A DNA stretch of 45,255 bases from a virus, in the IMG/VR virus record IMGVR_UViG_3300033183_000691, positions 1 to 45,255 of that record; one strand, given 5' to 3'. Positions within the stretch are counted from its first letter, which is position 1. Every line of letters begins with the position of its first letter. Made by a program: the position numbers and the translations under genes. This document shows, in pieces, positions 1-45,255 of the stretch. The notes under the pieces were generated by a model. The model was not told where the DNA came from. It was given only the letters and a program-made list of their open reading frames with translations, and searched no databases.

Positions 1-420
1 TCAGCAAATCTTCCCTATCAGTGGATGCCAATCTACATCAGAGCCTTTTTGAAGCACTCGATCGTCTAATGTTGAAACATCGTAGACGCCTGAATTTTTT
101 AACTTCCATGCTTGGAAAGGCTTCAGGCGATCGACTAGTGGAATGACATCTACTCGCTCAAGCCAGTTAACGGCAGTCGAAGCTTGGTTGAACCCTCGGT
201 CCACGTCAACAAAGTCTGCTTCCTGTCCCGCTTCGTCACCGCGGAAACCAAAAATACGCAGTTGATCCCTCATACTCGAGTGCAGGCCAAATATTTCTCC
301 ATCGAAATTGAAAGGATATCGGGCGTTTGCCAGCAAATACTTCCACCCATCTTGCGTGACTGCTTGCGGCACATTCACCCGCAAGATTAACCCCCAATGT
401 ATTGCTGCATTAAGCGCCAA
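1..420 (-). CDS. Hypothetical protein, 139 aa
   Basis: I do not recognise this protein. It is complete: the stop is at the first bases of the window and the start is a TTG at 420. That start is supported by an AAGGAG ribosome binding site six bases upstream (427-432 on the plus strand); no ATG occurs near the N-terminus. The product looks soluble, with several Trp residues and no signal peptide or membrane segment. Base composition is more AT-rich than the phage genes to the right. It may be host sequence or a left-end cargo gene. Confidence 0.6.
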   Translation of the reverse strand: MALNAAIHWGLILRVNVPQAVTQDGWKYLLANARYPFNFDGEIFGLHSSMRDQLRIFGFRGDEAGQEADFVDVDRGFNQASTAVNWLERVDVIPLVDRLKPFQAWKLKNSGVYDVSTLDDRVLQKGSDVDWHPLIGKIC

Positions 421-616
421 ACCGCTCTCCTTAAATACACATCAACTGATCATCTTCATTGAACGTGGTTCGAGCTTAGCAGGATTTTGATGTCGTTGTC
501 ACCGCACGCTGCGCCCAGGCTGGTAGACCAAAGCAGGAGGCTAGATCGTGTACTACAATTTCATTGGGTCGACTTCGCTATTCGACACGCAGCGATGAAT
601 AAAATCGCTGTCCGTC

Positions 617-1621
617 TCAATATTTCTGCTTGTCAGGAATTACACCGCGCACACCACCGCGCGGTTCAGCTACATCGCCTTTTCGGCGTGGGATTAGATG
701 AACATGTACGTGAAAAATGGTTTGCCCGGCTTCGGAACCAGCGTTGATACCGACGTTGAAGCCTGACACCGTGGGGTCGGCGGTCATGATCTGCATGCGT
801 TGATCCCGGAGCAACGACTGGATCGCGTTCAACTCGGGTTGGTAAAGATCGAAGTAATCCGCTACATGCCGTTTCGGGATGATCAGTGTATGCAACGGCG
901 TAACTGGAAAGCCGTCGCGTATGGCGTAGCACAGCTCGTTCTCAGCGATGATCCTGCTGTTGTCGATGCCACAAAATAAGCAGTCAGTTTCACGATCGTT
1001 ATAGGTCTCGAGCACGCCGCGGAAATCTGTATCATCCCGATCCCGCTTATTCGTATTGCACGTCATGCAAAGCGCTTGAAAGTTGCTCAAGTCGTCGCTG
1101 CCGCCTTTCGCGCGCGGCAGGATGTGGTCGACATGAAGCGCTGCGTGTTCTTCATGGGCGCCGCAAAGTTCGCAGCGATATTTGGCCCGCTTGAGCACCT
1201 CGTACCTTACGGAGCCGGGCACATACCCATCTGAAATGCTGCGATGCCCCCAAATGCCGTCACCGCGTTGGTTGATGTAATCGGTAAGGCGTTGCTGGCA
1301 GAGGTCAACGAGGGCGCCGGTTTCCTCTGTGGTTAGATGACCAGCGGCGAGCCTATACCCTGTAATTCGGCGCCCATCTTTGATTGGCTCAATAACGCCA
1401 TTTTGCCTGAGAACCTTGCCCACCATATTTTTGGTGCGGATTTCGTAGTATTCGACCTGTGAGCGGTCGTAACTCACGAGGGCTTTGGCAACGTCCTCGG
1501 TGGAAGCGGTTCCACCATTTTCCAGCAGTACGCGAAGCATGACCGGCTGATAGACATGCGACATCCGCATCTGCTCGCGGATGTAGGCTTCAAGCTGCTG
1601 ATAGGTAAGGTTTGCACTCAT
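617..1621 (-). CDS. HNH endonuclease-HIT domain fusion protein
   Basis: The 334-aa product joins two catalytic folds. An N-terminal part of about 130 residues (possibly winged-helix-like) is followed by an HNH nuclease domain with CELCG, an HVDHILPR segment and a CMTCN zinc-type pair. A HIT (histidine triad) domain follows, opening with CLFCG and ending in the active-site motif HVHVHLIPRR. HIT proteins hydrolyse or transfer nucleotides; HNH domains cut DNA. The start chosen is the ATG at 1621 (MSANL); longer in-frame starts overlap the next gene. It lies on the same strand as, and about 30 bases downstream of, the recombinase-linked HTH gene, so it may be the last gene of that operon or host DNA at the prophage edge. 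A defence role is possible but not shown. Confidence 0.85.
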   Translation of the reverse strand: MSANLTYQQLEAYIREQMRMSHVYQPVMLRVLLENGGTASTEDVAKALVSYDRSQVEYYEIRTKNMVGKVLRQNGVIEPIKDGRRITGYRLAAGHLTTEETGALVDLCQQRLTDYINQRGDGIWGHRSISDGYVPGSVRYEVLKRAKYRCELCGAHEEHAALHVDHILPRAKGGSDDLSNFQALCMTCNTNKRDRDDTDFRGVLETYNDRETDCLFCGIDNSRIIAENELCYAIRDGFPVTPLHTLIIPKRHVADYFDLYQPELNAIQSLLRDQRMQIMTADPTVSGFNVGINAGSEAGQTIFHVHVHLIPRRKGDVAEPRGGVRGVIPDKQKY

Positions 1622-1653
1622 GGCCAAGAAATGGCCGAAAAACGGGAAAAAAT

Positions 1654-2067
1654 CTAGCCTTTCTGGTGATTTGGTGTGGCCAACGTTTGTCCAAACACTA
1701 CGCCCGCCTGGTCCGCCCAAGGCAAGCCCACACAATCTGACAGCTGCATCACGGTCACGGCAGACACCTCCCGCCGAAACACCAGTCGTTTCAAGACCTC
1801 AGGCGCAAGATATGCCAACCGCAGCTGCCTGCTGACATGGCGCTCGGCGAGGTTCACAGCGATTGCTAGGTCGCGGACGGTGCTGAACTCACCCGATTCC
1901 ATCCGCCGCCGCCAGGCCCAGGCGCGGCCAATGGCGCGCAGAATGTGCGGATCTTGGGTGTTGTCCTCGCTGGGCAGGTAATCGGCAGGCGGCAGGATTT
2001 TGGGCCGCCCGTTCTTTTTGCGCACCTTGAGAGGAACGAAAACCTGAATGGTGTCGGGCGCAGCCAT
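1654..2067 (-). CDS. Small HTH-like protein linked to the serine recombinase
   Basis: A 137-aa basic protein. The central part (about residues 65-110) contains a helix-turn-helix-like stretch, roughly DLAIAVNLAERHVSRQLRLA, which reads like a ParB/sigma-type DNA-binding helix pair. The ATG at 2067 overlaps the recombinase stop as TGATG, so translation is probably coupled; a GTG three bases upstream is an alternative start. Its fixed position right after the recombinase suggests a role as recombination directionality factor or regulator, but this is inference from position only. Confidence 0.65.
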   Translation of the reverse strand: MAAPDTIQVFVPLKVRKKNGRPKILPPADYLPSEDNTQDPHILRAIGRAWAWRRRMESGEFSTVRDLAIAVNLAERHVSRQLRLAYLAPEVLKRLVFRREVSAVTVMQLSDCVGLPWADQAGVVFGQTLATPNHQKG

Positions 2068-3389
2068 CACTCTGCGGCCTCAAGCTGGCGCGGAACCATC
2101 ATGTCTCGCATGACGCCCGCAATGCCGTCGGTGCGCAAGTCGATGACAAGGCCTTCAGCAGTCACGGTGACGCGACGGACAAGGAGTTGGATGATGCGCG
2201 CCTGTTCGCCCGGAAAGAGCTGATCCCAAAGCTTGGGGAAGTGCTGCAGGGCTTCGATTGCATCCTTCTCAGAGATGTCGTCGCGGTCCAGCGCGGCAAT
2301 AACCTGCGCCGTGGTTTCTGGCGTGCGCAGAACACGGCGGATTTCTGTGATGACGGCAGCCTCGGCAGTGTCGGCCGGCAAGCGCCTCGGGATGCCATCC
2401 TCGGGCGTTTCCCTGTTCTTGAGAAGGTCCATGGAGACATAGTAGCGATACCGACGCGTGCCCTTCTTCGTGCTGGAGGGGGTCATGGCTGCGCCGGTGG
2501 CAGTGAAGAGCAATCCCTTGAGCAGCGCAGGCGTTTGCGTCCGACTGTTATTCGCCCGCTTGCGGGGACTTTCCCCCATAATGTCATGCACCTGTTCCCA
2601 GAGCCGCGCGTCGATAATGGCCTCGTGTTCCCCGGGATAGGACTTGCCTTTGTGAACGGCTTCACCGCGGTAGACGCGATTGTTCAGCAGGCGATAAAGG
2701 TAGCCCTTATCGATCAGCGCGCCTTGTTTGCTGCGGAACCCATCGTTGCGCAGTTCGCGGGCCAGAACGGTGGCAGAGCCTACCTCAACAAAGCGCTCAA
2801 ACACCATGCGGACCTTGGCGGCTTCCTCTTCATTCGGAACCAGCTTGCGGTCGACGACATCATAGCCGAGAGGCACATAGCCGCCCATCCACATGCCCTT
2901 CATGCGCGAGGCCTTCACCTTGTCACGGATGCGCTCGGCCGTAACTTCGCGTTCGAACTGGGCAAAGGACAGCAAGATGTTCAGCGTCAAGCGCCCCATC
3001 GAGGTGGTCGTATTGAAGGACTGCGTCACCGAGACGAAGGTCACGCCGTTCCGGTCGAAGACCTCTACCAGCTTGGAAAAGTCCATCAGAGAGCGCGACA
3101 GACGATCGATTTTGTAGACGACGACCACATCCACGAGACCGTCCTCGATATCGGCCAGCAATTGCTTCAGCCCGGGGCGCTCCAATGTTCCACCTGAAAT
3201 GCCGCCATCATCGTATTGGTCACGCACCAGCGCCCAGCCTTCGGATTTCTGGCTGGCGATATAGGCCTCGCAGGCCTCGCGCTGCGCATGAAGCGAGTTG
3301 AACTCTTGCTCGAGGCCTTCCTCGCTCGACTTGCGGGTATAGATGGCGCACCGGAGGCGGCGGGCGGGTTTTGCGGGCACGTCTTTCAT
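2067..3389 (-). CDS. Large serine recombinase (prophage integrase)
   Basis: 440 aa. The N-terminal resolvase domain has the catalytic motif YTRKS with nucleophile Ser21, and DRLSRS around residue 100. A recombinase domain follows (about 170-280). It should catalyse prophage integration and excision between att sites through a 5'-phosphoserine intermediate. The zinc-ribbon region that usually reads G-L-x-C-x-x-C-G here reads GLLFTATGAAMTP, so its metal-binding cysteines are absent. The protein is short for a large serine integrase, with little C-terminal coiled-coil. The start has a GAGGTGAGG ribosome binding site and overlaps the stop of the upstream DUF2924 gene. Confidence 0.95.
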   Translation of the reverse strand: MKDVPAKPARRLRCAIYTRKSSEEGLEQEFNSLHAQREACEAYIASQKSEGWALVRDQYDDGGISGGTLERPGLKQLLADIEDGLVDVVVVYKIDRLSRSLMDFSKLVEVFDRNGVTFVSVTQSFNTTTSMGRLTLNILLSFAQFEREVTAERIRDKVKASRMKGMWMGGYVPLGYDVVDRKLVPNEEEAAKVRMVFERFVEVGSATVLARELRNDGFRSKQGALIDKGYLYRLLNNRVYRGEAVHKGKSYPGEHEAIIDARLWEQVHDIMGESPRKRANNSRTQTPALLKGLLFTATGAAMTPSSTKKGTRRYRYYVSMDLLKNRETPEDGIPRRLPADTAEAAVITEIRRVLRTPETTAQVIAALDRDDISEKDAIEALQHFPKLWDQLFPGEQARIIQLLVRRVTVTAEGLVIDLRTDGIAGVMRDMMVPRQLEAAE

Positions 3390-3841
3390 GCCTCACCTCG
3401 CTTCCGCTCGCGCAGACCAAAAAAGCGATAGCCGTTCCAGCGGGTGCCGGTGATGGCGCGGGCAACAGCCGAGAGCGATTTGTAGCGCTGGCCACCCCAA
3501 TCGAAGCCGTCTTTCAAAACGGTGACCGTATGCGCAGTGCCATCCCATTCACGGATGAGCTTAGTGCCCACCACGGGGTTACGCGGGTCAGCAATCTGGG
3601 CCTTGCGCGTGAGCGTGCCCTCCACTTCGTCGGCCAGGAGATCCAGCAGGCGACGGGTTTGTTTGTCCGGGCCGCCATAGGTCAATTCTTGGATGCGATA
3701 AGCGAGGCGGCTTTCCAAGAATGTGCGGCTGTTGTTTGGGGCCGGCGCATTAAACAGCGCCTGCCATTCGGCCTTCAGGTCATTGACAGACATGAATTTC
3801 AAGGCAGCCAAGCGTGCCAGGATGGGGTCTTGTGTGGTCAT
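3386..3841 (-). CDS. DUF2924 domain protein
   Basis: 151 aa, resembling DUF2924 proteins that sit next to serine recombinases in alphaproteobacterial prophages. Visible family features are the LKAEWQALF segment near residue 25, RLAYRIQEL near residue 50, and a C-terminal half with TKLIREWDGTAHTVTVL followed by WNGYRFFGL. The ATG at 3841 is preferred over an upstream in-frame start because a GGAG site lies just before it. It overlaps the recombinase start by four bases. Function is not established; the tight linkage suggests an accessory role in integration or excision. Confidence 0.85.
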   Translation of the reverse strand: MTTQDPILARLAALKFMSVNDLKAEWQALFNAPAPNNSRTFLESRLAYRIQELTYGGPDKQTRRLLDLLADEVEGTLTRKAQIADPRNPVVGTKLIREWDGTAHTVTVLKDGFDWGGQRYKSLSAVARAITGTRWNGYRFFGLRERKRGEA

Positions 3842-4041
3842 GCAGATCTCCTCTGAGTTGGAGTTGCAGTACCGCTCTGTTTGCGCGGGAAGTGTAGCGA
3901 ACTGTCTCCAGCATTCTTGGATAGATCGTCGCGATCGCAATCAGTGAGGCGCACAACGGCTATGGCCAAGAGGCCATAGAGTTCGATGCGGCGTTCATGC
4001 GCCGTCATGCGGTCGGGGTGAAGCGGATTGGGTCGGTTCAT
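3838..4041 (-). CDS. Small hypothetical protein, 67 aa
   Basis: Unrecognised. It begins with ATG at 4041, overlapping the helicase stop, and ends overlapping the DUF2924 start, so it fits a coupled operon without gaps. A GGAG site precedes the start. The first 35 residues (ERRIELYGLLAIAVVRL region) look like a folded helix; the C-terminus is polar and basic and may be disordered. Confidence 0.6.
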   Translation of the reverse strand: MNRPNPLHPDRMTAHERRIELYGLLAIAVVRLTDCDRDDLSKNAGDSSLHFPRKQSGTATPTQRRSA

Positions 4042-5720
4042 GCCGCGCTCCGAGGCGGGTCTAGCATGACCGCCGCCTTGATCGCGGCCTGGTTCCAGCG
4101 GAAGTTCAGGTGGCAGTTGGCGGCGTATTTTGAGAGGCCGAAGTCAAGTCCACTGGCGGTGAGCCCGGCTTTGTGCAGAAGCTCAACCTGACGCAGGCTG
4201 GCAGGATCGTTGATCCAGCGCTTGCTCTTGGCAGCCGCACTGCTGGTCTCGGTTTCACGGAGGAAGTCATCCGCTGCCGCGAGCGCCTGAATACGGGTTC
4301 CGACAGCCAATGTGCGAATTTGGCGGTGCTTTGGCCGTCCGAGCGCGTGCCAGAGTGTTCCATCGTGAAAAACCCCCGCCCATCCCTCAAATCCACTGGC
4401 CATAAGGGCCTGACCGTCACCGTGTAGATCGACCCAGGAAAATGGTGACCGTTCGAGCAGGGCAATTTCTGTCATCTCGAACGAGGTCAGAACCTGCGCT
4501 TCGCTGACCATGCGGGCAAATTCATGACCACAAAAATCGCAGATCGAAGCGCCAAGGGGCAGTTCTGCCTCGCAAGAGGGACAGGTTTTCCAAGGCTGTG
4601 CGCCCGCTGGGGGTTCATCCTCATCAAGCGCGATTTCCTGCTCGAGAGATCCATGCCGAAGCGCCGCACCGGCAAAATCCAGCACGATGCAGTCGGTCTT
4701 GATGATGCCGGGGTAGCGTTCCGGATCGACACGGCGCAGCCCGCGGCCGACGGCCTGGATGAATGTCCCCTTGTGCAGCATGGGGCGCAGAATGCCGATG
4801 CAGCCGACGGGCTGGCTGTCAAAACCCTCCGTCAGAACCATGCAGTTGGCGAGAACCTGAATGTCACCGCGATCAAAGCGCGCGATGAGATCGCTGCGCT
4901 CGGCGCCGGGCATATCGCCCGAGATGACGGCAGCAGAAACACCATCCGCCATGAAGGCCTCTGCCACGGCTTCGGCATGGGCCACGGTGGCGCAGAAAAA
5001 GATTGTGCGGCGGTCAGACGCTTTTTCTTTCCAATGCTCAACCACCGCTTCGTTCAGGACAGACCTGTTCAAGACCTTGTCCGCTTGGCGCATGTCAAAG
5101 TCGCCTGCCGTGCTGGCAAGTCCTGCCAATTCGTCATCGACGCCAAGGTCGATGGTAAAGGTGCGCGGCGGCACAAGCAGGCCACGAGCAATCAGCGTGC
5201 CGATCCTCAGATGGTAGCCGACATTGCTGAAGCTCCGGCGCAGGCTGCGCCCGTCACCGCGCCCCGGGGTTGCGGACAGGCCAAGAAGTTTTGCCTGCGG
5301 GTTTAAGGCGCGCACATGGTCGATTACAGATTGATAACTGGTCGCAGCGGCGCGGTGGCACTCGTCGATGATGAGATGCGAGACAGCCGGCATCGCGTCG
5401 CGCCTGTTGGCCCGCGCGAGCGTCTGCACGCTACCAAAGACAACCTGCCCACCCCAATCATCGCGCTCTGCTTTGACAACGGAGGATGGCAGACCCGATA
5501 TACGGGAAATTGCAGCGCGGTTTTGTTCGATGAGTTCATCCGTGTGTTGGAGAACAAGAACCTTCGCGTCGCGCTGGCGCTCTGCCTCTTCACCGACGAA
5601 AAAGCCTGCGATAGCCGTCTTTCCTGCGCCGGTCGGAAGCACAAGCATCGTGTTGCCATGTTCGGCTGTTCTATCGTGGGCGGCGTCAACCGCCGCCCTT
5701 TGATAATCGCGAGGGATCAT
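4038..5720 (-). CDS. SF2 DEAD/DEAH-type DNA helicase with zinc finger
   Basis: 560 aa. Helicase motifs in order: Walker A LPTGAGKT (28-35), DECH box (119-122), SATP motif III (149-152), and a helicase C-terminal domain with motif VI QAVGRGLRR. A four-cysteine zinc finger (CPSC ... CDFCG) follows around residue 390, then a C-terminal region without a recognisable domain. It resembles SSL2/type-I-restriction-like ATP-dependent helicases common in phage replication modules and probably unwinds or remodels replication or recombination intermediates. A GGGAGG site precedes the ATG. Confidence 0.9.
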   Translation of the reverse strand: MIPRDYQRAAVDAAHDRTAEHGNTMLVLPTGAGKTAIAGFFVGEEAERQRDAKVLVLQHTDELIEQNRAAISRISGLPSSVVKAERDDWGGQVVFGSVQTLARANRRDAMPAVSHLIIDECHRAAATSYQSVIDHVRALNPQAKLLGLSATPGRGDGRSLRRSFSNVGYHLRIGTLIARGLLVPPRTFTIDLGVDDELAGLASTAGDFDMRQADKVLNRSVLNEAVVEHWKEKASDRRTIFFCATVAHAEAVAEAFMADGVSAAVISGDMPGAERSDLIARFDRGDIQVLANCMVLTEGFDSQPVGCIGILRPMLHKGTFIQAVGRGLRRVDPERYPGIIKTDCIVLDFAGAALRHGSLEQEIALDEDEPPAGAQPWKTCPSCEAELPLGASICDFCGHEFARMVSEAQVLTSFEMTEIALLERSPFSWVDLHGDGQALMASGFEGWAGVFHDGTLWHALGRPKHRQIRTLAVGTRIQALAAADDFLRETETSSAAAKSKRWINDPASLRQVELLHKAGLTASGLDFGLSKYAANCHLNFRWNQAAIKAAVMLDPPRSAA

Positions 5721-5731
5721 GCGTGCCTCCC

Positions 5732-6367
5732 TCAGCGTGCCCAGAACGGTGCGCCGCCGTCAGAGGCGGTATTTGACCCTGCATAAGGGTCCTGCACCAC
5801 GCCGCCGCTGTAGCCCTGCGGCGCTCCCATAGGCGTTTGGATCGGTGCTGGCTGCCCGCCCATAATCTCAGCATATTGGCGATGCTCTGGCCCAACAGCA
5901 GCCTTGATGACATTGCGGCCGGGTTCGTCAGGCTCATCGCGGTTTTTGTCGATGCCGATCTTGGCGACAAAATCGAGACTGTTAAGATCGCCCAAGCTGC
6001 GGATCAGACGGGCCGCGCGTGCGGCCTCGGACTGGTCAGTGGCCTTGATGCCCCGGGCGGACTCGAGAATGCCCCTGATGAGGGCGCGGCCCCGGTTGGC
6101 GTATTTGTCGACGCCGCTGGCATCCACGCCTTTGCCGCGGAAACCGATGCGCGTGTAAATCCTCCGGCGGGCGAATGGCCCCTCCATCACAATGGCCTCG
6201 GTGTTGAGGTACTGCGCGGCGCTCGCCTGGCTTTGTGTCAACCAGCCTTCAGGGCCAGCGCCACCCGGGCGAATGATCATCGTGACCTTGACCAGAGTAT
6301 TGGCCGGGATGAGGTCAAAAGCGGCGTCTTGGCTGTCGGCGCCATTGAAATCCATATCGCTTGCCAT
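5732..6367 (-). CDS. DUF669-like putative ssDNA-binding protein
   Basis: 211 aa. The N-terminal half has the pattern of DUF669-like phage proteins: an AxTLVKVTMII strand, YLNTEAIVMEGPFARRRIY, then a helix with RALIRGILESA. The C-terminal 50 residues are Gly/Pro/Gln-rich and end in APFWAR, reminiscent of, but not the same as, an SSB tail. It lies directly upstream of the helicase and just downstream of a Sak4-like ATPase, a context typical of a phage recombination/SSB partner. AAGGAG precedes the start. The ssDNA-binding role is inference. Confidence 0.6.
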   Translation of the reverse strand: MASDMDFNGADSQDAAFDLIPANTLVKVTMIIRPGGAGPEGWLTQSQASAAQYLNTEAIVMEGPFARRRIYTRIGFRGKGVDASGVDKYANRGRALIRGILESARGIKATDQSEAARAARLIRSLGDLNSLDFVAKIGIDKNRDEPDEPGRNVIKAAVGPEHRQYAEIMGGQPAPIQTPMGAPQGYSGGVVQDPYAGSNTASDGGAPFWAR

Positions 6368-6370
6368 GGC

Positions 6371-7273
6371 TTATGCTCCTTGCGTCTGTGTCTGGGTGGG
6401 AATGGCGTCGGCCTCTGACGGCATGTCGAAGGTCAAAGCGCGTGCATTCGTGGTGGGCTGACCGTTTCGGATCTTCGTCATCAGACGGCCGAGGTGGGGC
6501 TCCTCAATCGTGCCCAGTCGCCCGCTACGGTCCTTGGCCGGATAGCCGTAGGGGTTAATCGTGGTGCACACGAAGGCCCGATACGCCTTGCCCTCTGTGG
6601 GCTGGATTTCCGTGAGGGTAATGACCTCGTCGACAATTCCCGGCAGCTCGAGGCCGGTCTTGGAACCTTCGACTTGCAGTGCAAAATAGGTCTTGCCGAA
6701 GTCATCAGCCTTTTTGTCGAGCAGCCCGACGAGCCAGATGTTTTTGCGGGGCGTGTGCTGGAGATGGGTCAACCAACCGATCATTTCCTGACCGAGCAGC
6801 CCATAGGCGCCCCGCAGATCGAGCTTGCCGTTGCGGTCGGATTGTACCTGTGGCTGGCCCTTGCACCACTGCATGCAAATGCGGGAGGCGACCGAAATCG
6901 AGTCCACGAAGATCGTGTCGTATTTGTCCAGCAGGCTTGGATCGCCAAAGAGGCGGCAAACCCGGTCATAGTCTTTCTGGCTATAAGCCTGATCGTCCCG
7001 CATTGCCGGGTTGGGGCCGCCAATCCAGGCCGCAAGATCACGGGCGCGCTCCCAGTCACGGACGCGGACTTCGTCTCCGGGCCAGCCCTGGACAGCCAGT
7101 TCACCGGCCTCGAGGTTGACGAAGAGCGTGCGGTCCGCATCGAGGGTCCAAAGTTGGCTGGTTTTGCCAATGCCGGAAATCCCGGTGAGAACCCCTTTGA
7201 TGCCGCGGGTTTCTTTCAAACGTTCATCTGCGGTGATGATGCGAAAAGATGAGGGCGTGTTTGGGCTCATCAT
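6371..7273 (-). CDS. Sak4-like P-loop ATPase (RecA-fold recombinase)
   Basis: 300 aa. Walker A is GISGIGKTS (31-39) and a Walker B-like strand is YDTIFVDSIS. Other blocks are LFVNLEAGE near the N-terminus and KNIWLVGLLDKK. The pattern matches phage AAA/RecA-like nucleotide-binding proteins of the Sak4 group, which promote single-strand annealing or strand exchange with an SSB partner. The start has a GGAGG site; a second ATG follows immediately. It sits between a small unknown gene and the DUF669-like gene, forming a probable recombination unit. Confidence 0.8.
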   Translation of the reverse strand: MMSPNTPSSFRIITADERLKETRGIKGVLTGISGIGKTSQLWTLDADRTLFVNLEAGELAVQGWPGDEVRVRDWERARDLAAWIGGPNPAMRDDQAYSQKDYDRVCRLFGDPSLLDKYDTIFVDSISVASRICMQWCKGQPQVQSDRNGKLDLRGAYGLLGQEMIGWLTHLQHTPRKNIWLVGLLDKKADDFGKTYFALQVEGSKTGLELPGIVDEVITLTEIQPTEGKAYRAFVCTTINPYGYPAKDRSGRLGTIEEPHLGRLMTKIRNGQPTTNARALTFDMPSEADAIPTQTQTQGA

Positions 7274-7563
7274 TGGCGGGCCTCCAATTCCTGGGCGGCA
7301 GCGGTTAGTGCGATATCGGCGCCCAATGCCCCCTGTTTGCGGGCCATCGTGATGATCTCTTCGAGGGCCATGATTTTCTGACCAATCGCGCGGCGTTCCT
7401 GCTCCAAGGGCAGAAGCGCAAAGGCGATTTGATCGAGAGTAGCGCGCTCAATGGGCAGATTGCGGGCCAGCCTGCCGCCAATGGCAGGGACCGCGATCGT
7501 GTCGGGAAGAGCGCTGAGCCAGGTGGACTGGCGGAGTTTTTTCAGAGGTGATGTGAACATCAT
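7270..7563 (-). CDS. Hypothetical protein, 97 aa
   Basis: Unrecognised small protein. It starts with a double ATG preceded by AGGAG, and its stop overlaps the start of the Sak4-like ATPase, so the pair is probably co-translated. The C-terminal 60 residues are predicted helical (ALLPLEQERRAIGQKIMAL region) and could form a short coiled coil. The N-terminus is basic. No known motif is visible. Confidence 0.65.
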   Translation of the reverse strand: MMFTSPLKKLRQSTWLSALPDTIAVPAIGGRLARNLPIERATLDQIAFALLPLEQERRAIGQKIMALEEIITMARKQGALGADIALTAAAQELEARQ

Positions 7564-7711
7564 CCAGCTCCTGTTTCGTCATGCTCCGGGGTCGTCATTG
7601 GGGTGACAACTGCCGGGCCCGACGCCGCCCTGGAGCTTGCGGTCGAGGTGTTTCCCCAAGGGTTTTGCATTCCCCCGAAGGCCCGGCATGTTTCGTGAAT
7701 GTCTCTTGGCC

Positions 7712-8329
7712 CTACTTACCGAGGCGGCGCGCAAACTGTCGGGGCGCTGCCTCGAAATACCCGTCGAGGCCCATGGCTATGGCCGCTTTGCGAATAGCGC
7801 TGAGCCGCTCATAAATCGTGCTGCGGTGCAGGCCCAAAATCCGGGCTGCATCCGACACTGAACCTTGGCTCACAGCGATGGCGATACGCCGCGAGCTGGG
7901 GCAAAGGGATGCCAGAAAGGTGGCGACGTCACTCTTAAGACCCGCGCCATGGTGGGCTGCAAAATCATCGACGCCGTGAGTGGGAGAGGTCTCACTCAAG
8001 GTATCGGCAAGGGTTAGGCCTTCCTCGCCGTTGTTGCTCAAGATCGGTGTTTCAAAGGACTGTGTCTTGCGGCTGGCCTTTGCTGCCTGGCTTTGGCGTG
8101 CAAGATCCGCGATCCTGTTTTTGACAATGCGATCGACAAAGGTGTCGAAGCAGGCGCGATCGGGATCGAACTGTTCTGCCCGGCGCAGAACCTCTTCCCG
8201 AAGCTCTTGTGCGATGTCCTCGGCATCGAGGCCGGGGGCGGCGCCAGAATGCGCCAGGCGCGCGGCGCGGATGTTGATGTTGCGATTGATGCGTGATGCG
8301 GGGTCAATCAGTGCGTTGAGGTGCTCCAT
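7712..8329 (-). CDS. Sigma-70 family RNA polymerase sigma factor (phage-encoded)
   Basis: 205 aa. Region 2 resembles a sigma-70 core-binding/-10 segment (DAEDIAQELREEVLRRAEQF, then TFVDRIVKNRIADLAR). After a linker of about 60 residues, region 4 carries a helix-turn-helix (SVSDAARILGLHRSTIYERL). This is ECF-like architecture and should bind host RNA polymerase to redirect transcription. It lies in the leftward early operon, so an early-to-late switch on this prophage is a reasonable guess. GAAGG precedes the ATG. It could instead be a Xis/terminase-like HTH protein, but the two-domain layout favours a sigma factor. Confidence 0.75.
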   Translation of the reverse strand: MEHLNALIDPASRINRNINIRAARLAHSGAAPGLDAEDIAQELREEVLRRAEQFDPDRACFDTFVDRIVKNRIADLARQSQAAKASRKTQSFETPILSNNGEEGLTLADTLSETSPTHGVDDFAAHHGAGLKSDVATFLASLCPSSRRIAIAVSQGSVSDAARILGLHRSTIYERLSAIRKAAIAMGLDGYFEAAPRQFARRLGK

Positions 8330-8429
8330 GGTATTCGCCTTCGTCCAGGTGGACGGGCTCGAGGGCCCGAATACCCGGCTCCGGCGAAAATTCCTTGGGA
8401 GGGCTGGACTGGTGGCGCGTAAATGAAAG

Positions 8430-8462
8430 AAGCCGCCGAGATCATTGTGATTTCAGCGGCTT
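8430..8462 (-). terminator. Hairpin downstream of the leftward genes
   Basis: AAGCCGC (8430-8436) and GCGGCTT (8456-8462) form a 7-bp stem with partly paired inner bases. It lies between the stop of the 8500-9606 gene and the sigma-factor gene. On the minus strand it is followed by a T-rich but interrupted run, so termination may be partial. The stem is seen; function is inference. Confidence 0.45.
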
Positions 8463-8499
8463 GAGAGCGGAAAATATTTTGAGATTTTTTCGTCGGGTC

Positions 8500-9606
8500 T
8501 CAGCGAAGTTTCGTTGAGCTTTGTCCTTGGCGGCCCTGGCGGAGATCGTCTGCGCTCAGGACGAACCTTGTCACGTATTCACCCTTCACGACATTGATGG
8601 GGTCCCCCTCAAGCCCGAAGGCCTTCTTCAATGCCCTGGACAGAGCCTGCTTATTTTTCTGCAGGAGCTGCGTGTCTTTTGAATTGGCGCAACGCAACGC
8701 ATGCCGGCCATTTTGGGCGCCGAGTTCCAAAAAGAATTTCCACGCCTCTTTAAAGGCAGTTTCCTGGGTCTTGGTATTCCGCAGACCAAAGGCATCAGGC
8801 TCAAAGGCACGGGTCACACCGCCAACTGCAACATTGATCCATGCTGCAGCCGTGAAGCGGATCGTCATATCTTCCCAAGTTGTCCCAGGCGGCAGATCCC
8901 AAGCGCGCTGAGGGCCTTTTGCTTGCGCGGCCATATCACCCAACTGCCCAAGCAGGTCTTGCATGATGGTATCGCCCTGTGGGGTGAGGGCAAATTTGCC
9001 TGGTCCACGCGCGAAGAGATTTGCGTCCAAGGGCATGATGGTTACACCATGGCGCCGAAGCGGTTCGGCGACAGTGCTCGGGAGTGAGGCCACCGTTGGA
9101 CAGAGCAACACGACCGGGGTGGGCGTTTCTAGAATTTCATCGAGATCTTGGTGCTCGGCTTTGGGGGTGGCGCCGGGAATGCACAAAAAAACGGGCACCC
9201 CCAATCCAGCTGCCCGCTCGCGCGTGCCCAATCGCTGGATAAAGGACGGCGCGAGATTGCGGATCGGTGGCTGCAGTTCCATGGCCTTGACCAAGGCTTC
9301 CGCAAAGCTGCGTCGATCCAGGGCATGGATGCGTAACGCGTCTCGTGTCACTTCGAGCGATTGGCACGCTTTGGGGCTATCGCCACAAATGGCGCTGGCG
9401 GTTCCGTCGCCATGAATGATGACTTGCCGTGGACAGCCCTCACCCCCGGGGTGCGGGCATGGGAGCGAGGCTGCCATTTTACCCGTTGCGGGCAAAAATG
9501 GGGCCACCGCTTTCCATTCCTCGTCAAGGCGCTGCTGCCAGCCCCAATGCGATGATCCGCCGTCGGTCAGCTCATCAAGCGCTTTCCAGAACTTCGAAAT
9601 CATCAT
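8500..9606 (-). CDS. Hypothetical phage protein, 368 aa
   Basis: Not recognised. The N-terminal part has a possible zinc-binding cluster (CPHPGGEGCPRQV, then CGDSPKACQ) around residues 50-85. The rest is alpha/beta-like, and the C-terminus is basic (KNKQALSRALKKAFGL). The double ATG at 9606 is chosen because it follows a GAGG site; the longer frame overlaps the upstream gene extensively. It overlaps the upstream 400-aa gene by 32 bases, so the two are probably one unit in the early operon. A DNA-metabolism role is suggested only by position. Confidence 0.7.
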   Translation of the reverse strand: MMISKFWKALDELTDGGSSHWGWQQRLDEEWKAVAPFLPATGKMAASLPCPHPGGEGCPRQVIIHGDGTASAICGDSPKACQSLEVTRDALRIHALDRRSFAEALVKAMELQPPIRNLAPSFIQRLGTRERAAGLGVPVFLCIPGATPKAEHQDLDEILETPTPVVLLCPTVASLPSTVAEPLRRHGVTIMPLDANLFARGPGKFALTPQGDTIMQDLLGQLGDMAAQAKGPQRAWDLPPGTTWEDMTIRFTAAAWINVAVGGVTRAFEPDAFGLRNTKTQETAFKEAWKFFLELGAQNGRHALRCANSKDTQLLQKNKQALSRALKKAFGLEGDPINVVKGEYVTRFVLSADDLRQGRQGQSSTKLR

Positions 9607-10777
9607 CGCTATCGGCCTCAGTTTGCAGTTTCCAGAAGCCGCGGGCCTTGAGCCAAGCTTCCACCAGGCTCGTGTCGGCATCGCGCTCGTAACGGGCAAC
9701 GTTGACGGGACGGATCATCACCGAGCGTTCTTTCTTGTCACCATCAAATGCCACCTTGAACTTGGCATATGTCAGCCGACCAAGGCTAAGCCGGGCCGCC
9801 CAGTCGCCCCCATAGGTCTCGAATAGATCATCTGAGCGGCGAGTTTCATATTCGGGACAGGTGCCATCCCACATGCGGCCAAACTCCACAAAACGGACCC
9901 GCGAAAGGCCAGGGATGTCAGCACATACGAGAGCGGCGGGGCCATTATCGATCAGTGGCTGCAGATTGTAGCGTTCAGCCCGTTCAAAATGCGCATCTTC
10001 TCCGAAAAGAACCATGCCGAGCGTTCTGAGATAAAGCTCCCGCTCGCCCTTCGTCTCCGCGTTGACGCCAATCTCGTCGATCTCGGCATCATAAATCAGC
10101 ACATCGTCCCTTTGCGGCCGATAGAAGGCGATGCCATCCTTGCCATCTTCCTTGTGCTCCCCCTCCCGCCGCATGGGCTGGCCATGGCGCACTAAGATCC
10201 AAATGCGGTTCTCTTGGGGGAACACGAATACCCGCGACCCACGACCGCGGCGTTTGCTCTCAAACCATGGGTCCATCAGGGCTTCCATCTCACGGCACTG
10301 CGCCTCGGAGATGACAATTCGGCACTCAGATTCTGCAGGCTTGATCGACTTCCCGGAAAAATATGTGAAGTTCGAGCGGTTGAAGGCGACAGTTTCCGCA
10401 TGCTGGCGCTCAAGCAGATCAGGCTTCGCCAGCCAGATCTGCACGGCCACGTCGGCTGGCGTGCTTTTCTCATCATGATCGATGTCGAGCCCGGCCGCTT
10501 CAGCGCGCTCGATCAGCTCATCCATTGGCTCTTTCCGGGCTGTCTCGTGCACGTAATAGAGCGCGTTCACCATGCTTTCGGGGACAGCCTGATCCGGATT
10601 CATCAGGATGGCGGCGATGGTATCAAAGGGCATGTCTGAGGTATCCGCCGCGGACAAATCGAGGCCTCGGCCGAGAAAGTAATCCGACCATGTTGTTAAA
10701 AACAGAATAAGGCGATCAGGATCGATTTCTTTCAATCGAGAGGGGTTGGTGAATACACGTGGGTTGAATGTGGCCAT
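9575..10777 (-). CDS. Hypothetical phage protein, 400 aa
   Basis: Not recognised. The start at 10777 (MATFNPRVF) is supported by GGAGAAGG upstream. The product has no signal peptide or membrane segment. The first 90 residues are rich in helix; the centre has a beta-rich stretch (RVFVFPQENRIWILVRHGQ); the C-terminus is acidic (EADSDDDFEVLES). It is the first gene of the leftward operon and so is probably expressed early. The acidic tail might mimic DNA or recruit partners, but that is speculation. Confidence 0.7.
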   Translation of the reverse strand: MATFNPRVFTNPSRLKEIDPDRLILFLTTWSDYFLGRGLDLSAADTSDMPFDTIAAILMNPDQAVPESMVNALYYVHETARKEPMDELIERAEAAGLDIDHDEKSTPADVAVQIWLAKPDLLERQHAETVAFNRSNFTYFSGKSIKPAESECRIVISEAQCREMEALMDPWFESKRRGRGSRVFVFPQENRIWILVRHGQPMRREGEHKEDGKDGIAFYRPQRDDVLIYDAEIDEIGVNAETKGERELYLRTLGMVLFGEDAHFERAERYNLQPLIDNGPAALVCADIPGLSRVRFVEFGRMWDGTCPEYETRRSDDLFETYGGDWAARLSLGRLTYAKFKVAFDGDKKERSVMIRPVNVARYERDADTSLVEAWLKARGFWKLQTEADSDDDFEVLESA

Positions 10778-11102
10778 GAGCGATTTCCTTCTCCAGGGGG
10801 TGTCCTGCACAGGCGAATCGAACAGACCGCGGGCAGTAAAAAGATCTTACATGATCCGCATGTTTTGTCTATATATTGTTTATTGACGTATTAAAATACA
10901 ACATATGGTATTGTATGGTGCTATATGACGTCATTTGGCGTCAAAGGCTATATCTCGATGTTCCTATAATGTTCTTATCCGACATTTTGTAGGTCCCATC
11001 GGTAAGTGAGGAAGGTCCCCCTGGAGACCTTTTCGATGAAAACAGACCACACACCTTTTCTCTTGCCAGAGCTTTTTGCCCTTCCATCGACGGAGGGCCG
11101 AA
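10778..11102. promoter_or_regulatory. Divergent early control region with operator-like palindromes
   Basis: An AT-rich stretch between the leftward and rightward early operons. It contains a TTGACG hexamer (10883-10888), an inverted repeat GTATT-AA-AATAC (10888-10899), a perfect 8-bp palindrome TGACGTCA (10926-10933), an inverted TTGACGCC copy (10944-10937) and a perfect -10-like TATAAT (10965-10970) pointing right. A weak hairpin AAGGTC/GACCTT followed by T (11012-11033) could attenuate the rightward message. Repeated TGACG half-sites suggest repressor operators. No gene is convincing here. Exact promoters cannot be fixed by eye. Confidence 0.55.
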
Positions 11103-11309
11103 ATGATTGACCCCGATGATCGTGAGAAAGCTGCGCTCGTGCATGCCATGAAATCCATGGGCCTCCTCATGGACGAAATCGGCTGGTCGACCCGCTTCAA
11201 AGACCTAACGGCCATGCAGGCCGGAAAGTTGGCTGAAGCAGCCGTCGATGGCTTCCAGGAAAGCATGGTGGCCTCGGCGCCACGCGCAAGTTCGGAGGTG
11301 CCGTTTTGA
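11103..11309 (+). CDS. Small hypothetical protein, 68 aa
   Basis: First gene of the rightward early operon. The ATG at 11103 (MIDPDD) follows a GGAGG-type site; an upstream in-frame ATG lacks one. The product is helical (KAALVHAMKSMGLLMDEIG region) and soluble. Its stop overlaps the start of the nuclease gene. As the first rightward early product it could be a regulator, but no DNA-binding motif is visible. Confidence 0.65.
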   Translation: MIDPDDREKAALVHAMKSMGLLMDEIGWSTRFKDLTAMQAGKLAEAAVDGFQESMVASAPRASSEVPF

Positions 11310-12055
11310 CCGACGCCCTTTTGGACTTCAATCACCGCGAAAAGCCTCCGAGCTTTGCCGAGGGGGTCAACGAGCTCATCGACCATGCCCTTGTTCGTGA
11401 AAACGTTGCGCGGCCAACCCGCGACTACCTCGGCGGCAGCCGCTTGGGAGATGCCTGTGCGCGGCGCCTGCAATACGAATACCTCAAGACCCCCAAGGAT
11501 GAGGGCGGCGGCTTTTCGGGCCAGTCGTTGCGGATCTTCGCGCTTGGGCATGTGCTGGAAGACCTCGCGATTGAATGGCTGCGGAATTCGGGCTTCGATC
11601 TGCGCACGCGCAACCGGCATGGCGATCAGTTTGGATTTTCCGTGGCCGGCGGGAGGGTCAAAGGACATGCCGACGGTGTGGTTGTTGCTGCGCCAAACGG
11701 CATGGCGGTGCCTGCGCTGTGGGAATGCAAATCGGCCAATGCCAAAAACTGGCGCGCCATCGAAAAGCACGGGGTGGTCAAGGCCAAGCCCATCTATGCG
11801 GCGCAGATCGCGCTTTATCAGGCCTATCTCGGGCTGACAGAGACGCCGGCGCTCTTCACGGCGATCAACAAGGACACCTGTGAGATCTGGCACGAGTTGG
11901 TGCCCTTTGATGGGGCGCTTGCGCAAGCCGCCAGTGATAAGGCTGTCCAGATCCTGCGCGCCTGCGATGCGAGCGAGCAGCTGCCCCGCCACACGAGCGA
12001 TCCTGAGCATTTCGAATGCCGGTTCTGTTCTTACGCCGCGAGGTGCTGGGCATGA
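11306..12055 (+). CDS. PD-(D/E)XK family nuclease (Cas4/RecB-like)
   Basis: 249 aa. Nuclease signature: GHADGVVV supplies the active-site Asp, WECKSAN the E-x-K pair, and YAAQIALYQAYLG the conserved Gln-Tyr helix of RecB/Cas4-like exonucleases. A C-terminal group of cysteines (CRFCSYAARC) could bind an iron-sulphur cluster as in Cas4/AddB, but only three are clustered there. Translation probably starts at TTG 11306, just after GGAGG. It overlaps the primase start as ATGA. A role in recombination or end processing is likely. Confidence 0.85.
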   Translation: MTDALLDFNHREKPPSFAEGVNELIDHALVRENVARPTRDYLGGSRLGDACARRLQYEYLKTPKDEGGGFSGQSLRIFALGHVLEDLAIEWLRNSGFDLRTRNRHGDQFGFSVAGGRVKGHADGVVVAAPNGMAVPALWECKSANAKNWRAIEKHGVVKAKPIYAAQIALYQAYLGLTETPALFTAINKDTCEIWHELVPFDGALAQAASDKAVQILRACDASEQLPRHTSDPEHFECRFCSYAARCWA

Positions 12056-14442
12056 CCGATCATTTGCAAATGGCCGATGTGGCCGAGCCTGTTGTCCCAG
12101 ACGCGAATACGATCGCGCTCTACGCAGATGTCGTGTTCGGCTATTGCGAGTTCCTCGCACCCGTCCGGGCACTGGCGGAAAAGGGTGCAGCTGATGCGCC
12201 GCCGCATACGCCATTCTTGCCTGTGGATGGGGATCTTGGCGTCAAGCTTGCCCATCAAGCGGACTGGGCCGCGCAAACGGGCATGGCGCTCTTTGTCGTG
12301 CCGGGCACAGTTCACGCGGCGGGCGCGGCACGCTCTGAGCATATTGCTCAGATGCAGGTTGTCCTGGTCGACATCGATCATGGCGATATCGCAGCAAAGC
12401 GTAGCCATTTGATCCAGCATCTCGGCACGCCAACGCTCGAAGTTGCATCAGGTGGCGTGACACCCGAGGGGCAGGACAAGCTCCACCTTTACTGGCGGCT
12501 GACAGAGCCTGCCGAAGGAGAGGACATCGCCCGCGTCTGCCGGGCGCGCCAGATGATTGCCGCCAAGGTTGGTGGCGATCCCTCATTCAAATCTGCACAT
12601 CAGCCCATTCGGGTAGCAGGCTCCGTTCATGCAAAGTCGGGGGTGAAACGCCTAGTCTCTATCCTCGATTATCGCCCCGTTGACTTTGACCTTGGTGAAC
12701 TGGCGGAGGCCATCTTCGCTATGCCTCCAATGGAGGGCCTTGCGGCCGAGGCGTTGGATTTCAACGCCGCACCTGGCGAACGTGGCAGCGTTCCCGAGCT
12801 TTTTGCCAAGCCCGTTCGCGAAGGTGGGGTGGATGGTACGACCCGGTTTGACGCGCTTTCTCGTGTTATTGGGTATTGGATCCGCCGAAGCCGCGAAGGG
12901 CATGTCACGCCTGCGGAAGCCTGGGCTGAGATTGTGGCCTATAACGACGCGCGCATTGATCCCCCGTGGCCCGATGCACGCCTCCGGCAAGAGGCAGAGC
13001 GGCTATGGCGGCTGGATCAGGCCCGCAACGGGGAAATCCCCGATGAAGAGGGCCTAGAGCCAGAGCCTGGTCATGGAGGTGGCGATGGCTCTGGTAACGC
13101 AGGCCCAAGCCCCGTGCGGTTTTCCGAGGATGCTCTCGCGTCAACTTTTGCGGATCAGCATTCCGATGCCTGGCGCTATGTGGCTGGCTGGGGCCAATGG
13201 CTGACCTGGACGGGTCGCATCTGGAAGCGCGAGGACACGCTACAGGCCTTTGATCTGGCGCGCCAAGTCTGTCGGGCGGCCGCCGTGCGCTCCCCATCGT
13301 CTAAGGTCCGCACAAAGCTCTCGGCCGCCTCGACGGTGGCCGCTGTTGAACGCTTGGCCCGCAGTGATCGTCGCCATGCCACGACAACCGACGTCTGGGA
13401 TCGTGACCCTTGGCTCTTCAACACGACAGCCGGGGTGCTTGATCTGCGCAGCGGGCAATCCCAGCCCCATGATCAGGCGCTTTGCATGACGAAGATCGCG
13501 GCCGCAGCGCCCAAGGGCAATTGCCCGACCTGGCTCAGTTTCCTCGAAACCGTCACAGGCGGCGACGCTGAGCTACAATCGTACCTCCAGCGCATGGCCG
13601 GCTATTGCCTCACGGGCGTCACCAGCGAGCATGCGCTCTTTTTCCTCTACGGCACTGGGGCCAACGGCAAATCTGTCTTTGCCAACGCGCTGACGGAAAT
13701 CCTTGGGGACTACGCCACCGTCGCGCCCATGGACATGTTTATGGCGAGCCATGGCGATCGACATCCGACAGATATGGCAGGGCTGCGGGGCGCGCGCGTC
13801 GTGACCTCGATCGAGACGGAACAAGGCAGCCGGTGGGCCGAAAGCAAGCTCAAAGCGCTCACCGGGGGCGACAAGATCACCGCCCGCTTCATGCGGCAGG
13901 ACTTCTTCGAGTTCATACCGCAGTTCAAGCTGCTGATCGTCGGCAACCACAAGCCCACAATTCGCAATGTGGATGAGGCGATGAAGCGGCGTCTGCACAT
14001 GGTGCCGTTCACTGTCACAATCCCTGCGGCCAAGCGCGACAAGCGCCTGCCTGACAGGCTTCTCGCTGAACGGGACGGAATTCTCGCCTGGGCGCTGCAG
14101 GGCTGTCTGGAGTGGCAACAGCATGGCCTGCGTCCGCCGCCCGCCGTGATGGCCGCCACCGAGGATTACTTCGAGGCTGAGGACGCCCTTGGCCGCTGGA
14201 TCGAGGAGCGGTGCGAGACCGGCAACAAGACCTTCTGGGCAGGATCTACGGATCTCTTCAACAGCTGGAAATCCTGGGCCGAGGCCAATGGCGAATATGC
14301 CGGGTCGATGAAGCGGTTTTCGGAAACCCTGACGACGCGTGGGTTCGAGAAATTCAAGACCAACACGGTCCGAGGCTTCCGCGGCATCTCAATCAAAGAC
14401 GACAAGACCGACCTATTTGAGGGTGATTACAATGATCAATAA
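12052..14442 (+). CDS. D5/P4-type phage DNA primase-helicase
   Basis: 796 aa. The N-terminal third looks like a prim-pol/RepB-type primase (VVLVDIDHGD acidic pair, then KLHLYWRLTEP and HQPIRVAGSVHAKSG). The C-terminal half is an SF3 helicase of the P4/D5 family: Walker A GTGANGKS at about 534-541, Walker B/sensor segments VVTSIETEQG and LLIVGNHKP, and the arginine region MKRRLHMVPF. It should prime and unwind phage DNA at the origin. The ATG at 12052 overlaps the nuclease stop; a longer start 36 bases upstream is possible. An acidic Gly-rich linker (around residue 330-350) separates the two halves. Confidence 0.92.
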   Translation: MTDHLQMADVAEPVVPDANTIALYADVVFGYCEFLAPVRALAEKGAADAPPHTPFLPVDGDLGVKLAHQADWAAQTGMALFVVPGTVHAAGAARSEHIAQMQVVLVDIDHGDIAAKRSHLIQHLGTPTLEVASGGVTPEGQDKLHLYWRLTEPAEGEDIARVCRARQMIAAKVGGDPSFKSAHQPIRVAGSVHAKSGVKRLVSILDYRPVDFDLGELAEAIFAMPPMEGLAAEALDFNAAPGERGSVPELFAKPVREGGVDGTTRFDALSRVIGYWIRRSREGHVTPAEAWAEIVAYNDARIDPPWPDARLRQEAERLWRLDQARNGEIPDEEGLEPEPGHGGGDGSGNAGPSPVRFSEDALASTFADQHSDAWRYVAGWGQWLTWTGRIWKREDTLQAFDLARQVCRAAAVRSPSSKVRTKLSAASTVAAVERLARSDRRHATTTDVWDRDPWLFNTTAGVLDLRSGQSQPHDQALCMTKIAAAAPKGNCPTWLSFLETVTGGDAELQSYLQRMAGYCLTGVTSEHALFFLYGTGANGKSVFANALTEILGDYATVAPMDMFMASHGDRHPTDMAGLRGARVVTSIETEQGSRWAESKLKALTGGDKITARFMRQDFFEFIPQFKLLIVGNHKPTIRNVDEAMKRRLHMVPFTVTIPAAKRDKRLPDRLLAERDGILAWALQGCLEWQQHGLRPPPAVMAATEDYFEAEDALGRWIEERCETGNKTFWAGSTDLFNSWKSWAEANGEYAGSMKRFSETLTTRGFEKFKTNTVRGFRGISIKDDKTDLFEGDYNDQ

Positions 14443-15022
14443 AATAAGGGGCGTGGCGGATGTGGCAGGTTCTACCTATAAAGGCGTTACGCGCGCACAT
14501 GCGCGCGGGTGTACGGCGTTATCAGGTTCTCCTGCCACATCCGCCACTGACAATTCGCGTTGCGTGATTGCACTTGACCTCGGCACCACCACCGGCTGGG
14601 CACTGCGCGGTTTTGATGGCCTGATTACAAGCGGCACGGCCAGCTTCAAGCCTGGGCGCTATGACGGCGGCGGTATGCGTTATCTCCGGTTCACGAACTG
14701 GGTCACCGAGATCGACCGCCTGTCTGGTCCAATCGAAGCAATTTACTTCGAAGAAGTACGCCGCCACCTCGGCACCGATGCGGCGCATGTTTACGGCGGC
14801 TTGCTGGCGTCCCTGACAAGCTGGGCGGAACTGCGGGGCGTGCCCTATCAGGGTGTGCCTGTCGGCACCATCAAGCGTCACGCCACTGGAAAGGGTAACG
14901 CACCCAAGGAGGCGATGATTGCTGCTGTCCGTTCCCGCGGCTACAGCCCCGAGGACGACAACGAGGCCGACGCGATCGCGATCCTGCACTGGGCTCTGGA
15001 GAGCCAAGGGGGTGTCGCATGA
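14432..15022 (+). CDS. RuvC-like Holliday-junction nuclease family protein
   Basis: 196 aa from ATG 14432 (MINKIRG), which follows GAGGGT and overlaps the primase 3' end. The RNase H-fold signature is visible: ALDLGTTTGWAL (first acidic residue), then IEAIYFEEVRRH (Glu), and DDNEADAIAILHW near the C-terminus (Asp pair). This matches phage RuvC-like crossover-junction endonucleases. The N-terminal 40 residues are basic and probably disordered. It likely resolves recombination or replication branches before packaging. Confidence 0.85.
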   Translation: MINKIRGVADVAGSTYKGVTRAHARGCTALSGSPATSATDNSRCVIALDLGTTTGWALRGFDGLITSGTASFKPGRYDGGGMRYLRFTNWVTEIDRLSGPIEAIYFEEVRRHLGTDAAHVYGGLLASLTSWAELRGVPYQGVPVGTIKRHATGKGNAPKEAMIAAVRSRGYSPEDDNEADAIAILHWALESQGGVA

Positions 15023-15273
15023 GCGCCGCTCTTCTCGAAAAAGCGGCTGCGGTCCTTGAAGAGCGTGGGCACGCCTACGGCGCAGCTGATGCGGCCTTTG
15101 CCGCCATTGCTGCCCGCTGGTCGATCACGCTCGGACACCCCGTATCGGCAACCGACGTGGTCTTGTGCATGATCGATCTGAAGCTGGTTCGGCTGGCACA
15201 TGACCAAGGACACGAAGACAGCCTCATCGATGTGATCGGCTACGCAGCCCTCTTCCCGGAGGTTCGCCGATGA
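15019..15273 (+). CDS. DUF6378-like small phage protein
   Basis: 84 aa. The pattern RGHAYGAAD, then a W-containing helix, VSATDVVLCMIDLKLVRLAH and DSLIDVIGYAAL matches DUF6378 proteins often found beside phage replication genes. It is helical and probably soluble. It overlaps the preceding and following genes by four bases. Molecular function unknown; the fold recalls nucleotide-pool (MazG-like) helical proteins, but key residues cannot be judged. Confidence 0.8.
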   Translation: MSAALLEKAAAVLEERGHAYGAADAAFAAIAARWSITLGHPVSATDVVLCMIDLKLVRLAHDQGHEDSLIDVIGYAALFPEVRR

Positions 15274-15470
15274 AATCCATGCGGTGGCATCCTCCCGGCT
15301 ATGGCGGCGATCGTCGGGGGCCCGACCAAGTCAAGCGCGACGGTTGGCGCGAGACGGGACTGCTCGCGGTCAGCATCGACGATGACCGGCTCACCTGGCC
15401 CGAGCGTGAACTCGTCCGCCAGCTCGGGGAAAAGCTTTATGGCAAGAGAAACGAGGAGGCGTCCCGATGA
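15270..15470 (+). CDS. Small hypothetical protein, 66 aa
   Basis: Unrecognised. It starts and ends with four-base overlaps with its neighbours, which argues that it is real. It is basic, with a WPERELVRQLGEKLYGKR segment that looks helical. No motif or membrane segment. Confidence 0.6.
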   Translation: MKSMRWHPPGYGGDRRGPDQVKRDGWRETGLLAVSIDDDRLTWPERELVRQLGEKLYGKRNEEASR

Positions 15471-15907
15471 GCGCTTGGACACCAAAGCTGGTCGAGGCCC
15501 GCCTCTCGGAAGCGGCCTTCGTTCTCAAGCGACTGCCGGAGCCTCGGCTTTCGGGGTATTTCAGCACTTGGCCAGAAGTGGTGCAGAGCTTTGCGGACAA
15601 GGTGGGCCAGGAGCCCAAGCCCATGCGCGTGCTGCCATCGCCCGCCGCCATCAGCCGGATGGAGGAGACGCTGACCTGGACGACGGGGCTGGAGGCCATC
15701 GATGGCCAGATCGTCTGGCTGCGCGCCTATGGCTATCGCTGGCGTGAAGTGTGCCGGACGGTGGGGCTGCAGCGGTCGTCGGCGCATCACCACTGGGTCT
15801 TTGGCCTCTGCTTTATTGCGCACAAACTGAACCGCCGGCAGGTCAGCCAGCACCTCTCAAGGCAGCAGGTGATTGACCTCGCGCGTGCCGATGATCCCTC
15901 GCTCTGA
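15467..15907 (+). CDS. DUF6362-like protein with HTH features
   Basis: 146 aa. Segments RRLPEP-like (KRLPEPRLSGYFSTWPEVV), a long helix around PSPAAISRMEETL, and LRAYGYRWREVCRTVGLQRSSAHHHW resemble DUF6362 proteins of Rhodobacterales phages. The C-terminal third looks like a sigma-region-4 type helix-turn-helix. It is the last gene of the rightward early operon, a place where late regulators often lie; a role in switching on late genes is possible but not shown. Confidence 0.75.
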   Translation: MSAWTPKLVEARLSEAAFVLKRLPEPRLSGYFSTWPEVVQSFADKVGQEPKPMRVLPSPAAISRMEETLTWTTGLEAIDGQIVWLRAYGYRWREVCRTVGLQRSSAHHHWVFGLCFIAHKLNRRQVSQHLSRQQVIDLARADDPSL

Positions 15908-16020
15908 AAAAAATCGCATCGATGAAAAAAAGTTCCAGACACTTTTGCCGTCTCGTCGGTATGTGGGTGGTAAATCGAGAGGTGCGCGCAGTGTTGGTGT
16001 AAACCTTATTGAACCGGTGC

Positions 16021-16899
16021 TTACACGCTCTTGCCCGTCATATAGAAGTTAGCGATGTTTTCTTCGGAGGCGGCACCCGCTTCTTCCGTGGTAAAGAACC
16101 ATGCTGGGAACTTCTGAAAGCCGCGGCGTTCATCTCTTGTTCTAAGAATTGCCGAATGCTCCAAGTGAACATACCACCCTACGTCGCGTGCAGCGAGGGT
16201 TACTGCGCGGATATCTGTATAGGTGGTCATTCTACCAACCATTGCTAGTCTGCTTCCAGCTGTCCCCCACCGTCGCCAAGCCTCCATGTACATTCGAAAG
16301 TGCGTTCGGGCATCTTCAGCGCACCCTGGACAGTACGAAGCTAGTCCGCATTCGGCAGCGCTGTGTGGTTTCTTTGACTGAGGTATGCTCGAGTTATCAT
16401 AGCCGAATTCGCATACGACTAACTCGTATTCACCATCTGGTTCTGCTGTCTGATAATCTCCGGCAATCAAGTCCAAATTGGTGAGTGACCTTCCGATCTC
16501 GATAAGGTTTTTTGCTTCATCAATGCCGTTTAACACCAGTTTCGAAGCTCTCCTCTGGAGATAGTTGATTAGTAGTCCAGCACCGCAGCCCATCTCGACC
16601 AATGATTTCGGTTTGGTCTGCTCGACCAAGTTCGCGATCCAACTCATCGATACGATGTATCGATCTGCGTCATGTGAGAAAAGTGTGCACGCCTGCTTTA
16701 GGTTTTTTGGTACAGCGTACAATTCGCGGCTGATATCCAGTCCCATAGCCGCCGCTGACCATACCTGTTGAACAGTTTCTTGATCTTCTGGCGTGAGCAT
16801 CTTGTAGAAGCGCTTATCCAACTGGGCTGGTTTTGCATCAAAGATGAAGCCCTTTTCTTTGAGGTATTTTCTTGGGTTCAGATTGGAGCCTTGAGCCAT
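16021..16899 (-). CDS. Class I SAM-dependent methyltransferase-like protein (cargo gene)
   Basis: 292 aa, on the opposite strand to both flanking operons. SAM-binding motif I is LVEMGCGAGLLINYL (about residues 97-111), followed by NGIDEAKNLIEIG and LDLIAGDYQT, consistent with a Rossmann methyltransferase. A middle insert contains four cysteines (CGLASYCPGC plus CEFGY nearby) that may bind metal. Substrate is unknown; no DNA-methyltransferase DPPY/PC motif is present. The gene is AT-richer than its neighbours and stands alone with its own intergenic spaces, typical of a lysogenic-conversion cargo gene. Confidence 0.7.
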   Translation of the reverse strand: MAQGSNLNPRKYLKEKGFIFDAKPAQLDKRFYKMLTPEDQETVQQVWSAAAMGLDISRELYAVPKNLKQACTLFSHDADRYIVSMSWIANLVEQTKPKSLVEMGCGAGLLINYLQRRASKLVLNGIDEAKNLIEIGRSLTNLDLIAGDYQTAEPDGEYELVVCEFGYDNSSIPQSKKPHSAAECGLASYCPGCAEDARTHFRMYMEAWRRWGTAGSRLAMVGRMTTYTDIRAVTLAARDVGWYVHLEHSAILRTRDERRGFQKFPAWFFTTEEAGAASEENIANFYMTGKSV

Positions 16900-17262
16900 A
16901 GTTATTCGCTCTAATTTCGATGAAATATGAACAAATAATTACCATAAATGACGATTTATATTCAAGGTTTTATGTGTAGATTACATGTAGACCAACGCCG
17001 TTATTGCGCGACAGAACCCTGATGTGCAGCGGGCTCGCCTACGGGTCCCTTCTGTTTGTGACCGTATTCGGGGGGGCGAGGCCCGAGGGTCTCCCAGTGA
17101 CACCCCTGAAAATACCCGTTTCGTTTCGGTTTGCGCCGAACCCCAACAAAACAAAGGCCTGATGGCCTGACAAACCACGCCTGAACCGAAACGGGGGTCT
17201 GACCCCATTTCGCTTCGGCCCTCAGACCCATTTCGCTTTCGGGCATCCCCAAGGACAACACC
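16900..17262. repeat. Non-coding region with TTTCG repeats and an inverted repeat
   Basis: The left part (16900-16990) is AT-rich and holds a candidate promoter for the leftward methyltransferase gene (minus strand TTGAAT, 17-base spacer, GTAATT). The right part has three related direct elements, CCCGTTTCGTTTCGG (17115-17129), CCATTTCGCTTCGG (17205-17218) and CCATTTCGCTTTCGG (17228-17242), plus one inverted copy GAACCGAAACGGG (17183-17195). A small palindrome AGGCCTGATGGCCT lies around 17155-17168. The elements stand directly upstream of the ParB-methyltransferase gene and could be operator or binding sites. No convincing gene lies here. Confidence 0.5.
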
Positions 17263-18495
17263 ATGGACGTCGTCGACCTGCCACTCGAGCAGATCATTCC
17301 CTATGCGCGCAACCCGCGCCGCAATGAGCAGGCGATCGCAACGGTCGCGGCCTCGATCCAGGAGTTCGGCTGGCGTCAACCTATCGTGGTGGACGAGGCG
17401 ATGGTGGTACTCGCCGGGCACACGCGGTTGGAAGCTGCGCGCAAGCTCGGACTCAAGACCGCGCCGGTTCATGTCGCCAAGGGGCTGACGGTCAGCCAAG
17501 CGCGCGCCTTCCGGATCATGGACAACCGCTCCAGTGAGAACGCGGAATGGGACAAGGACCTCTTGAACCTCGAACTGGCGGACCTGCTGGAGGCGGATTT
17601 CGACCTCGGGCTGACCGGCTTCACCGACGACGAACTGAATGCGCTGATGTCGAGCCTTGAGGAAGGCAACGGTCCGCAAGATGGCGAGGACGATATTCCT
17701 GAAACTCCCGAGGATCCGATCAGCCGCCCAGGCGATTTGTGGATCTTGGGAAACCATCGATTACTTTGCGGCGACAGTACGGTCGCCACGGATGTCGAGA
17801 GAGTGCTCAACGGCGTAAAGCCGCTATTGCTTGTCAGCGATCCACCATACGGTGTGGAATATGATCCAGGTTGGCGCAACCAGGCGGGGGCGGCGAAGAC
17901 CAAGCGCACTGGCAAGGTGTTGAACGACGATCGCGCGGATTGGCGCGAGGCCTGGGCCCTGTTCCCCGGCGATGTCGCCTACGTCTGGCATGGCGCGCTG
18001 CACGCTGCGACCGTGGCCGAAAGCCTCGAGGTCGCGGGCTTCACCATCCGGTCTCAGATCATCTGGGCCAAAGACAGACTGGTTCTGAGCCGGGGCGATT
18101 ATCACTGGCAGCACGAGCCCGCCTGGTATGCCGTGCGCAAATCCGGCAAGGGCCACTGGGCGGGCGACCGCAAGCAGACCACGCTTTGGCAGATTGCCAA
18201 CAAGGATCAGGACGAGAAGACCGTGCATGGCACGCAGAAGCCCGTGGAATGCATGCGCCGGCCGATCCTGAACAACTCGAGCCCGGGTCAGGCGGTCTAC
18301 GAGCCTTTCATGGGATCGGGGACGACGCTGATCGCAGCCGAGACGACTGGACGGGTCTGTTACGGCATCGAGTTGAACCCGACCTACGTCGATGTGACCG
18401 TCCAGCGTTGGCAGAAGTTCACAGGGAAACAGGCCATTCTGGACGGAGGCGATACGACCTTTGATACTCTTAGGGCGGAGCGTGTGTCCGCATGA
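17263..18495 (+). CDS. ParB-domain / DNA methyltransferase fusion
   Basis: 410 aa. The N-terminal 110 residues form a ParB/Srx-like domain (NPRRNEQAI, then VLAGHTRLEAARKLG). The C-terminal part is a beta-group N6-adenine/N4-cytosine DNA methyltransferase with catalytic DPPY (193-196) before the SAM-binding FMGSGTT (349-355). An acidic linker joins them (EDDIPETPEDP). No cognate restriction enzyme is adjacent, so it is probably an orphan phage methyltransferase that protects or marks phage DNA. The ATG is preceded by a repeat-rich region rather than a clear ribosome site. Confidence 0.92.
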   Translation: MDVVDLPLEQIIPYARNPRRNEQAIATVAASIQEFGWRQPIVVDEAMVVLAGHTRLEAARKLGLKTAPVHVAKGLTVSQARAFRIMDNRSSENAEWDKDLLNLELADLLEADFDLGLTGFTDDELNALMSSLEEGNGPQDGEDDIPETPEDPISRPGDLWILGNHRLLCGDSTVATDVERVLNGVKPLLLVSDPPYGVEYDPGWRNQAGAAKTKRTGKVLNDDRADWREAWALFPGDVAYVWHGALHAATVAESLEVAGFTIRSQIIWAKDRLVLSRGDYHWQHEPAWYAVRKSGKGHWAGDRKQTTLWQIANKDQDEKTVHGTQKPVECMRRPILNNSSPGQAVYEPFMGSGTTLIAAETTGRVCYGIELNPTYVDVTVQRWQKFTGKQAILDGGDTTFDTLRAERVSA

Positions 18496-18707
18496 AACAG
18501 TCTCGCCTAATGTCGTTGGTCGAGGCCGTCGCCAACGTTATCGTCGGTTACGGCGTCGCGGTCGTGACGCAGATCCTGATCTTCCCGATCTTTGGCCTGC
18601 ACACGACGCTCGCGCAAAATCTGCAAATGGGCTTGCTGTTCACCGGCGTCAGCATAATCCGCTCGTTCCTGCTGCGGCGGCTCTTCGAGGCCATTCGGGT
18701 GGCGTAA
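18492..18707 (+). CDS. Small membrane protein (DUF7220-like)
   Basis: 71 aa with two hydrophobic helices (about residues 10-33 and 40-60), resembling DUF7220 phage proteins. It overlaps the methyltransferase stop by four bases. It is probably an inner-membrane protein; function unknown. A holin is found elsewhere, so a lysis role is not needed. Confidence 0.7.
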   Translation: MKQSRLMSLVEAVANVIVGYGVAVVTQILIFPIFGLHTTLAQNLQMGLLFTGVSIIRSFLLRRLFEAIRVA

Positions 18708-18715
18708 CTCGAGGT

Positions 18716-18934
18716 CTAGATCAGGCCGAGGTCTTTCAGGCAGCTTGCCGTATCCATCAGCTGATGGGTCGGAACCTCGACCGTGATCGTGAAGCTGTCG
18801 GCGAAGGTTTTGCCATAGACACCCCCATCGTCCATCAATGCCATCTCGATCTCTTCAAGGACGACGGTGATGCGGCTGCGATCAAAGTGCTCGGGCAGGT
18901 TCCGGATGGGGAGCCGAATGCTGGTGGTTTCCAT
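18716..18934 (-). CDS. Small hypothetical protein, 72 aa
   Basis: Starts at ATG 18934 (METTSIRLP) after a GGAG site; longer upstream frames run through the next gene. The product alternates strands and helices (RLPIRNLP, RITVVLEEIEMAL) and looks like a compact alpha/beta domain. It forms a two-gene leftward unit with the 70-aa gene upstream, five bases away. Function unknown. Confidence 0.6.
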   Translation of the reverse strand: METTSIRLPIRNLPEHFDRSRITVVLEEIEMALMDDGGVYGKTFADSFTITVEVPTHQLMDTASCLKDLGLI

Positions 18935-18939
18935 GGGGG

Positions 18940-19152
18940 TCACTCCGCGTGCTCGCCTTCCTTGAAGGCGTTGTCCGTGATGCGCTTCAGGAGCTCGGCG
19001 TAATAGTCGAGGTTGCCGACATGGCCCCAATGCAGGGCGTCAGGGTCGGAGCCGAAGTTCGCGTCGCTCAGCGCCTGTAGCCGCGCGAGCATGGTGTCGA
19101 TCGCTGCCTTCTTTGCGATAAACGCGTCTTTGGCTGTGGGGTGGCGGCTCAT
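18940..19152 (-). CDS. Small hypothetical protein, 70 aa
   Basis: Helical protein (AFIAKKAAIDTMLARLQAL, then YYAELLKRITDNAF). It is the first of a two-gene leftward unit facing away from the terminase genes. No motif recognised. The pair interrupts the otherwise rightward late strand, so it may be a small regulatory or cargo unit. Confidence 0.6.
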   Translation of the reverse strand: MSRHPTAKDAFIAKKAAIDTMLARLQALSDANFGSDPDALHWGHVGNLDYYAELLKRITDNAFKEGEHAE

Positions 19153-19267
19153 CTCGATGCGTCCTGAATTGCGTTATTTGCTGCCTTTAGCTTCGCTCTG
19201 GTGGGCGCACTTATCCAGAGAATTCGACGCAATTACATGCGGTTAATTGCACTCTCGGGGTCTGCGA
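19153..19267. promoter_or_regulatory. Divergent gap upstream of terminase with inverted repeat
   Basis: AATTGCG (19167-19173) and CGCAATT (19228-19234) are inverted copies, with a further AATTGC at 19245-19250. The position just before the terminase small subunit is where a late promoter or a cos/pac site would be expected. Neither can be identified by eye. Confidence 0.35.
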
Positions 19268-19864
19268 ATGTCATCTGCCACCCAGCCCATCGGCGTGATC
19301 GCGCGCCTGCTCGACCTCTCGGAGCGGCGGGTCCAACAACTGAGCCGCGAGGGTGTAATCCCGAAGGCTGAGCGTGGCCATTATGATCTGATCGGCTCCG
19401 TGCGGGGCTATGTGCGCTATCTGCGCGATCAGGCGCTGAAGGCGCAGGCGGGAGCACCGGACTATGCCGCTGAACGCGCGCGCTTCATTCGGGCACGCGC
19501 TGACCTCGCCGAAATGGAGGCCGAGGAAAAGCGCCGTTCGCTGATCGCGGCGGACCAGATCGAGGCGGCCTGGATTGCAGTGCTGGCGCTCTTGCGCACT
19601 CGACTGCTGGCCCTGCCGGACCGGTTGGCACCTCAGGCCTTTGAACAATCCACCGTCGGAGACACTCGGACCCTGATCCGCGCCGCCATCCGCGAGGTGC
19701 TCGATGATCTCGCGCAGCCAGACATTGAACTTGCAGCCGATATTGACCTTGCAGGGGTCACCGATCCTGAAGCGGACGGTGGCGAAAGCACTGGCAGTTC
19801 TGAAGCCTCCGCCCGACCTGACGATCAGCGATTGGGCCGATCAGAACCGCCGGCTGAGCTCTGA
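19268..19864 (+). CDS. Terminase small subunit (Nu1-like)
   Basis: 198 aa from ATG 19268; a TTG 21 bases upstream is an alternative. The N-terminal HTH (GVIARLLDLSERRVQQLSRE) matches lambda Nu1-type DNA-binding domains, followed by a helical assembly region (ARADLAEMEAEEKRR). It should recognise the packaging site and recruit the large subunit. The 3' end overlaps the large-subunit gene by about 160 bases if the ATG at 19704 is used. Confidence 0.85.
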   Translation: MSSATQPIGVIARLLDLSERRVQQLSREGVIPKAERGHYDLIGSVRGYVRYLRDQALKAQAGAPDYAAERARFIRARADLAEMEAEEKRRSLIAADQIEAAWIAVLALLRTRLLALPDRLAPQAFEQSTVGDTRTLIRAAIREVLDDLAQPDIELAADIDLAGVTDPEADGGESTGSSEASARPDDQRLGRSEPPAEL

Positions 19865-21674
19865 AGCCAGCGCCGAGCCGGGCCAATGGCGCACGAGCCG
19901 CGCCGAATACCAGCGCGGGATCATGGATGCGATCTCGGATCCGGCGGCCGAAACCGTCGTGATCATGTCGAGCAGTCAAATCGGCAAGTCGGAGTCGATC
20001 CTTAATATGGTCGGCTATCACATCGACCACGATCCGGCGCCTATCATGGTGGTAATGCCCACTGAGCGCGATGCCGAAACCTGGTCGAAGGACCGCTTCT
20101 CGCCGATGGCACGGGACACGCCGTGTTTGCAGGATAAGATTGCCAACCCAAAGTCACGGGACGGGAACAACAAGATCCTGCACAAGCGGTTCCCGGGTGG
20201 GCATCTCACCATCGTCGGCGCCAATGCGCCCTCTGGCCTTGCGAGCCGACCGATCCGGCTGCTCCTCTGCGACGAAGTCGACCGCTATCCGTTCAGCGCA
20301 GGCGCTGAAGGCGACCCGGTGAACCTCGCGAAGAAGCGGACGGTGACGTTCTGGAACCGCAAGATTGTGCTGGTCTCTACGCCGACGAACAAGGGCGCAA
20401 GCCGGATCGAGGCGGCATTCGAGGAAAGCGACCAGCGTCGGTATTGGGTGCCGTGCCCGGTGTGTGGTCATGAACAAATCCTGACCTGGGGACAGGTGAA
20501 ATGGCAAAAAGATGAGAACGGCGGCCATCGCCCCGAAACCGCGCGCTACCACTGCGCCGACTGCGACGTCGCGTGGAAGGACGAGACCCGCTGGGCCGCG
20601 ATCTCCAAAGGACGCTGGATCGCGGATGCGCCGTTCAACGGGACGGCAGGGTTCCATCTGAACGAGATCTATTCGCCCTGGGTGCGGCTTGAGGCCATGG
20701 CCAAGGCGTTTCTATCGGCGCGCGCCGGTGGGGATGAGACGATGAAGACCTTCATCAACACCTCGTTGGGCGAGACGTGGATGGAAAGTGGCGAGGCCCC
20801 GGATTGGCAGCGCCTGCAGGGGCTGAAGGAAGACTGGCGCGCAGGCACGGTGCCGGCGGGCGGTTTGTTTCTTACCGCTGGGGTCGACGTCCAGAAGGAC
20901 CGGGTCGAGGTCGATGTCTGGGCATGGGGCAAGGGCCTGCAAAGCTGGCTCATTGACCACATCGTCATCGACGGCGGTCCTGGCGACCCGGCGTGCTGGC
21001 AAAAACTGACCGATCTGCTGGGCGGGACATGGGTTCACGCGAGCAATACGCCAATGACCATCGCGCGACTTGCGATCGACACGGGCTATGAAACGGCGGC
21101 CGTCTACGCCTGGGCGCGGCAGGTCGGGTTTGGACAGGTCGCGCCAATCAAAGGCCTTGAGGGATTCAACAGGGCAAGCCCCGTCACAGGCCCAACCTTT
21201 GTGGACGCCACAATAGGTGGGAAACGCCTGCGCCGCGGGGCACGGCTTTGGACCATCGCCACCTCGACATTTAAGGCCGAGACCTATCGCTTCCTGCGGC
21301 TTGATCCGTTGGAAACCAGCCCGGCGGATGTGGAGACGTTCCCTCCCGGCTTTCTTCATCTGCCGGGCTGGGTCGACGCTGAATGGCTGAAGCAGCTGAC
21401 GGCCGAGCAGCTGGTCACGGTCAAGAACAAGCGCGGCTTCGCGAGACTTGAATGGCAAAAGCTGAGGGAACGCAACGAGGCACTCGACTGTCGGGTCTAT
21501 GCCCGCGCGGCCGCTTGGATCCTCGGTGCAGACCGCTGGTCGGACGCGAGGTGGGAAGAACTCGCGGCGCAGTTTGCGGTCGCTGATGGCAGGGGCACGG
21601 CCTCTGCCACAGGCCCGCAATCTGTACGAAAGCCACAGGTGCGCCGCCTTGCGCGGTCAACATACATGGGATGA
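19704..21674 (+). CDS. Terminase large subunit (GpA family)
   Basis: 656 aa. ATPase Walker A variant SSSQIGKS (89-96), adenine-binding PTERDAETWSKDRF, and Walker B LLLCDEVDRYP precede a zinc-finger-like set (CPVCG ... CADCD) and a nuclease domain (GVDVQKDRVEVDVWAWG). This is the lambda gpA family that cuts and translocates DNA into proheads. The ATG at 19704 has a GAGG site; GTG 19779 would shorten it to 631 aa and reduce the overlap with the small-subunit gene. Confidence 0.95.
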   Translation: MISRSQTLNLQPILTLQGSPILKRTVAKALAVLKPPPDLTISDWADQNRRLSSEASAEPGQWRTSRAEYQRGIMDAISDPAAETVVIMSSSQIGKSESILNMVGYHIDHDPAPIMVVMPTERDAETWSKDRFSPMARDTPCLQDKIANPKSRDGNNKILHKRFPGGHLTIVGANAPSGLASRPIRLLLCDEVDRYPFSAGAEGDPVNLAKKRTVTFWNRKIVLVSTPTNKGASRIEAAFEESDQRRYWVPCPVCGHEQILTWGQVKWQKDENGGHRPETARYHCADCDVAWKDETRWAAISKGRWIADAPFNGTAGFHLNEIYSPWVRLEAMAKAFLSARAGGDETMKTFINTSLGETWMESGEAPDWQRLQGLKEDWRAGTVPAGGLFLTAGVDVQKDRVEVDVWAWGKGLQSWLIDHIVIDGGPGDPACWQKLTDLLGGTWVHASNTPMTIARLAIDTGYETAAVYAWARQVGFGQVAPIKGLEGFNRASPVTGPTFVDATIGGKRLRRGARLWTIATSTFKAETYRFLRLDPLETSPADVETFPPGFLHLPGWVDAEWLKQLTAEQLVTVKNKRGFARLEWQKLRERNEALDCRVYARAAAWILGADRWSDARWEELAAQFAVADGRGTASATGPQSVRKPQVRRLARSTYMG

Positions 21675-21898
21675 GTTTGGGCATGGCGGATCTGTCGACA
21701 CTGAAACTCCGCCGGGAGGCTCTGACGTCGCAACGCGCCTCTGGCGTGGCGCGCGTCAGTTATGACGGCAAGACGGTAGACTATCGCTCCGTCGCAGAGA
21801 TCGACCGGGCCATCGAGGCGCTCGACCGCGAGATCGCGGCAGCCGAGGGGCGGCGGATCGTGCGGCAGGTCCGTGTGATGACGGCCAAGGGGCTCTGA
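21671..21898 (+). CDS. gpW-like head-tail joining protein
   Basis: 75 aa, placed between terminase and portal exactly as lambda W. Pattern: LRREALTSQRASG, SYDGKTVDYRSVAEIDRAIEAL, then a basic C-terminus, matching gpW-type head completion proteins. ATG at 21671 overlaps the terminase stop as ATGA; a second in-frame ATG lies at 21683. It should stabilise the packaged head and provide the tail docking surface. Confidence 0.8.
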   Translation: MSLGMADLSTLKLRREALTSQRASGVARVSYDGKTVDYRSVAEIDRAIEALDREIAAAEGRRIVRQVRVMTAKGL

Positions 21899-21903
21899 CA
21901 GCC

Positions 21904-23412
21904 ATGGGGATGTTTGACCTGTTCCGCCGTCGGGCCACCGGCGGCCCTGAAGCCATGCGCGCGCGTCTCGAAGGGGCGATGGCTAAGCGCCGCTTGCGGG
22001 GCTGGAACCCGCCCTTGGAAAACATCAACGCGCTGGTCGCTTCTGGCGGCCCGCGATTGCTAGCCCGCTCGCGCGAGCTGGTTGTCACCAACGGCTATGC
22101 GGCGAACGCCTGCGAGGCCTTCGCCGCCAATTTGGTGGGCGATGGGATCAAGCCGTCTTCGCTCATTGGCGATGCCGACTTGCGCGACCAGGTCCAGAAG
22201 CTCTGGCTCGCTTGGACCGATGAGGCGGATGCCGATGGGCTGACGGATTTCTACGGCCTGCAGGCAATGGTCGCGCGCGAGATGTTTGTGGCGGGCGAGT
22301 GCTTTGTGCGCCTGCGGCCGCGTCGCGCGGAGGACGGGCTGCTGGTGCCACTGCAATTGCAGCTTCTGCAATCCGAGATGCTGCCCTTCGAGAAAACCGA
22401 GACGAATCCGAACGGCAACCGCATCCGCTGCGGGATCGAGTTCGACCTAATCGGGCGGCGTGTGGCCTATCACTTCCGCCGCCGCCATCCGGGCGATAGT
22501 ACGGACCAGCGGGTGGCTGTGCCGGATACGGTGCGGGTGCCTGCCGAGGAGGTGTTGCACATTTACCGGCCCATCGATGCAGGGCAAATCCGGGGCCTGC
22601 CGCATGTGGCGCCAGCCATGGTGCGGCTCTTCCTGCTCGACCAATACGATGACGCTGAGCTCGATCGCAAAAAGACCGCTGCGATGTTCGCAGGCTTCAT
22701 CACCAAAACGGCCCCCGAAGACCCGATGATGGGCGAAGGCGAGGCCGATCTCGACGGGGCTGCGATCGCCAGCTTGGAGCCCGGCACCATGCAGGTGCTG
22801 TTGCCGGGTGAGGATGTGAAGTTCTCGAGCCCCGCTGATGTCGGCGGCGGCTATGAGGCTTTCCAGTATCGCACGCTCTTGGCGGTCTCAGCCTCGCTGG
22901 GGCTGCCCTATCATCTCGTCACCGGCGATGTTCGGCAGGCGAACTATTCGAGCCTGCGGGCTGAACTGGTCGAGTTCCGGCGACGGATCGGCCAGTTGCA
23001 ACACGGAGTCATCGCCCATCAACTGTGTCGTCCGATCTGGCGGCGCTGGCTTGAAACAGCTGTGCTCTCGGGCGCCTTGGATGTAGATCCTGTCATCGCG
23101 CGGCCCGTGCAATGGATTCCGCCGCGGTGGGACTGGGTCGATCCGCTCAAAGACATTCAGGCGCAGGTGCTGGCGATGGAAGCAGGCCTGACCTCACGGC
23201 GCAAGGTGGTCGAGGCCACGGGCTACGACATCGAAGAGGTTGACCGCGAGAATGCCTCGGACGCGAAACGGGCAGCCGATCTGGGCCTGACCTATCGCGC
23301 CAGCCCCGGCGAAACGCAGGGGGCAAGGGCAACGCCCATCCAAGAGCCCAACCCAAATTCGAGTGACGGACCGTCCGACGGTAGCGCGGACCCCGACCTA
23401 CAACAGGAGTGA
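21904..23412 (+). CDS. Phage portal protein (lambda gpB family)
   Basis: 502 aa. Characteristic segments: SRELVVTNGYAANACEAF, the DFYGLQAMVAREMFVAGECF stretch, VLHIYRPIDAGQIRGLPHVAP and NYSSLRAELVEFRR. This is the lambda-type portal that forms the dodecameric DNA gate at the head vertex. The C-terminal 45 residues are polar and probably disordered. The ATG follows the gpW gene by six bases. Confidence 0.95.
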   Translation: MGMFDLFRRRATGGPEAMRARLEGAMAKRRLRGWNPPLENINALVASGGPRLLARSRELVVTNGYAANACEAFAANLVGDGIKPSSLIGDADLRDQVQKLWLAWTDEADADGLTDFYGLQAMVAREMFVAGECFVRLRPRRAEDGLLVPLQLQLLQSEMLPFEKTETNPNGNRIRCGIEFDLIGRRVAYHFRRRHPGDSTDQRVAVPDTVRVPAEEVLHIYRPIDAGQIRGLPHVAPAMVRLFLLDQYDDAELDRKKTAAMFAGFITKTAPEDPMMGEGEADLDGAAIASLEPGTMQVLLPGEDVKFSSPADVGGGYEAFQYRTLLAVSASLGLPYHLVTGDVRQANYSSLRAELVEFRRRIGQLQHGVIAHQLCRPIWRRWLETAVLSGALDVDPVIARPVQWIPPRWDWVDPLKDIQAQVLAMEAGLTSRRKVVEATGYDIEEVDRENASDAKRAADLGLTYRASPGETQGARATPIQEPNPNSSDGPSDGSADPDLQQE

Positions 23413-23416
23413 TCCC

Positions 23417-24397
23417 ATGAAATCCTGGTACACGATCCGTGCCCGCACCTCGGGCACGGAAGTGCTGATCTATGACGAAATCGGCGCCTATGGCGTCACA
23501 GCAAAGGGGTTCCTCGCGGAACTCGGTGCGCTGCCCGACGATGCGGCGATTGATCTGCGCCTCAACAGCCCCGGCGGCTCGGTCTTTGATGCAGTCGCCA
23601 TCTACAACGCGCTGAAGCGCCATGCGGGCGACATCACCGTTTGGATCGATGGCATCGCGGCCTCGGCGGCAAGCTACATCGCCATGGCGGGTGACACCAT
23701 CGTCATGCCTGAAAACGCCTTCCTGATGATCCATGACCCCTCGGGGTTGGTCATGGGCACGGCCGAGGATATGCGGTCAACGGCCGAGGCCCTCGACAAG
23801 GTGAAAGGCAGCCTGATCCAAGGGTATGCATCGAAATCGGGAAAGGGCGACGAAGAGATTGCCGCCCTGATGGCAGCCGAGACCTGGCTCGATGCCAAGG
23901 ATGCACTGGATCTCGGCTTCATCGACCGAATTGCCGAGCCTGTGAAACTCGCCGCCTCCTTTGACGTGGCCAGGTTCCGCAACGCGCCGCCAGAAGTGGT
24001 CGAAGCGGCAAGTGAGGTAGACGAGCCTGCAGCCCCTGAGCCCCAGTCCGAGGGTGTTGCATACGCCAACACCCTGCCTGACCCCGAACACCCGGCTGCG
24101 GAAACGCCAACCATGGCCGCAAGTGAGTCCGCAATGGCCGACACCGCGACGGTTCGCGCCGAGGCCATGGCCCATGCGCGCGCCGTGATCGATCTTTGCC
24201 GCCTTGCAGGCCAGCCGCAAATGGCGGGCCGCTTCCTCGAGGAGGACGTGGCTCTCGACGAGGTCCGAAATCGTCTTCTCGCGGCAAAGGCCGAAGCCAC
24301 TCTCGACATCACCGCGGCCCATGCGCAGCCCGGGCGTGCGGCCACCACCCAATCCTGGGGCGATGTGATCGCCCGCACCTTCAAGACGAAAGGCTAA
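23417..24397 (+). CDS. Head maturation protease, ClpP-type
   Basis: 326 aa from ATG 23417 after GGAG. The ClpP-like serine protease domain occupies the first 190 residues: NSPGGSVFDA, nucleophile Ser83 in GIAASAAS, and His106 in MIHDPSG. The C-terminal 130 residues are Ala/Glu-rich and helical (ARAVIDLCRLAGQPQMAGRF), as expected for a fused scaffold (lambda C/Nu3 arrangement). It should cleave head proteins during maturation. Confidence 0.93.
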   Translation: MKSWYTIRARTSGTEVLIYDEIGAYGVTAKGFLAELGALPDDAAIDLRLNSPGGSVFDAVAIYNALKRHAGDITVWIDGIAASAASYIAMAGDTIVMPENAFLMIHDPSGLVMGTAEDMRSTAEALDKVKGSLIQGYASKSGKGDEEIAALMAAETWLDAKDALDLGFIDRIAEPVKLAASFDVARFRNAPPEVVEAASEVDEPAAPEPQSEGVAYANTLPDPEHPAAETPTMAASESAMADTATVRAEAMAHARAVIDLCRLAGQPQMAGRFLEEDVALDEVRNRLLAAKAEATLDITAAHAQPGRAATTQSWGDVIARTFKTKG

Positions 24398-24403
24398 CGT
24401 ATC

Positions 24404-24775
24404 ATGACGACGCTCACTGAAGGCAAACACGCGGGCGGCTTCCTCGTCTGGGAAGTGCTCCGCGATTACACCCGAGAAACCATCACCATCGCCTCGGGGG
24501 CTGGAAAGCTCGAGCCCGGCACCGTGCTCGGCAAGATTACCACCGACGGAAAATACACCGGGCTCGCGCCTGCGGCTACGAACGGCAGCCAAAATGCTGC
24601 TGGCATTCTCTGGGCTGGCGTCGATGCCTCAGCAGCTGATGCACCCGGCGTTGTCGTGCTGCGCGGGCCTACGCTTGTGAACCAGCATGAACTCGTCTGG
24701 CCTGATGGCGCGACCGAGGCCCAGATCACCGCCGCCACCACGGCTTTGGCCGCTCTCGGCATCATCCTGCGCTGA
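24404..24775 (+). CDS. Head decoration protein (gpD-like)
   Basis: 123 aa between protease and capsid, as in lambda. It contains SAGGFLVW-like GGFLVWEVLRDYTRETI, LEPGTVLGKIT and DAPGVVVLRGPTLVNQHELVWP, typical of the gpD trimeric cement family. It should bind expanded capsids and stabilise them. Confidence 0.88.
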   Translation: MTTLTEGKHAGGFLVWEVLRDYTRETITIASGAGKLEPGTVLGKITTDGKYTGLAPAATNGSQNAAGILWAGVDASAADAPGVVVLRGPTLVNQHELVWPDGATEAQITAATTALAALGIILR

Positions 24776-24801
24776 GCCCTCTGACATAAGGATCCCCACA
24801 T

Positions 24802-25815
24802 ATGGCAACCATGGACATCTTTGAGGGCGACGCCTTCAGCATCATCGAGCTCACCCGGGCTCTGGAAAACATCCCCTTCAAACCGGCGATCCTATCGGGC
24901 TCCGGCCTGTTCGGCTCGCGCGGCGTGAGAAGCCGCACTGTGATGATCGAAAGCCGCGATGGCACGCTGTCGCTGATCCCGTTCTCGGAACGCGGCTCGG
25001 CCTATGAACAACAGGTGCCCGAGCGGCGCGACATGCGCGCCTTCGTATGCCGCCAGTTCAAGAAGCAGGATGTTCTCTGGGCCTCGGAAATCCAGGGCGT
25101 CCGGGACTTCGGCTCGGAGACAGCAGTCCAGCAGCTACAGTCCGAAGTGGCCGTCAAGATGAGGCGGCTGCGCAACGACGCCGAGGCCACTTTCGAGTTC
25201 CACCTCTTCAACGGCATTCAAGGCGTGGTGAAGGACCCGAAGGATGGGGCGACGGTCATCAACTACTACACCGAATTTGGCATCACCCCGGCGGCCGAGG
25301 TCGACTTCGATCTCGACAACCAGTCGCCCGCCTCGGGCGCCCTGCGCAAGCGTTGCCAGGCCTTGATCGAAAGCGTGGAAGACAGCCTTGGCGGGCTTGC
25401 TGCCGGTCAAGTGCAGCTCCGCGCCGAATGCGGCTCGGCCTTCTTCGCCGATCTCGTGGCCCACAAGGAGGTCCGTGAAACCTATCTCAACACCGCAGCT
25501 GCTGCCGATCTGCGCGGCCGCGTGGGCGAAGAGGTCAGCTTTGGCGGCATCACCTTCCGCCGCTACCGCGGTGGCCTCGGCTTTGGCGTGCCGACCGACA
25601 AGGCGTATTTCTATCCCGAAGGCGTCGAGGGGCTTTTCGAGATCTACTACGCGCCGGCCGACACGTTCGAGACGGTGAACACGCTGGGTCTACCGCTTTA
25701 TGCGCGCATGATCCCTGATCGCGACCGGGACGAATGGGTGCGCCTCGAGATCGAAAGCAACCCGCTGCCGATCTGCACCCGCCCGCAGGTGCTTCGCTCG
25801 GCCAAGCGGACCTGA
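24802..25815 (+). CDS. Major capsid protein (gpE family)
   Basis: 337 aa, HK97-fold lambda gpE type. Family blocks include FSIIELTRALENIPFKP, TVMIESRDGTLSLI, DVLWASEIQGVRDFG and the C-terminal DEWVRLEIESNPLPICTRPQ. It forms the icosahedral shell. The stop overlaps the next start as TGATG. Confidence 0.95.
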   Translation: MATMDIFEGDAFSIIELTRALENIPFKPAILSGSGLFGSRGVRSRTVMIESRDGTLSLIPFSERGSAYEQQVPERRDMRAFVCRQFKKQDVLWASEIQGVRDFGSETAVQQLQSEVAVKMRRLRNDAEATFEFHLFNGIQGVVKDPKDGATVINYYTEFGITPAAEVDFDLDNQSPASGALRKRCQALIESVEDSLGGLAAGQVQLRAECGSAFFADLVAHKEVRETYLNTAAAADLRGRVGEEVSFGGITFRRYRGGLGFGVPTDKAYFYPEGVEGLFEIYYAPADTFETVNTLGLPLYARMIPDRDRDEWVRLEIESNPLPICTRPQVLRSAKRT

Positions 25816-26126
25816 TGAGCGCCTTCACTGAAGCCCTCGGGGTGCTGTTCCTCGATGCCAATCTCTCGGTCGAGATCTGGCATCGGGACAGCGAAGGGCA
25901 GTTTACGCGCGCCCGGGGCATCTTGCGCCGCCCCGATGAGATCACTGAGTTCGGATCGGCGCGGCTTATGTCAGACACCACTCGGATCGATGTTCGGGTG
26001 GTGGATATTCCGGACCCACGCCCTCAGGAGCAGATCCTGATCGGGGAGGAAACCTTCCTGATCCAGGGCGAACCGCGGCGTGACCGCGAGCGGCTCATTT
26101 GGACGATAGAACTGACCCCGGCATGA
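25815..26126 (+). CDS. Head-tail joining protein (gpFII-like)
   Basis: 103 aa, mostly beta strands (ARGILRRPDEITEFG, TRIDVRVVDIP, QILIGEETFLIQGEP). Position right after the capsid gene and size match head-tail connector/stopper proteins such as lambda FII. The name rests mainly on position and predicted fold. Starts by TGATG overlap with the capsid gene and ends overlapping DUF6441. Confidence 0.7.
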   Translation: MSAFTEALGVLFLDANLSVEIWHRDSEGQFTRARGILRRPDEITEFGSARLMSDTTRIDVRVVDIPDPRPQEQILIGEETFLIQGEPRRDRERLIWTIELTPA

Positions 26127-26755
26127 AGCTTGGCATCGACATCACACCTGACCTCGTCGCCGTGATGGCCGCCGAGATCAAGGCCGGCGAAAAGGCTGTG
26201 AGCGTCGCGATGCGGGAAGCCGGAACGGACCTGAAATCCGCTTGGCGTGGGCAGATTACCCAAGCGGGGCTGGGCCGACGCTTGGCAAATTCGATCCGGA
26301 GCCAGACTTATCCAAAGGCTGGTGACAGCTTGAAAGCCGCCGCGCTCGTTTGGTCGAAGGCCCCAGAAATTGTCGGGGCACATGACACGGGCCCGCTGAT
26401 CCGCTCGAAAGACGGCTTTTGGCTGGCCATACCGACGGCGGCGGCCGGCAAGGGCCTGAAAGGCGGGCGCATCACGCCCGGGGAATGGGAGCGCCGCCGC
26501 GGGATGCGGTTACGGTTCGTCTATCGGCGCCGCGGCCCGAGCCTTCTGGTGGCGGATGGTCGGTTGAACAGTCGCGGGCTTGGCGTTGCGTCACGGTCCA
26601 AGACGGGCCGAGGCAAGTCAACGGTGCCGATTTTTCTGCTGGTGCCACAGGTGAAGCTGCCAAAACGGCTGGACCTCGCGCGGGATGCGGAGCGCGCGCA
26701 GGCGGCGGTGCCGGGGCTGATCGTGGCGAACTGGGTGGCCAGTCGAAAGAGTTGA
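26123..26755 (+). CDS. DUF6441 phage tail-assembly protein
   Basis: 210 aa from ATG 26123. The central pattern VWSKAPEIVGAHDTGPLIR, FWLAIPTAAAGKG and RFVYRRRGPSLLVADGRL matches DUF6441, found between head connectors and tail terminator in alphaproteobacterial phages. Probably a tail completion (gpZ-like) protein. The gene is GC-rich and contrasts sharply with the AT-rich island that follows. Confidence 0.82.
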   Translation: MKLGIDITPDLVAVMAAEIKAGEKAVSVAMREAGTDLKSAWRGQITQAGLGRRLANSIRSQTYPKAGDSLKAAALVWSKAPEIVGAHDTGPLIRSKDGFWLAIPTAAAGKGLKGGRITPGEWERRRGMRLRFVYRRRGPSLLVADGRLNSRGLGVASRSKTGRGKSTVPIFLLVPQVKLPKRLDLARDAERAQAAVPGLIVANWVASRKS

Positions 26756-26807
26756 AAATCCTTTCGACAACTGTTCTGCTTGGTACGTCAGCGTAGCGAG
26801 GTGAAAT

Positions 26808-27095
26808 ATGGTTGACCCCAATATACCCGAAGAATGGTTAACAACGAGACTTGTTTCCGGGAATACCAATGCGTTCGCTCAAAGTGAACGCGATGAAAAG
26901 ATCCGTGAGATAGCACGTGGATTTGTAAATTTGCGGTCCGAATGGGACGAAGTTTTTGGGAAAATTGGTCCGAACGACGAGATTTGGGAATTTGACAGTC
27001 CTGGAGATCATTGGGCGAGCCTTTACGGGCGCGCGGGAGTTGCTTTGGTGAGAGCTGGAGAACCAATAATAGGCATAGTTACCGAGATGAACTGA
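26808..27095 (+). CDS. Hypothetical cargo protein, 95 aa
   Basis: Unrecognised acidic protein with many Trp (EEWLTTRLV, SEWDEVFGKI, DEIWEFDSPGDHWASL) and no membrane segment. First gene of a three-gene AT-rich island inside the tail module. The ATG follows GAGG nine bases upstream. It is not needed for tail assembly in related phages as far as position can tell, so it is probably cargo (superinfection exclusion, immunity or host modulation are options, none shown). Confidence 0.65.
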   Translation: MVDPNIPEEWLTTRLVSGNTNAFAQSERDEKIREIARGFVNLRSEWDEVFGKIGPNDEIWEFDSPGDHWASLYGRAGVALVRAGEPIIGIVTEMN

Positions 27096-27589
27096 TGCCA
27101 AAAATTCTCGATAAAATTGGTCAAATGGATGACAATGCATTGGCGCGTTTGCTCGGTAATGCGCAAGCATTGTTGGAAAAAAACGCTGATAACAAGGATG
27201 CTGTTCTTGTTATTGATGCTGTACAAGATGAGTGGGCGCGCAGGTTACATCTTTTCCGTAAGGGCGACTACAAAGCAACTTCGCCCGAGCATGGTGTACT
27301 GTCAGTAGTAGGTTACAAGGTTGGGAACGATGGTGCGCCTGAAAAGCAGCGTAGATTAAAGCTAGACTACATCATGTCTGGTACTTTACCTCCCGTTGCC
27401 TCGCCTGCCTACATGGCTGAATGGGGCGAACCCAATACGAGGCAACGATACCGTAAACTTCATCGGGTCATTCGCGTTCTTGCATCAAGTGGGAAGAAGT
27501 TCCCAAATATGGAACTTGCCGTCCAGCATTGGGAAGATGACTTACTTTACATTGAAAAAAATTGGAGCAGCATCGATGCCCGAAGTTAG
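27095..27589 (+). CDS. Hypothetical cargo protein, 164 aa
   Basis: Unrecognised soluble protein from ATG 27095, directly after the previous stop. The N-terminus is helical (DDNALARLLGNAQALLEK), the middle has an EHGVLSVVGYKVG strand region, and the C-terminal helices are basic (RYRKLHRVIRVLASSGKK). The layout recalls small DNA-binding or nuclease-associated proteins, but no active-site motif is visible. The AT-rich codon use differs from the flanking tail genes. Confidence 0.65.
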   Translation: MPKILDKIGQMDDNALARLLGNAQALLEKNADNKDAVLVIDAVQDEWARRLHLFRKGDYKATSPEHGVLSVVGYKVGNDGAPEKQRRLKLDYIMSGTLPPVASPAYMAEWGEPNTRQRYRKLHRVIRVLASSGKKFPNMELAVQHWEDDLLYIEKNWSSIDARS

Positions 27590-27722
27590 ATTGCGCGCAA
27601 TTATTTTGGGTGCAGTATTTCTCTCTTTTGTGTTGATTTCACTTATATTTTTTCTCTCAGAAGAGACCTGCCCACCCAGCAATACAAACCTGGAATGGGA
27701 TACCTGTATCGTACGTTGGTGA
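27576..27722 (+). CDS. Single-pass small membrane protein, 48 aa
   Basis: Starts at ATG 27576, overlapping the previous gene by 14 bases, with GGAG just upstream. After a basic N-terminus (PEVRLR) there is one hydrophobic helix (about residues 8-28: IILGAVFLSFVLISLIFF) and a short outer tail with two cysteines (CPPSNTNLEWDTC) that could form a disulphide. Phages often use such proteins for superinfection exclusion; that is inference. Confidence 0.6.
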   Translation: MPEVRLRAIILGAVFLSFVLISLIFFLSEETCPPSNTNLEWDTCIVRW

Positions 27723-27747
27723 GGAAACGCTTTAAAGGCCCAGGATC

Positions 27748-28167
27748 GTGACTTCGCATAGAGAACAAACCCTCACCGCGCTGCACGCGCGGCTTTCGGC
27801 GCTGCCCGCCGCCGCTCTGCGCGGCGAGGTGCTGCCCGAGCGCGTCCCGGCCGAGGGGCTGCTGATACTGCGCGATGGCGAGCCGGGGGAGCCGGAGGTT
27901 ACCTTGTCGCCCCTGCGCTACCACTACCAGCATCGGGCCGAGATAGAAGCGGTCGTGCAAGGCACCGACCGTGATGGCGCTTTCGATATGCTGTGCGCCA
28001 GCATTGGCACGGTGCTCGCCGCCGATCGCACGCTCGGCGGGATCTGCGATTGGGTCGAGGCGGAGGCGCCGCAGCCTGTAGATCTGCCTGTCGAGGGCGC
28101 GGCCAGCCTGAAGGCGGCGGTAATTCCGGTCGTCTTGCACTATTCAACAGCTGACCCACTGGGGTGA
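27748..28167 (+). CDS. Putative tail terminator protein
   Basis: 139 aa. The segment EVTLSPLRYHYQHRAEIEAVVQG followed by a DGAFDMLCASIGTVLAAD helix fits the alpha/beta fold of gpU-like tail terminators; homologues in Rhodobacterales prophages are often misnamed acyl-CoA transferase. The start is GTG 27748. The last 23 codons occur again, altered, just downstream. Position between DUF6441/cargo island and tail tube supports the assignment. Confidence 0.7.
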   Translation: MTSHREQTLTALHARLSALPAAALRGEVLPERVPAEGLLILRDGEPGEPEVTLSPLRYHYQHRAEIEAVVQGTDRDGAFDMLCASIGTVLAADRTLGGICDWVEAEAPQPVDLPVEGAASLKAAVIPVVLHYSTADPLG

Positions 28168-28282
28168 CTTCGCGGCTAGCCTGAAGGCCGCGTTCGGCGG
28201 GACGACAGTCCACTGGACTGTCATCTCATCCGCCTCACTCCCGGTGGTGCTGCACTATTCCACGGCCGACCCGCTGGCCTGA
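28099..28282 (+). repeat. Partial duplication of the tail-terminator 3' end with a palindromic insert
   Basis: The 3' end of the tail-terminator gene (28099-28167, encoding AASLKAAVIPVVLHYSTADPLG) is followed by a second copy (28172-28282) encoding AASLKAA, a 15-codon insert, and LPVVLHYSTADPLA before its own stop. The second copy is in the +1 frame, lacks a start codon and differs at many synonymous positions. Its insert holds a 19-base palindrome, GACAGTCCA-C-TGGACTGTC (28204-28222). It looks like the leftover 3' end of another allele. Confidence 0.75.
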
Positions 28283-28306
28283 CCCCGACAACCCGAGGAG
28301 AACAAC

Positions 28307-29245
28307 ATGGCACGAGCCCAAGGGGCGCGAGCGCAGATGGCGCTTGCGTTCGAGACGACCTATGGCATGCCGCCAGTGAGCGGCTTCACCAGGATGCCAT
28401 TCGCCAGCACGACGCTAGGGGCCGAGCAACCGCTGCAGACATCGGAGCTTCTGGGCTATGGCCGCGATCCGCAGGCCCCGATCAAGGACGCGGTGACGGC
28501 AGACGGCGACGTGGTTATTCCAATCGATGCTGAAGCCTTCGGCTTCTGGCTCAAGGCTGCGTTCGGCGCCCCGACAACCACCGGCGCCGGGTCCTACACC
28601 CACGAGTTCCGCTCTGGAAACTGGGCACTGCCGTCGTTCTCGGTCGAGACCGGAATGCCTGAGGTGCCGCGCTTTGCCATGTATTCCGGCTGCATGGTCG
28701 ACAGCATCAACTGGCAGATGGCGCGGTCTGGGTTGCTGACCGCGACGGCCAGCATCGTAGCCCAAGGCGAAGCGATCGCCACGAGCACCGCGGTGGGCAC
28801 GCCAGCCAACATCGCGCTGAAACGCTTTGGCCATTTCAACGGGGCGATCACTCGGAATGGAGCCAATATTGGTAACGTTGTCTCTGCCGACCTTACCTAT
28901 GCCAACAACCTCGACCGGATTGAGACGATCCGGGCCGACGGAAAGATCGATGGCGCGGACCCGTCCATCGCGGCGCTCACCGGCAATGTCGTGGTGCGCT
29001 TTGCCGATCAGACGCTGGTGACCCAAGCGATCAATGGCGAGGCCTGCGAGTTGGAGTTTTCCTACACGCTGCCGACAGGCGAGATCCTGACTCTGACTGC
29101 CCATGCCGTTTACCTGCCGCGTCCCCGGATCGAAATTTCCGGCCCGCAAGGCGTGCAGGCGACTTTTGATTGGCAGGCTGCCAGTGATCCCGTGCTGGGC
29201 CGGATGTGCACCGTCACGCTGACCAATGACCGCGAGGATTACTGA
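28307..29245 (+). CDS. Major tail tube protein
   Basis: 312 aa, beginning MARAQGARAQMALAFETTYG, typical of alphaproteobacterial siphophage tail tube subunits. Central features are SVETGMPEVPRFAMYSGC and a repeated beta pattern; the C-terminal part (about 215-300) may be a gpV-type Ig-like extension. It polymerises around the tape measure. GGAG precedes the ATG. The stop overlaps the next start. Confidence 0.88.
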   Translation: MARAQGARAQMALAFETTYGMPPVSGFTRMPFASTTLGAEQPLQTSELLGYGRDPQAPIKDAVTADGDVVIPIDAEAFGFWLKAAFGAPTTTGAGSYTHEFRSGNWALPSFSVETGMPEVPRFAMYSGCMVDSINWQMARSGLLTATASIVAQGEAIATSTAVGTPANIALKRFGHFNGAITRNGANIGNVVSADLTYANNLDRIETIRADGKIDGADPSIAALTGNVVVRFADQTLVTQAINGEACELEFSYTLPTGEILTLTAHAVYLPRPRIEISGPQGVQATFDWQAASDPVLGRMCTVTLTNDREDY

Positions 29246-29613
29246 TGCTGCGCCTGAACCTGTCGAATGAACCGCGCTGGCTCGAACTTGGCCATGGTGT
29301 CCGACTGCTCGCAGAGCCGCTGACGACCGCCATCATGTTGGCCGCGCGCAGCGATCCGGCAATTGTCGCCGCGGCGGTGGAAGCGGACAGCGATGCGGCC
29401 CATTCCAATGACGATCTCGCGCGCATCGTGGCCAAGGCCGTCGCCCGGATCGTCGTGAAAGATTGGGACGGCGTCGGTGATGAGGACGGTAATCCACTTC
29501 CTCTGACGCCTGAGGGCATCGACGCCCTTCTGGAACTCTGGCCGATCTTCGAGGCCTTCCAGACAAAATATATCGCAGGCGCGCTTATTCTGGACGCGGA
29601 AAAAAACGTCTGA
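29245..29613 (+). CDS. Tail assembly chaperone, short form (gpG-like)
   Basis: 122 aa, starting at the ATG that overlaps the tail-tube stop. Mostly helical (AEPLTTAIMLAARSDPAIVAAAV, DDLARIVAKAVARIVV). It lies between tail tube and tape measure, the canonical place of lambda G. Its last codons contain the slippery heptamer A-AAA-AAC, so a fraction of ribosomes should shift to make the longer G-GT form. It should bind the tape measure protein and recruit tube subunits. Confidence 0.85.
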   Translation: MLRLNLSNEPRWLELGHGVRLLAEPLTTAIMLAARSDPAIVAAAVEADSDAAHSNDDLARIVAKAVARIVVKDWDGVGDEDGNPLPLTPEGIDALLELWPIFEAFQTKYIAGALILDAEKNV

Positions 29614-29648
29614 CCGCTCTCGCCGAGTGGGAATTCGGCGGGGGCGGT
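29601..29648 (+). promoter_or_regulatory. Programmed -1 ribosomal frameshift signal
   Basis: Heptamer A-AAA-AAC (29601-29607) is in the exact X-XXY-YYZ register of the upstream frame (GAA AAA AAC). Five bases later a 14-bp stem forms between 29613-29626 and 29635-29648 (ACCGCTCTCGCCGA with TCGGCGGGGGCGGT, G-U pairs included) around an 8-base loop. Zero frame stops at 29611-29613; the -1 frame stays open to 29945. Confidence 0.88.
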
Positions 29649-29945
29649 GACTACTGCGCGGCCTGTTCGGGTGCATGCCCGGACTGCCCAGGCCGCCTCC
29701 ATAAACCCGTAACCCTTGAGGGTTGGCAGGTTTGGGACCTGGTTCAACGCCTCGGCAGTCAGGTGCGTGTTGCGGGCAGCTTGAGCGGCGGTGCCGTCCT
29801 CGGTTGGGATATGGGGGCAGCGCTACAGCTTGGGGCAGCCCTTGGGCTTTCGCCCCTCACCGTCGCGGAGCTGCTGCCGTCCATTGAGGCGGTGATGGTG
29901 CGCAAGATCAACGAAACCCTGCAGGCCGGATCAGGCCTGACCTGA
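29607..29945 (+). CDS. Frameshift extension of tail assembly chaperone (GT-like)
   Basis: Read in the -1 frame after the slippery site this gives 112 residues, so the fusion is about 233 aa. It begins RLTALAEWEFGGGGDYC and carries a four-cysteine cluster (CAACSGACPDC) likely to bind zinc, followed by HKPVTLEGWQVWDLVQRL. It has no good start codon or ribosome site of its own before GTG 29763, which supports expression by frameshifting. In lambda the T part binds tail tube subunits while G binds the tape measure. Confidence 0.82.
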   Translation, partial: RLTALAEWEFGGGGDYCAACSGACPDCPGRLHKPVTLEGWQVWDLVQRLGSQVRVAGSLSGGAVLGWDMGAALQLGAALGLSPLTVAELLPSIEAVMVRKINETLQAGSGLT

Positions 29946-29993
29946 CCTCGTTTCCATTGGGAACGAGGTGTGCCCCACCAAGGAAATGTTCCG

Positions 29994-32435
29994 ATGGCAG
30001 AGAAACGTGTCAGCGTCCGGCTCTCCGCGACCGGCGGTCGACAAGTGCGCGCCGAGTTGGAAGGCGTCGGAGAGGCCGGGTCTCGGGGCTTCGGGCGTCT
30101 CAGCCGTGAAATGGAGCTCGCGAACGCCCGCATGGCCGCCTTCGCGCGCCGAGCGCGGATCGCGGCGACCGCTGCCGCAACTGCTTTGGCCGGTGCCGTT
30201 GTCGCGATGACCCGCTCAACCGTTGCCGCCGCCAACGAGATCGGCCAACTCAGCCAGGTGGCTAATGCAAACCCGGAGGTCTTCCAGCGCTGGTCAGCGG
30301 CCTCGGCCACCGTCGGCATCGAACAAGAAAAGCTCGCCGACATCCTGAAGGACGTGAACGACCGCGTGGGCGACTTCCTGCAAACCGGCGGCGGTCCTAT
30401 GGCGGATTTCTTCGAGAACATCGCGCCAAGAGTGGGGGTGACGGCGGACCAGTTCGCCAGGCTTTCGGGGCCGGAAGCCCTGCAACTCTATATCGACAGT
30501 CTCGAGCGGGCGGGCGTCAGCCAACAGGAGATGACCTTCTATCTCGAGGCGATGGCCTCGGATGCGACGCGGCTGATCCCGCTCCTGCAAAACGGCGGTG
30601 CAGAGATGACCAGGCTTGGCGCGCAGGCGCAGGCATTAGGCGCTGTTTTAGATGCGGACGCGATTGCCGCGATGCGCCGGTCCGAACTGGCGCTGGTCAG
30701 TATCGGCCAGGTCTTCGCCGGGGTGCGCAATCGGATCGCCGTGGCGCTGGCACCCACGCTAGAGGCCGCGGCCAATGCCTTTGTCGCGCTGGCCTCTTCC
30801 ACCAGCCCGATCAGCCGAGCCTTCGACACGGTGCTCGCCAATCTCGACCGGCTCGCGATCTACGCAGGCACCTTTGCCACCTTCCTCGCGGGTCGCTGGG
30901 TGGCCGCGACGGCGGCTGCCGCCCTGTCGGTGCGGGGTTTGGCTACAACGCTCGTGGTCCTGAAAGGCGCGTTGATCCGCACCGGAATCGGTGCGCTGAT
31001 CGTGGGCGCAGGCGAACTGGTCTACTGGTTCAGCCGGTTGGCGTCTGGCGCAGGCGGCTTCGGTGAAGCCATGCGGCTCTTGAAAGATGTCGCTGTCGAG
31101 GTCTGGGAACGGATCAAAATGGGGGCCAACGCGGCCGGGTCGCGTGCCACAGCCATGTTTTATGATCTCAAAGCCGATGCGGCGACCGGCATGGCTGGAG
31201 CCATCGAGAGTGTGGTCGCCTTTGGCAACACCACCGCCAACACCTTCGAGGGCGCGCTTTTGGCCGTGCGCGAAATCTGGTCGCGCCTACCGGATGTGAT
31301 CGGGGATCTGGTCTTCTCGGCGGCCAACCGCATGCTGGATGGCATCGAGGCCATGCTGAACGGCGCGATCCGCCGGATCGACGCCTTTACCGGGCGCATT
31401 CGCGACGCGTTGGCGGCGGTCGGCATCGAAACCACCTTTGGTCAGATCGGCGAAATCAGCCTCGGCGATATCCCCAATCCCTTCGCCGGGGCCTCCGCCG
31501 ATGCGGGAACGGCTGCTGCAGAGGCGTTTCGCCGAGCCTTTGAGGACAATCCGCTCACAGCTCCCGATCTTGGCCTTGATGGCATTGCGGCGGATGCACT
31601 GGAAACAGCCAATATTTACCGGCGTGCCGCCACAGACCTTGCGAATGGCGCGACGGCTCCACTTACCTCCTGGGGCGCGCTTCGTGACGCCGTTGCGGGC
31701 ACCGCCGAAGAAGGCGCGGCTGCGCTGGATGAGGCGACTGTCTCAGCAGATCGGCTGTCGGATGCCATGGCGCGCGCGGGAGGGGCTGCGGGCAGCGCAG
31801 GAGAACGGATCGCCACCGGTTGGCGTGCAGTCTCTGAATCTCTTCAGGCTTATGCCACCGACGCCCTGAACTGGGGCAAAGGCCTCGGCGAAACCCTAAC
31901 GGGCGCTTTCAGTGGCGCGGAAAGCGCGTTTCGGAGCTTTGTTGAGACCGGCAAGTTCGACTTCAAAAGCCTCGTGCGCTCGATCCTGGCGGACCTGGCG
32001 GTTCTGTCGTTCAAGCGCGCGGTGCTGGGGCCCATCGCCTCAGCGCTCTCCGGCATCTTTGGCGGCGGGTCCGTTGCGGCGGCTGTCTCGCATGCGGGCG
32101 GTATTGTCGGACTGTCCGGACATAGCCGCTCGCTGCCTGCGATGGCTTTCGCAGCGGCGCCCCGCATGCATTCCGGCGGTTTGGCGGGACTCCGCCCCGA
32201 CGAAGTTCCAACAATCCTGCAGCGCGGTGAGCGGGTGCTGAACCGACGCGAGGCGGCGGACTATGGCCGGGGCGGCAGTTCTGGCTCGGGCGTAACCGTG
32301 AACATCGACGCGCGCGGGGCGCAGATGGGCGTGGCTGAGCAGATCGACGCCCGCCTTCGGGCGGCGATCCCGGAGATCGCCCGCATCGCCAAAGAAAGCG
32401 TGGCCGATGGGCGGCGCCGGGGTCAGGTGATCTAA
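29994..32435 (+). CDS. Tail tape measure protein
   Basis: 813 aa from ATG 29994 (MAEKRVSVRL). Long Ala-rich helical protein with an N-terminal tape-measure start (GGRQVRAELEGVGEAGSRGFGRLS), hydrophobic segments near residues 50-75 and 290-350, and a C-terminal part with FKSLVRSILADLAVLSFKRAVLGP and HSGGLAGLRPDEVPTILQRGERV, typical of siphophage tape measures. Length sets tail length, here rather short (about 120 nm if 1.5 angstrom per residue). A GTG at 29970 could start it earlier. Confidence 0.95.
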   Translation: MAEKRVSVRLSATGGRQVRAELEGVGEAGSRGFGRLSREMELANARMAAFARRARIAATAAATALAGAVVAMTRSTVAAANEIGQLSQVANANPEVFQRWSAASATVGIEQEKLADILKDVNDRVGDFLQTGGGPMADFFENIAPRVGVTADQFARLSGPEALQLYIDSLERAGVSQQEMTFYLEAMASDATRLIPLLQNGGAEMTRLGAQAQALGAVLDADAIAAMRRSELALVSIGQVFAGVRNRIAVALAPTLEAAANAFVALASSTSPISRAFDTVLANLDRLAIYAGTFATFLAGRWVAATAAAALSVRGLATTLVVLKGALIRTGIGALIVGAGELVYWFSRLASGAGGFGEAMRLLKDVAVEVWERIKMGANAAGSRATAMFYDLKADAATGMAGAIESVVAFGNTTANTFEGALLAVREIWSRLPDVIGDLVFSAANRMLDGIEAMLNGAIRRIDAFTGRIRDALAAVGIETTFGQIGEISLGDIPNPFAGASADAGTAAAEAFRRAFEDNPLTAPDLGLDGIAADALETANIYRRAATDLANGATAPLTSWGALRDAVAGTAEEGAAALDEATVSADRLSDAMARAGGAAGSAGERIATGWRAVSESLQAYATDALNWGKGLGETLTGAFSGAESAFRSFVETGKFDFKSLVRSILADLAVLSFKRAVLGPIASALSGIFGGGSVAAAVSHAGGIVGLSGHSRSLPAMAFAAAPRMHSGGLAGLRPDEVPTILQRGERVLNRREAADYGRGGSSGSGVTVNIDARGAQMGVAEQIDARLRAAIPEIARIAKESVADGRRRGQVI

Positions 32436-32439
32436 AGTC

Positions 32440-33027
32440 ATGGCTATTCCTCTCTTGCCACTGACGCTCGTCTCTTCGCTCGAGCGGCGCTTGGTTACGT
32501 CGGTCGCCGAGGCACGCTCGCCCTTTACCGGCACGTCCCAGATCCAGGACTGGGGTGCGTCCTGGTGGGAGTACCAGATCGAAATGGCGGTGACTCAAGG
32601 GGCGAAGGCCCGGCGGCTCTCGGCCTTCTTCGCCGCCCTTGGTGGTTTGCGGGGCCGGTTCCTCTTCCCCGATCCTTCGATCGAGGTGCCGTTGGCGGCT
32701 GGCAATCCTTACGTCACTGAGGCTCAAGTCGCTGGAGCATCGACGCTTCGCACGGCCGGTTGGGGGCTTGGGCTGCGCGCTGGCGACTTCTTCCAACTGG
32801 GTTCGGATGCAACCACGCGGCTTTATCAGTTTACGGCGGATGTGACGCCTGTGGGCAGTGAGGCCACGCTCGCCTTCGTGCCGCCGCTTCGGGCTTCCGT
32901 GCCGGTCGGCACACTGCTCGGCCTTGATGCTCCTTCGGTCCTGTTGCGGCTGACGGCCCCGGTCCCCTCGGTCATCAGCCGTGCGGATCAGCACCGCTTC
33001 ACGATCTCAGCGCGAGAGGCCCTCTAA
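32440..33027 (+). CDS. Distal/minor tail protein
   Basis: 195 aa. N-terminal TLVSSLERRLVTSVAEARSPFTG and WEYQIEMAVTQGAKARRLSAF resemble the distal tail (gpM/DIT-like) proteins after tape measures in alphaproteobacterial phages. Mostly beta. It overlaps the next gene by one base (TAATG). Confidence 0.75.
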   Translation: MAIPLLPLTLVSSLERRLVTSVAEARSPFTGTSQIQDWGASWWEYQIEMAVTQGAKARRLSAFFAALGGLRGRFLFPDPSIEVPLAAGNPYVTEAQVAGASTLRTAGWGLGLRAGDFFQLGSDATTRLYQFTADVTPVGSEATLAFVPPLRASVPVGTLLGLDAPSVLLRLTAPVPSVISRADQHRFTISAREAL

Positions 33028-33587
33028 TGAGCCGTGATCTCACCGTCGCCTTTGCAACCGCACTGGCGGATCAAAGCCTGCGCCCCGTCATCTTCTTCGA
33101 GGGCCAGTTCGCGACAGGCTGGGTTCGGATCTGGTCTGGCCTTGGGGCTGTGACTTGGAATGGACAAACTTGGGCCGGGGCTGGGTCTCTTCTCGGGCTC
33201 GGCTCCCTCGACGAAACCGGCGAGGTCGTGGCGGGCGGCACGGCTGTGTCGCTTTCCGGCGTGCCGCTCGATCTCGTGCAGATGGCGATCGATGAAGCGC
33301 GTCAGGGCCTGCCGGGTAGGATATGGCTGGGACTGCTGGCCGAGGATGGCAGCATCATCGCCGATCCGGTGCAGGCTTTCTCGGGCAGGCTCGACGTCCC
33401 GGAAATCAAGGATGACGCGGATACCTGCACGATCACCATCAGCTATGAAAGCCGCCTCATCGACCTGACCGTGGCTCGGACCTGGCGCTACACGCACGAA
33501 AGCCAGCAGGTGCTGTTCCCGGGCGATCTTGGATTTGAATATGTAACCGCGATCCAAGACAGGGAAATCACCTGGGGGCGGGGATAG
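33027..33587 (+). CDS. Minor tail protein (gpL-like hub)
   Basis: 186 aa, beta-rich, with GWVRIWSGLGAVTWNGQTWAGAG near residue 35 and TCTITISYESRLIDLTVARTWRYTHESQ in the last third, features of phage tail hub proteins in this gene order. Assigned from order and pattern. Confidence 0.75.
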   Translation: MSRDLTVAFATALADQSLRPVIFFEGQFATGWVRIWSGLGAVTWNGQTWAGAGSLLGLGSLDETGEVVAGGTAVSLSGVPLDLVQMAIDEARQGLPGRIWLGLLAEDGSIIADPVQAFSGRLDVPEIKDDADTCTITISYESRLIDLTVARTWRYTHESQQVLFPGDLGFEYVTAIQDREITWGRG

Positions 33588-33589
33588 AC

Positions 33590-33997
33590 ATGGCACGCGT
33601 TGACCACTGGGAACGTCTTCTCGCGGCAGCCATCGATACGGCGCGGGCGAAGCCTTTCGTTTGGGGCGTCCATGACTGCCCAACCTTTGCTTTCGAGACG
33701 CGCATGATCCTGACCGGCGGTGAGGATATCGCGTCCCTCTGGCGCGGGCGCTACACCACCGCGCTCGGCGGCGAACGTGTGATGCGCCGACTGGGCTGGG
33801 CCTCGCTTGAAGAAATGGGGCGCTCCCTTTTGGGCGAACCACGCCCGTCTATCTTTCTCGCCCAGCGGGGCGACGTCGTTTTGGCCGACACTGGCCTCGG
33901 CTTCGGCATTTGCACTGGGGCTTCGGCAGTCGGCATGGCGCCCGCGGGCCTCGTGACCGTGCCGCTGACCTCTTGCCGACTTACCTGGCCCATCTGA
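33590..33997 (+). CDS. NlpC/P60-like tail tip peptidase (DUF6950-like)
   Basis: 135 aa. The N-terminal WGVHDCPTFAFE holds the likely nucleophile Cys, and QRGDVVLAD matches the His-region strand found in NlpC/P60-type cysteine peptidases, although the expected His is not obvious. It lies directly before the tip protein, the place of lambda K, whose peptidase domain helps penetrate peptidoglycan. Catalytic competence is uncertain. Confidence 0.72.
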   Translation: MARVDHWERLLAAAIDTARAKPFVWGVHDCPTFAFETRMILTGGEDIASLWRGRYTTALGGERVMRRLGWASLEEMGRSLLGEPRPSIFLAQRGDVVLADTGLGFGICTGASAVGMAPAGLVTVPLTSCRLTWPI

Positions 33998-34012
33998 ACA
34001 CGGATCCACTCC

Positions 34013-36559
34013 ATGCCCTTCATCGTGACAGCCGTCACCGCGATCGCGGGGGCGATCAGCGGCGTATTGGCTGCAGGCGGCATTGGCGCGGCCCTTCTGC
34101 GGATCGGCGGCACGCTTCTGCTGTCCTATGCGGCGCAGGCATTGATGCCAAAACCGCAGACCACGATGCAGCCGCGGACGGTGACGATCCGCGAGCCCGT
34201 CGTGCCGCGCGACCTCGTCTATGGCCGTACGCGCAAGGGCGGGGTCATCGTCTTCCTGCACTCCTCGGGGTCGGATAACAAATACCTCGACCTGGTGATC
34301 GTGCTGGCCACGCATCGGGTCAAATCGATCGGAGCCATCTATTTTGAGGGCGAAGTGGCTGTGAATGCCGCTGGGGTCGCGCAGGGCCGATGGGCCGGAA
34401 AGGTCGTCGTCGAGAAGAAACTCGGCGCCGCCAACCAGACCGCCTTCGCGGGCCTGAAAGCTGCGCTTCCCGACAAATGGACCGAGAACCATCGGCTACG
34501 GGGCTGTGCCGCAATCCGGCTGCGGCTAACCTATGACCAGGATGCCTTCCCGGGCGGGATCCCGAACATCACGGTCGATCTTGAGGGCAAGGACGACATC
34601 TGGGATCCGCGGACCCAAACCGCAGGCTATTCGGAAAACCCCGCCCTCTGCCTGGCCGATTATATGGCCAATTCGACCTGGGGCATCGGCGCGCGCATTG
34701 GAGAGCCCGACGGGATCGACGAGATGTCCCTCGTTGAGGCCGCGAACATCTGTGACGAGGCTGTTCCGCTTGCAGGCGGTGGATCCGAGCCGCGTTACGC
34801 CTGCAACGGGGTGATCACCCTCTCTGAGGTCCCGAAGACGATCATCGAGGGGATGCTGTCGAGCTTCGCAGGCCGCTGCGCCTTCTCGAGCGGGTCCTGG
34901 CGCATTCATGCTGGGGCCTGGCGTGCGCCCGATGTGGCGCTGACCCCGGACCATGTGCGCGAGGGCGGGCTGACGCTCGCCACGCGCGTGACGATGTCAT
35001 CGAACTTCAACGGCGTACGTGGGCAGTTCGTCAGCCCCGAGAACGACTGGCAGCCAGATGACTTTCCAGCCTATGCCTCGGATGTTTACCTCGCTGAGGA
35101 CGGTGGTGAGCGGAAATGGCGCGACATCTCGCTGCCCTTCACGATCTCCGCGTCAATGGCGCAGCGGCTCGCGAAAATCGAGCTCGAGCGCGCGCGTCGG
35201 CAGATGACGGTACGGTTGTCGGGGAAACTGTCTGCCTGGGCCGCCACCGTCGGCGATGTGGTGACACTCTCCTATGCCCGTTGGGGCTTTGCTGCCAAAC
35301 CCTTCGAGGTGCACGGGGTCAGCCTTGACCTAACAGCCTCGGGAGATGGCGCACTCCTGCTGCCAGAACTCGTTCTGCGCGAGACATCGCCCTTGATCTA
35401 TGACTGGTCGGCCTCTGAGCAGCAGATCTACGCAGCTGCCCCACGCACGGCTCTGCCCAACGCCTATGACATCCCGGCACCCGGCGCGCCGCAGGTCACC
35501 GAGGACCTCTACATCACGCGGGATGGGGGTGGGCTGAAGGTGCTCGCGAAAATCAGTTGGGAGGCGGCACCCTCGGGATTTGTTGCGGCCTATCAGCTGC
35601 AAGGCAAACTGACGGGCGCGGCCGAGTGGATCGACTATGGCCGCACCGATGGCACCGCGCTTGAAATCCGCGACATCGCGCCGGGGGATTGGGCCTTCCG
35701 GGTCAAAGCCATCTCGGTTCTGGGCGTTTCCTCGATCTGGCAGGAGACAGCGGTTGAAATCCTCGGCCTGACCGCGCCTCCGGCGCAGCTTGAGAATGTG
35801 ACGCTGCAAACGGCAGGTGGCCTTGCGATCCTCAAATGGACACGCTCGGCCGATCCCGACGTGCGGGTCGGTGGCAACATCGTGATCCGCCATTCCAAGG
35901 AAGCGACGGCCACCTGGGCCGACAGCTATTCTATGGACCGGGTCTCGGGCGGCGAAGCCATCGCCGTCGTGCCTTTGAAACCCGGGACCTACCTGGTACG
36001 CGCCGAGGACAGCGGCGGCCGCGCCGGCCCTGAAACCCGCGTCTCGACCAAGGGCGCGCAGGTGCTGGCCTTCTCGACCTTGGACTTCCTGCAGGCCGAT
36101 CCCGGCTTCTTCGGAGCGAAATCAGGGCTACAGGTCACGGGTTCGAACCTGACCCTCGCCACGGCAACCGAAAATGGAGTGACACAGGTCAACACGATGG
36201 AGGGGCAATACGCCTTTGCCGCCGGGCTCGATCTCGGAGCTGTGAAACGCGTGCGGCTCCGCTCGGAAATCGGCGTTGCCGCCCTGGCGCTCAATGACCG
36301 GATCGACACGCGGACCGCACTCATGGACACATGGGCCGACTTCGACGGCTCGGCCGGCGCAGAAATCGATGTGCTCTTCGAGATCCGCGAAACCGATGAC
36401 GATCCGGCCGCATCGCCGAACTGGGGTCCCTGGGGTCGCCTCGACAACCACGAAATCGAAGCCCGCGCGGTAGAGGCGCGGGCGCATCTAACGACGAAGG
36501 ATGCGTCCTACACGCCCATCGTCAGCCAATTGCGGCTTTATGCCGACGAGGTGGCCTAA
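34013..36559 (+). CDS. Tail tip / host-specificity protein (gpJ-like)
   Basis: 848 aa. N-terminal membrane-like Ala/Gly segment (AVTAIAGAISGVLAAGGIGAALL) followed by REPVVPRDLVYGRTRKGGVIVFLHSSG, typical of TipJ. The middle contains GIGARIGEPDG and phage-tail hub domains; fibronectin III-like repeats are seen at about 490-680 (APGAPQVTEDL, LTAPPAQLENVTL). The C-terminus is a beta domain ending in PIVSQLRLYADEVA. It forms the central tip and binds receptor or fibres. Ends overlapping the fibre gene. Confidence 0.93.
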   Translation: MPFIVTAVTAIAGAISGVLAAGGIGAALLRIGGTLLLSYAAQALMPKPQTTMQPRTVTIREPVVPRDLVYGRTRKGGVIVFLHSSGSDNKYLDLVIVLATHRVKSIGAIYFEGEVAVNAAGVAQGRWAGKVVVEKKLGAANQTAFAGLKAALPDKWTENHRLRGCAAIRLRLTYDQDAFPGGIPNITVDLEGKDDIWDPRTQTAGYSENPALCLADYMANSTWGIGARIGEPDGIDEMSLVEAANICDEAVPLAGGGSEPRYACNGVITLSEVPKTIIEGMLSSFAGRCAFSSGSWRIHAGAWRAPDVALTPDHVREGGLTLATRVTMSSNFNGVRGQFVSPENDWQPDDFPAYASDVYLAEDGGERKWRDISLPFTISASMAQRLAKIELERARRQMTVRLSGKLSAWAATVGDVVTLSYARWGFAAKPFEVHGVSLDLTASGDGALLLPELVLRETSPLIYDWSASEQQIYAAAPRTALPNAYDIPAPGAPQVTEDLYITRDGGGLKVLAKISWEAAPSGFVAAYQLQGKLTGAAEWIDYGRTDGTALEIRDIAPGDWAFRVKAISVLGVSSIWQETAVEILGLTAPPAQLENVTLQTAGGLAILKWTRSADPDVRVGGNIVIRHSKEATATWADSYSMDRVSGGEAIAVVPLKPGTYLVRAEDSGGRAGPETRVSTKGAQVLAFSTLDFLQADPGFFGAKSGLQVTGSNLTLATATENGVTQVNTMEGQYAFAAGLDLGAVKRVRLRSEIGVAALALNDRIDTRTALMDTWADFDGSAGAEIDVLFEIRETDDDPAASPNWGPWGRLDNHEIEARAVEARAHLTTKDASYTPIVSQLRLYADEVA

Positions 36560-37215
36560 TGGCGCAGACATCCAGCTTCGTGATCGCGAACGACGCAGGC
36601 GCGGCCGTTCGAGCGCGCATCAATGAGGTGATCGCCGCATTGCAATCGACGAGTGCCGGGTCCTCGGCACCAACAGCCACGGTTGCCGGTATGCTTTGGG
36701 TCGATACCTCGGTATCGCCGCCGGTGCTGCGCCGACGAAACGCCACCAACACAGGCTGGGACGCACTGCTGGATGCGGCAGGCAATCTGGCGGGACTTGC
36801 CAACACGGCCGTGGCGCGCACAAACCTTGGCCTCGGAACAATGGCCACGAAATCCGCAGCCGACTACGACGCGGCGATCGCGGCAAAAGCGGCACTGTCC
36901 GGAGCAACGTTCACTGGCGTCGTGACCGCCCCGAACTTTGTTTCCTCATCCGATGCCCGATTAAAGTCCGATGTCGAGACCATCGCCAATGCGCTGGCTC
37001 TTGTCTCCGCCCTGCGCGGGGTGCGCTTCAGCATGGGTGGCAGCCGCCAGATCGGCGTCATCGCCCAAGAAGTGGAGCCGGTCCTGCCCGAAGTCGTGCG
37101 GGTGGGCGAGGCAGGCCAACTCTCGGTCGCTTACGGCAATATCACTGGCCTTCTGATCGAGGCCGTCAAGGAACTGGCCGCCCGGGTGGCGGCGCTTGAG
37201 GAGGCGCGCCCATGA
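36559..37215 (+). CDS. Short tail fibre with S74 intramolecular chaperone
   Basis: 218 aa. The N-terminus looks like a fibre attachment region (ASSFVIAND-type start and STSAGSSAPTATVAGMLWVDTS). The C-terminal 85 residues form an endosialidase-type S74 chaperone: [13 protein letters not shown], then QIGVIAQEVEPVLPEVV and a coiled-coil end. S74 domains trimerise the fibre and cleave themselves off before the conserved Ser. It overlaps both neighbours. Confidence 0.9.
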   Translation: MAQTSSFVIANDAGAAVRARINEVIAALQSTSAGSSAPTATVAGMLWVDTSVSPPVLRRRNATNTGWDALLDAAGNLAGLANTAVARTNLGLGTMATKSAADYDAAIAAKAALSGATFTGVVTAPNFVSSSDARLKSDVETIANALALVSALRGVRFSMGGSRQIGVIAQEVEPVLPEVVRVGEAGQLSVAYGNITGLLIEAVKELAARVAALEEARP

Positions 37216-37523
37216 ATGATGGTGGGTTCATCGATATGATCAACTCGTTCTTCGGAGGCGCCGTGACCACGCTGATCGGTGCCTTCACCGGACGGCTGAT
37301 GTGGCATTCGGGCGAGGTGAAGCTCGGCAACCGCCGCTTCTTCGGAAAAGAACTCCTCTGGGAAATCCCGGTGGCCGTCGGCATGGCGCTGATCGGGGAG
37401 GCTGCGGCACGTTACATTGGTCTCTCGCAGCCCGTCTCGACGGGGTTCGTGGCAACCCTCGCTTATCTGGGCCCGCGCGGGGCGGAAGCTCTGCTGGCGG
37501 CCTGGCTCTGCCGCAAGAAGTAA
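37212..37523 (+). CDS. Holin (LydA/holin-family-like)
   Basis: 103 aa with hydrophobic segments at about 13-28, 52-66 and 75-97, a central charged segment (HSGEVKLGNRRFFGKEL) and a C-terminal CRKK. Together with the adjacent endolysin and spanins this fits a LydA-type phage holin that forms inner-membrane lesions at lysis time. Confidence 0.75.
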   Translation: MNDGGFIDMINSFFGGAVTTLIGAFTGRLMWHSGEVKLGNRRFFGKELLWEIPVAVGMALIGEAAARYIGLSQPVSTGFVATLAYLGPRGAEALLAAWLCRKK

Positions 37524-37550
37524 CCCGTCCATCCCTCACAGAAATTCTAC

Positions 37551-37577
37551 GCGCCGTCCCATCCGGGGCGGCGTTTT
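37551..37577 (+). terminator. Hairpin with T-run between holin and endolysin
   Basis: GCCGTCCC (37553-37560) pairs with GGGGCGGC (37565-37572) across a 4-base loop (one G-U pair), followed by GTTTTG. It looks like a weak intrinsic terminator or attenuator that could limit endolysin transcription. Confidence 0.4.
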
Positions 37578-37597
37578 GCATTGCATGGGAGATAACC

Positions 37598-38530
37598 ATG
37601 ACGCCATTCGACATCGCCCGCAGCTACATCGGCACGACCGAGGGCCCGGGCCCCGCCGACAACCTCATCATCATGGAGATGTATGCCTCGGTCGGTCACG
37701 ACTGGGTTGAGCATGATAGCGTCGCCTGGTGTGCGGCATTCGTCGGGCATTGCCTCGAGCGGGCCGGGATCCGCTCGACCCGCAAGCTGACGGCGCGCTC
37801 TTACCTCGACTGGGGCGTGCCCATCGAGGTGGCAGACGCCCAACAAGGCGACATCGGCGTGATCCCCCGCGGCAGTTCCCGCTGGCAGGGCCATGTCTTC
37901 TTCATCGATCGGATCGAGGGACAATGGGTCTGGGGTCTCGGCGGCAACCAAGACGACGCCGTCAATGTAAAGCGCTTTTCGGTCTCGAAACTTCTCGGCC
38001 TGCGGCGTGCGGGCAATGTCGCGCCGAGCGTAACGATGTCCGTCGAGGCGGTGCAAAGACGTCTGAAAGACCTCGGCTATCACGAAGTCGGCCAAATCGA
38101 CGGAAAAGTTGGGCCACGCACCCGCGCTGCCATTTTGGCCTTTCGAAACGACAACGATCTGGCTCTCGTGCCGATCATCGATGTGGCGCTGACCGAAGCG
38201 CTGGAAAGAGCGTCTCCTCGCGAAATCGCACCTGAGAGGGCATCTGGTGCGCCAACGGAAAGCCGGATCGTAACAGCATCCAATGCGCAGATCGGTCTCG
38301 GTGTCATTGGTGCGGCGGGATCGATCGGCAGCCAGATCGCCCCGGCGCTGATGGAGGCCGAGCAGGCCCGAGACATGGCCGGGCGCGTGTTCACCTTAAT
38401 CGGTCTGGAAAACGCACTTTCCATCGCCCTGCCATGGATTGGTGCGGGGGTGTTCATCGGCGTGGTCGTTTATGCGCTGCGCGCAAAGGCGGCCCGGATC
38501 GACGATCACCGCTCGGGGAAAACGCCATGA
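37598..38530 (+). CDS. Endolysin: CHAP-like hydrolase with peptidoglycan-binding and TM domains
   Basis: 310 aa from ATG 37598 after GGAG. N-terminal TIGR02594/CHAP-like domain: EHDSVAWCAAFVGHCLE gives nucleophile Cys45, and GHVFFIDRI the His. A PG_binding_1 domain follows at about 148-190 (VEAVQRRLKDLGY, IDGKVGPRTRAAI). The C-terminus has one or two hydrophobic helices (SNAQIGLGVIGAAGSIG and the 270-297 segment), an uncommon feature that may hold the enzyme at the membrane until holin triggering. Confidence 0.88.
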   Translation: MTPFDIARSYIGTTEGPGPADNLIIMEMYASVGHDWVEHDSVAWCAAFVGHCLERAGIRSTRKLTARSYLDWGVPIEVADAQQGDIGVIPRGSSRWQGHVFFIDRIEGQWVWGLGGNQDDAVNVKRFSVSKLLGLRRAGNVAPSVTMSVEAVQRRLKDLGYHEVGQIDGKVGPRTRAAILAFRNDNDLALVPIIDVALTEALERASPREIAPERASGAPTESRIVTASNAQIGLGVIGAAGSIGSQIAPALMEAEQARDMAGRVFTLIGLENALSIALPWIGAGVFIGVVVYALRAKAARIDDHRSGKTP

Positions 38531-38784
38531 GCCTCGTTCTAACCGCGCTGCTCTCCGGCCTTGGTCGACGCTTCGCTTATTGGGGCGCGATTGTTGCGGC
38601 CGTTGGCGTCGCAGTCTGGATCCTGCTCCGGCAGGGCAAGCACGCCGCAGAGGCCGACCTCGCCATCCGCCGCGCCGACGCCCGGGTCCGGGCACTGCAA
38701 TCATCCAAGGACATCCGCCATGAGGTTCAGAATACTGACCGCGCTGAGCTTGACCGTCGGGCTGACCGCTGGATGCGCGATTGA
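38527..38784 (+). CDS. Inner-membrane spanin (Rz-like)
   Basis: 85 aa from ATG 38527, which overlaps the endolysin stop. One N-terminal membrane helix (about 17-34, YWGAIVAAVGVAVWILL) is followed by a charged helix (EADLAIRRADARVRALQ) that would extend through the periplasm as a coiled coil. Its 3' end overlaps the outer spanin gene in another frame, as with lambda Rz/Rz1. Confidence 0.78.
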   Translation: MSLVLTALLSGLGRRFAYWGAIVAAVGVAVWILLRQGKHAAEADLAIRRADARVRALQSSKDIRHEVQNTDRAELDRRADRWMRD

Positions 38785-38923
38785 TCCGCGAGGGTTGCGC
38801 GACGATTGCGATTGGGCTGAGCCCATTCGTCCGTCCCGTCAGGATGTGCTGAGCGATGACACTCTGGCCCAGATCGTTGCTCATAACGAAGTCGGCGCGC
38901 GGCTCTGTGGGTGGCAGCCATGA
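38720..38923 (+). CDS. Outer-membrane lipoprotein spanin (Rz1-like)
   Basis: 67 aa from ATG 38720, starting inside the inner-spanin gene. A signal sequence (MRFRILTALSLTVG) ends in the lipobox LTAGC, so Cys19 would be lipidated; the mature part is about 49 residues and ends with a Cys-containing tail. Position and topology make it the partner of the 38527 gene for outer-membrane disruption. Confidence 0.75.
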   Translation: MRFRILTALSLTVGLTAGCAIDPRGLRDDCDWAEPIRPSRQDVLSDDTLAQIVAHNEVGARLCGWQP

Positions 38924-39273
38924 CGGTGGCCACCTTGAGCGAAGGGCCAGCCATCCTCATCGGCTACGCTTGGCGGCTGCAGATTGAGGCGGAAGCACCG
39001 GTCTTTGCAGAGGGCGCAAGCTATGCCGGCCATCTGCGCCTAAAACCCAGTGATCCGACGCTACTGGCAGAACTCTTAAGCGCTGATGGCGGGATAGAGC
39101 ACATCACCGATACGGTGTTGGAACTGTCTCTCACGCCGTCCCAAACCGCGGCGCTTTCGCCTGGGCGCGTGGTGCTGGACTTGGTGCGCACCGATCTCGA
39201 GCCAGACCTACACTTGGGCTTCCTTCTCGAAATCCCCGTGATGCTGCCGGTGACCCGAGGGCTAAGCCCATGA
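38920..39273 (+). CDS. Hypothetical phage protein, 117 aa
   Basis: Beta-rich soluble protein (YAWRLQIEAEAPVF, ELSLTPSQTAALSPGRVVLDLV). It resembles a small virion/baseplate-type beta domain found before fibre genes, but the family is not recognised. Overlaps both neighbours by four bases; first gene of the distal fibre operon. Confidence 0.65.
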   Translation: MTVATLSEGPAILIGYAWRLQIEAEAPVFAEGASYAGHLRLKPSDPTLLAELLSADGGIEHITDTVLELSLTPSQTAALSPGRVVLDLVRTDLEPDLHLGFLLEIPVMLPVTRGLSP

Positions 39274-39476
39274 GCGAAGTGATCCAGCAAACAGGCCCGA
39301 TTATCATCACCGCGCCAATCAAGGTGCGCGTCGTCACTGGACCCTTCCGCATACGCCTCGGCGGCCAGCCAGGACCGCAAGGGGCGACAGGCCCCCAAGG
39401 CGACAAGGGCGATCAAGGTGATCCGGGCATCACGATCCTGCCCACCGACGCCCCCATCAATGGAGGATTTTTCTGA
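39270..39476 (+). CDS. Small collagen-like fibre protein, 68 aa
   Basis: An N-terminal beta hairpin (PIIITAPIKVRVVTGPFRIRL) is followed by about seven Gly-X-Y triplets (GQPGPQGATGPQGDKGDQGD) and ends GGFF. Such short collagen stems usually join fibre subunits as trimers. The ending TNGGFF-type motif is shared with fibre proteins downstream (GGTF). Confidence 0.8.
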   Translation: MSEVIQQTGPIIITAPIKVRVVTGPFRIRLGGQPGPQGATGPQGDKGDQGDPGITILPTDAPINGGFF

Positions 39477-40459
39477 TGGCCAATAACATCCAGCTCAAAC
39501 GCCGCGTCTCGGGCGTGGCAGGTGCTCCTGCAGCGCTTAAGTCCGGCGAACTGGCGCATAACGAAGTCGACAACACGGTCTATGTCGGCAAGGGCGACGA
39601 CGGCAGCGGCACTGCAACCTCCATTGTCCCCGTAGCAGGGAGTGGCAGTTTTCTGGCGCTGGTGGGCACGCAGACAGTTGGTGGGGCCAAAACCTTCTCT
39701 CTCGTGCCAAAATCTGGACAAGATGCCAGCAGCGGGACCGATCTTGTTCGCAAGTCGCAGGTCGACAGTCTGCTATCAGCGAAAGCGCCCTTGGCGTCAC
39801 CCACCTTCACGGGATCGCCCACGGCGCCGACGGCGGTCGCGGGCACGGACTCGACACAGATTGCAACGACGGCCTTCGTCAATCAGGCCATTGCCGGCTT
39901 TGGCGCCGGCGACATGGCAAAATCCACCTATGACACCGACAATGATGGCAAGGTGGATGCCGCGGAAGTTGCGGATGCCGCTCCCTGGGCCGGGATCACG
40001 GGCAAACCCACAAGCTTCACGCCCTCAACCCACAGCCATTCGATTGCGCAAGTTACGGGGCTCCAGACGGCGCTGGATGCAAAGGCGCCTCTTGCATCGC
40101 CTGCGCTGACAGGATCGCCGACCGCCCCCACTGCAACGGCCGGCACGAACACGACGCAGATCGCGACCACAGCCTTTGTTGCCTCCGCCATTGGTGCGCT
40201 TATCGATGCCGCTCCCGGCGCCATGGACACGCTGAACGAGTTGGCCGCAGCGCTTGGCGATGATCCGAACTTTGCAACGACCGTCACCAACGCGCTTGCA
40301 GGCAAGCTCTCTGCCGCATCGAACCTGTCCGACCTCCCCAATAAAGCAACGTCGCGGTCGAACCTCGGACTGGGGTCCATGGCCACGCAAGCCTCCAGCA
40401 ATGTCGCGATCACCGGTGGGTCGATCAACGGGATCACCCTTGACGGTGGGACCTTCTGA
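39476..40459 (+). CDS. Tail fibre protein with repeat modules
   Basis: 327 aa. N-terminal adhesion-like start ([31 protein letters not shown]) is shared with the next gene. Two internal copies of the fibre repeat [19 protein letters not shown] followed by TQIATTAFV lie at about residues 103-140 and 203-240, with a [11 protein letters not shown] module between them. Ends in the strand-rich [11 protein letters not shown]. Probably a long trimeric side fibre. Confidence 0.88.
39785..40195 (+). repeat. Internal direct repeat of the tail-fibre gene
   Basis: Two copies of about 110 bases, near 39785-39895 and 40085-40195, encode the PLASP...TTAFV fibre module. The copies differ at several synonymous and some non-synonymous positions, so they are diverged tandem modules rather than a recent duplication. 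Confidence 0.7.
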
Positions 40460-40461
40460 TC

Positions 40462-41417
<956 letters not shown>

Positions 41418-41421
<4 letters not shown>

Positions 41422-42326
41422 TTGAGACGGGACTTCATGTCATCCACAATACGGGATCGCGGCTCCATTATGCCGTTGATGTCCAGGACACATATGCAGG
41501 GATTGCTGTCTTTGAGCCCTGTGAAGAGGGGTCTGTCATGGGCCTTGGGGACGACGCAGTTCTATGGGCAGATATCTTGGCCATGCTTGAAGAGCCGTTC
41601 GACATGGCGAACTCTGCGGGATTTGTCGATATGCGCGGCAATGGCCTCTTTGTCCCTGACATTCCAGGAGTAACGCATGGCGCCATATACCGTGGACGGT
41701 CTTACGTTTTTCTTGACGGAATGATCGGCCACGATGAAATCACCGATTATGCTTTGATCGATATCATGACGAATGAGGCAGGCTTTCCACTGCCTTGGCG
41801 CAATCGCTTTGCGCAATCGGCACGCGAGAAGGTAGATTATTCCTTTCGACACCGGGCGCGAACGCAGTGCTCCAATGCGCTTGTTATTTTTATGCCTATC
41901 GCGGGGGCTCTCACAACCGCCCGTGTCGAGCTTCTTTGTGATCTAGACCCCATTCTTTTAAACGGCACGACGATTGCAGGCAGGATTGATGACGCGACGA
42001 TTCCCAATGACGGGCAGTGGTTCAAACAGTTTTATTTCCACGCAGATACAACGCTAGAGACTTTGACGGTTGCCGCAGGTGCGCGTGTTGACGTGCCAAT
42101 AGCGCTGCGTTGGAACAAGGACGACACGCCATGCGCCCATGCGTTGAAGCTCAAACTCGAAAGTGATGCGGGATATCTGCCCAAGCGCCGGTTGATCACC
42201 GATGAAAACGGATTGGGCAGTTTTGCGATCGAGGCGCAAGGATTGAACTCAGGGGATCATATCGCAGTCAAGATCAACACAGAGCATTACACGGCCATAG
42301 GAAAAATCATTTTGGAGGTTGTGTGA
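41418..42326 (+). CDS. Unknown protein, 302 aa, first of the fibre-modification cassette
   Basis: Not recognised. It begins with GTG 41418, overlapping the fibre stop and preceded by AAAGGA. The N-terminal half is mixed, with aromatic and acidic residues ([43 protein letters not shown]); the C-terminal half looks like a beta sandwich ([36 protein letters not shown]). No signal peptide. Composition is lower in GC than the fibre genes. It may be a fibre-associated structural protein, adhesin or scaffold for the enzymes downstream; no catalytic motif is visible. Confidence 0.65.
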
Positions 42327-43066
42327 TGGACCTTCAAACAACGACGGAAATCCAGCTGATTTATCCTGCTTTTGTCATGCACAAGCATTGGGAGATGCCA
42401 GAGGGCTTTAACGATCGCCTGCATGCGCTGGCCGCCGAGGACGCTGAGGCAAATCGCATTCAAGACGCAGGCAACGGGAGAAATGTTGGGGATCAGACCA
42501 ATCACCTCGGCCATCTGCGCCATAATTTTCTGATGGATCGACGCGACCCCGTGATTGCAGTGCTGGCGCAAATGGTGGCAGCTGCCGTACGTGAATATTT
42601 GCAGATCGCTTATGGCTATGAACACACAGGCGAGATTGCCATGATGTCGGATACGTTCTGGCAACGTCGCTCAAAGCGCGAACACATTGGGATTAACGCG
42701 CATACCCATATCCAGACCGATATTGTCTGCACCTATTATCCGCGCGTGGTGTTGGATGCCGATTGTCCTCAGACCTCGCTTCATCGCGGGGCTGTGCGCT
42801 TTTACGATCCTGCAAATGTTGGCAAGCGGCTTTGGCCTTGCAACAATCCAGATGCCTATGTGGGCGGCTGGTACGCGGTTGAGCCCGAAACGGGCTCGAT
42901 GCTCGTCTTTGAAGGGCATGTGCCCCATGACAGCACGTATTTTGAGGGCGAGGAGCGGATGTGCATTCCGGTTCTCTGTGCGCTCGAGCTTCCCAATTCC
43001 CACTGCAAGGCAGGTCTCGCCGAGATTTTAGCCCATCAAGCGCAAGGAGGCAGCCATGGCCTATAA
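42326..43066 (+). CDS. Putative Fe(II)/2-oxoglutarate-dependent oxygenase
   Basis: 246 aa from ATG 42326 with GGAGG seven bases upstream. The pattern matches 2OG-FeII_Oxy_5-like proteins: NAHTHIQTDIVCTYYP (metal-ligand candidates His126/His128), AVRFYDPANVG, and GSMLVFEGHVPHDSTYFEGEERMCIP (distal His198 or His201, 2OG-binding Arg211). Such enzymes hydroxylate or otherwise oxidise C-H bonds, often on protein side chains. It overlaps the Asn-Cys repeat gene by 11 bases, suggesting that product as a substrate. The exact ligand set is less clear than in the second oxygenase. Confidence 0.72.
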   Translation: MDLQTTTEIQLIYPAFVMHKHWEMPEGFNDRLHALAAEDAEANRIQDAGNGRNVGDQTNHLGHLRHNFLMDRRDPVIAVLAQMVAAAVREYLQIAYGYEHTGEIAMMSDTFWQRRSKREHIGINAHTHIQTDIVCTYYPRVVLDADCPQTSLHRGAVRFYDPANVGKRLWPCNNPDAYVGGWYAVEPETGSMLVFEGHVPHDSTYFEGEERMCIPVLCALELPNSHCKAGLAEILAHQAQGGSHGL

Positions 43067-43391
43067 GGTCGGAACCACTATTGTGATCGACGACAGCGGA
43101 AATGTGGATTGGTCGCGGATTTCTAATAAGCCTGCGATTGGGGCAGGCGATATTACGTCTGTCGGGATCTCCAATGGGACGCCGGCAAGCGGTGTGAAAT
43201 TTGTGCGAAATGACTATCAGATCACCACGTATTCCGTATTCGCAGCAAATCGAACGACAACGGGCAACTGTAATTGCACGGCAAATTGCTATGTCGAAAG
43301 CCTCTCGGGAGGAGGGACATCGGGAGCGGTCACGATCACCGCAAACCGGAAGTACTTTAATTGCAATTGCAACTGTAATTGTCGGTGCTGA
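43056..43391 (+). CDS. Fibre-like protein with C-terminal Asn-Cys repeats (candidate modified substrate)
   Basis: 111 aa; AAGGAGG lies just before the ATG. The N-terminal half looks like a tail-fibre module (TTIVIDDSGNVDWSRISNKP; compare WAGITGKP in the 39476 fibre). The C-terminal half has two Cys clusters: GNCNCTANCY (Cys72, 74, 78) and YFNCNCNCNCRC (Cys103, 105, 107, 109, 111), with Asn before seven of the eight Cys. Asn and Cys codons are mixed (AAT/AAC, TGC/TGT), so this is not a simple DNA slippage repeat. Neighbouring oxygenases and a radical SAM-SPASM enzyme make it a likely maturation substrate; a metal-binding or disulphide-rich tip is the alternative. Confidence 0.8.
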   Translation: MAYKVGTTIVIDDSGNVDWSRISNKPAIGAGDITSVGISNGTPASGVKFVRNDYQITTYSVFAANRTTTGNCNCTANCYVESLSGGGTSGAVTITANRKYFNCNCNCNCRC

Positions 43392-43393
43392 GG

Positions 43394-44026
43394 ATGGAGG
43401 TTCGCAGCACGACGCTTGAGCTCTGGCCAACAAGGATCAACTTCTTTGAAACCCCGCCTGACTGGGCAGTGAACCGGCGTCTGGCAGATGAGGCCATTGC
43501 GCGGGTAGGGGGTGTGGATGAGAAGATACCCGGCAGCGCCGCAAAGCGGCGGGTTCGGGGCATTTTGGACGACAGCACCGAAGGCCAGACGCTCAAAGCG
43601 CATCTCTTTGCCTGCGCGCGCGCCGTCCTCGGGCCTTGGTCCAAGTATCTCGATCCCGACCATTGCGAAAACCGTGCCCTCGTCATCGAGCCCGGTGGTT
43701 TCATCTCAACCCACAAGGACAGTCGCGAGGGGGACCTGACCTGCGTGCACTTCTTGACTGGCGGTGGATCAGGTCACCCGGTAAACAGCGTGGGCACGCC
43801 GCGCTTCGTGATCGAGGACCCATCGCGCTACTTCGATGAGGGGCGGCTGCCTTATGAGAGCCGCCATGGCTACTCGGTCAACCCGCGGCCGGGGCTCTCG
43901 GTCTTCTTCCCCTCTCATATTCCCCATAACCAGCACCCCTATGAGGGGAGCGCACCCCATGTGCAGGTGGTCGCGAACTTCCGCGTCGACCTGCCCGTGG
44001 CGATCGAAGAAAGGCTGTTCGACTGA
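43394..44026 (+). CDS. Fe(II)/2-oxoglutarate-dependent oxygenase (HxD type)
   Basis: 210 aa from ATG 43394; a TTG at 43379 is possible. GGFISTHKDS carries the HxD iron ligands (His107, Asp109); SVFFPSHIPHNQHPY carries the distal His (probably His178) and NFRVDLP the 2OG-binding Arg197. The fold is the double-stranded beta-helix of P4H/AspH-type protein hydroxylases. It starts two bases after the Asn-Cys repeat gene and overlaps the radical SAM gene by one base, so all three are coupled. It likely hydroxylates residues (Asn is a reasonable guess) in the fibre-like protein. Confidence 0.82.
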   Translation: MEVRSTTLELWPTRINFFETPPDWAVNRRLADEAIARVGGVDEKIPGSAAKRRVRGILDDSTEGQTLKAHLFACARAVLGPWSKYLDPDHCENRALVIEPGGFISTHKDSREGDLTCVHFLTGGGSGHPVNSVGTPRFVIEDPSRYFDEGRLPYESRHGYSVNPRPGLSVFFPSHIPHNQHPYEGSAPHVQVVANFRVDLPVAIEERLFD

Positions 44027-45255
44027 TGTGGTTTGATCTGACGCTGGAGGCGCGTGACGGCAGCCGCCATCACGTGCGCTACAACCCGCACACCTCCGAA
44101 TGCGAAGGGCTGCGACTGCCGGTCGAGTCGGGGATTTTTGCGCCGGTTGCCCGCGTGGCCAAAGACAAGCCCCTCGGAAAATCCCGTGCTCCCCGCATCC
44201 TGAAAATCCAACTCGGGCTCTCGTGCAACTATGCCTGCAGCTATTGCAACCAGGCCTTCCAGATTACGGATGCCACGGTCTCGAAACTGGCCGATGTCGA
44301 GCACTTCCTGACCCAGCTCGACGGCTGGATCACCGACGCGCCGGAGACGATCGAGCTCTGGGGTGGGGAGCCGTTTCTTTACTGGGCCAAAATCAAGCGG
44401 ATGATCCCCGCGCTGGCGGAGCGCTTCCCGGCGGCGCGCTTCTCGATCATCACCAACGGCTCGCTCCTCGACCGAGAAAAGCTCGACTTCATCGCGGCCC
44501 ACGATATCGCCATCACGATCTCGCATGACGGGCCCGGTCAGCATATGCGCGGGCCGGATCCGTTCGACGATCCTGTCAAGAGTCACTGGATCCAAACCCT
44601 GTTGGCTGAGCGTCCCGAAAAGACCGGTTTTAATGCGGTTCTGACGCGCCAGCATCACGACCTTCGGGCGCTCAAGGCATGGTTCGCCGAAAAAGTCGGG
44701 CCGGACATCTTCGTTGGGCTCGAGGGTGTCGTGAATGTCTATGACGCGGCGACCGCCATCGGAACGGGACGGTTTGAGCCCTCGGAGCTGAACAGCTTAA
44801 CGCGGTCGATCTTCGAGGCGCTGGCAGAGGACCCCAACGCCTTTGGCCTCGGCGAGCGCATCAACGAATTCTATTCTTCGATTCAGCGTCGGCGGCCCAT
44901 CGAAGCGCTTGGCCAAAAATGCGGGATGGACAGCCCCGACGCCATTGCCGTCGACCTGCGCGGGAACGTGATGACCTGTCAGAACACCGGGGCAAAGGGA
45001 GCGCACAAGATCGGTCATGTCGCCGAGTTTGACGCCATCGCACTCGATACCGCGACGCATTTTGCCTTCCGGAACGAATGCATGTCATGCCCTGTCGTTC
45101 AGCTCTGCAAAGGGTCCTGCATGTTCCTCGAGGGTGAGTTCTTCAAGCAGTCTTGTGCCAATGAGTTCGCCTTCAACATGGGAATCATGATGGCGGCGGT
45201 GTGGCATTTGACGGGGATGGTGGTGGTCAACGTAAATGCAGCCGTTTTGGCTTAG
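44026..45255 (+). CDS. Radical SAM / SPASM peptide-modifying enzyme
   Basis: 409 aa. The radical SAM cluster motif CNYACSYC gives Cys67, Cys71, Cys74; the SAM-binding GGEP is at 113-116 and SIITNGSLL follows. The C-terminal SPASM domain has all seven cysteines in order: Cys299, Cys318, then CMSCPVVQLCKGSC (352, 355, 361, 365: C-x2-C-x5-C-x3-C) and Cys377. Such enzymes hold two auxiliary 4Fe-4S clusters and modify peptides (thioether links, Cys oxidation to formylglycine, C-C bonds). No N-terminal RRE leader-binding domain is obvious. The C-terminal 25 residues are hydrophobic. Last gene of the fibre cassette; the stop is the final base triplet of the window. Confidence 0.92.
   Translation: MWFDLTLEARDGSRHHVRYNPHTSECEGLRLPVESGIFAPVARVAKDKPLGKSRAPRILKIQLGLSCNYACSYCNQAFQITDATVSKLADVEHFLTQLDGWITDAPETIELWGGEPFLYWAKIKRMIPALAERFPAARFSIITNGSLLDREKLDFIAAHDIAITISHDGPGQHMRGPDPFDDPVKSHWIQTLLAERPEKTGFNAVLTRQHHDLRALKAWFAEKVGPDIFVGLEGVVNVYDAATAIGTGRFEPSELNSLTRSIFEALAEDPNAFGLGERINEFYSSIQRRRPIEALGQKCGMDSPDAIAVDLRGNVMTCQNTGAKGAHKIGHVAEFDAIALDTATHFAFRNECMSCPVVQLCKGSCMFLEGEFFKQSCANEFAFNMGIMMAAVWHLTGMVVVNVNAAVLA

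Follow-up and report, generated by a model that had tools for sequence, protein, structure and literature searches.

A radical SAM/SPASM enzyme and alternating-cysteine tails of fibre-type proteins form an inherited module in tailed phages

Radical SAM peptide chemistry is known from small natural products and from a few enzyme subunits. In PapB-type systems, a Cys-containing ribosomal substrate is encoded beside the enzyme. The structures 5wgg/5why, whose entry title names thioether formation in sactipeptides, represent an enzyme that we take to be CteB, the SCIFF thioether maturase; both this type of enzyme and PapB form thioethers. The radical SAM/SPASM enzyme QhpD, the quinohemoprotein amine dehydrogenase maturase, modifies Cys residues of an enzyme subunit rather than of a small peptide, and in the His-Xaa-Ser system, which is not a phage system, the repeat-bearing protein HxsA is linked to the paired radical SAM maturases HxsB and HxsC. 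In phages, alternating ligand residues occur at the iron-needle tips of fibres or spikes (T4 gp37, P2 gpV), which have HxH metal sites and no maturase.

Here we describe a radical SAM/SPASM enzyme and an x-Cys-tailed fibre-type protein that form one inherited module in tailed phages, on several unrelated scaffolds. The pairing of tail and enzyme points to an undescribed chemical modification at the virus tip. We assign a probability of roughly 0.75 to the explanation as a whole, namely that the enzyme covalently modifies an exposed fibre tip, most likely via thioethers. Searches of the open PMC subset yielded no description of such a system.

A five-gene cassette at the end of a tail operon

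The stretch of DNA analysed (the window) is 45,255 nt long and is the whole tailed-phage IMG/VR virus record IMGVR_UViG_3300033183_000691, which may be a fragment; its sequence ends with the stop codon of the radical SAM gene. The cassette sits in a late tail operon: upstream of it, the window has genes for the tape measure and the distal tail as well as J-like and S74 genes. Directly 5′ of it is an S74/collagen fibre gene (40462..41421, + strand; Pfam PF01391, 3.8e-17, and PF13884, 3.2e-16; PHROG tail families). A preliminary description of this DNA had reported five further genes behind this one, joined by overlaps of 1-11 bases or a 2-base gap, and all five were confirmed, in that order and on the + strand.

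The first gene (41418..42326, + strand) overlaps the S74/collagen gene by 4 bases, starts with GTG and encodes an accessory protein of 302 aa. It overlaps by 4 bases a gene for a 2OG-Fe(II) oxygenase-like protein (42323..43066, + strand), whose motif reads as the HxH...H type and whose matches to 2OG-FeII_Oxy_5 (PF13759, 3e-5) and TIGR02466 (5.5e-7) are below cut-off. An ORF that overlaps this gene by 11 bases (43056..43391, + strand), with AAGGAGG directly 5′ of its ATG, encodes a small fibre-type protein of 111 aa, the proposed substrate. After a 2-base gap follows a second 2OG-Fe(II) oxygenase-like protein, of the HxD...H type (43394..44026, + strand; THKD motif and distal His; PF13759, 0.016, below the Pfam cut-off; phrog_81, 3.4e-6). 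The last gene (44026..45255, + strand; 1-base overlap) encodes the radical SAM/SPASM enzyme of 409 aa, the proposed maturase (phrog_1802, 1.5e-52). The initial description spoke of a second HxD oxygenase, but only the second of the two is of this type; the first is HxH. Among ten other cassette genes, Pfam gave a name to one, and PHROG placed three in a family of unknown function and matched the rest to fibre-type tail proteins or to nothing.

The 111-aa protein ends in the alternating-Cys tail NCNCNCNCRC (43359..43388, + strand; synonymous codons mixed) and has an internal NCNCTANC motif (43266..43289, + strand); some relatives have similar internal Cys/Asn motifs. It has no match in Pfam or NCBIfam and only an insignificant one in PHROG (0.09), while its relative at locus L102 matches a PHROG tail fibre family at 1.2e-46. 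From their genomic place and the PHROG tail-fibre matches of some relatives, the small tail proteins are probably fibre-type. Ten tail proteins compared with NCBIfam gave nothing above cut-off, and no RiPP-precursor family except HxsA4, to which a collagen stretch matched weakly (0.006). In some relatives the Cys run is followed by a further domain. A Hint domain above the Pfam cut-off stands straight after the run in Achromobacter phage 2-1 (P0001; 5.3e-12, 46.6 versus 32.1 bits) and in L150 (1.6e-8, 35.3 bits), and one below the cut-off in L112, L148, L149 and L188; Pfam finds none in L182 or in the window, and ten further proteins gave a single weak Hint match. In L085 an S74 domain follows the run.

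The preliminary description named the protein by its Asn-Cys repeats. The window tail does have this form, but across relatives the alternating Cys is the fixed feature, since Ala, Asp, Arg and other residues often stand in the place of Asn; Asn is not essential in the tail. The 126 tails are alternating xC runs of 4-10 pairs under a rule that demands at least four pairs, and their statistics favour Asn, as some of the loci had been collected with an Asn-Cys pattern. The member tails comprise 48 distinct 24-mers and have on average 2.46 distinct hexamers of 4, versus 2.68 for a random codon draw; for 82 (NC)4 ORF matches listed in cellular genomes the mean is 1.24, with one repeated hexamer in 69 of the 82. 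DNA slippage was considered as the origin of the tail and rejected, since member tails use mixed synonymous codons.

Linkage of tail and enzyme

We scanned IMG/VR for (Asn-Cys)4 blind to the enzymes, and obtained at least 89 loci with a C-terminal run. Among listed loci whose stored sequence continues for at least 5 kb downstream, 40 of 40 have the enzyme on the same strand within 6 kb; the figures are 63 of 64 with 3 kb, 72 of 76 with 1.5 kb and 73 of all 89 listed loci, by a profile built from the same loci and applied at E below 1e-5. In the four misses at 1.5 kb, the enzyme is present in the same record. Among 30 listed loci without a C-terminal run, 27 have no enzyme nearby; at L005, L083 and L086, where a long ORF carries the (NC)4 run internally, the stored stretch has no such enzyme. 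Three loci counted as having no C-terminal run (L011, L085 and L115) appear to be members truncated at the end of the contig or stretch.

In the reverse direction, covering the best 80 of 153 enzyme relatives, a tail was found by rule in 57 of 59 loci with at least 4 kb upstream, and in 67 of all 80 kept loci. The two misses are L188, which has ACACNCNC, and L177, which has a short degenerate ACDCANC. As a measure of chance, the rule was applied to 3455 opposite-strand ORFs, and 4 of them, at 4 of the 80 loci, satisfied it. Of 117 listed (NC)4 loci in cellular genomes, 115 had no enzyme, although this control has a shorter reach than the viral loci because cellular loci extend to at most 8 kb; most of these matches are plain DNA repeats.

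A third approach started from relatives of two fibre bodies. Among 86 testable cases, with a run accepted anywhere in the ORF, 72 had both tail and enzyme, 12 had neither and two were discordant, one in each direction; the 12 tail-less proteins are partial relatives, and Fisher's p for this comparison ignores common descent. Of the discordant cases, L457 has the enzyme in its record and L429 ends in NCNCDRNCGC, a tail that the rule missed. Relatives of the 111-aa body occur at 28 loci: 22 have tail and radical SAM enzyme, two have the tail but end before the enzyme, two end inside the gene, and two have neither and share only residues 1-34. The 125 bodies form 13 scaffold groups, seven of them single sequences. 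IMG/VR contigs are not independent samples: the 152 enzyme domains reduce to 72 clusters at 80% identity. Moreover, only one of the two matches from a search centred on L204 is independent, because the L204 genome was picked for its tail.

The preliminary description had proposed a co-occurrence search in phage genomes, and C-terminal tails and the radical SAM enzyme are indeed linked in both directions. A search for the opposite pattern, many genomes with the repeat protein but no enzymes or with enzymes but no repeat protein, did not find it for C-terminal tails. From this linkage, the Cys tail is very probably the substrate of the radical SAM enzyme. Alternatively, the tail might stay unmodified, with CxCxC strands in a trimer facing the axis and holding metal ions or Fe-S clusters, while the enzyme acts elsewhere. 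The geometry of alternating residues is suited to this, CxC repeats are good metal ligands and the tip of the T4 long fibre is an HxH iron needle; however, such a needle does not account for an enzyme that accompanies practically every tail and is missing where the tail is missing, so we regard it as very unlikely.

Among annotated phages, the enzyme has matches at 1e-5 in 25 records, three of them over at least 80% of its length (Achromobacter phages JWF, twice, and 2-1); partial matches occur in Campylobacter, Erwinia and other phages. Three further enzymes used as queries recovered the same three Achromobacter records or nothing. The enzyme is present in JWF, and phage 2-1 has both enzyme and tail, the tail gene being the second one behind that for the baseplate hub. 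No match was found on plasmids at E 1e-30 or better.

The cassette enzymes and their probable roles

The window enzyme matches Radical_SAM (PF04055, 1.3e-9) and SPASM (TIGR04085, 2.6e-7), each above cut-off. In 58 sequences including that of the window, C67, C71, C299, C318, C352, C355, C361, C365 and C377 are invariant, as is G313, and at least 90% have C74, giving the CxxxCxxC motif of the SAM cluster. The SPASM pattern is Cx9-15Gx4C...Cx2Cx5Cx3C...C, and the window enzyme has it. The conservation of this Cys set means that all seven SPASM cysteines are present, as the preliminary description had stated.

In an AlphaFold2 model (pLDDT 95.8), the closest solved fold is 5wgg (Z 23.5, rmsd 4.0, 351 residues, 18% identity). 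ChlB (9gmc/9gm3, Z 22.1) and an anaerobic sulfatase-maturating enzyme (Z 21.6) score only slightly lower. The best NCBIfam profile is the PapB ranthipeptide maturase (NF047865, 2.7e-19), which is also the best for six of seven further phage enzymes scanned. With a thioether-forming enzyme nearest both in fold and in profile, we give about even odds that the product is a thioether.

The sulfatase-maturating neighbour, together with a JWF record that annotates the enzyme relative as such an enzyme, could instead suggest that tail Cys residues are oxidized to formylglycine, which would give a reactive aldehyde tip able to bind host amines. However, the catalytic Asp of the sulfatase-type enzyme (presumably D277) aligns with Gln319, which is at least 90% conserved, and the profile score is 38.3 bits versus a cut-off of 349. 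The substrate motifs of these enzymes, CxPSR and CxAxR, are moreover impossible inside the run, because another Cys stands two places after each tail Cys. We consider this chemistry extremely improbable, and rejected it on the change from Asp to Gln.

A further possibility is that the enzyme inverts alternate tail residues to D-amino acids and the oxygenases hydroxylate them, to give a polytheonamide- or gramicidin-like beta-helix at the tip. The tail residues alternate strictly, polytheonamide biosynthesis pairs a radical SAM epimerase with an Fe/2OG enzyme, and one of the structural neighbours is the epimerase EpeE (Z 15.0, rmsd 4.8, 251 residues). Nevertheless, EpeE is a clearly weaker fold match than 5wgg, Cys at every second position would be left unexplained and tails of 4-10 pairs are short for a membrane-spanning helix; epimerization is therefore unlikely.

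The oxygenase alignment has the first His of the iron triad in 116 of 116 rows and the distal His in 115 of 115; the +2 position is H in 77, D in 24, E in 11 and A in 4. The oxygenases are optional in the module (13 of 40 loci). Hydroxylation of tail Asn by these enzymes was rejected, since the Asn fraction shows no difference between tails that have 2OG genes close by (0.74, 71 tails) and tails that do not (0.69, 55 tails; p 0.75). The target of the enzymes might also be a host molecule or another cassette protein, such as the collagen-like fibre, with the tail as a passenger. In the window a collagen-like fibre adjoins the cassette, and 2OG enzymes are classical collagen modifiers. Yet collagen repeats and 2OG genes are unassociated across 109 loci (p 0.36), by which collagen was rejected as the 2OG target, and the tail is common to the 13 scaffold groups, so that a different target is highly improbable. 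The initial proposal that the cassette enzymes rebuild the Cys-rich fibre end is partly supported: the dedication of the radical SAM/SPASM enzyme to this end has strong support from linkage both ways and joint absence, while the oxygenases, which are optional and whose presence shows no relation to how much Asn the tail contains, may act there or elsewhere.

Relatives of the accessory protein occur in 32 of 40 loci. In its AlphaFold2 model (pLDDT 90.3), the C-terminus (about residues 206-302) is an Ig-like domain, of which about 90 residues align with the Ig-like domains of intimin and of GH2 enzymes at an rmsd of about 2.5 (VIA Z about 10); the first 200 residues have no fold match among the matches listed. 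Its best matches in a viral structure library are uncharacterized phage proteins, and annotated phages gave no match to it.

Under thioether formation, the reading that we prefer, the enzyme would act after translation, reductively cleaving SAM at its CxxxCxxC cluster, taking hydrogens along the extended tail and bonding the sulphur of each Cys to a residue nearby, while the auxiliary clusters of the SPASM domain accept electrons. The outcome would be a rigid, protease-resistant and chemically unusual tip at the fibre end, exposed directly as the C-terminus or, in some relatives, after self-cleavage of the following Hint or S74 domain. Delivery or chaperoning of the substrate is the probable task of the accessory protein with its Ig-like end, and the oxygenases, where present, probably hydroxylate the tip or a neighbouring fibre; the modified tip would likely serve in host adsorption. 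More speculatively, and doubtful as it stands, the Asn/Ala/Asp-Cys string might be given a non-canonical backbone or a set of several rings (as alternating D residues or a thioether ladder, partly hydroxylated). The virion would then carry at its end a RiPP-like warhead, or a needle resembling a pore, that contacts or pierces the host envelope, a new kind of adsorption tip swapped among fibres as a cassette.

Radical SAM peptide chemistry here appears to be dedicated to a structural part of the virus particle, across many environmental phages. If this is true, the host-contacting tips of many phages could not be predicted or expressed from sequence alone. The module offers a large enzyme family with a simple repeated substrate, and the question is directly testable in isolated phages, namely Achromobacter phages 2-1 and JWF.

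Comparison with described systems

Like the phage enzyme, PapB-type maturases combine CxxxCxxC with a full SPASM set, but the phage enzyme scores 69.6 bits against their profile, far under the curated cut-off of 340. The PapB substrate is a small CxxxD/E precursor, whereas the proposed phage substrate is the alternating-Cys end of a fibre-type protein; the tails lack a CxxxD/E motif because the fourth residue after each Cys within the run is itself Cys. CteB shares its fold most closely with the phage enzyme, which nevertheless scores only 33.4 bits against the SCIFF maturase profile (TIGR03974; cut-off 425 bits) and, unlike CteB, appears in its model to have short strands only in residues 1-57, with no helices and no evident winged-helix RRE. 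The QhpD profile (TIGR03906) matches at 2.7e-13 (49.4 bits versus a cut-off of 453); QhpD is cellular, whereas the phage system concerns a virion protein. Profiles of HxsB and HxsC match the phage enzyme at 2.8e-12 and 3e-9, below cut-off. The iron-needle tips share the alternation of the phage tail, with HxH sites and no maturase in place of Cys and a maturase. RiPP biosynthesis in general combines a ribosomal substrate encoded beside its modifying enzyme with recognition through a leader peptide and an RRE; in the phage module, the putative substrate is encoded next to, and linked with, the enzyme that would modify it.

The window phage and its terminal genes

The window is one entire IMG/VR virus record of a tailed phage, which is probably temperate. 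It encodes a resolvase/recombinase-type integrase, primase, large terminase, portal and major head protein, as well as a tape measure, a J-like tail protein and S74 fibres. Two S74-chaperone fibre genes (36559-37215 and 40462-41421, both +) share one tail region with an additional fibre-like gene (39476-40459). Elsewhere, a single protein (617-1735, −) fuses an HNH nuclease to a HIT domain, and another (17263-18495, +) fuses an N6/N4 DNA methylase to a ParB N-terminal domain.

The five terminal genes, all on the + strand, overlap or are spaced by two bases. They encode an accessory protein (41418-42326), two 2OG oxygenase-like proteins (42323-43066 and 43394-44026), between these a fibre-type protein (43056-43391), and a radical SAM/SPASM enzyme (44026-45255). 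The preliminary description identified these genes correctly, but its oxygenase motifs need amending: the first oxygenase has HxH, and HxD occurs only in the second. The 111-residue product of the third gene ends in a tail of alternating Cys, NCNCNCNCRC, and has an additional internal NCNCTANC.

Association of tail and enzyme

IMG/VR was scanned for DNA able to encode (Asn-Cys)4, blind to enzymes, which gave at least 119 loci; 89 of the 119 carry the run no more than 15 residues from the end of an ORF that is 60 aa or longer. A profile for the radical SAM family of the window, applied to the same strand within 6 kb of the tail, found an enzyme relative in 40/40 of these C-terminal-tail loci when 5 kb or more were stored downstream, in 63/64 with 3 kb, in 72/76 with 1.5 kb and in 73/89 overall, mostly downstream of the tail gene on the locus map. 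The four loci lacking it at 1.5 kb have the enzyme in their own record. Among the remaining 30 loci (run not C-terminal, or no ORF), 27 have no enzyme nearby and three do (L013, L112 and L117, members with added C-terminal sequence). Of the 40 loci that extend 5 kb or more downstream, 32 also have the accessory protein and 13 a 2OG relative.

Starting instead from the enzyme (the best 80 of 153 relatives), we required three or more xC pairs in a same-strand neighbour, either at its C-terminus or ahead of a known kind of domain. Such a tail was found at 67 of the 80 loci; where 4 kb or more lay upstream, 57 of 59 had one. The two misses carry ACACNCNC (L188) and a short degenerate ACDCANC (L177); L146, a positive from outside these 59 loci, probably reflects a frame artefact. 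On the opposite strand, the C-terminal rule found a run in 4 of 3455 ORFs, spread over 4 of the 80 loci. For tail and SPASM enzyme, the co-occurrence that the preliminary description had set as a check holds from both directions.

Two fibre bodies without their tails, used as queries, gave 158 loci with 103 distinct C-termini, 86 of them testable. Tail and enzyme occur together in 72 and are both absent from 12, which are partial relatives of the fibre bodies (Fisher 1e-12, common descent ignored). The single tail-only locus, L457, has an enzyme in its record, and the single enzyme-only locus, L429, ends in NCNCDRNCGC, a tail overlooked by the rule. Within the window's close family, 22 of 28 loci have tail, second oxygenase and enzyme; the sequence stops before the enzyme in two with a visible tail (L336, L344) and within the gene in two more (L337, L346), and L354 and L355, without tail or enzyme, have only residues 1-34 in common with the window protein. 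The cassette is a widespread module.

In cellular genomes, the (Asn-Cys)4 pattern gave at least 117 loci of at most 8 kb each, with enzyme-profile matches, both weak (4.9e-6 and 1.8e-9), in two. There is one true cellular member, a Rhodospirillales MAG (L204) with a Hint-like start after the tail and the enzyme ~650 bases away; among 385 genomes of its class, the enzyme occurs in two, the MAG included, each time with an adjoining tail gene. Phage tails (48 distinct 24-mers) use a mean of 2.46 distinct hexamers of 4, versus 2.68 in a random draw, and cellular (NC)4 ORF matches (n=82) a mean of 1.24. Because synonymous codons are mixed in the phage tails only, selection acts on these at the protein level, and cellular matches are for the most part simple repeats.

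Tail anatomy and the sequence that follows

The 126 dereplicated tails with at least four pairs have 4-10 xC pairs each. Asn opens 110 of the 126, and the later x (n=517) are Asn 345, Ala 73, Asp 43, Arg 23, Gln 10, Tyr 9 and others 14, with an Asn bias that stems from the first (Asn-Cys) scan. Enzyme-first tails such as that of L166, NCACACACAC, make clear that the fixed feature is Cys at each second position. Single-linkage clustering sorts the tail-bearing bodies into 13 groups, of which seven contain just one sequence. Three tandem tail-bearing genes accompany a single radical SAM gene at L044:6205-7123, L059:4242-5179, L066:2021-2969, L097:7108-8279 and L114:3833-4713.

A Hint/intein-like start directly follows the tail or a Cys-rich stretch in the fibre of Achromobacter phage 2-1 (L198:11721-13163), L150:4178-5359 and 6049-7239, L112:2-847, L148:1784-2572, L188:4970-6361 and L326:11344-13356. 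Among the ORFs scanned, which for L150 means 6049-7239, the Hint match exceeds the Pfam cut-off only in the Achromobacter phage (5.3e-12) and L150:6049-7239 (1.6e-8); L112, L148, L149 and L188 match more weakly, and no Hint domain was detected after the run of L182. S74 takes this place in L085 (1.1e-6) and an unnamed domain in other relatives. Hint and S74 domains are self-cleaving, so the tail would again become the C-terminus, and the position of the Hint-like starts suggests self-cleavage that exposes it. A conserved stretch of up to ~175 aa, beginning SKI[IV]C (GSVIC in L115), follows the tail in L013, L115, L185-L187, L190 and L192-L197; the three scanned (L013, L115, L186) gave no Pfam match.

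Cassette enzymes and known maturases

The accessory protein model is confident (pLDDT 90.3). Its C-terminal domain is Ig-like (Z ~10), the N-terminal part has no structural match among the matches listed, and its closest structural relatives are uncharacterised phage proteins. Frames of 278-314 aa lie between accessory and radical SAM genes at L007:4003-4836, L087:10577-11518, L101:2421-3287 and L109:3973-4872; none has a Pfam match, and three share the ending KHP..M..DGD.

In the 2OG-like family, the first His (116/116 aligned rows) and the distal His (115/115) are invariant. By locus (81 loci), the types are HxH alone (43), HxH with HxD (23), HxE alone (10), HxA alone (4) and HxE with HxH (1); HxD is never the sole type. 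The second iron ligand is thus replaced by Glu alone or by Ala at 14 loci, and Ala at this place is typical of halogenases. 2OG enzymes require oxygen, and radical SAM enzymes are oxygen-sensitive. A fatty-acid-desaturase-like protein (L186:12318-13037; PF00487, 3.4e-11), an additional oxidative enzyme, lies near one cassette.

CxxxCxxC and the SPASM cysteines are kept across 58 enzyme sequences. The confident enzyme model (pLDDT 95.8) is closest to the solved fold 5wgg, which we take to be CteB (Z 23.5, rmsd 4.0, 351 residues), followed by ChlB (Z 22.1, rmsd 3.3, 326 residues), an anaerobic sulfatase-maturating enzyme (Z 21.6, rmsd 3.4, 316 residues) and TigE (Z 18.8, rmsd 4.5, 348 residues). 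PapB and a nif11 maturase are the top profiles for the window enzyme, both far under cut-off; PapB also leads for six of seven additional phage enzymes scanned, and L049 is closer to a viperin family. The anaerobic sulfatase-maturating enzyme has Asp after the second SPASM Cys, whereas the phage enzyme has Gln. Fold, profiles and this Gln favour thioether chemistry but fall short of proof. A second radical SAM ORF adjoins the main one in L029, L113, L117, L120, L168, L181 and L184, with PapB the best match for the two scanned (L184, L117). L008, L049 and L014 have a distinct small tail protein, with HTH[IL]F[FY]DDYST ahead of the tail, and 2-4 radical SAM-profile ORFs.

PHROGs labels the enzyme merely as a radical SAM domain-containing protein, ten tail proteins have no above-cut-off match in NCBIfam, and no description of such a tail-enzyme system was found in the open PMC literature. 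Radical SAM/SPASM maturases acting on Cys-rich ribosomal substrates are already known as a class; as far as that literature can be searched, the apparent dedication of such a maturase to phage fibre tips is new.

Follow-up and report, generated by a model that had tools for sequence, protein, structure and literature searches.

A radical SAM enzyme of tailed phages and its putative substrate, the alternating cysteine tip of tail proteins

Results

The last gene of a prophage recovered as a 45,255-bp IMG/VR virus contig (the window, that is, the whole stretch of DNA analysed) encodes a radical SAM/SPASM enzyme, hereafter rSAM. We propose that rSAM is probably a phage-specific maturase of C-terminal (X-Cys)n runs in tail-fibre and tail-tip proteins, in which it would cross-link Cys to the neighbouring residue X. 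As judged from sequence, the (X-Cys)n repeat is very probably the substrate of the enzyme, represented here by the NCNCNCNCRC end of a small tail protein encoded two genes upstream. The window is of the tailed-phage type, with genes for terminase, portal, major head protein, tape measure, a tail tip J homologue and tail fibres:

19704-21674, terminase
21904-23412, portal
24802-25815, major head protein
29970-32435, tape measure
34013..36559, plus strand, central tail tip J-like protein (phrog_5616, phrog_31)
36559..37215, plus strand, tail protein with S74 chaperone
39476..40459, plus strand, tail fibre protein
40462..41421, plus strand, collagen-like tail protein with S74 chaperone
41418..42326, plus strand, protein X, conserved partner of rSAM (undescribed N-terminal domain and Ig-like C-terminal domain)
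42323..43066, plus strand, second 2OG-Fe(II) oxygenase-like protein (TIGR02466, 5.5e-7; family O profile, 1.6e-69)
43056..43391, plus strand, 111-aa small tail protein, proposed substrate, two genes upstream of rSAM
43266..43289, plus strand, internal NCNC-TA-NC segment of the 43056 product, a possible second modification site that is not in all homologues
43359..43388, plus strand, C-terminal repeat Asn-Cys-Asn-Cys-Asn-Cys-Asn-Cys-Arg-Cys, abutting the stop codon and written in mixed synonymous codons
43394..44026, plus strand, 2OG-Fe(II) oxygenase-like protein with an HKD motif, whose stop overlaps the rSAM start (phrog_81, 3.4e-6; family O profile, 5.3e-59)
44026..45255, plus strand, radical SAM/SPASM enzyme (PHROG_1802), proposed tail-tip maturase, last prophage gene

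From 40462 to 45255 the ORFs overlap or nearly touch throughout, in the order collagen-S74 fibre, protein X, 2OG oxygenase-like protein, small tail protein, 2OG oxygenase-like protein and rSAM. Together with the S74 tail proteins and the tail tip J homologue, this bears out the placement of rSAM in a tail-fibre operon by a preliminary description of the same DNA. Its view of the DNA as a prophage also held. In the chromosomes of Thalassovita, Thalassobacter and Nereida (Rhodobacteraceae), homologous rSAM genes are followed directly 3' by host genes that differ between hosts, which places the rSAM gene at the prophage end. Thalassobacter stenotrophicus CECT 5294 holds four rSAM loci (L206, L207, L208 and L219, one of them cut by a contig end), which makes this strain a convenient experimental host. 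Elsewhere in the window (17263-18495) lies a gene for a DNA methyltransferase with a fused ParB-like domain (phrog_498, 1.6e-145).

The enzyme and its cysteines

The rSAM ORF starts with ATG, is intact and encodes 409 aa; its TAG stop forms the final three bases of the contig. Cysteines are found at residues 26, 67, 71, 74, 299, 318, 352, 355, 361, 365 and 377, giving a CX3CX2C motif and the canonical SPASM spacing C-x13-G-x4-C ... C-x2-C-x5-C-x3-C ... C, and the motif positions listed in the preliminary description were all exact. The product scores above the cut-offs of Pfam Radical_SAM (38.9 versus 29.5 bits) and of the NCBIfam SPASM domain TIGR04085 (31.0 versus 27 bits), and the PHROG_1802 profile matches it at E 1.5e-52 over residues 47-386, most of the protein. 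We analysed conservation in 72 phage members of the family less than 85% identical to each other. CX3CX2C was kept in 72/72 of these clusters and each of the seven SPASM Cys in 70-72; neither an eighth conserved SPASM Cys nor any conserved Cys beyond the ten cluster ligands was found among the 72. The complete or almost complete invariance of the ten ligand cysteines shows that the motif is not due to chance. Seven rather than eight SPASM Cys put phage rSAM on the CteB plan and not on the 8-Cys anSME plan; thus, the complete SPASM set that had been reported stands, while its supposed closeness to the anSME plan does not. In the ranthisynthase CteB a substrate Cys can bind to one auxiliary cluster, which is open, whereas the auxiliary clusters of anSME, SuiB and PqqE are fully ligated (PMC8326336). 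From the Cys count alone, an open auxiliary cluster is predicted in the phage rSAM family, with a non-Cys ligand being possible.

The AlphaFold2 model of rSAM (pLDDT 95.9, pTM 0.92) begins with a beta-hairpin (residues 3-8, 14-20 and 25-27) and has no helix ahead of residue 75. An RRE, looked for in this model, was absent, in line with what had been noted from the sequence. The hydrophobic C-terminal tail, in contrast, is not unusual as had been thought: its VVVNV segment is an ordinary, conserved and confidently modelled beta strand (399-404). Foldseek ranked CteB first (5why, E 6e-14), followed by anSME and ChlB, but fold similarity to CteB and anSME is about equal (TM 0.57 and 0.58, respectively), anSME being lower by E-value only.

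In a maximum-likelihood tree of 71 sequences the phage enzymes formed a clade of 34 rows (support 99/99; 89/59 when two divergent members are included) apart from anSME, the QhpD/PapB-like enzymes and CteB, in a topology with weak support at deep branches and several long reference branches. The separate phage clade that the preliminary description had proposed to look for is, thus, present. None of the NCBIfam equivalog cut-offs was reached by the product. It scored 38.3 bits against a cut-off of 349 for TIGR03942 (anSME), 33.4 against 425 for TIGR03974 (SCIFF maturase, of which it also lacks the RRE), and 69.6 against 340 for NF047865 (PapB), which was nonetheless its best NCBIfam match and was matched by 56/58 phage family members at 1e-10. 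In host genomes, no close relative of rSAM was found apart from the phage copies; the next cellular match scored about 63 bits, against more than 500 for the phage copies. In the host family only 3/199 genomes have a copy, the query genome being one of them, and plasmids yielded none. As the host genomes hold no comparable enzyme, we reject the reading of rSAM as a host sulfatase maturase picked up as cargo, the outcome that the preliminary description had named as fatal to its proposal; the separate clade and the low TIGR03942 score speak against cargo as well. The sequence comparisons support the view that rSAM is a SPASM enzyme dedicated to phages and distinct from the known families.

Pairing of rSAM with cysteine-tipped tail proteins

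Among 80 IMG/VR relatives of rSAM, most loci have an (X-Cys)n tail protein encoded on the same strand, the run usually being the extreme C-terminus. We approached this pairing from both sides, with counts in which many records are metagenomic fragments and clusters are still related to each other. Starting from a scan for the enzyme alone, in which the repeat was unused (35 clusters at 85% identity), a same-strand C.C.C.C protein was found nearby in 30/35 clusters, and in 27/29 where flanks were long enough. In two of the clusters without a match the Cys repeats are looser: EWACDCANCSMK in L061 and NCAACLDCSNCSACGDG, followed by Hint, in L029. A later profile scan, by which at least 568 viral-contig stretches encode rSAM relatives, provided 21 new rSAM clusters as a hold-out set. 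The repeat was present in 18/21 of them; one more locus has NCNCNC and another begins at a contig end. Opposite-strand controls gave 0/35 and 2/72, and 1/21 in the hold-out set, which rejects chance Cys runs near rSAM as an explanation.

In the reverse direction, viral contigs were scanned for DNA encoding NCNCNCNC. Among the matches listed, rSAM was present in 56/57 cases in which an in-frame (NC)4 was C-terminal and was followed by 3.5 kb or more of DNA, and lay downstream of 29/30 dereplicated C-terminal (NC)4 proteins. The matches listed also included 15 out-of-frame ones and internal ones, of which only 1/6 with enough flank had rSAM. Homologues of the 43056 product all end in an (X-Cys) run, except those of L339 and L340, which are contig-end fragments, and of L348 and L349. 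These last two, which have the N-terminus of the 43056 product without its run, serve as a small natural control: the 5.2 and 1.0 kb of DNA that follow them, respectively, contain no rSAM motif. Exceptions to the pairing are L346, in which the 935 bases present show no rSAM motif, and L213, an rSAM locus with no repeat nearby. Two cultured Achromobacter phages, JWF and 2-1, have both rSAM and the repeat protein. In the phage collection, tblastn gave no match to the 43056 protein, to protein X or to a short tail protein of the HTH type.

Judged on these sequence associations, the pairing of rSAM with an (X-Cys)n tail protein is well supported as general and reciprocal. A Cys-rich putative substrate encoded nearby, a criterion for thioether-forming rSAM enzymes, is found at most family loci. 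The link to the 43056 product made in the preliminary description was sound, although its decisive NCNCNCNCRC end went unmentioned in that finding.

Properties of the (X-Cys)n run

Strict clustering divided the run-bearing proteins into 24 sequence families that have only the C-terminal (X-Cys)n run in common. The run itself is thus likelier to be the recognition element than the fibre fold, through which substrate recognition had earlier been suggested to proceed. Synonymous codon variation was seen in 70/85 runs, which excludes a microsatellite artefact as their origin; together with the biased choice of X, it marks the run as a selected protein feature. At the enzyme-first loci X is Asn in 39%, Ala in 17%, Lys in 14%, Asp in 11%, Arg in 6% and Gln in 4% of cases. 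Gly makes up 0.5% of X as compared with 12% of the rest of the same run-bearing proteins, and Ser and Thr about 1% as compared with 9-10%. Most runs contain 4-7 Cys and few aromatic residues, and it is Cys, not X, that is invariant. The share of Lys is due mainly to three giant runs of 25-27 Cys, found in the (Lys-Cys)n tail proteins L292:954-1748, L294:493-1230 and L287:1790-2518.

The run stands directly at the stop codon in 73/85 cases; otherwise a Hint, S74 or another domain comes next. A Hint domain begins at or just past the last repeat in JWF, 2-1, L030, L031, L066, L072, L099 and L189, and a Pfam scan of three run-Hint proteins found Hint-type domains in all of them (JWF above cut-off, two below). 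S74 directly follows the run in L292 and L294. Hint and S74 domains are self-cleaving, so a run that stands at the stop or abuts such a domain would be the mature C-terminus; in L292 and L294 that end would be a highly cationic, Cys-rich rod. In L071, L076, L077 and L092 the run is followed by a 170-aa domain (L071:9336-10244, L076:2856-3758 and others) that starts with SKIICTKL and has no Pfam match. By analogy to Hint and S74, it may be self-cleaving or a chaperone.

Partner genes

A match to the protein X profile is present in 50/72 rSAM clusters, and the 2OG oxygenase family that includes both oxygenases of the window in 31/72. Protein X gave no convincing match in Pfam or among PDB sequences; its model (pLDDT 87, fair) has a fold match in its C-terminal part only, to Ig-like domains. 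As a guess, its role might be that of a tail adaptor or of a chaperone that presents the substrate. Another radical SAM/SPASM enzyme, shorter than the first, adjoins protein X and the main rSAM in about 8/72 clusters; it has SPASM Cys (L190:5826-6842, L197:4695-5711, L300:6193-7191) and possibly makes another modification on the same tip. L292 has a homologue of flavin-dependent tryptophan halogenases (5730-7598; Pfam 4.9e-77) between its (X-Cys)n tail protein and rSAM. Membrane proteins of desaturase type and proteins resembling Asp/Asn beta-hydroxylases were seen around rSAM (L040:6654-7385, L040:9274-10760, L061:6582-7304), and similar gene types have been reported in pelagimyophages (PMC7029224). 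In L030 a 132-aa ORF (9121-9519) consists of the N-terminal hairpin and the SPASM part of the rSAM family without the radical SAM barrel, and could be a substrate-binding partner or a decayed copy.

Discussion

The following course of events would fit our results. After translation, the (X-Cys)n end would be bound by rSAM and SAM would be cleaved by the CX3CX2C cluster, with a substrate Cys bound at the open iron site of auxiliary cluster I. A hydrogen would be lost from X (in most cases Asn, Ala, Asp or Lys) to the 5'-deoxyadenosyl radical, probably from C-beta, and the bound Cys would attack X to give a Cys-X thioether, after which rSAM would move along the run and repeat the step. In other phages a Hint or S74 domain would cut itself off, leaving the cross-linked run as the extreme fibre tip. 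The probable role of the two 2OG oxygenases is hydroxylation, either of this tip or of the collagen-like fibres. The outcome would be a rigid tip, stable to redox and protease, and the role of cross-linking may be tip hardening or host contact. C-beta thioethers that join Cys to Asn or Asp are present in NxxcA and freyrasin (PMC8326336). We give thioether formation in the phage proteins even chances. The rarity at X of Gly, and of side chains that are branched or hydroxylated, would agree with attack at an unbranched C-beta, and hints that hydrogen is abstracted there rather than at C-alpha. A difficulty for the thioether model is the occurrence of residues other than Asn or Asp at X and of long (Lys-Cys)n runs.

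Could the run instead be a needle tip that binds metal or Fe-S, in the way that other tail tips bind iron at HxH sites, with rSAM adjusting a few residues or acting on another tail protein? An extended strand would put all Cys of the run on one side, favouring metal binding in a trimer, and 4-7 Cys per run would be compatible with this; pure metal binding, however, gives no reason for almost all such phages to encode a dedicated radical enzyme, nor for the strong selection on X, above all against Gly, and we regard it as unlikely. A little less likely still is epimerisation of alternate residues, which would turn the run into a D/L-alternating narrow beta-helix, a membrane-active tip without thioethers. 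Such a helix would require the strictly alternating residue type seen in (X-Cys)n, and the rSAM epimerase EpeE (YydG) does turn up in both profile and fold searches, but known rSAM epimerases need a critical catalytic Cys (PMC8326336), of which the conserved set of ten ligands leaves none, and seven SPASM Cys with an invariant substrate Cys suit thiol chemistry better. We rate equally low the formation of other cross-links (C-C, C-N or C-O) or joint action with the 2OG oxygenases. The products of SPASM enzymes do extend to cyclophanes and further bond types, and rSAM weakly matches cyclophane maturases in NCBIfam, yet the runs are poor in aromatics and their invariant element is Cys and not X.

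The annotation of the JWF homologue as an anaerobic sulfatase-maturating enzyme, and the closeness of anSME in fold, raise the question of whether some or each Cys is converted to formylglycine, the aldehydes of which would react with the host surface. This is very improbable, given the separate clade, the TIGR03942 score of 38 against 349, the seven instead of eight SPASM Cys, and a Gln (Q319, nearly invariant) in phage rSAM that aligns with the Asp following a SPASM Cys in anSMEcpe. The motif modified in sulfatases, C/S-x-P/A-x-R, is moreover missing from the (X-Cys)n run. Least credible of all is that rSAM and the Cys-tipped protein have nothing to do with each other and hitchhike side by side in a modular tail cassette. 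Such cassettes do gain and lose 2OG oxygenases, desaturase-like proteins and a halogenase, but the reciprocal association spans 24 tail-protein families and divergent phages, far above any other counted neighbour.

The proposed cross-linking of the (X-Cys)n run by rSAM has parallels in several known systems. The CteB/SCIFF ranthisynthases (TIGR03974, PDB 5WGG/5WHY) share the barrel and SPASM domain, and the open auxiliary cluster that is observed in CteB is predicted here; they differ in having an N-terminal RRE and a small precursor peptide, whereas phage rSAM has no RRE and a putative virion tail protein as substrate. The nearest chemical model is provided by the ranthipeptide maturases PapB (freyrasin) and NxxcB (NF047865), which make Cys-Asp or Cys-Asn beta-thioethers (PMC8326336), although the phage repeat is a strict X-C alternation and the phage clade is separate from the PapB-like proteobacterial enzymes. 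anSME (TIGR03942, PDB 4K36) has the same overall domain plan and a similar fold score, but eight SPASM Cys and a clade of its own, and the phage operon is without a sulfatase. PHROG_1802 of Achromobacter phages JWF and 2-1 is the same family as the rSAM of the window, with an NCNC-repeat tail protein two genes upstream; there a Hint domain follows the repeat, and the annotation of rSAM goes no further than radical SAM or sulfatase maturase. Enzymologically, phage rSAM is a new subfamily with a putative new substrate class within a known kind of enzyme.

Radical SAM genes have been called an unusual feature of Campylobacter phages (PMC3322345), and in the host-recognition cluster of pelagimyophages radical SAM cassettes lie near tail fibres, with Asp/Asn beta-hydroxylase a core gene (PMC7029224). 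The likeness to the latter is one of gene type, and no substrate, repeat or mechanism was proposed there. A link between rSAM and Cys-repeat tail tips was not found described in the open-access (CC-licensed PMC) literature, though a description elsewhere is possible. Radical SAM genes in phage tail regions, noted earlier without explanation, now have a concrete, testable candidate substrate. A simple sequence rule suffices to pick out such candidates in hundreds of phages, among them the two cultured Achromobacter phages and culture-collection prophages.

On balance, we lean towards a widespread, undescribed radical SAM cross-linking of (X-Cys)n tail-fibre tips, exposed by Hint or S74 where needed, as a RiPP-type maturation of a virion structural protein. 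If the tips are indeed cross-linked, this would be a RiPP-type radical modification of a virion protein and would account for the presence of such enzymes in tail operons, and a leader-independent, repeat-processing maturase would be of interest to peptide engineering. Chemistry known so far mainly from peptide natural products would then serve to harden or cross-link the tail tips of phages.
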